Virus record (IMG/VR): IMGVR_UViG_3300036985_004989
Span: 1 to 21,485 of that record
Origin: a virus
Strand: one strand, 5' to 3'
DNA: 21,485 bases
Both the position numbers and the translations under genes were made by a program. The notes beneath the pieces are model-generated. The model ran no database searches. It had not been told where the DNA came from and worked only from the letters and a program-made list of their open reading frames with translations. How positions within the stretch are numbered: position 1 is the first letter of the stretch; each line of letters opens with the position of its first letter. This document shows, one piece after another, positions 1 through 21,485 of the stretch.

Positions 1-1212
1 TGTGCCAGATGTTATTGTGTCTCACGATATGTTTAGAATTACTGCTTTACCATTTATTGCTCAATTAGCATAAGTAACTAGCACCTTAGTTGATGTTAAC
101 ATTACTGCGGATGAATATGATATTACAACTCAATCGAAAGTAAAAGGTGTTCCAGATGTTATATTAATTTCAGGAAATGCATCTCTTACTCATCAGTTAA
201 TTAATTCAACTATTTTTTGTGCTGTTACAACTCATCAAGAAGCTATAATTTGAGATGATAAAACTTCTAAACCTGTTCAACCTCCACCACTTCATACTTC
301 GCTTTCAGTACCTCAAGAAGTTAATTTATATAATTTATCATCGTTTTTAAAATAAAGTTTATTATATCCAGAAGCAGGATTAGCTGGCGTAGCTATTTTT
401 AAGTTTGTTATAGCATCACCGAATGTTTTATTTGTTAATGTTTGTTGTTCAGCAATTAAAGCCACTGTATCAGTAGCATTAGGAAAACTTAATGTACCAG
501 TAAATATCTCATCTACTGCTTTGAATATAATTGTTCCATTAGTAGCACCAGTTATTTTAAATGTACCATCACTAAAGGTTTTTATTCAAGTAATAGTATC
601 AGCACTAGCTAAAGTCATTACTGTTGAGCTAGTAGATGGAAAAGTCATTGTTGTGCTATCAGTTCCTGTAAGTGTTAAACTAGCATTAGCTGTTAAAGTC
701 TTTCAATTAGCAATAGTCAGCGTCGAACCTGTTGCAGGAGCTGTTATAGATATTTTATTTATTGATGTAGCACTAGCAACACCTAAAATCGGAGTAATTA
801 GTGTTGGACTAGTAGATCTAACAAGATCAACTGTACCAGTAACACTATTCCCTAATTGAGTAACAGTATCATCAACGGCATGTGTATGCGATGTAGTACT
901 AGTAGAATTAGTTGATGTCGAAGTAATATCACTAGGTGTTCCTAGTGTAACTGTACCAGATCAAGTAATACTAGTAAAATTCATTCCATTACCACTAGCT
1001 ACTGATGTTACACTACCACCTCATACAGACGCTTTAAACACTGCATTTCATGTCGAAGTATCTTTTGTGAGTACATATTCATTTGTAGCCCCTGAAACGC
1101 TTGTAATGGCATTTATTGCAAGCTGAGCAGTAGTCTGTCCAGTTCCACCATTTTCAATTGCTACTGTACCAGTTATACCAGAAGTTTGTTGTCTTGGTAA
1201 AATATTTCCCAT
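1..1212 (-). CDS. Tail fibre/appendage protein, 3' end cut by window edge (UGA=Gly)
   Basis: Open from ATG (1212-1210) to the window edge: 404 codons when TGA is glycine, with about 15 in-frame TGA. The N-terminus (MGNILPRQQT, then ENGGTGQTTAQLAINAI) and the stretches ANGKTLTANASLTLTGTD and TITGIKTFSDGTFKI are typical of phage tail fibre and spike shafts rich in G, T, S, N and A. Near residue 285 the phrase YNKLYFKNDDKLYKLTS resembles the fibre segment that often precedes a C-terminal receptor-binding region. Several TGA fall exactly where related fibres have Gly. It is the last gene seen of the leftward late transcript, after the lysis genes. The receptor-binding end is outside the window, so specificity cannot be judged. 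Confidence 0.85.
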
Positions 1213-1222
1213 AATTTTAACA

Positions 1223-1777
1223 TTAAAAGTTATTCTTACTTATATTTCATTCTATAATTTCAATCAACTTACTTACATATCAATTCATTAAACTTCTTAA
1301 ATCGTTTATTTTATTCTTTTTATCATCTTCACTAAATATTATTTGATATACCTCTCAAAGAAATAATTTATAATCAACATTATTCAATAATATATGTCAT
1401 AAATCTCATGCTGGCGTATTAAAAGTGCTTAATTTTACTGCTTCGCTTTGTGTTATCTTTATATACTCATTATATAAATTCTTTTCTATTTGTGATCTTC
1501 TTTCTTTTAAATTATTATTATCTAATATCTGTTTAGCATATGTTATTTTTTTATATATATGTTCTTGTAGTATACAATTAAATAATATAATTGTTTGTTC
1601 TTTTTCTAATACCGTTTTACCAACATTCAACGATAACTGTTTGACACTATTAGCAATATCGTTCATCTTATCAAGGAAGAAATTGTTTTGCTTCATCTGT
1701 TGCTTTAACATTAAAAAAAATGATACTCATACAGCTCATAAGTTTATAAAAGGTTGGATTAGTTCTGTTGATTCCAT
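1223..1777 (-). CDS. Membrane-anchored coiled-coil protein, possible holin or spanin-like lysis protein
   Basis: 184 aa with TGA as Gly (7 of 8 glycines are TGA). Residues about 7-23 (IQPFINLGAVGVSFFLML) form one hydrophobic segment, followed by a polar helical region starting KQQMKQNN and LDKMNDIANSVKQL. One N-terminal membrane helix plus a charged helix recalls BhlA/UviB-type holin-like proteins, but this one is longer. The start ATG lies inside the end of the endolysin gene (19-nt overlap), so the two are probably translationally coupled. Position next to the endolysin supports a lysis role; the sequence alone does not prove it. Under the standard code only a 101-aa fragment would be seen. 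Confidence 0.7.
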
Positions 1778-2268
1778 TTGTCCATTATTACTAATAATTG
1801 ATATAACTCAATTTTTTCTAGTGGAGTATCTAAAGGAGTTGTTATCCCTTTTTCTTTTACTTTAGTAATAAGGTACTCAGCCCATTGAGGGATTTGTGGC
1901 ATGTTTATATCATTAAATAATATAGTACTGTCATTTTGAAAATGTGGTTTATCCCACCGCCATAAATCAAATCACCAAACAATCCCTGATTGTTTAGCTA
2001 TATCAGCGACTTTACGCCATATTCAATAATCTTTAGGATATAACTCTTTACCTAAAAATCAAATATCAATTGCTAATCAATCCTGATGCATTGACCGTTT
2101 AAGTTGGCTAGCCCCAGTTTTGATTAGCTCTTTCTGTCTCTCTTCGTTTCTCCATCATTCTACTACAAATATATTAAATCACGCTTTTTTACATTCAGTT
2201 AAAAAGAAATTAACTTTTCTTTTAAATCAAGCCTCTAATTTTGATAAATCCCTATTAGTAGTTGTCAT
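1759..2268 (-). CDS. M15-family L-Ala-D-Glu type peptidase, endolysin
   Basis: 169 aa, a usual length for a single-domain VanY/CwlK-like (M15) endolysin that cuts peptidoglycan stem peptides. The zinc and catalytic motif S59-x-H61-x-x-G64-x-A66-x-D68 (SMHQDGLAIDI) is complete, and the second metal ligand is H109 in DKPHF, preceded by the conserved VWGFD. G64 and G99 in these motifs are encoded by TGA, which is direct evidence for UGA=Gly. Seven of 11 glycines are TGA, so no functional enzyme could be made with UGA as stop. No signal peptide is seen, so release probably needs a holin. Its ATG shares one base with the stop of the upstream 40-aa membrane peptide, and its 3' end overlaps the next gene. 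Confidence 0.92.
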
Positions 2269-2390
2269 TAGTTGTATTGATGATTAAATTGTCTATTTTT
2301 TATTATAGTCCATGTAGTCTCATATGTTTCAGTGAATAACAATAATCAAAGAAACATTGCTATTACTAAGTAGATATAAAATTTATTCAT
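2268..2390 (-). CDS. 40-aa single-span membrane peptide, candidate holin
   Basis: A short frame, MNKFYIYLVIAMFLGLLLF, then a polar tail. Residues about 4-19 form one hydrophobic helix whose central Gly is a TGA. It overlaps its neighbours tightly: ATG lies within the last codons of the 72-aa gene, and its TAA shares one base with the ATG of the endolysin. This packing and location make it a candidate holin or lysis accessory peptide. No family is recognised, and the size is too small for a firm call. Confidence 0.6.
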
Positions 2391-2601
2391 TATTAGTATG
2401 ATTAATAGATATTTCTTTATAGAATAGATCTTCTTTCATTAAAAGATTTATTTCATTTCTTATTATTCTCATATCTCTTATAATTCTATTTAGAATCTCT
2501 TTTTCTGGTTCTGTCATGTGATTATGTACTACTCTTTTACCTATATCAGAATTCATTTTTTGTAATGATTCTTTTAATTCCCTAACTAGTTGTTCTCTCA
2601 T
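2383..2601 (-). CDS. 72-aa helical protein, unknown function
   Basis: 72 aa, charged and predicted helical (heptad-like in RDMRIIRNEINLLMKED), no membrane segment, no recognised domain. Its start follows the AT-rich leader typical of this genome (ATAAATATATG). It sits 4 bp from the 62-aa gene upstream and overlaps the membrane peptide gene downstream by 8 nt, so it belongs to the lysis group. It holds only one glycine, encoded by GGT. Role unknown. Confidence 0.65.
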   Translation of the reverse strand: MREQLVRELKESLQKMNSDIGKRVVHNHMTEPEKEILNRIIRDMRIIRNEINLLMKEDLFYKEISINHTNNE

Positions 2602-2605
2602 ATAT

Positions 2606-2794
2606 TTATTTATTAATTAGTTCAGGTTCTTTTACTTCTTCGACTGGTTCAATTACTGGTTCTGTTACTGGGTTTTGTTCAATAAATAGTTTTTCAAGCA
2701 TTTGTAATACTGGTAAAGCCATCTTTGTTGGTTGTTCCATTAAGTAATTTCTTAATTCCATTACTTGTTGTTCTGATAAAATAAGTTGCTTCAT
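2606..2794 (-). CDS. 62-aa acidic protein with Pro/Glu-rich tail, unknown function
   Basis: 62 aa without glycine. The N-terminal 40 residues look helical (SEQQVMELRNYLMEQ). The C-terminal third is a Pro-Glu-Val rich repeat (EPVIEPVEEVKEPEL), as in small linker or virion-associated phage proteins. It is the first gene after a predicted promoter (2823-2850) and is followed 4 bp later by the 72-aa gene. No family recognised. Confidence 0.65.
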   Translation of the reverse strand: MKQLILSEQQVMELRNYLMEQPTKMALPVLQMLEKLFIEQNPVTEPVIEPVEEVKEPELINK

Positions 2795-2822
2795 GTTTAA
2801 TGAATTTAATAATATTGTATAT

Positions 2823-2850
2823 ATAATATATAATATTTATATATAGTCAA
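2823..2850 (-). promoter_or_regulatory. Predicted sigma70-type promoter for the lysis group
   Basis: On the minus strand TTGACT (2850-2845) and TATTAT (2828-2823) are 16 bp apart in a very AT-rich gap between the FISUMP gene and the 62-aa gene. The -35 is near consensus. The -10 choice is uncertain because the whole spacer is A/T. It would let the lysis genes be transcribed separately from the tail fibre genes. Confidence 0.45.
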
Positions 2851-2858
2851 TATAAAAT

Positions 2859-3470
2859 TTATATTTGTATACATCTAATATTAAATCAATATGCTCTAAC
2901 ATTATAAAAGAAATCTGCATAACTACTATTAAACCTGAATGCCCAGGCGTAAGTGGTATAAACATCACTCGTCCAGTAAGCACCATCTGTTCCAACTATA
3001 AAAGGAGCACCATCATAATAAAATCGTCATCCTGAAACAGGTAGTTTAAGAAGAGAGTTAAATGCTCAAGTAGCATTTTGACTACTCCATGTTGCTTTTT
3101 CAGCAGTCCATTCTGCTAAGGTAGGTAGTCTAAATCATGCTGGACATACATTGTTTAATGCTGGTGATCATTGCCATAAATTATCATTTTGAGGGTTTCT
3201 CCAATCATTAGGAGCATTTCTTGAATAAATAAAAGAAGGACTCAAAGGAGCGTCTGTGCTTGATTGCACATTAGTTATTGCACTTAAAACTCTCTCATGT
3301 CAATCTTTAAGTCTTCACCATTGGTAATAGTTTCAATAAGACATAGGATCAGTTGAGCTTGTTGCAACACGAGCTGCACCTAAATTATAAGCCATCCACG
3401 TTTTACCAGTAGTGGGGTTATACACTGTTGGAATAGTTGTTGATGATTGTTTAATACTTGTAAATATCAT
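2859..3470 (-). CDS. FISUMP-domain protein (C-type-lectin-like fold), likely virion-displayed
   Basis: 203 aa with TGA as Gly (8 of 14 glycines). It shows the order of motifs of the Fibrobacter succinogenes major paralogous domain: TGKTWMAYNLGA (residues about 21-32), then YGNYYQWGRLKDGHE, then the hallmark CPAGFRLPTLAEW, then GAYWTSDVYTTYAWAF, ending AYGFNIRCI. The glycines in CPAGF, QWGR and AYGF are TGA, at positions conserved in the family. FISUMP domains share the formylglycine-enzyme/C-type-lectin-like architecture and are common on surface or adhesive proteins. Placed between fibre genes and lysis genes, it is probably a receptor-binding or decoration protein. That role is inferred. 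Confidence 0.82.
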
Positions 3471-3474
3471 ATTA

Positions 3475-3966
3475 TTAATTTAAAATTTCTAAAACTCTCT
3501 CATTACTTAATAATCAAAAATTAGATAACATTCTTATTCCATTAATAGTTCTTTCGTCTTTTAAATCTATTATATTTGCACAATCAAAATCTTTTATAAT
3601 TGTTTTCATTATAGATTTTCTCATTGTTCTTGTGTCTTCATCAATAGACATTGAATCTATTGTCATTTCGTAATTATCTATTCAAACTCTTTCATCAAAT
3701 GTAAGTTTATTTCTAAAATCAGATTTAGTTAATTGTATAGGAAAAGGTTTTACATTATAACTTATCATAATGTTATCATCATTTTCAGTATATACATTTT
3801 CTATGTATTGATTTACTAATATATCAGGCAAACTAGCTCTTATAACCTCTTTATATCAAAGTTTTGATAATTGATCTTTATTCGGGTTTGATATCCAAAC
3901 ATCATCAAACAATATTGTAGGGTCTGAATAGATAATATTTCAATCTATTAGTTTAGCAAATTCCAT
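3475..3966 (-). CDS. 163-aa protein, possible tail-fibre assembly or tail accessory protein
   Basis: 163 aa; 4 of 5 glycines are TGA. It is acidic and mixed alpha/beta with no membrane segment. The short phrase ENVYTENDDNIMISYNVKP, followed by LTKSDFRNKLTFDERV, resembles the small acidic proteins encoded after phage fibre genes, which often act as chaperones or attach fibres. I cannot name a family. It lies 3 bp downstream of the 1150-aa fibre and 4 bp upstream of the FISUMP gene, in one transcription unit. Confidence 0.6.
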
Positions 3967-3969
3967 ATA

Positions 3970-6900
3970 TTAGTAAGTTATATAATTAGTTAAAAATAAT
4001 GTATCATCTATTTTTAAGAATGAAAATAGATATTTTGTATTAATTGCAATTGTTGGAGCTGTACCACTCCATACTATATTAGCAGGAAATGTAATTGTAG
4101 GAGCAGTAGCTCAAGTAAATAGATAAACAACATATTCATTGCCATAATTACTAATAGCAGTTCATAAAGTTAAAGTGAAAGTAGTTCAATTTTGTGTTGT
4201 TGTTAAATTAGTGATTGTATTAGTTGCTAAAGTAATAGTACCACTAGACGCACTATTATCAACTTTAGCATAGGGAGGTGTAGCTGTTGGAGCTGCACTT
4301 GTCCATATTGTACCATTTGAAACCATTATATTACCACTTGTTCCATGTGCTGGGAATGTTTCATTAGCATTTGGAAGTGTAATTGTCTTTTCAGTACTAG
4401 CAGGTCAAGCAAATTTTGTGAACCCATTTCAAGTTCCACCATAAGTTGAAGCAATTACTTGTGTTAAATCAGCACTTCAATCGAATGCATTACCATATAT
4501 ATTTTTAGTAGCAGCTATTTTAGTAGCAGTTCCAGCATTTCCAGTTACAGATCAAGCTATTGCATTGGTACAAGTGATATCTGTCGTCCAAAGTTTAGCT
4601 AATCTTGTTCATGTTAAACCTATTGTTTGTGGCGTTGTTTGATTTGTTAATACTGCACCAGCAAGTGATGTTAAATATGTACTAGTATCTAAAGTAAATG
4701 TATTTGCTCAAGTCATTTTTACGAATGCTCAAGAAACATAACTTAATCATGATAACGAAGTTAAATTAGTAGATCATGCTTGTTTACCATTAAAAGTGTT
4801 CCAATCAGTACTAGTTAAATACCCACTCAATGTTGTTGTTGCTGCTTGTGTTGCTATTACCTGTTGAGCGGAGTTTAAATGATAATATTCTGAGGCAACT
4901 CATCATTGTATTCAAGATAAATCATTATGTATTGATGTAGCAGAAGAAGCAAATACAGTACTAAAAGCAGAATCTACTTGCGTTGCTGTACTAGCATTTT
5001 TTTGAACTATTATTCTTCAACATAAAACAGCATGTGAGCTTATAACACTTGGCAAACTAGGAGGTTGGCTTACTTGGGCTTGTGCTAGAGTAAAATCACC
5101 ACTACCTAAAACAATATATAAATGTTTTTGCAATTCTACTCATCTATATATCCAGTTTACAGCATATCTTCCATTACTTAATGTTTGTAATCATGTCCCA
5201 TTATCGTATTGAGTATTATTATATTGACTCTGGATTGAAGATGTCCATACTCAAGCAACATGATAATTAAAAAAACAATTATCAAGTGATGTGTCTATTG
5301 TATCAAGTGTTAATCAATTAGCTCAAGTCCATATAATTCAAGAGGTTAAGTTTATATTTCTTGTTCAAAATTCACTAATAGCTAAACCACTCTCTCTTCG
5401 ATATCGTTGTGTCTTTACAATTGATTGATGTAGTTTATTTGTTAATCATAATCATAGTGTTGTCCATGGTTGTACATGTAAATAAATTCCATTTCTATAT
5501 ATAGTATATACAGGTATAATATCACTTTCTGTGATTAAAGTTACATTTGTTATTACTCTTATGATAGGAGTTCATAAATTATAATCAGCTACTACATAAT
5601 TATTTGTATTATCAGTTAAAGCTAAATTAGTTACTGGTCATATTGTATATTTAATAGGTATTCAAGAGAATGTAGCATTATTAAACAAGACATAATCTTC
5701 ACTAGGAATGTTTATTGTTCAATCTCAATTATCAGTGTATGTTAATCAAGATGTAATTCCTCAATATAAATAATTAAATCTAGTATTTAATCAAGTATTT
5801 AAAAGATTTACTGTAGGATATTTAGTTGTACTTGTATTAATTATTGTATTTTCTTTATTACTAGTAGATTCAGCTATATAACCACCATCTTTTATTAATT
5901 TACCAGTACTTCCATTAAATAATACCACATTTCAGTCTTCTGCGACAGCTGGACCACTTACATCACCACCTCAAGCAGTAGATATAGCAGCTCTTACAGC
6001 TTTTTCTGTTGGTATATTACTATCAGTTCCTGGACTTCAAACAGAATTTACTACATCATATCAATCTCATATTGTACTAGTTCAAGTAAATTTAGGTAGT
6101 TTATTTGTTGTACCTGTTCAAGTTACGGGATTAGTTAAGGCATTTTGTTTTAAGCCTATATTACCATCTAATTTATTTATTGCTTGTAAAATTGTATCTG
6201 TTCAAGCTAACACACCACTTCAAGAACTAAATCATGTTATTAATTTTCATATTACAGATGCATTAGTAACTGTTGTAGCATTACCAACTGATGTTACTTC
6301 TCAAGTAAGATTAGCATTAGTTGTTACTGTTGCAGCGTTTCATGTTACTGAACCGTTTATTGCATTAGTTGCCGTAATATCAGTTGCCCAAAGTTTAGTT
6401 AATCTATTAGTTGTATCTCCTATTGTCTGTCAAACAGTTTGATCCTTAGTAACAAATCATGTTACAGCAGGAATATCACTTGTTAAAGCTATTGTTCCAG
6501 TTGCTGCTTGTAGCGTAGCTGTATAATCATTAGCACTTGTATTAGCATTGCTTATAATTGTTTTACCAGTACTTGTTCCTTTAGTTGATAATTTATCTTT
6601 ATCAAATATCTTTTCTCAAGTAACTGTTTGAACATTAGCTAATATCATATCACCATTTCCCGTAGGAGTAGCGAATGTTCCATCTCATCTTAAATATGTT
6701 GTAGTATTATTTGGAGGAGTAGGAACAGCTCATCATACAGTTGCAGTCATTACAGGTAAATCAGCTCAAGTAGCAATACTTGGTACTCATGTTGTTGTTG
6801 TATTCTTTAATATACCCGTAGATAATAAAGATAAATTAGTTCAATTAATACCAACTACTGTTAAAGCTCAACTCCCCGTAGCGTCTCAAGTATGTGTTGC

Positions 6901-7422
6901 ATTAGTTACTAGTCCACTATAAAGAGTATTTACTGAGTTATCTCATGTGTTAGTTCAAGTTGCTGTACCTCATCAAGTTGCTACATCAGCGTCGGATATT
7001 GCTGTATTAAGTTGTGCCACTGTAAAGCTTCAAAGACTTGTTGTATTTCATACCGAGGTAACATGTCAAGAAAGATTAGCATTAGTTGTTACTGTTGCTG
7101 CATTACCTGACACACTTCATGTAATAGTATTTGTTACTGTAACATCATTAGCCCAAAGTTTAGCCAGCCTATTAGTTGTGTCTCATATTGTTTGAGGTGT
7201 TGTTTGATCAAGGTTTACTTTGCCAGATATATCAGTGGCAAAAGCTACTTGTTTAGCACCTCATGCTGGATCATAAACTGCTGATTGCATATCTCAAGTT
7301 CAAGTTCAAGTTGAACTCCAGATTACTCAAGTTTCTGTTGGATTTACTGTTAATGCTTTAAAAGCATTACCTGTTAAATCAGGTAATGTTTGCCCATTAC
7401 GAGCTATTGCGTATCAAGACAT
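3970..7422 (-). CDS. Long tail fibre protein, 1150 aa (UGA=Gly)
   Basis: A single open frame of 1151 codons only when TGA is sense; every triplet was checked for TAA/TAG in the left half. In the N-terminal half more than half of the glycines are TGA (about 45 TGA to 33 GGN). Signature fibre phrases appear with Gly at TGA: NLTGEVTSVGNATTVTN, AGTDTILQAINKLDGN, TGTGTTNKLPKFTGTST, HNDLSGIQGG, SGYLTSTDWNTFNGKQ, TATKIAATKNIYGNAFDG and ASTYGGTGNGFTKF. A module built on QTIGDTTNRLAKLW occurs three times (see repeats). The middle section (about residues 540-720) lacks such repeats and is richer in aromatic residues, and may be a globular domain. Probably a trimeric fibre for host attachment. Confidence 0.9.
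4561..4647 (-). repeat. Fibre module copy 3 (QTIG..T.RLAKLW)
   Basis: Third copy of a roughly 28-codon module in the long fibre: TPQTIGLTGTRLAKLWTTDI, followed by AIAGSVTGNAG. The other copies lie at about 6361-6444 and 7127-7215. The copies are clearly similar at both DNA and protein level but not identical, pointing to old duplication of a shaft unit. Confidence 0.7.
6361..6444 (-). repeat. Fibre module copy 2 (QTIG..TNRLTKLW)
   Basis: Second copy: GQTIGDTTNRLTKLWATDI, followed by AINGSVTGNAATVTTNAN. The downstream TVTTNANL segment is also shared with copy 1, so the duplicated unit extends to about 60 codons between these two copies. Confidence 0.7.
7127..7215 (-). repeat. Fibre module copy 1 (QTIG..TNRLAKLW)
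   Basis: First copy from the N-terminus: TPQTIGDTTNRLAKLWANDV, followed by SVSGNAATVTTNANLSG. It differs from copy 2 mainly at wobble bases and conservative residues. Confidence 0.7.
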
Positions 7423-7440
7423 AATTTTTTAAATTAATTT

Positions 7441-7917
7441 TTAAGTTTGTCAATTAATCACCGAAGCAACTAATGTCCCATAACCACCAGCAGATGTAGT
7501 TTCCATTGCCATTACTCTTGCCCACATTGCTGTTACTGGAATAGGGAAATAAAAATTTACTGCTGATCCAGGAGTTCCAGCTAAAATATAATTACGATCT
7601 CATATTGTACTTTCTCAAACACTAGAAACAACACTAAAAGAAACCTCAATTTGTTCTGTATACCATTCAGCGGCTGCAGTTGGCGGAGTGTCTTCATTGT
7701 CTGATATAGCGTATTGCACTTTTATTTTGAGTTTAGGCAGTGTTGCACCAGCATTAGCAGTATATGTTCAAGCTATCGCTAATTGATTGATTAGACGCGA
7801 TCTTACCGCTTTGTCTTCATTCTGTGCTGTACTTTCTGCTACTAAAGCAAATGTACCTGTTAGAGTTTGTGGAGTTGTGCGAACTCTTTTAACTCGGGCT
7901 ATAGGTGAATAAGTCAT
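7441..7917 (-). CDS. 158-aa phage structural protein, unknown
   Basis: 158 aa, 4 of 11 glycines TGA. Beta-rich composition with phrases such as KLKIKVQYAISDNEDTPP, AAEWYTEQIEVSF and a final AMWARVMAMETTSAGGYG recalls small virion proteins (head-tail or fibre-base) with a jelly-roll-like strand pattern. No family named. It starts 27 bp after the terminator that closes the HNH cassette and ends 18 bp before the long fibre. The leader TTAAAAAATAATATG has no Shine-Dalgarno sequence. Confidence 0.65.
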
Positions 7918-7943
7918 ATTATTTTTTAAATTAATATATTTGT

Positions 7944-7970
7944 AAAAGGGAGGGCTAACCCTCCCCTTTT
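7944..7970. terminator. Strong GC hairpin terminator, possibly bidirectional
   Basis: Inverted repeat AAAAGGGAGGG / CCCTCCCCTTTT with a 4-nt loop; one C is bulged. It has A-runs and T-runs on both sides, so it can act as an intrinsic terminator in either direction. On the minus strand it lies 8 bp after the HNH stop codon. It stands out as the most GC-rich stretch in the region. Late transcripts coming from the capsid genes must read through it to reach the fibre genes, since no promoter is visible in the 26 bp before the next gene. Confidence 0.8.
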
Positions 7971-7977
7971 ATTTGTT

Positions 7978-8538
7978 TTAAGCTTTTGTTTTATTAAGTT
8001 TGGTTATATAGTTGTTCATTCTTTTAGTGATTTTAATTTTAAGTATCCAAATAAATTTTTTAATAGGGTCTTTCATATATAGATGTACTTGTCCTTTATA
8101 AAATTTTGTAGGACTTATTTCACAATGTTGATGCTGAGTTAATAATTGTAAGTTTTCTATTCTATTATCATCTCTAATACCATTTATATGATGAACATGT
8201 TCATTTGTTTTTAAATATCTTCCAATATTTTGTTCAATTATATATCTATGTTCTCTTATTAAACCATCTCTATCACAATTAGGGTGTTTTGGCATTCTAA
8301 TTCTGATATAACCATCAATATCTTTTATTCTTTGTTTATAACTTAATTCTCTACATTCTTTAGAACAAAATAATTGACAATGCCCTATTTTTAATGTATT
8401 TATTTCTGATATAAAATCTTTTCCACATCCTTTACATTGTTTAGTATAAAATTTATCTTTACACTCTTTAGAACAATATTTTCTGAAACCTTTTATAGTA
8501 GGTTTAAATTCTTTCTGACAATACTTGCATAATTTCAT
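7978..8538 (-). CDS. HNH endonuclease with two zinc knuckles, probable homing endonuclease
   Basis: 186 aa from the ATG at 8538, chosen because it follows the usual TTTAAATATATG leader; a longer frame to 8595 overlaps the promoter. Residues 1-30 (MKLCKYCQKEF, then YCSKECKDKF) and about 34-66 (CKGCGKDF, then FCSKECRE) hold two CxxC...CxxxC zinc sites. The catalytic HNH_3-type core is EHVHHINGIRDDNRIENLQ. Such proteins nick or cut DNA and spread as free-standing mobile genes in phages. None of its glycines is TGA although neighbours use it, and it has its own promoter and terminator. Both point to a separately acquired cassette. Confidence 0.85.
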   Translation of the reverse strand: MKLCKYCQKEFKPTIKGFRKYCSKECKDKFYTKQCKGCGKDFISEINTLKIGHCQLFCSKECRELSYKQRIKDIDGYIRIRMPKHPNCDRDGLIREHRYIIEQNIGRYLKTNEHVHHINGIRDDNRIENLQLLTQHQHCEISPTKFYKGQVHLYMKDPIKKFIWILKIKITKRMNNYITKLNKTKA

Positions 8539-8545
8539 ATATTTA

Positions 8546-8565
8546 AAGTTAAATAATATTAACTT
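8546..8565. promoter_or_regulatory. Inverted repeat at HNH transcription start, candidate operator
   Basis: AAGTTAA-6-TTAACTT, a perfect 7-bp inverted repeat, lies just downstream of the predicted -10 of the HNH promoter and 8 bp before the HNH start codon. It could be a repressor site or a hairpin in the leader that hides the start codon. Confidence 0.45.
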
Positions 8566-8566
8566 A

Positions 8567-8595
8567 ATTGTATAGAAACTATGCTGTAATGTCAA
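8567..8595 (-). promoter_or_regulatory. Predicted promoter of the HNH gene
   Basis: Minus strand TTGACA (8595-8590), 17-bp spacer, TACAAT (8572-8567). The -35 is a perfect match and the -10 matches at five of six positions. It lies in the 81-bp gap after the capsid gene and gives the HNH gene its own expression signal. Confidence 0.6.
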
Positions 8596-8619
8596 TGATA
8601 TATTGATATAATGGCTTAA

Positions 8620-9558
8620 TTATGCCGTAATTCAAACTATACCCCTATAATCAATTACTCCGGCAGAAGCTGCGTAATCAAATCTATATGTTTCTCCACC
8701 TGTTGTTGTTTTTGTTTTATCAAGTGTAACCATAGTTGGGGCAATTGATTCAAGGTAAGTTAATGTATGGAAAAGTTTATCTCCAATTAAATAACAAGTT
8801 GTATCACTACCTCCTACTACTGATGACAAAAATCCCCAACTTACTGGATTGATTGTACCACTATCTGCATTTTGAATATTTGTTTTGCCATTTAATGGAT
8901 TATCGTATCGGTTAGCTGTACTTGGTGAGCCATCTGATTGAAGTATTTTTCGTGCTTCGTAAATCAATGCTGGTGGAACAATTAAATGAGATCCGTTTAT
9001 AGCACCAATGATTCCGTCATGATCTTTTAATTCAAATAGTTTTTTGATTGCTAATTGTAAGTTAGATTCAGTGAAACCTCCAGTTACAATGTTTGATTGT
9101 ACTGTTCCAGTTGTACCAATTTTATGATTAGCATTTAAAAGTGATAATCAGTCCCAACATAAAGAAGTCGTTACAGATCCTCTTAATACTTGTGCCATGA
9201 TATCATCTTTAGTTTGCATCATTCGGTAACCAGCTCGTGAAGCTTCTCGAGTGATAACATCCATGTTATCAAATCGTTTCATTAATTGTGAGTATGGTAA
9301 TTCTTTTTTGAATACTCGTTGAGAAATCATTAAAGATCCAATTTCATTTAAATCTACTTGTGGGTATGCTGCATTTTCTGAAACTTCAGATAATAATCAC
9401 ATACCAGTGTTTACCGCAAAGAGTTCATCTTTACGTTTAGGAGATGTTACATTGAAGAACATATCCCCTACAGGTTTATACATGTTTGCTCCTGATAGAA
9501 ATGATTCAAGAACTTTCATATTAGTATTTAAACTCTGATTCGAGGTTAAAGTAGCCAT
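8620..9558 (-). CDS. Major capsid protein, Mu gpT-like
   Basis: 312 aa. The central phrase CWDGLSLLNANHKIG, then VTGGFTESNLQLAIKKLFE, DHDGIIGAI and HLIVPPALIYEARKIL match the Mu-like head subunit (gpT) family, which has the HK97 fold. The C-terminus RFDYAASAGVIDYRGIVGITA also fits. Only 3 of 27 glycines are TGA (after M52, in CWDG, and in IVG), yet these three would split the gene into fragments under the standard code. It follows two capsid accessory genes and the probable scaffold. The low TGA use in the most abundant virion protein suggests selection for the faster GGN codons. Confidence 0.88.
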
Positions 9559-9589
9559 ATTATTTTAATTTTAATTTGTAAAAAATTTT

Positions 9590-9621
9590 AAGTATTATTT
9601 TTTTAATACTCTTTAAGTATT
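9590..9621. repeat. Three alternating AATACTT/AAGTATT inverted repeats between decoration and capsid genes
   Basis: Copies at 9590-9596, 9604-9610 and 9615-9621 alternate in direction, so two mutually exclusive hairpins can form. On the minus strand one hairpin (AGTATT, A-rich loop, AATACT) is followed by TTAAAATTTTTT. It may act as a weak terminator or an mRNA processing and stability element that sets capsid protein dosage. Confidence 0.4.
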
Positions 9622-9622
9622 A

Positions 9623-9925
9623 TTATCTAAATACTTGATAGTAAACTACTGTACTTGCTCCTGGGTCAGCAGAAAAAGTAAAAGTAATTGTATCAGTCGT
9701 TGCGACTGCTTTATTCAAACTTACTGAATTGGTAGAACTAATCATTGTTGCTAAAACTAAATCTGTTGCTAATACACCAGTTACTGTTTGAGCTTTTGAA
9801 GTACCTCCACCAGCATAAGCTGATGAACCACTAAAATACATTATTGGTTGTAAAGTACCATTGACATAATATCAATTAAGTGCATCTACCGTAGTAAAAT
9901 TTGAAGAAGTGACTGCTTGTGTCAT
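9623..9925 (-). CDS. 100-aa capsid-associated (decoration-type) protein
   Basis: 100 aa with one TGA (NGYYVNG). The second half, VLATDLVLATMISSTNSVSL, then TFTFSADPGASTVVYYQVFR, is a pattern often seen in small beta-sandwich proteins encoded beside phage major capsid genes. It sits between the probable cement protein and the capsid gene. Function as a head decoration protein is inferred from place and composition. Confidence 0.65.
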
Positions 9926-9950
9926 ATTTCTTTAGGTTAATTGATAATTA

Positions 9951-10454
9951 CTAAGCTGTCCAGAAATTACATCGTAGGAATACTTCACATTCTCCTGTTG
10001 TAGAATTATATCCTAGTAATTTTGCAATACCTTTAGTTGCTGTACCTTGATCAAATGTTGCTACACCTGCTGCAGAAACATCTATTGTTCGATTAAGATA
10101 TAATTGAGACGCTGCTAGTGATCCTTTTGTTAAAGCACCAATTTTACAGTATAATCCCGTTCCTACTGGAATAGTTACTACTACTTCACCATCAACTGAT
10201 GCTGTTTGTGTTGAATCTCCTGCTGCAATACCGATAAGAACATTGTCAGATGATGCTTGTGCACTATCTGCAATAGTAGTTACATATCCAGCGTTTGAGC
10301 CATCAACAATAACTAAATCACCAATTTTGATTGCTTTAGTGTTTGCTTTTACAATCATACCTTTTGAGGCAGTAGCTGGTAAAGGCATAGACTGAGACAT
10401 TGTCCCTGCAAATGATAAACCGTTTGTTACTGGTTTAATGTTAAAACTTGCCAT
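9951..10454 (-). CDS. Capsid cement/decoration protein (DUF2190-like)
   Basis: 167 aa. The pattern ASKGMIVKANTKAIKIGDLV, then VLIGIAAGDSTQ, then DGEVVVTIPVGTG resembles DUF2190-type cement proteins, in which a small beta-barrel binds the capsid surface. All 18 glycines are GGN, none TGA. Its stop is TAG, the only one in the window, and so shows that TAG is still a stop. Its leader AATAAAATAATATG follows the genome's AT-rich start pattern. It lies between the scaffold and the 100-aa protein. Confidence 0.72.
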   Translation of the reverse strand: MASFNIKPVTNGLSFAGTMSQSMPLPATASKGMIVKANTKAIKIGDLVIVDGSNAGYVTTIADSAQASSDNVLIGIAAGDSTQTASVDGEVVVTIPVGTGLYCKIGALTKGSLAASQLYLNRTIDVSAAGVATFDQGTATKGIAKLLGYNSTTGECEVFLRCNFWTA

Positions 10455-10486
10455 ATTATTTTATTTAATTAATAATGTTAGAAATA

Positions 10487-11296
10487 TTAGATTGACACTG
10501 ATAATTGACCGTCATCATATGAGACTTTACCACCTAAACTTTGTAGTTTAAATGCTTCTTTCATCAATGATTTTGGGATTCAGGTCATTCTTTCTGTAAA
10601 TTCGTTTGGAACTCAATCAACTAGTGCTTCAATTTTTTCCTCACCTCTTACCTCAGCCCTTTCAGGTGATTTAAAGGTGGTTAGTTTATCAGGATTTACG
10701 ATTAGAAGAGCTGATTTTAGTGAGCGTTCATAATCCATACCTGATTTAGCAAATTCGTCTGCTGTTTCCTTTACTTTGAGATATTCATCTTCGTTAAGAG
10801 TATTTAATTTAGCAAATTCCTTTGCTTTATATACTTTTTCAAAGTTAAGCTCTTGCTCAACACGAGACAGTATCTTCTCTCATAGTCATTCGATTCTATT
10901 AGGTGTTTCCACTTCATTTGATTCCATTGATTTGAGTTCTTCGGGGAATCTTTTTTTGGCTTCATTGTAAATAGCAGGCTTTGACTTTAAAAGCTCAAGT
11001 GCTTGCTCTTTATCATCTAAATCCATAATAAGACGAATAGCCTCAGTTGCTTTACTTCATAATTCTCTAGCTGTATTGATGGCTGTTTTAAGTTCATCAT
11101 TTGCTTTGAGTGAAGGAGCTTCTGGGGTTGGTGTATCTTCTGATGCAGGGAGTTTATCCGTACTATCAGAGACTTGTTCTTGCGATTTTTTTAACTGGTC
11201 AAGAGTAAGTAATGTTCAGTCTGAATTGGTCATTGAAACTTCGTTTAAGATGTCTCAATTTTCCTCCAAAGGAACATTGGGGAGATTGTTTTCCAT
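10487..11296 (-). CDS. Probable head scaffolding protein
   Basis: 269 aa, very acidic, helical and Glu/Lys/Leu-rich, with 7 TGA and 5 GGN glycines. It starts MENNLPNVPLEENGDIL, has a Pro/Glu/Thr-rich linker (ASEDTPTPEAPSLKAND), long helices (DDKEQALELLKSK, KILSRVEQELNFEKVYK) and a C-terminal GGKVSYDDGQLSVSI. This composition and the position directly before cement and capsid genes match phage scaffolds. No protease motif is seen. It is the first gene after a promoter at 11331-11359. Confidence 0.7.
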
Positions 11297-11330
11297 ACGT
11301 ATATGTTAAAGAACTATTATTTCTGTATAT

Positions 11331-11359
11331 AGAATAATCTTATATTTATTTATTGTCAA
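11331..11359 (-). promoter_or_regulatory. Predicted promoter for scaffold/capsid genes
   Basis: Minus strand TTGACA (11359-11354), 17-bp spacer, TATTCT (11336-11331). The -35 is perfect; the -10 matches four of six, including the key A2 and T6. It lies in the 70-bp gap before the scaffold gene, so capsid genes may get extra transcription. Confidence 0.55.
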
Positions 11360-11366
11360 GTCTTTT

Positions 11367-11684
11367 TTAATTATTCCCTCTGCCCTCTAATTCTTGAATC
11401 ATTCTAAGCATATAATCATCATCTACTTCATCACTAGATAAAGTATTTATATCTTCTGGCAAACTTTCTATTTTAGACAAGAGATTATTACTAATATCGT
11501 CCACCACACGCAAATAGCCATTAGTATTGCCTCTGTCATATTCTGTTAAATTAGGTGTTATAATATAATTTTCTATACAATTATTACGCAAAGATTGTAA
11601 CATCTTAACGAAAGCTTTTCCCTCTTGTCTTGACATTAATTTAGTTAAACTTTCAAAATCATTCGAGTTTAGAATTTGTTTCAT
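11367..11684 (-). CDS. 105-aa protein resembling small Bbp19-type phage proteins
   Basis: 105 aa, helical: SLTKLMSRQEGKAFVKML, then EYDRGNTNGYLRVVDDISN. The arrangement of an early GxxF/L helix and a later RGNxxGYL helix is like Bbp19-type small phage structural proteins that lie near portal and capsid genes. The match is a reading by eye and weak. It starts 2 bp after the stop of the collagen-like gene. Confidence 0.55.
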   Translation of the reverse strand: MKQILNSNDFESLTKLMSRQEGKAFVKMLQSLRNNCIENYIITPNLTEYDRGNTNGYLRVVDDISNNLLSKIESLPEDINTLSSDEVDDDYMLRMIQELEGRGNN

Positions 11685-11686
11685 AA

Positions 11687-12313
11687 TTATAACTTAAATC
11701 ATAGTAAATATATCTTATACGACGCATTCTTTTTAGTCAAGTTCATTATTGATAACTCATTTATGTAATTACCTATTATACTATAATTTCGATTATCGAT
11801 TATATACTCTTTTTCTATCATTATTTTATGCTCTTTCTGTTCTCACATAGAGTTATAATCCTCTATTAATATTATTCTAGTGCAATAGTATCAATCAAAT
11901 TGACATTTAAAATTTTCATGTCAATAAAACATTCATCTGTATATAACAGTATCTCAATAATCTCCTTTATCTCATCTAATTCACACTCAAGTTTCTCATT
12001 GATCTCATTTAGGTCATTGTGGTCAAACAATAGTGTCTCATTTATCACCTTTTAATCATTTTTCTCATCTATATCATTGTTTTCATTCTATACTTTCCCC
12101 TTTATCACCTTTATCTCATTTGCATTTACTGATAAAGTTATCATCATTTATTAATATTTCTTTAATATCAGATATTACTTTATTAGTATCACAATCTTTT
12201 CAATCCTTACCGTTATTACCGTCAATTCAAGGCACTCATTGAATACCTTGAGGTCATCTATATATTTCATCAAGTTGTGTATCAGAATTTCAAGATCGAG
12301 CTAGTGAGTGCAT
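11687..12313 (-). CDS. Collagen-like protein (G-X-Y repeats written with TGA)
   Basis: 208 aa. Residues about 24-41 (GPQGIQGVPGIDGNNGKDG) and about 63-118 (GDKGDKGES, then GYRGEKGLKGDKGD, GPQGPKGDQGETG and GDKGDYGD) are collagen triple-helix repeats. Twenty-four of 32 glycines are TGA, spaced exactly every third codon, so UGA must be glycine: no other residue forms a collagen helix. The last 90 residues (from MFYGHENF) are a non-repetitive tail with several Tyr and Ile, perhaps a trimerisation or anchoring domain. The start is the ATG one base after the portal stop. Collagen-like phage proteins are usually fibres or head/neck appendages; the place after the portal suggests one of these. Confidence 0.9.
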
Positions 12314-12314
12314 A

Positions 12315-14459
12315 TTATTTTCAGATATTATTTGCAGTTTGTGAATTTGCTAGTTGTCATGGTTGGTTTGGTTCTGTCATTGTTGGGCTAGGTATTCATT
12401 GTAGGTTTTGTGGTACTTGTCATTGTTGTATTGGTGTTTGCATTGGTACTGCTTTGTTATCATTTTGTGCGTATGATGATTTTAAATTCATTAATGAGTT
12501 GTTAAGGAAATTCTCAAACATCATCTTTTGTTGTACATTGAAATTTTTGTATGTTTGTTTATCTTTCTCATCAATGATTATTTGTATATCATCAATTGTT
12601 GGTGTTTCTAGTGGTATTGGTTCAATACTTAATGATATAGCCTCAATAGCTTTATCTATATTATCCATAGTGTTTTTATTCAATGTTGGGAATATATTGC
12701 GTGTATCAAGGTTAAGTTTTTCAGCCATTGATTTGATCATTGCAAATAAATCAATTTTAGTATTAAGATCAGGCATTATTTGTAGTGTTTGCATTAATGT
12801 ATTTAAGAAAGTCATTGTATTCTTAATTGTATCCTCATTTTCATCCCCCTCAGTTATATTATCTTTAATGATAATCTTATAATCAACACTAAATATATCT
12901 TTAACTAACTCAAACGAATCATTATAATTAGGTGTTTTATCAAATTTAGGTATTCTTGTTCATCTTGATCCTTGTGCAACTTTAAATCCTTCTACATCTA
13001 CCATGATTGGTTTCTTATTTTTCCTATCTTTAAGCAAGAATTGTTTTAATAATTCTAAAATCATTTCTGTTTCATATCGTACTGCTTCATATTCTTGCAT
13101 TTTAACCATAGCTTTTAAGCGTTTGGTGAGAATTCTCTCTTTATATGCAGTTTGTGTAGCTAATTGATTAGGATTTGAATATAGACCCCTTGCGTCGTCT
13201 CATATCGCTACTGTCATTTCGTCTCCTAGTATATTTCTAAAGTTTAAATAGTTTTGATCAAGGCTTCCTACTTCTAAAGGCATAATACTATCTGATAGTT
13301 TACCTCATTTAAGTCCATTAACTCTTAGCATTGCCCCAGGTTGTAATTTTTGTTTACCTGGGTTAAAATCAACATCACCACTAATAAATAAAGGTCGTTG
13401 CAATAAGAATTTCATATTCTCCATTGCTAACTGGTTTAATACATCATTATTAATGATAAGATTGTAAACTATTTCTAGTACTCAATTAGCCCACACGCTA
13501 TCATTACGAGGGTAAAACTTATAATGAACATAAGGTAATTTCTTATGATTGAACTCTAAACGACTATCATAAATTGGAATACCATTAGCACACATAACCA
13601 TTAGATCTACTTCTTGATTATAGTATGTGTATAAATGGACATATTCACCAGCCGTAAGGGTAGTGTTTTGACTGTTTTCTTCCCAGAATGGCGTAATAAC
13701 TGCATTATAAAATGATACATCGCGGCTAACCCCAGAAACAAGATCAGTATTACGATATTTAGGATTGTTTCCATAATATTTTTTAAAATAAGATATAGGT
13801 ATAATTCTATCCTCAGTACAGTCTCTAGCTCTAATATATGAAGCCTCATCATGTAAAGTCAAAGCTGTTTCATCTATAAAGAATCGTCTTGGGTCAACTC
13901 TCCGTGTATAGATTTGTTCTTTTAGTGATGCCTTAGGTTTGAAATTACCTTCATCGTCTCTTAAATATACATCAGCATCATCACTCTCATATCCGACATA
14001 TTTAATTCCGTTACCGAAATCAATACAATCAGTGAGCATTCGTGCATGTTCTGTGTAGTAGTTTCCTTCCCTTTTAAGATAATCAACAGTGTATTCAAGA
14101 GCTTGTGCACACATTTGGGATTTATCATCTCATGATTTACCAATAGCTTTTATTTTTACTTTAGCTATATTATCAAGTAACTCAGAATAAAATCGTTGTG
14201 ATATACCAAAAGCAGTAGGAAACCTAATACCAGCGTTATAATCCTCTCATTTATCAAGTAGTCTTAGATAAGAGTCTTTGAAGTCTTGTAATCTGTTCCA
14301 CCGTTGTTGCACTCTTACTTTCTTATAGATTTGTTTTACAACTCTTAGTGTGACAAATTGTTGAAGATCTCTGTCTTTATCTGACATTGATCACATCTTT
14401 CATTTAGTAGGATTAGATTGGTACATTTGCAATATTTCATCTAAATTTAAATCATCCAT
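12315..14459 (-). CDS. Portal protein, 714 aa
   Basis: 714 aa with 12 TGA of about 35 glycines. The order after large terminase, and phrases like YTRRVDPRRFFIDETA, ARDCTEDRIIPISYFKKYY and the long helical part LATQTAYKERILTKRLKAM, match large portal proteins of the P22-like kind, which form the dodecameric DNA gate of the head. The C-terminal 60 residues are Gln/Pro/Asn-rich (QTPIQQGQVPQNLQGIP), as in barrel or linker tails. The start ATG (14459) has the ATTTAAAAAATATATG leader. Without TGA as Gly only two fragments of 210 and 131 aa would appear. Confidence 0.82.
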
Positions 14460-14470
14460 ATATTTTTTAA

Positions 14471-14662
14471 TTATTTAGTAGCATTAGGGAGAATTTGAAA
14501 GGTTTCTTCGAGAGTAGCTTTAACTATATCACGCATATCATCGAATCTATAATCTTTACCTTTCTTTTTAAGTAAATATTTTAAGTTTTCTTTGGTTACA
14601 TGATTAATTAAACAATACATCCCATAGTCAGATAAGTATTTATATTTATCGTGTACTTGCAT
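14471..14662 (-). CDS. 63-aa basic protein, unknown
   Basis: 63 aa, Lys/Tyr-rich (VHDKYKYLSDYGMYCLI, then LKYLLKKKGKDYRFDDM), no TGA and two GGN glycines. It sits between large terminase and portal, 9 bp after the terminase stop and 11 bp before the portal start. The leader ATTATAATATATG matches other starts. Possibly a packaging accessory; no family recognised. Confidence 0.6.
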   Translation of the reverse strand: MQVHDKYKYLSDYGMYCLINHVTKENLKYLLKKKGKDYRFDDMRDIVKATLEETFQILPNATK

Positions 14663-14671
14663 ATATTATAA

Positions 14672-15952
14672 TTAATAAGTAAATTCTTGGTATCAATAGT
14701 TATCCTCATAAATATTATTATCTTGTTTTACGCTATTGTCAAGTGGTACCTTCTCAAATTGCCAACAAACAAGTGCAAGACTCATTACTCTATCATCATG
14801 TATATTAGTAGGACTAACTATCTTTATTTTAGTTCACAACTCATTTAGTTCATATCTCATTGCTCTTAACTCATTAAACAACTCCTCATCATTATTTAAC
14901 CATATTTTACCATTCTCAAGAAATATTTGCAAGTTTCTTAGTAATTGATCCTTACTTTTTTCACTAAATGTAAATGGATATACATTAGGTATCTTACGAC
15001 TCAAGTAATCATAGAACGGTTGTCCTGGTCATGTTGCATCCATAACTATTTCAGGTTTATCATACCTTCTCCATATAGCCTCTATACGAGCCTCACTATC
15101 AGGATATTCACTTCGTCACCATCTTTCTTGTGTTATTACTCTACCAGTATTAGCATTAAGCACTGTTAAAACTGTATAATCTCCACCATGTCAAGCAATA
15201 TCAAGTCCTATTCTACATTTAGTTCATAAATCATACTCACCTTGATATACTCTACTTTCCAAGTCTCTAAATACTTGTGATGCTCCCTCTAAGAATTTTA
15301 CCATATATTCCTGATCAAACATATCTTGAGACATTTCTCTTTTTTCTTGTTCTATTACTTCATTGCTCAATACATTCGTTTGAGTACAATCTTTAATCAT
15401 AACAAACCACCTATCACTTTCCTTATTCTTTTGTATTAATTCCCATGCGTGATTCATACCTTTAGGAGTAAACGAGAAAGTAGCACTACCACCATTCTCA
15501 GCTAAGATTGGTCTTAATGTTTCCCAAACTTCTGGTCTTTGTTCAGCATACTCATCAAACTTAATATCAATAGGATTAGTACCTCGTAATCTATCATAGT
15601 TCTCACTTCCAACTAATTGTATTATACTTCAATTAATAAGTGTTATATTTAACTCACTAGCATTAACTGATTTAATTATCTGTGGTGGTATATAGTCAAG
15701 CATCTTCATACTAGTTCTAGAATCAATTGCATTCCATATAATCTTCTTACACATTTCGTAAGTAGGCTCGACAAAATAATATAATCACATCTTGCTTATA
15801 GCTCTCTTAATTGTATCTTGCCATAACATTAATGTTTTACCAGCACGACGATGTAATACAACAATAGCTCTCTTAATTCATCAATCAAGAGAAGCATGAT
15901 AATCTAACTGATAAGGTCTTGGTGTATACTTATAAGGTATTGTTATCTCCAT
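14672..15952 (-). CDS. Terminase large subunit (ATPase and nuclease)
   Basis: 426 aa, typical length. ATPase: adenine-binding YTPRPYQLDYH near residue 9, Walker A HRRAGKT 34-40, Walker B IDIKFDE 128-134, coupling motif FSFTPKG 159-165. RNase H-like nuclease: D251 in RIGLDIAGHGGD, D305 in VMDATGPGQ, and a C-terminal HDDRVM. Several motif glycines (for example in DIAGH and DATGPG) are TGA; 10 of 24 glycines are TGA. It packages DNA into the prohead with the portal. It overlaps the small terminase by 23 nt. Confidence 0.93.
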
Positions 15953-16298
15953 TTATTTTAGAATAATCAATTACATTAATTGTGTGTGTTACTGTTGCAT
16001 CAGTCTCTGTCTTTATACTAAACTCATTCTTATTCTTACGCTCTAACCACCATCTACTATTAAACTCATCTTTCTTTTCTATACTATTAATAATATTCAT
16101 TTTAGCTCTTAATGACGGCGTTTGTTTTAATATTTCTTTCTCTTCAACGAACTCAGGATGTCGACTGCAGAAATCGTAAAATGTTCTTTCCCCTACATTA
16201 CAAAACAAAAGTGCTTCCTTATCGTTTAAACCCATTGCAAAAGCCTTTTTAAATTCATTTAGTTTATCTTCAGTCATCACTGTTGGCTTTCCTGTCAT
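15930..16298 (-). CDS. Terminase small subunit
   Basis: 122 aa. The N-terminal helix-turn-helix reads KLNEFKKAFAMGLNDKEALL, then FCNVGERTFYDFCSRHPEF, followed by the oligomerisation helix and the hallmark SRWWLERKNKNEFS near residue 82. This is the usual layout of small terminases that recognise the pac/cos site. No TGA; four GGN glycines. It overlaps the large subunit gene and starts 5 bp after the NinG-like HNH gene. Confidence 0.83.
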   Translation of the reverse strand: MTGKPTVMTEDKLNEFKKAFAMGLNDKEALLFCNVGERTFYDFCSRHPEFVEEKEILKQTPSLRAKMNIINSIEKKDEFNSRWWLERKNKNEFSIKTETDATVTHTINVIDYSKINGDNNTL

Positions 16299-16303
16299 AT
16301 ATT

Positions 16304-16660
16304 TTATATATTAATTATATATTTATTAAATATTGCTTCATAGTCAGTATTCTTCTTTATGGTCATTGCTTCCCTATGTAGTTTCTCCAGTATATCTTTA
16401 CCGTATTCCTCTTGTAGTCTTAGAGCGTATATAGGGTAATTACCTTTTTTAAATACATTACAACCTACACATTGACAATGACAATTTTCTTCGGAATATC
16501 TAGTACCTAAATGTGATCTGCTTTCATAGTGTCCACATTGTGATTCACTAGGTTTCATTTGTTTACCGCAAGTATAACAAGTATGATTATCTCTATTCCT
16601 TATAAACTTAGAGAATACATTATCAGCTTTATCCCTTATTTTAATAATTGATTTAGTCAT
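16304..16660 (-). CDS. NinG/Rap-like HNH protein
   Basis: 118 aa. The layout KADNVFSKFIRNRDNHTCYTCGK, then SQCGHYESRSHLGTRYSEEN, then CHCQCVGCNVFKKGNYPIY resembles the lambda NinG (Rap) family, with zinc cysteines (CYTC, CVGC) and the GHY...N...CN HNH-like core. Family members act on recombination intermediates; HNH proteins beside terminase genes can also help packaging. Six glycines, none TGA. The start overlaps the end of the 47-aa gene by 8 nt. Confidence 0.8.
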   Translation of the reverse strand: MTKSIIKIRDKADNVFSKFIRNRDNHTCYTCGKQMKPSESQCGHYESRSHLGTRYSEENCHCQCVGCNVFKKGNYPIYALRLQEEYGKDILEKLHREAMTIKKNTDYEAIFNKYIINI

Positions 16661-16796
16661 TCTTATTAATTAATTTCTCTACCATTATATTGATAATAGT
16701 ATCAAGTTTATGATCTAACCTTGATAACTCATCAACGATTAAATCCTCTATACGCTCATCGTTTACTTTATATCCATTTTGTATATCTGTTCTCAT
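16653..16796 (-). CDS. 47-aa protein, unknown
   Basis: 47 aa, MRTDIQNGYKVNDERIEDLI, then DELSRLDHKLDTIINIMVEK. Acidic, helical with a heptad-like pattern, so possibly a coiled-coil dimer. It begins 27 bp after the tRNA gene and overlaps the NinG-like gene. Its single glycine is GGA. No family recognised. Confidence 0.6.
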   Translation of the reverse strand: MRTDIQNGYKVNDERIEDLIVDELSRLDHKLDTIINIMVEKLINKND

Positions 16797-16823
16797 AATA
16801 ATTATAATAATTATATTAAATTT

Positions 16824-16897
16824 TGGAGCGGGTAATGAGATTCGAACTCATGTTAAAGGTGTTGAAGACCCGTGAACTACCACTGTTCTATGCCCGC
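16824..16897 (-). tRNA. tRNA-Gly(UCA), decodes UGA
   Basis: A 74-nt cloverleaf including encoded CCA. Acceptor GCGGGCA pairs with TACCCGC (one C-A mismatch at 6-67). D arm GAAC/GTTC with GG in the loop. Anticodon stem CGGGT/ACCTT with loop CTTCAAC gives anticodon UCA (16865-16863). T arm ATGAG/CTCAT with loop TTCGAAT. The discriminator is U73. G1-C72, C2-G71, G3-C70, U73 and C35 are the main bacterial glycyl-tRNA identity elements, so it should be charged with glycine and read UGA. This agrees with the glycine positions in the genes. It is in the operon before NinG and terminase, and its first 10 nt overlap the end of an 86-aa gene. Confidence 0.93.
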
Positions 16898-17148
16898 ATT
16901 AATTTCCTTTCTTCTTTAAGTATTCAGCTATATTTTTTTATCTCATCATAATCATTGTTTATAATATAATAAAATAACTTATTAATATATTCAGGGGTAA
17001 CTGTTAATGTGTAAATCTTATTTATTCAATCAATTACTGACACACTTGTTGTTAATACTTTTCAATCTCTTTTAAATGTAAGTATACCATCATAACAGTC
17101 ACCCTTATAATCTATAATCTCATCATATATTAATCCATTACATATCAT
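16888..17148 (-). CDS. 86-aa protein, unknown; ends inside the tRNA gene
   Basis: 86 aa from ATG at 17148 with three TGA (KRDGKV, VIDGINK, YSGIL) and three GGN glycines. Mixed strand and helix; YTLTVTPEYINKLFYYIINN may be a folded core. Its TAG stop lies in the 5' part of the tRNA, so tRNA processing would cut this message. It is the first clear TGA-using gene downstream of the operator promoter. No family recognised; coding is supported by its length and the placing of TGA at plausible glycines. Confidence 0.5.
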
Positions 17149-17173
17149 AATTGTATCTCTAATATATAAATTA

Positions 17174-17437
17174 TTACCCGTAATGTTTCATTTCATTTAT
17201 TATTCTTCTTACTACATTACCTATCTCGTGTCTAAAATTATTTATAAAATCAGGTCCGTTACATTCGATTATTTGTTCTACCCTTTTAGCGAATACCGGT
17301 GAATTCAAAACATCTTCAACATTAGATTCTTTTTCTTTAAGTTCGAAGTATTCTCTTTTAGCGTCTTGTTCAGAATGATAACCTAAATAATCATCATCAA
17401 TAGTTTCAGTTAAATTGTGTTCATAGTGTCTATTCAT
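17174..17437 (-). CDS. 87-aa acidic protein, unknown
   Basis: 87 aa: MNRHYEHNLTETIDDDYLGY, then KREYFELKEKESNVEDVL and a helical end NNFRHEIGNVVRRIINEMKH. No TGA, four GGN glycines. No family recognised. It lies 19 bp after the 58-aa gene in the operator-controlled operon. Confidence 0.6.
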   Translation of the reverse strand: MNRHYEHNLTETIDDDYLGYHSEQDAKREYFELKEKESNVEDVLNSPVFAKRVEQIIECNGPDFINNFRHEIGNVVRRIINEMKHYG

Positions 17438-17456
17438 AGTATAAATTATTAATAAA

Positions 17457-17633
17457 TTAATCTACTAACTTTGCTACTCCTTGTTGTATTAAATTTTGTT
17501 CTTTTGATTTCTCGTATAGAGTTTTATATATCTTATCTTTAAATTCGTGTGTATCTATATTCTTTATATGATCTAATGGTTTAATATTCATGATTATATC
17601 ATAAATTTCATTGTTAAACATTCATTTTTCCAT
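17457..17633 (-). CDS. 58-aa protein, unknown; TGA at codon 4
   Basis: The frame starts ATG GAA AAA TGA ATG: as UGA=Gly it reads MEKGMFNNEIYDIIMN (58 aa); if UGA stops, a 54-aa protein can start at the ATG directly after it. The rest is helical and charged (FKDKIYKTLYEKSKEQNLI). It is the first gene after the operator promoter at 17659-17686. The real start cannot be decided from sequence. Function unknown. Confidence 0.55.
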
Positions 17634-17649
17634 TATATTTGTTTTAATT

Positions 17650-17666
17650 TGTATACACAGTATACA
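17650..17666. promoter_or_regulatory. Palindromic operator over the -10 of the middle-operon promoter
   Basis: TGTATAC-3-GTATACA, a perfect 7-bp inverted repeat, covers the -10 hexamer of the promoter at 17659-17686. A dimeric repressor or activator bound here would control the operon with tRNA-Gly(UCA), NinG-like and terminase genes. A single GTATAC is also present at the -10 of the early leftward promoter (19615-19622). Confidence 0.55.
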
Positions 17667-17686
17667 TTTTTATTATTTATTGTCAA
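17659..17686 (-). promoter_or_regulatory. Predicted promoter of the tRNA/terminase operon
   Basis: Minus strand TTGACA (17686-17681), 16-bp spacer, TATACT (17664-17659). Perfect -35 and five-of-six -10. It starts right after the stop of the 92-aa gene and drives the 58-aa gene and everything downstream. Confidence 0.68.
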
Positions 17687-17951
17687 TATCTTTTAAATTA
17701 GGGAACAATAAAGAATTATGTATCATGTCATCAAGGATAATTCTCTCTTTTAAATTATCTATAACTTTTTTAATTACTTCATGCTTAATTTTACCATTAC
17801 ATAATACTATTATCTCATCTAAACATTGTTTAAGTATATCAACTTTTAGACGATAATGTCTAAGTTCACCTACACTAGTATTAAATAAGTCCTCATAATG
17901 AACTCTCATTTCTTTATTAAATTTAAGAGAAGCTTTTATATTTTTAGTCAT
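17673..17951 (-). CDS. 92-aa helical protein, unknown
   Basis: 92 aa: MTKNIKASLKFNKEMRVHYE, then VDILKQCLDEIIVLCNGKIK and VIKKVIDNLKERIILDDMIH. All-helical, basic, without recognised domain. Two GGN glycines, no TGA. It begins after TTATTAATTTATAAATATATG, a clean example of the AT-rich non-Shine-Dalgarno leader. Last gene of the early leftward block. Confidence 0.62.
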   Translation of the reverse strand: MTKNIKASLKFNKEMRVHYEDLFNTSVGELRHYRLKVDILKQCLDEIIVLCNGKIKHEVIKKVIDNLKERIILDDMIHNSLLFPNLKDIDNK

Positions 17952-17980
17952 ATATTTATAAATTAATAATTAAATTCTTA

Positions 17981-18820
17981 TTAAACCCTTATTGTTGAAT
18001 ATTTTATATCCTCATAATAATCTTTATTTTCTCTATACCTTTCATGTTTAAAACATAATTCCCTACATCCTATATAACTATTACCAAACCCTTTTGATTT
18101 CTCCCAATCACCAGCTTTCTTATAAGTACTTGTTTGAAAATGAAGTTGTGTTTTATGTTTAATATTACCAAAATTATCTATATAAATAATTTCATTAGTC
18201 ATTTCCCAATCACTATGTAAGTGTCCCGAACATATAATATCAGCGTCAATCATTGATGATCTACGACTAGCCCCAATTACTCCTTTAGTTACTGGACTAT
18301 TACCTCCACTACCATGAGTATAATATAAAGTTTTAATATAATTTATATTACCTCTACCAACAATTTCAAACTTAAATTTAATAAACCCTGTATAGTCTCC
18401 GATTAATACTTCTCTCCCCTCTAATTTCATTCCTAAAGCAAAGTTATTTAATAAAGATAATTCATGCCTTTGGCTTACACTTATTTCATGATTACCAGTA
18501 CTAACAAATTTTATATCATAATTTTTAAAGAATCTTACAGCGTCAGCAACAATTGAATCAAAGTAATTACCATTACAATATTCCTTTCGTATATCTTTTT
18601 TACCTGTACGAGGATCAAACTTAGCACCCATAGCATCAAATAAATCTCCTATTATAATAATAGGTACTTTTTTTTCTTTTGCATTATCTAAATCATATTT
18701 TAGTTTACGCCTATCACAATCAATAGAATCAAAATGTATATCAGACATAACTAATATACTGCTTCCCCCCTTATAAGGAGAAATAATATCCATGTAATAA
18801 CAATCATTTTTTTTGTACAT
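17981..18820 (-). CDS. Calcineurin-like metallophosphoesterase
   Basis: 279 aa with the full set of dimetal motifs: SDIHFD near residue 26 (DxH), GDLFDAMG near 58 (GDxxD), STGNHE near 107 (GNHE), THGSGG near 169 and SGHLH near 197 (GHxH). Such phage enzymes may act as nucleases (Mre11/SbcD-like), nucleotidases or RNA-modifying phosphatases; the substrate is not evident. A cysteine-containing C-terminus (YIGCRELCFKHERYR) is extra. All 24 glycines are GGN; not one TGA. In the early block, so likely a DNA metabolism or host takeover role. Confidence 0.85.
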   Translation of the reverse strand: MYKKNDCYYMDIISPYKGGSSILVMSDIHFDSIDCDRRKLKYDLDNAKEKKVPIIIIGDLFDAMGAKFDPRTGKKDIRKEYCNGNYFDSIVADAVRFFKNYDIKFVSTGNHEISVSQRHELSLLNNFALGMKLEGREVLIGDYTGFIKFKFEIVGRGNINYIKTLYYTHGSGGNSPVTKGVIGASRRSSMIDADIICSGHLHSDWEMTNEIIYIDNFGNIKHKTQLHFQTSTYKKAGDWEKSKGFGNSYIGCRELCFKHERYRENKDYYEDIKYSTIRV

Positions 18821-18845
18821 ATAAATAAATTAAAAATAAAATAAA

Positions 18846-19037
18846 TTAATTACCACCATACCTTTTCTCTTCTTCATCACCGATCAATTCTTTATTTGTC
18901 CATCTTCCAAACCTCTTTTTACAATCAAGACAATTCCACTCACTAATACCATCATAATTATTAGGACTATCCCAAGCATACTCAACGCCAATTAAATTTT
19001 CACTGCCACAGCTAACACATTTTTCAATATATTCCAT
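18846..19037 (-). CDS. 63-aa zinc-ribbon protein
   Basis: 63 aa with CVSC near residue 7 and CLDC near residue 36, a four-cysteine zinc ribbon; the motif SEWNCLDCKKRFGRW resembles small nucleic-acid-binding or regulatory ribbons found in phages. Seven glycines, all GGN. It is 1 bp from the 85-aa gene upstream and 25 bp from the phosphoesterase gene. Function unknown; possible transcription or DNA-binding factor. Confidence 0.68.
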   Translation of the reverse strand: MEYIEKCVSCGSENLIGVEYAWDSPNNYDGISEWNCLDCKKRFGRWTNKELIGDEEEKRYGGN

Positions 19038-19038
19038 A

Positions 19039-19296
19039 TTAATTATTTTGTTCTTTTATTATAATATCAAGTATAACCGGATCATGTTTAGAATTATAAA
19101 CATCTAATCTTTCCATTATAGTATAAAACAAATTTTTTAATGCAATACATTGTGCCTCACAATATTCTAAATTATCATCAATTTCAAATACTTCTTGCAC
19201 TCTTGTATACCCTTCTTCTTCATCATTATAAACACAATTATTAGAAGAAAGAATAAAACCGTTACTTACCTTTTTAATTTCTAAAGTGTTTTCCAT
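19039..19296 (-). CDS. 85-aa acidic protein, unknown
   Basis: 85 aa from the ATG at 19296, chosen for its TTAATTTATATATG leader; a longer frame upstream runs into the previous gene. MENTLEIKKVSNGFILSSNN, then EIDDNLEYCEAQCIALKNLF. An N-terminal beta-hairpin and a C-terminal helix are likely. Two GGN glycines. No family recognised. Confidence 0.6.
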   Translation of the reverse strand: MENTLEIKKVSNGFILSSNNCVYNDEEEGYTRVQEVFEIDDNLEYCEAQCIALKNLFYTIMERLDVYNSKHDPVILDIIIKEQNN

Positions 19297-19303
19297 ATAT
19301 AAA

Positions 19304-19585
19304 TTAATTAAAATATTTATTGATAATAAAAATAGCTCCATCAGGATTCTTTCCATGGAGTAAGTATTCATAAGTCCATGCTCTAATCCTCTCAAAAGAC
19401 TCCTTTATTGATTTATCACCATCTACTTCTTTAACTAATTTTAAATACATTTCTTCACTCCATCCTAAAGAGAAACATAAACTAGGTATAGTTAATGGCA
19501 TATAGTTTATACCATCCCATCTACCATTATTTATAAACTTCTTTGAATCGAAGTAATCATTGATTGATTTTTCTAATACATTCAT
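19304..19585 (-). CDS. 93-aa small-terminase-like DNA-binding protein
   Basis: 93 aa from the ATG at 19585. The order MPLTIPSLCFSLGWSEEMYL (helix-turn-helix), then SFERIRAWTYEYLLHG and the end KNPDGAIFIINKYFN follows the pattern of P22 gp3/Terminase_6-like small terminase or related HTH proteins. Since a separate small terminase lies beside the large subunit, this one may be an early regulator or a second DNA-recognition protein. Six GGN glycines, no TGA. First gene behind the early leftward promoter. Confidence 0.62.
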   Translation of the reverse strand: MNVLEKSINDYFDSKKFINNGRWDGINYMPLTIPSLCFSLGWSEEMYLKLVKEVDGDKSIKESFERIRAWTYEYLLHGKNPDGAIFIINKYFN

Positions 19586-19615
19586 ATAAATAAAATAATA
19601 AATAACTTGATATAA

Positions 19616-19644
19616 AGTATACACTTTTTTCTATTAAAAGTCAA
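19616..19644 (-). promoter_or_regulatory. Early leftward promoter
   Basis: Minus strand TTGACT (19644-19639), exactly 17 bp, TATACT (19621-19616). It drives the small-terminase-like gene and the early block. The -10 lies within GTGTATACTT, sharing GTATAC with the operator at 17650-17666. Confidence 0.72.
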
Positions 19645-19653
19645 TAAACAAAT

Positions 19654-19689
19654 AAAAAAAACAGCCTATATTACTTAATTCATATAGAC
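19654..19689 (-). terminator. Intrinsic terminator of the short leftward transcript
   Basis: On the minus strand GTCTATAT (19689-19682), 10-nt loop, ATATAGGC (19671-19664), then TG and eight T (19661-19654). The 8-bp stem (one G-T pair) and long U-run make a good intrinsic terminator. It ends the unit begun at the promoter 19835-19862 and lies just upstream of the early leftward promoter. Confidence 0.7.
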
Positions 19690-19830
19690 CATTTTAATAA
19701 ATCCACTAGATTCTTTTTTAAACCCATTGTAATTAGTCGACATCATACAACTAGGAGGAAAAATCTTAAACCTTTTCGTGGGAGCTTTTTTCGATAGGGG
19801 GTATCTAAACCACTTAAAAGCATAAACCAT
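19675..19830 (-). CDS. 51-aa basic ORF, possibly leaderless; or a non-coding RNA
   Basis: ATG at 19830 to TAA at 19675: MVYAFKWFRYPLSKKAPTKR, then FKIFPPSCMMSTNYNGF. Very basic, aromatic-rich. The predicted transcription start falls within a base or two of the ATG, so translation would be leaderless; the stop lies in the loop of the terminator hairpin. No TGA, glycines GGG and GGA. Its codons (CCC, ACG, AGG, TCG) are unlike its neighbours, so the transcript may instead be a small RNA of about 170 nt. Coding status is open. Confidence 0.4.
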   Translation of the reverse strand: MVYAFKWFRYPLSKKAPTKRFKIFPPSCMMSTNYNGFKKESSGFIKMVYMN

Positions 19831-19834
19831 ATAT

Positions 19835-19862
19835 AGTATATAGATATATTTTAAATTGTCAA
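19835..19862 (-). promoter_or_regulatory. Inner leftward promoter of the short transcript
   Basis: Minus strand TTGACA (19862-19857), 16-bp spacer, TATACT (19840-19835). Its -35 is 22 bp from the -35 of the rightward promoter, back to back, so a single regulator could control both. Confidence 0.62.
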
Positions 19863-19884
19863 TATATTATTATTAATTTTTCAT

Positions 19885-19913
19885 TTGACTTTATTTCTTA
19901 TATAGAGTATAAT
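19885..19913 (+). promoter_or_regulatory. Rightward promoter, near-perfect sigma70 consensus
   Basis: TTGACT (19885-19890), 17-bp spacer, TATAAT (19908-19913), only one base off full consensus. The predicted start near 19918-19920 is exactly the first strand of the 13-bp helix of the structured RNA. It should be very strong in any sigma70 host. Confidence 0.8.
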
Positions 19914-19938
19914 GGTTTTGCGCATATAAGTAATTCAA

Positions 19939-19975
19939 ATTAGATTCTAATATTCTAAAAGCTATTAGATTCTAA
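19939..19975 (+). repeat. Two direct copies of ATTAGATTCTAA
   Basis: Exact 12-bp copies at 19939-19950 and 19964-19975, 25 bp apart; the core TTAGATTCTAA is itself a near-palindrome. They lie in the first loop of the structured RNA, so they may be RNA hairpins or DNA operators just downstream of the rightward promoter. Confidence 0.6.
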
Positions 19976-19993
19976 AAGAGTTAAAACTCAAAT

Positions 19994-20047
19994 AAACCGA
20001 CACTATCTTATATGCGCAACAATTAAGAGCTATAGTGTCGGTTTTTT
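19994..20047 (+). terminator. Terminator (or attenuator) 22 bp before the rightward genes
   Basis: A 13-bp perfect stem AAACCGACACTAT/ATAGTGTCGGTTT with a 25-nt loop, followed by TTTTTT. The loop contains the 3' strand of helix A, so pairing of A with A' competes with or accompanies terminator folding. This is the layout expected of regulated termination. Confidence 0.75.
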
Positions 20048-20069
20048 ATTATCAATTAATTTAAATTAT

Positions 20070-20393
20070 ATGAGGGCACATTCTAATAGAAAAATTTTAC
20101 TATTATTTGTTGAACAAAATGGTAAATGTTATTATTGTAAAGATGATTTAATACATGATTGTATTAATAATAAAAGTCCTCAAATAGATCATATAATACC
20201 AAAAAAAGAATCTATTAATAATTGTATTAATAATTTATGTTTAACTTGTAGTTATTGTAATACAGCCAAAGGTAAAAAAAGTGAATCAGATTTTCTAAAA
20301 TATATAGAGCCTTATTTATTAAATAAATGTGAAAAAAGAAATTTAAGAAAATATAATTTAATGCTAAATTTAAATAACAATTTTATTAATTAA
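20070..20393 (+). CDS. Small HNH endonuclease
   Basis: 107 aa. KCYYCKDDL near residue 18 and LTCSYCNTAKGKKSESDF near 58 are the zinc cysteines of a treble-clef HNH domain, with the catalytic QIDHIIPKKE between them (near 38-47). Such proteins are DNA nickases or endonucleases. It is the first gene downstream of the structured RNA and 11 bp before the initiator gene. Two glycines, both GGN. Confidence 0.8.
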   Translation: MRAHSNRKILLLFVEQNGKCYYCKDDLIHDCINNKSPQIDHIIPKKESINNCINNLCLTCSYCNTAKGKKSESDFLKYIEPYLLNKCEKRNLRKYNLMLNLNNNFIN

Positions 20394-20404
20394 TTTAAAA
20401 ATAT

Positions 20405-21331
20405 ATGTCTATTTTACACAAAGTTAACAAAGAGCGTTGGACAACCATAGACGCTTCTATTATAAATGATGAAAGGTTGTCAATTAAATCATTCGGATTA
20501 TTAGTCAAGATTTTATCTTTACCAGATAATTGGCATTTCAATGAATCTGGACTACAAACAGTATTCAATATTGGTAAAGATCAATTATCTTCATCACTAC
20601 ACGAATTGGAAGAAACAGGATATTTATTAAGAAAGAAAGTAAGAAATGAAAAAGGTCAATTTGGATTAATAGATTGGTTTATTTCAGAAGAAAGAGATTC
20701 TTTACTTTGGAAAAATATTAAAGATGATGATTATCCGGTACAGGAAATACCGGTACAGGATTATCCACTACCGGAAAACCCGATACCGGTTAACCCGCAA
20801 CTATATAATACTAATATAATCAATACTAAAGAAACTAATACTAATATATTAAATACTAATATAATAGAAAAAAATACTAAAAAAGAAATTACAAGTTTAT
20901 CAATATTAGAAAATACATCAGAAACACTAAAAAATAAAATAGAAGAATTTATTGAATATAGAAAAGAAATAAAATCACCCCTTAAATCTTTCGGCCTTAA
21001 GGCTTTAATATCAAAACTAGATAAACTATCAGGAGGAGATGAAAAAACGAAATTAGACATATTAGACGAGTCTATGGCTAATGGTTGGAAAGGAGTGTTT
21101 GAACAGAAAAACTTTGGTAATGGTAAATCTAATGGAATATCAAATTCACAAAAAATGTTTATATTACAGAAACAAGCAGAATTAATGCAGAAAGTTAATA
21201 AAGAAATAGAAAGATGGACAGTTGCTGGAGCTGATAATGAATATATTGCTAAAATAATAAAAAAAGATTTTGGTTATTTATTTATAGGATTAGGAATTAA
21301 ATTTGATTATGATACATTAAAGCCATTTTAA
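20405..21331 (+). CDS. DnaD-like phage replication initiator
   Basis: 308 aa. The N-terminal winged helix (RLSIKSFGLLVKILSLPDNW, then SSLHELEETGYLLRKKV) is that of phage replisome organiser proteins. Residues about 108-160 are a linker of five-residue repeats (DYPVQ, EIPVQ, DYPLP, then NTNII, NTKET, NTNIL). The C-terminal part (IEEFIEYRKEIKSPLKSFG, then MANGWKGVFEQ) resembles the DnaD-type domain of such initiators that loads helicase. All 18 glycines are GGN. The linker DNA carries candidate origin repeats, as in lambda O. Confidence 0.8.
   Translation: MSILHKVNKERWTTIDASIINDERLSIKSFGLLVKILSLPDNWHFNESGLQTVFNIGKDQLSSSLHELEETGYLLRKKVRNEKGQFGLIDWFISEERDSLLWKNIKDDDYPVQEIPVQDYPLPENPIPVNPQLYNTNIINTKETNTNILNTNIIEKNTKKEITSLSILENTSETLKNKIEEFIEYRKEIKSPLKSFGLKALISKLDKLSGGDEKTKLDILDESMANGWKGVFEQKNFGNGKSNGISNSQKMFILQKQAELMQKVNKEIERWTVAGADNEYIAKIIKKDFGYLFIGLGIKFDYDTLKPF
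20735..20880 (+). repeat. 15-bp-period repeats and DnaA-box-like site in the initiator gene, candidate origin
   Basis: CCGGTACAGGA occurs at 20735-20745 and 20750-20760 (15 bp apart). TTATCCACT (20761-20769) matches the DnaA box TTATCCACA at eight of nine bases. AATACTAA-type units start at 20807, 20822, 20837, 20852 and 20873: spacings 15, 15, 15 and 21. An AT-rich stretch follows. Iterons, a DnaA-like box and AT-rich DNA within an initiator gene are the features of a phage origin; the 15-bp period also encodes the pentapeptide linker, so selection at protein level is an alternative. Confidence 0.5.
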
Positions 21332-21344
21332 AAAAATATAAAAA

Positions 21345-21377
21345 TACTCTTGACTTTATAAAAATTAAGAGTAAAAT
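21345..21377 (+). promoter_or_regulatory. Promoter with overlapping inverted repeat before the last gene
   Basis: TTGACT (21350-21355), 16-bp spacer, TAAAAT (21372-21377). A 7-bp inverted repeat TACTCTT (21345-21351) and AAGAGTA (21367-21373) overlaps the start of the -35 and of the -10, as expected for an operator. It also could be a weak hairpin at the end of the initiator transcript. Confidence 0.5.
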
Positions 21378-21407
21378 GTTATTACTTATTTATTACTTAT
21401 TTATTTT

Positions 21408-21485
21408 ATGGAAGAAAAAATTATTGAAACAACAAATTATATAAAGAAACGAAAAATTGAACTATTTAATGACCATTTTCAAAAT
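21408..21485 (+). CDS. 5' end of a rightward gene, possibly a DNA methyltransferase
   Basis: The first 26 codons, MEEKIIETTNYIKKRKIELF, then NDHFQN, run off the window. The phrase IELFNDHFQN resembles the N-terminus of phage adenine methyltransferases, in which it is followed by the IPKA/ADIPYN catalytic region; that part is outside the window, so this is a guess. It has its own promoter at 21350-21377. Confidence 0.5.
   Translation, partial: MEEKIIETTNYIKKRKIELFNDHFQN

Follow-up and report, generated by a model that had tools for sequence, protein, structure and literature searches.

Why would a phage carry a single tRNA whose anticodon, UCA, reads UGA, and which amino acid does that tRNA bring? 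The question arises from the window, by which we mean the whole stretch that was analysed, a virus record of 21,485 nucleotides. ARAGORN finds exactly one tRNA in it, on the minus strand and with anticodon tca, and the first 10 nucleotides of this tRNA overlap the 3′ end of an open reading frame whose stop codon coincides with tRNA positions 8-10:

16824-16897, minus strand: tRNA-Gly(UCA) with encoded CCA (ARAGORN, Rfam; identity bases from the sequence)
16888-17196, minus strand: 102-codon ORF with four UGA codons, directly upstream of the tRNA (ORF reading)

Read off in segments, the tRNA is 5′ GCGGGCA U A GAAC AGUGGUA GUUC A CGGGU CUUCAAC ACCUU UAAC AUGAG UUCGAAU CUCAU UACCCGC U CCA. The Rfam tRNA model (RF00005) matches it with 58.1 bits, twice its gathering score of 29 (E 1.9e-10), which indicates a complete tRNA fold despite two stem mismatches, C6-A67 in the acceptor stem and C27-U43 in the anticodon stem, the latter of which leaves an anticodon stem of 4 bp. 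Single-strand folding recovered the acceptor, anticodon and T arms, with a folding z-score (-1.26) that by itself is not significant. A preliminary description of the locus had proposed a phage-encoded tRNA with anticodon UCA and the glycine identity elements G1-C72, C2-G71, G3-C70, U73 and C35; the two programs bear out the former, and every one of the latter is found in the sequence. Indeed, UCA combined with these three pairs and U73 is what the published identity-base rule specifies for the tRNA-Gly(UCA) of code 25 (PMC8629427). ARAGORN labels the tRNA 'SeC' because of its UCA anticodon only; the 7-position acceptor stem and 4-nt variable loop rule out a tRNA-Sec, there being neither an extended acceptor/T-arm helix nor a long variable arm. 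Similarly, the tRNA-Trp(UCA) of code 4 has G73 and A1-U72 and goes with UGA at Trp positions, whereas the phage tRNA has U73 and G1-C72, and UGA is not Trp here.

The meaning of UGA can be read from the surrounding genes. Judged by gene content, the contig is a tailed phage of bacteria, with terminase subunits, portal, capsid, collagen-like tail protein and M15 endolysin on one side and NinG, Mre11-like, HNH and DnaD/O-like replication initiator genes on the other:

1759-2268, minus strand: M15-type endolysin, 7 UGA (profile match)
3970-7422, minus strand: tail/fibre-like ORF of 1150 codons, 72 UGA (ORF reading)
8620-9558, minus strand: major capsid protein, 3 UGA (profile match)
11687-12313, minus strand: collagen-like tail protein, 24 UGA in Gly-X-Y register (profile match)
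12315-14459, minus strand: portal / head-tail connector, 12 UGA (phrog_332)
14672-15952, minus strand: terminase large subunit (TerL), 10 UGA (PHROG phrog_2)
15930-16298, minus strand: terminase small subunit, no UGA (profile match)
16304-16660, minus strand: NinG-type endonuclease, no UGA (profile match)
17174-19624, minus strand: UGA-free early-type genes, including Mre11-like at 17981-18820 (profile match, codon count)
20070-21331, plus strand: UGA-free HNH endonuclease and DnaD/O-like replication initiator (profile match, codon count)

No tRNA synthetase or release factor gene was seen in this partial genome. A further UGA-free HNH endonuclease gene (7978-8595) lies within the UGA-rich late region beside a strong hairpin (7948-7965) and resembles an inserted homing endonuclease, and the tail/fibre-like ORF contains a 157-nt direct repeat, 75% identical (6273-6429 and 7038-7194).

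The coding density of the whole contig is 0.34 with UGA as a stop and 0.86 with UGA as sense, and treating UAG as sense brought no such rise; the contig therefore needs UGA as a sense codon. On the late side 178 in-frame UGA codons occur in 5545 codons, and UGA serves as the stop codon in 0 of 30 complete genes. Ten residues were put in turn at the UGA positions of TerL, the endolysin and the collagen-like protein, and each translation was compared with profile libraries. Glycine was the best of the ten in TerL (109.9 bits, with Asn second at 108.3) and in the endolysin (36.3, with Ala second at 30.7), and in the collagen-like protein it scored 31.6 while the other nine residues gave no match. 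For the portal and capsid, where only Gly and Trp were compared, the profile scores were 57.0 versus 41.0 and 45.9 versus 39.3, respectively. When UGA was aligned as X in TerL, the columns of UGA codons 25, 56 and 108 held Gly in 54/69, 71/78 and 72/78 standard-coded relatives; several UGA codons of the divergent C-terminal half, where the alignment is poor, fell outside Gly columns. In the collagen-like protein the Gly position of Gly-X-Y is filled alternately by UGA and GGN, and the glycine of the endolysin HxxGxAxD motif is encoded by UGA. By these sequence comparisons UGA is glycine in this phage, and the pairing of recoded genes with a dedicated tRNA on one contig, as the preliminary description had it, is upheld by independent tests. 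The code is not that of Absconditabacterales, in which CGA and CGG are Trp, since both codons score higher as Arg than as Trp in TerL, portal, capsid and endolysin; the Absconditabacteria code as given in PMC8629427 likewise differs, CGA/CGG not being Arg there.

It is highly improbable, given these scores, that the tRNA reads UGA as tryptophan, cysteine or selenocysteine. The ARAGORN label would fit such a reading, as would the anticodon arm: in BLAST searches against bacterial genomes the T arm and acceptor end lead to tRNA-Gly and the anticodon arm, which is similar to theirs, to tRNA-Trp and tRNA-Cys. However, Trp and Cys score clearly lower than Gly in TerL, endolysin and collagen-like protein, Trp does so in portal and capsid as well, and UGA at Gly-X-Y positions is incompatible with either residue. 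At the level of codon meaning this reading is already contradicted, and the Trp or Sec identity that the preliminary description had set against its own assignment is contradicted too by U73 (Trp's base being G73), by G1-C72, by the absence of the long variable arm of Sec and by UGA not standing at Trp positions. The anticodon arm itself (16855-16871) is nearly identical to that of some tRNA-Trp and tRNA-Cys genes and shares C27-U43 with a Chitinophaga tRNA-Trp, a likeness that may stem either from convergence towards the reading of UGN codons or from a mixed origin. We do not claim a recombined Trp-Gly tRNA, because the arm is near both Cys and Trp and such convergence is possible.

Other phages use UGA in the same way. 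For example, the phage IMGVR_UViG_3300033509_000087 (L141), whose TerL is a different one, reads UGA as Gly and has in-frame UGA codons in almost every gene; it encodes its own tRNA at 1261-1332, with a UCA anticodon, GCGG acceptor and U73. Similarly, IMGVR_UViG_3300028914_000551 (L179) is a fragment of a UGA=Gly phage in which the terminase Walker A glycine is encoded by UGA; no tRNA was found on this 14-kb contig. In a quick tree of 80 TerL relatives the window lies on a long branch in a clade of 19 rows whose other members are standard-coded, and the UGA-coded L179 lies in another clade. A phage contig that is not UGA-dense (IMGVR_UViG_3300009537_000070) carries at 15149-15220 a UCA tRNA with a GCGGG acceptor and apparently A73. 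In a tRNA cluster of Streptococcus sp. LQJ-218 (NZ_QQRU01000007.1, about 596-666) a tRNA-Gly body has the anticodon TCA where TCC is expected, which is either a naturally occurring allele resembling a UGA suppressor or an error of sequencing. A strict tRNA pattern retrieved nothing relevant from IMG/VR and GTDB except this Streptococcus allele; a looser one matched mostly tRNA-Leu(CAA), and one with a GCAG acceptor matched none. A UGA-collagen pattern gave 120 stretches, none UGA-coded among those examined. Single-sequence searches of IMG/VR for relatives of TerL and Mre11 gave none, nor did a portal search, run without a positive control, of annotated phages and 395 genomes of Chitinophaga's phylum; for the window phage the searches turned up no close relative.

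The distribution of UGA within the window raises the further question of whose code this is. From 17174 onward none of 67 glycine codons is UGA, versus 178 of 414 in the rest of the contig (Fisher 2e-15; 2e-5 by a beta-binomial allowing for gene-to-gene variation), a partition whose boundary was chosen after inspection of the data and in which 'early' is inferred from gene function. Absence of the recoded codon from early-type genes and its frequency in late-type genes is the pattern of code switching, with the same post hoc boundary, and the tRNA sits near the border between the UGA-free module and the UGA-rich part. On the late side of the tRNA the terminase small subunit and NinG genes also lack UGA, but they have only 10 glycines together; capsid genes use UGA little, here as in L141. 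The partition is not a rule for UGA=Gly phages, since L141 and L179 hold UGA in nearly all genes, including the NinG of L179. Codon usage is otherwise alike in both parts, with 15 other families showing no strong difference and only Pro (CCG) and Arg differing; early-type and late-type genes have leader sequences before ATG in common, and five small unrelated ORFs of the module are also without UGA. A chimeric contig was dismissed because the leader motif and most codon usage are common to both parts.

Signals around the genes bear on the host. A Shine-Dalgarno-like motif precedes 0 of 27 starts (10.6% at random sites), and Bacteroidota likewise lack Shine-Dalgarno sites. In SR1 genomes 2-7% of genes have them (PMC10783764). 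Four near-consensus sigma-70-type promoters were found versus 0.21 expected (0/100 shuffles), all within or beside gaps of the early-type module:

17659-17686, minus strand: predicted promoter TTGACA-16-TATACT, closest to the tRNA among the strong upstream sites, overlapping the last codons of ORF 17673-17951
19616-19644, minus strand: predicted promoter TTGACT-17-TATACT
19835-19862, minus strand: predicted promoter TTGACA-16-TATACT
19885-19913, plus strand: predicted promoter TTGACT-17-TATAAT

The Bacteroidota-type promoter TTTG/TAnnTTTG showed no enrichment in the contig. A Bacteroidota host, which the missing Shine-Dalgarno sites and the NinG matches to Bacteroides phages had raised, is disfavoured by these two promoter results. 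The host is probably of Gracilibacteria type (class JAEDAM01) rather than from Absconditabacterales, an assignment that fits because Shine-Dalgarno sites are missing, the promoters are of sigma-70 type and no gene stops at UGA. Between the divergent promoters, the intergenic stretch 19740-20046 contains a patch richer in G+C as well as an inverted repeat, ACCGACACTAT...ATAGTGTCGGT, with Ts after it; the stretch is possibly a small RNA, attenuator or control site.

The reading that we favour, at a probability of roughly three in four, is that a tailed phage of a UGA=Gly (NCBI code 25) bacterium carries its own tRNA-Gly(UCA) to supplement the pool of its host. The JAEDAM01 bacterium would itself read UGA as glycine, and a sigma-70-type promoter within the replication/repair module, just before most of the UGA-rich virion genes, would probably drive the phage tRNA. 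GlyRS of the host could then charge this tRNA with glycine by way of its first three acceptor pairs and U73, and the charged tRNA would read UGA in late-type genes, adding to the host pool when demand presumably peaks. Beside the tRNA, the glycine scores, the Arg scores of CGA/CGG and the host signals, this reading draws support from the UGA=Gly phages L179 and L141, the latter equipped with a UCA tRNA, and from the precedent of RSA-ATP1; against it stand the standard-coded nearest TerL relatives, the TerL UGA codons that fall outside Gly columns and the lack of UGA in early-type glycine codons, for which such a host offers no obvious reason. The preliminary description had left a choice between autonomous recoding and reinforcement of the host's code, and the balance now leans to the second on account of the absent Shine-Dalgarno sites, the sigma-70-type promoters and the lack of UGA stops; an autonomous switch is possible, because the early-type module holds no UGA, but less likely.

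Such an early/late switch has been proposed for recoded phages of standard-code hosts: UGA-free early genes would be expressed first, the phage tRNA would accumulate, and the UGA-rich late genes would then become readable. The partition itself, the closeness of the tRNA to the module boundary, the largely shared use of other codons and the standard-coded TerL relatives all fit. However, not even the early-type genes stop at UGA, though these are few (8), and the missing Shine-Dalgarno sites and sigma-70-type promoters fit SR1-like hosts, with Bacteroidota disfavoured. The boundary, moreover, is post hoc and 'early' an assignment by function, and to our knowledge UGA is known as Gly only in JAEDAM01. 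It is unlikely that a phage of a standard-code host independently reassigned UGA to Gly in its late genes, with UGA-free early genes forming a translational switch and a tRNA that joins a Gly acceptor/T arm to a Cys/Trp-like, UGN-reading anticodon arm.

Alternatively, the host may use code 25 while the UGA-free module was acquired recently from standard-coded phages, in which case the partition would record history rather than regulation. The set of Mre11, NinG, HNH and replication initiator genes also occurs in the standard-coded phage OP947163, the two parts are unlike in their use of Pro CCG and of Arg codons, and a UGA-free HNH gene is found within the late region too. We consider a recent acquisition quite unlikely, in view of the 15 similar codon families, the shared leaders and the UGA-free small ORFs; it departs from the favoured reading of a code-25 host only in the cause of the module's lack of UGA. 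That module is the unusual part of the phage, and timing, history or a standard-code host may be the cause. Why replication and repair genes exclude UGA is a puzzle that can be tested: should timing be the cause, the tRNA would gate late translation, whereas a historical cause would make the exclusion a record of how a standard-coded phage lineage moves into a code-25 host.

The UGA=glycine code is known from two groups of tiny bacteria, Absconditabacteria and Gracilibacteria. Their tRNA-Gly(UCA) has the same anticodon, acceptor pairs and U73 as the phage tRNA, which differs in being phage-borne, in its Trp/Cys-like anticodon arm and in its C27-U43 mismatch. A phage tRNA-Gly(UCA) is already a known kind, a point absent from the preliminary description, since RSA-ATP1, a phage of an Absconditicoccaceae bacterium, has been published, and its authors call it the first patescibacterial phage with such a tRNA (mBio 2026, PMC13059738). 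RSA-ATP1 resembles the window phage in using UGA for Gly in virion genes and in bearing its own tRNA-Gly(UCA), and both gene lists include NinG, Mre11, DnaD-like and HNH; RSA-ATP1 has four tRNAs to the window's one, and CGA/CGG are Arg in the window phage, unlike in the Absconditabacterales code. Code-25 and code-11-compatible phages of Gracilibacteria and Absconditabacteria have also been described (mBio 2023, PMC10746230); like the window they have in-frame UGA in virion genes and little use UGA as a stop, whereas the window contig is mixed, its late-type genes being rich in UGA and its early-type module free of it. Phages that switch code in standard-code hosts by means of suppressor tRNAs (UAG to Gln, UGA to Trp) share with it recoded late genes, early-type genes free of the recoded codon and a phage suppressor tRNA; here, in contrast, the amino acid is glycine and the host code is probably altered as well. 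Together, the window and L141 suggest that phage tRNA-Gly(UCA) recurs in unrelated phages, and phages of code 25 may often supply a UGA decoder themselves although one is already present in the host.

Follow-up and report, generated by a model that had tools for sequence, protein, structure and literature searches.

The window analysed here is the whole of the 21,485-bp IMG/VR virus record IMGVR_UViG_3300036985_004989. Its right-hand part carries an operon encoding an HNH endonuclease and an O-like/DnaD-like replication initiator, preceded by a sigma-70-type promoter and by a short element (19918–20047) in which two exact 13-bp inverted repeats interlock in the order A-B-A'-B' with no gap between B and A' (Table 1). 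In-frame TGA codons are abundant in the late genes (72 within 3970–7422, and 10 in the terminase gene), and alignment with terminase relatives places TGA codons 25, 56 and 108 at glycines that are invariant among them, implying that the phage reads TGA as glycine. TGA is dense across the late genes of 1–17637 and absent from the genes at 17673–21331, so that translation of the early region is the same in code 25 as in the standard code. The anticodon UCA is carried by a tRNA whose acceptor start, GCGGGCA, we take to be tRNA-Gly-like and which presumably decodes TGA as glycine. In both Absconditabacteria and Gracilibacteria TGA encodes glycine, and their phages can use the same code (PMC10746230); since this phage appears to do so, its host probably belongs to one of these groups of ultra-small CPR bacteria. 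The pattern of the tRNA(UCA), possibly too strict, had no matches in 379 Patescibacteria genomes.

Table 1. Features of the window's replication region and tRNA, and the interlocked segments found before two other Patescibacteria initiators.
Feature	Position	Strand	Description
tRNA, anticodon UCA	16824–16897	(-)	
Promoter, sigma-70-type	19885–19913	(+)	TTGACT 19885–19890, 17-nt spacer, TATAAT 19908–19913
A	19918–19930	(+)	TTGCGCATATAAG; transcript 5' end; exact pairing with A'
Inner hairpin arm	19931–19983	(+)	starts right after A; ~-12 kcal/mol; near-inverted repeat TTAGATTCTAATA/TATTAGATTCTAA
B	19994–20006	(+)	AAACCGACACTAT; 5' strand of terminator stem; exact inverted repeat
A'	20007–20019	(+)	inside terminator loop, abuts B; pairs with A
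L3 connector, 12 nt	20020–20031	(+)	separates A' from B'; from sequence
B' (20032–20044) and U-tract	20032–20047	(+)	3' strand of intrinsic terminator
HNH endonuclease, 107 aa, first operon gene	20070–20393	(+)	Pfam HNH_4, E=4e-8
O-like/DnaD-like replication initiator, 308 aa	20405–21331	(+)	PHROG 678 (E=4e-17), 4707, 186
Iterons, 15-bp period	20731–20793	(+)	4/4 exact TACCGGWWMA sites of the window, inside the initiator gene
AT-rich stretch, 15-bp repeats	20800–20949	(+)	GC 0.13–0.15; beside the iterons; probable unwinding element
L201 (G045) element	gap before initiator		A GGTGATTGC, B AAAAGTCCGTAATTCTA, A' GCAATCACC, B' TAGAATTACGGGCTTTT
L204 (G314) element	just before initiator		A ACGATGAG, B AAAAGGGCTA, A' CTCATCGT, B' TAGCCCTTTT

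A sequence-only reading of this DNA had drawn attention to two exact 13-bp complementary pairs in the order A-B-A'-B', with B and A' directly adjacent, behind a near-perfect promoter. Both pairs are indeed exact over 13 bp, the junction at 20006/20007 has zero gap, and the promoter (TTGACT-N17-TATAAT) matches the consensus at 11 of 12 positions, being one of six such sites in the window against 2.4 expected. The start had been placed at the first base of A and is predicted instead at its third, G19920, 7 nt past the -10 hexamer. The proposed length of about 128 nt holds for the predicted transcript (19920–20047, 128 nt), which begins inside A and hence retains 11 of the 13 A:A' pairs. B and B' do form the intrinsic terminator proposed, with a 25-nt loop and ending 23 nt before the operon, and a standard terminator scan overlooked it because of that loop length; three of the six Us described as following the stem are part of B'.

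Such pairing had been judged very unlikely by chance, and the statistics agree. When the 130-nt stretch was shuffled 20,000 times with its dinucleotides preserved, no shuffle had perfect interlocked stems both of at least 11 bp, and the best reached a shorter arm of 10 bp, once, compared with the observed 13 bp without a gap. When a descriptor of interlocked stems followed by a T-run was scanned over 2.53 Mb of phage and related loci, the element came first (-45.4; runner-up -37.4). Rfam held no covariance model matching it above the gathering threshold, relaxed thresholds returned chance matches only, and no DNA homologue was found, in keeping with its earlier description as unrecognised. It is very likely that the element is a real structured leader RNA.

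The nested minimum free energy of the stretch is -32.1 kcal/mol (z = -5.0). Pseudoknot-capable folding, proposed earlier as a check, is feasible: two interlocked 13-bp helices with loops of 63, 0 and 12 nt make an H-type pseudoknot, with a rough energy of -40 to -43 kcal/mol when a Dirks-Pierce-like penalty is combined with ViennaRNA stacks, or about -40 against -32 kcal/mol for the best nested fold. In a simulated growing transcript A:A' arises at about 20012–20018 and lasts until B' is nearly complete, whereupon the nested optimum moves from A:A' to B:B'. The locus has the parts of an attenuator, with a promoter, a leader and a GC-containing stem with a U-tract ahead of a gene, and the competing A:A' fold is modelled to lie within 1.3 kcal/mol of the B:B' fold and to form earlier. 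In the window the A and B helices share no positions, and any antagonism between them would be steric or kinetic and not obligatory; the 12-nt connector may leave room for a full pseudoknot, such that both opposition and a pseudoknotted end product are possible. Of the earlier proposal of a pseudoknot-like RNA or attenuator, what is well supported is that a structured RNA, equipped with a promoter and a terminator, precedes the HNH and initiator genes, and the sequence by itself favours neither form.

The HNH/initiator operon named in that reading is supported by profile matches to HNH_4 and PHROG 678; the predicted structure of the HNH protein was unusable (mean pLDDT 41). Between the terminator and the HNH start there is no good promoter (best 9/12, of which 17 are expected in the region), and thus the operon most simply relies on read-through. 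All four TACCGGWWMA iterons fall within 63 bp and are followed by a stretch of 13–15% GC, and 20731–20949 is probably a lambda-O-type replication origin inside the initiator gene. Polymerases reading through the terminator would thus transcribe the origin as well as allow the initiator to be expressed. One copy of a DnaA-box-like sequence, TTATCCACT, occurs in the same interval and may be due to chance. The linker of an initiator with 31% identity (L006) also has a 15-bp periodicity.

Leftwards of the element lies a divergent unit (19862–19650, minus strand), with an 11/12 promoter, a 51-aa open reading frame from 19830 near the predicted start, and a terminator-like hairpin with T8; the folding energy of this leftward RNA is not unusual. 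A second leftward promoter (19644–19616) lies beyond that hairpin. The motif AATTAAG is common to both divergent terminators and was judged a chance occurrence, with 13 copies in the window. At 21345–21373 a 7-bp inverted repeat (TACTCTT/AAGAGTA) flanks a TTGACT-N16-TAAAAT promoter in an operator-like arrangement.

Relatives were sought in viral and genome sequences using the initiator, terminase, capsid and HNH genes, the element DNA and tRNA patterns. DNA and protein searches of IMG/VR, phage and plasmid collections and Rfam gave no alignable relative of the element and operon. The nearest terminase relatives have at most 44% identity, and capsid and portal relatives (27–30%) were found only on L196. 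This contig, whose terminase, portal and capsid genes are related to those of the window (27–41%), is from a metagenome-assembled genome titled Thermococcaceae and is possibly misbinned; the length of its terminase open reading frame (856 aa) suggests that it contains an intein. An HNH match on L199 was rejected as a relative, being a generic HNH in an unrelated context, and other contigs with a tRNA-Gly(UCA) (L087–L090) have no early gene in common with the window.

Initiator genes for comparison were picked from sampled Patescibacteria genomes by protein similarity, not structure. The A-B-A'-B' arrangement lies directly before the initiator at two of four Patescibacteria loci, L201 and L204, in sequences unrelated to that of the window, with arms of 9 and 17 bp and of 8 and 11 bp respectively. 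L201 has no clear -35, and the order at L204 is a 12/12 promoter, a first terminator and then the interlocked element. Prophage signs are present at both: the G045 and G314 contigs each carry terminase genes, and the G314 contig integrases too, with terminase on L215 and L216 and integrase on L216. In the upstream unit of L204 (2511–2380, minus strand) the 12/12 promoter is followed by a terminator whose stem is 14 bp, with a 36-nt loop and T7. L204 has two terminators in series before its initiator, and the pairing of the one that is not interlocked is not significant (P = 0.28). On the prophage contig L215 a queuine tRNA-ribosyltransferase-like gene (phrog_887, 1787–3289) adjoins the terminase gene.

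The shuffle probability of the loop-to-leader pairing is 0/1000 for the window, 0.002 for L201 and 0.005 for L204, and these are the top three among 40 terminator-like hairpins with loops of at least 9 nt at all loci. The strongest loop-to-upstream pairings are of 13 nt (window), 9 nt (L201) and 8 nt in an 11-nt loop (L204); a fourth match, of 8 nt, lies in a 43-nt loop and is expected by chance. Before B' is made A:A' is the optimal fold in all three, with energy gaps between the A:A' and B:B' folds of 1.3, 0.6 and 1.3 kcal/mol in the window, L201 and L204 respectively. The L1 loops are 63, 10 and 6 nt and the L3 connectors 12, 4 and 1 nt in the same order; with connectors of 4 and 1 nt both helices are judged unable to complete together, and A:A' should therefore oppose the terminator at L201 and L204. 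The pairings of L201 (9 bp) and L204 (8 bp) are each modest when taken singly, and there are two cases only. L203 (G293) has neither the promoter and terminator nor the pairing, and the combination is absent upstream of the initiators of L006 and L205–L211 (the starts of L206 and L208 being approximate). L213 (G527), a Patescibacteria initiator locus that has an 11/12 promoter and a terminator whose loop is 27 nt (2491–2343, minus strand), was rejected as a further case because its 7-nt pairing is not significant (P = 0.058).

Because the layout recurs with unrelated sequences upstream of Patescibacteria prophage initiators, we favour, with moderate confidence, the reading of the element as a pseudoknot-capable transcription-attenuation leader of the phage replication operon. 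Transcription from the strong promoter at 19885 would begin at about 19920, and the 5' part of the RNA, A, is predicted to pair with A' once A' is made and ahead of B'. Synthesis of B' would then permit the B:B' intrinsic terminator, with A' in its loop. The majority of transcripts would stop at about 20047 as a folded 128-nt RNA with both ends in helices, and the remainder would read through the HNH gene, the initiator gene and the origin within it, with A:A' setting the read-through fraction. In the option that we prefer A:A' would act as a kinetic clamp, holding back the terminator and letting some polymerases pass; in the other, A:A' and B:B' would together make a coaxial pseudoknot and thereby fix the terminated product. 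The stable ~128-nt RNA would be a by-product of attenuation. We infer that the element is transcribed and terminates partially, and likewise the direction of the A:A' effect and the control of origin activation; its role would be in cis, throttling initiator expression and transcription through the origin. A wider and more doubtful proposal, offered tentatively, is that of a recurrent class of CPR-phage leaders acting as a pseudoknot-gated replication brake, in which the loop of the terminator ahead of the initiator gene is paired with a segment at the transcript's 5' end, the layout being kept while the sequence turns over completely.

The 128-nt pseudoknotted RNA could instead itself be the product, a trans-acting small RNA whose partner would be a protein or an RNA of the host or of the phage, with read-through incidental. 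Its compact fold with both ends in helices, its own near-consensus promoter and terminator and the lack of an Rfam match, as with many phage RNAs, would suit such a role, and there is a precedent in Gifsy-1 IsrK, where a single promoter yields both a small RNA and a read-through mRNA (PMC4825925). However, the only strong interaction with a gene start in the phage covers the RNA's own terminator, the remaining complementary stretches are of 10–11 nt and AT-rich with no convincing target in the phage, no sequence is conserved, and terminators with self-pairing loops recur at initiators and not elsewhere; we consider this explanation unlikely. Less probable still is a role at the DNA level, with A and A' as repressor or initiator sites sharing a TGCGCA core and B-B' merely a terminator. 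The palindrome TGCGCA is found in the window only within A and A', TCTTATAT is present again in the promoter spacer, and transcription units diverge here, the leftward one having an 11/12 promoter; against this, the exact complementarity covers asymmetric bases outside the palindrome, the origin-like iterons sit inside the initiator gene, and the pairs at L201 and L204 are unrelated in sequence and non-palindromic.

Terminators ahead of replication genes are commonplace in phages, lambda tR1 being an example, and the element might be no more than a terminated leader or an insulating terminator, with functionless pairing of its loop; the negligible chance of an exact 13-bp loop-to-leader pairing, and the location of the three best loop-paired terminators of 40 at initiators, make this very improbable. 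We give equally little credence to a type III toxin-antitoxin or AbiF-like module in which the RNA inhibits a toxic HNH nuclease. The gene order agrees, a Rho-independent terminator parts RNA from toxin in type III loci (PMC5086642) and AbiF is neutralised by a phage-encoded ncRNA (PMC12373285), but the downstream gene encodes a plain HNH nuclease and neither ToxN nor Abi_2, there is no antitoxin repeat array (two 25-nt copies at 76% only), and at L201 and L204, where the RNA layout is also present, no HNH gene intervenes between terminator and initiator. A tracrRNA or CRISPR mimic was set aside, as no repeat-like hairpin was seen and the likely hosts, Gracilibacteria and Absconditabacteria, have mostly type V-A CRISPR systems (PMC10746230).

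Gene regulation in CPR phages is almost unknown and their hosts are mostly uncultured, and the element, a defined 200-bp DNA, lends itself to tests in vitro and in E. coli that do not need the host. Should loop-to-leader pairing gate termination, it would be a compact RNA switch without a ligand-binding domain, and its location could set initiator dosage and origin transcription together. The layout in two unrelated prophages suggests what may be a new kind of RNA brake on replication, and its recurrence with unrelated sequences supplies a structural descriptor that is searchable in other phages.

A literature search of incomplete coverage found no description of a terminator-loop clamp; to our knowledge it is not a hallmark of plasmid rep attenuation, put, tR1/N, P4 CI RNA or IsrK. 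In rep mRNA attenuation of the pT181/pIP501 type the leader segment base-pairs with the stem of the terminator, and the switch is set by an antisense RNA. The element resembles these systems in having an upstream leader segment whose pairing would influence a terminator before a replication-initiator gene, and differs in that the pairing involves the loop of the terminator and that there is no evident antisense transcript. In phage P4 leader immunity the CI RNA pairs in trans; the position upstream of a replication operon, the small RNA product and the premature termination are alike, whereas no trans site was found for the element. The lambda tR1/N control lies ahead of O and P. The put RNA of HK022 is reported to act on RNA polymerase via nascent RNA alone (PMC9378689). 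With both the element would share an early phage transcript in which a cis-acting RNA or terminator governs flow into early or replication genes, and it would be set apart from put by its visible feature, the pairing of the 5' end with the terminator loop. Gifsy-1 IsrK similarly combines a terminated small RNA and a read-through mRNA under a single promoter; there, the translation of a gene linked to an antiterminator is what IsrK controls, and the abstract does not mention a pseudoknot of the element's kind (PMC4825925). Without the repeat array and the ToxN or Abi_2 proteins of the ToxI/CptI and AbiF RNA systems, the element nevertheless has the same succession of a pseudoknotted or structured RNA, a terminator and a protein gene (PMC5086642, PMC12373285).
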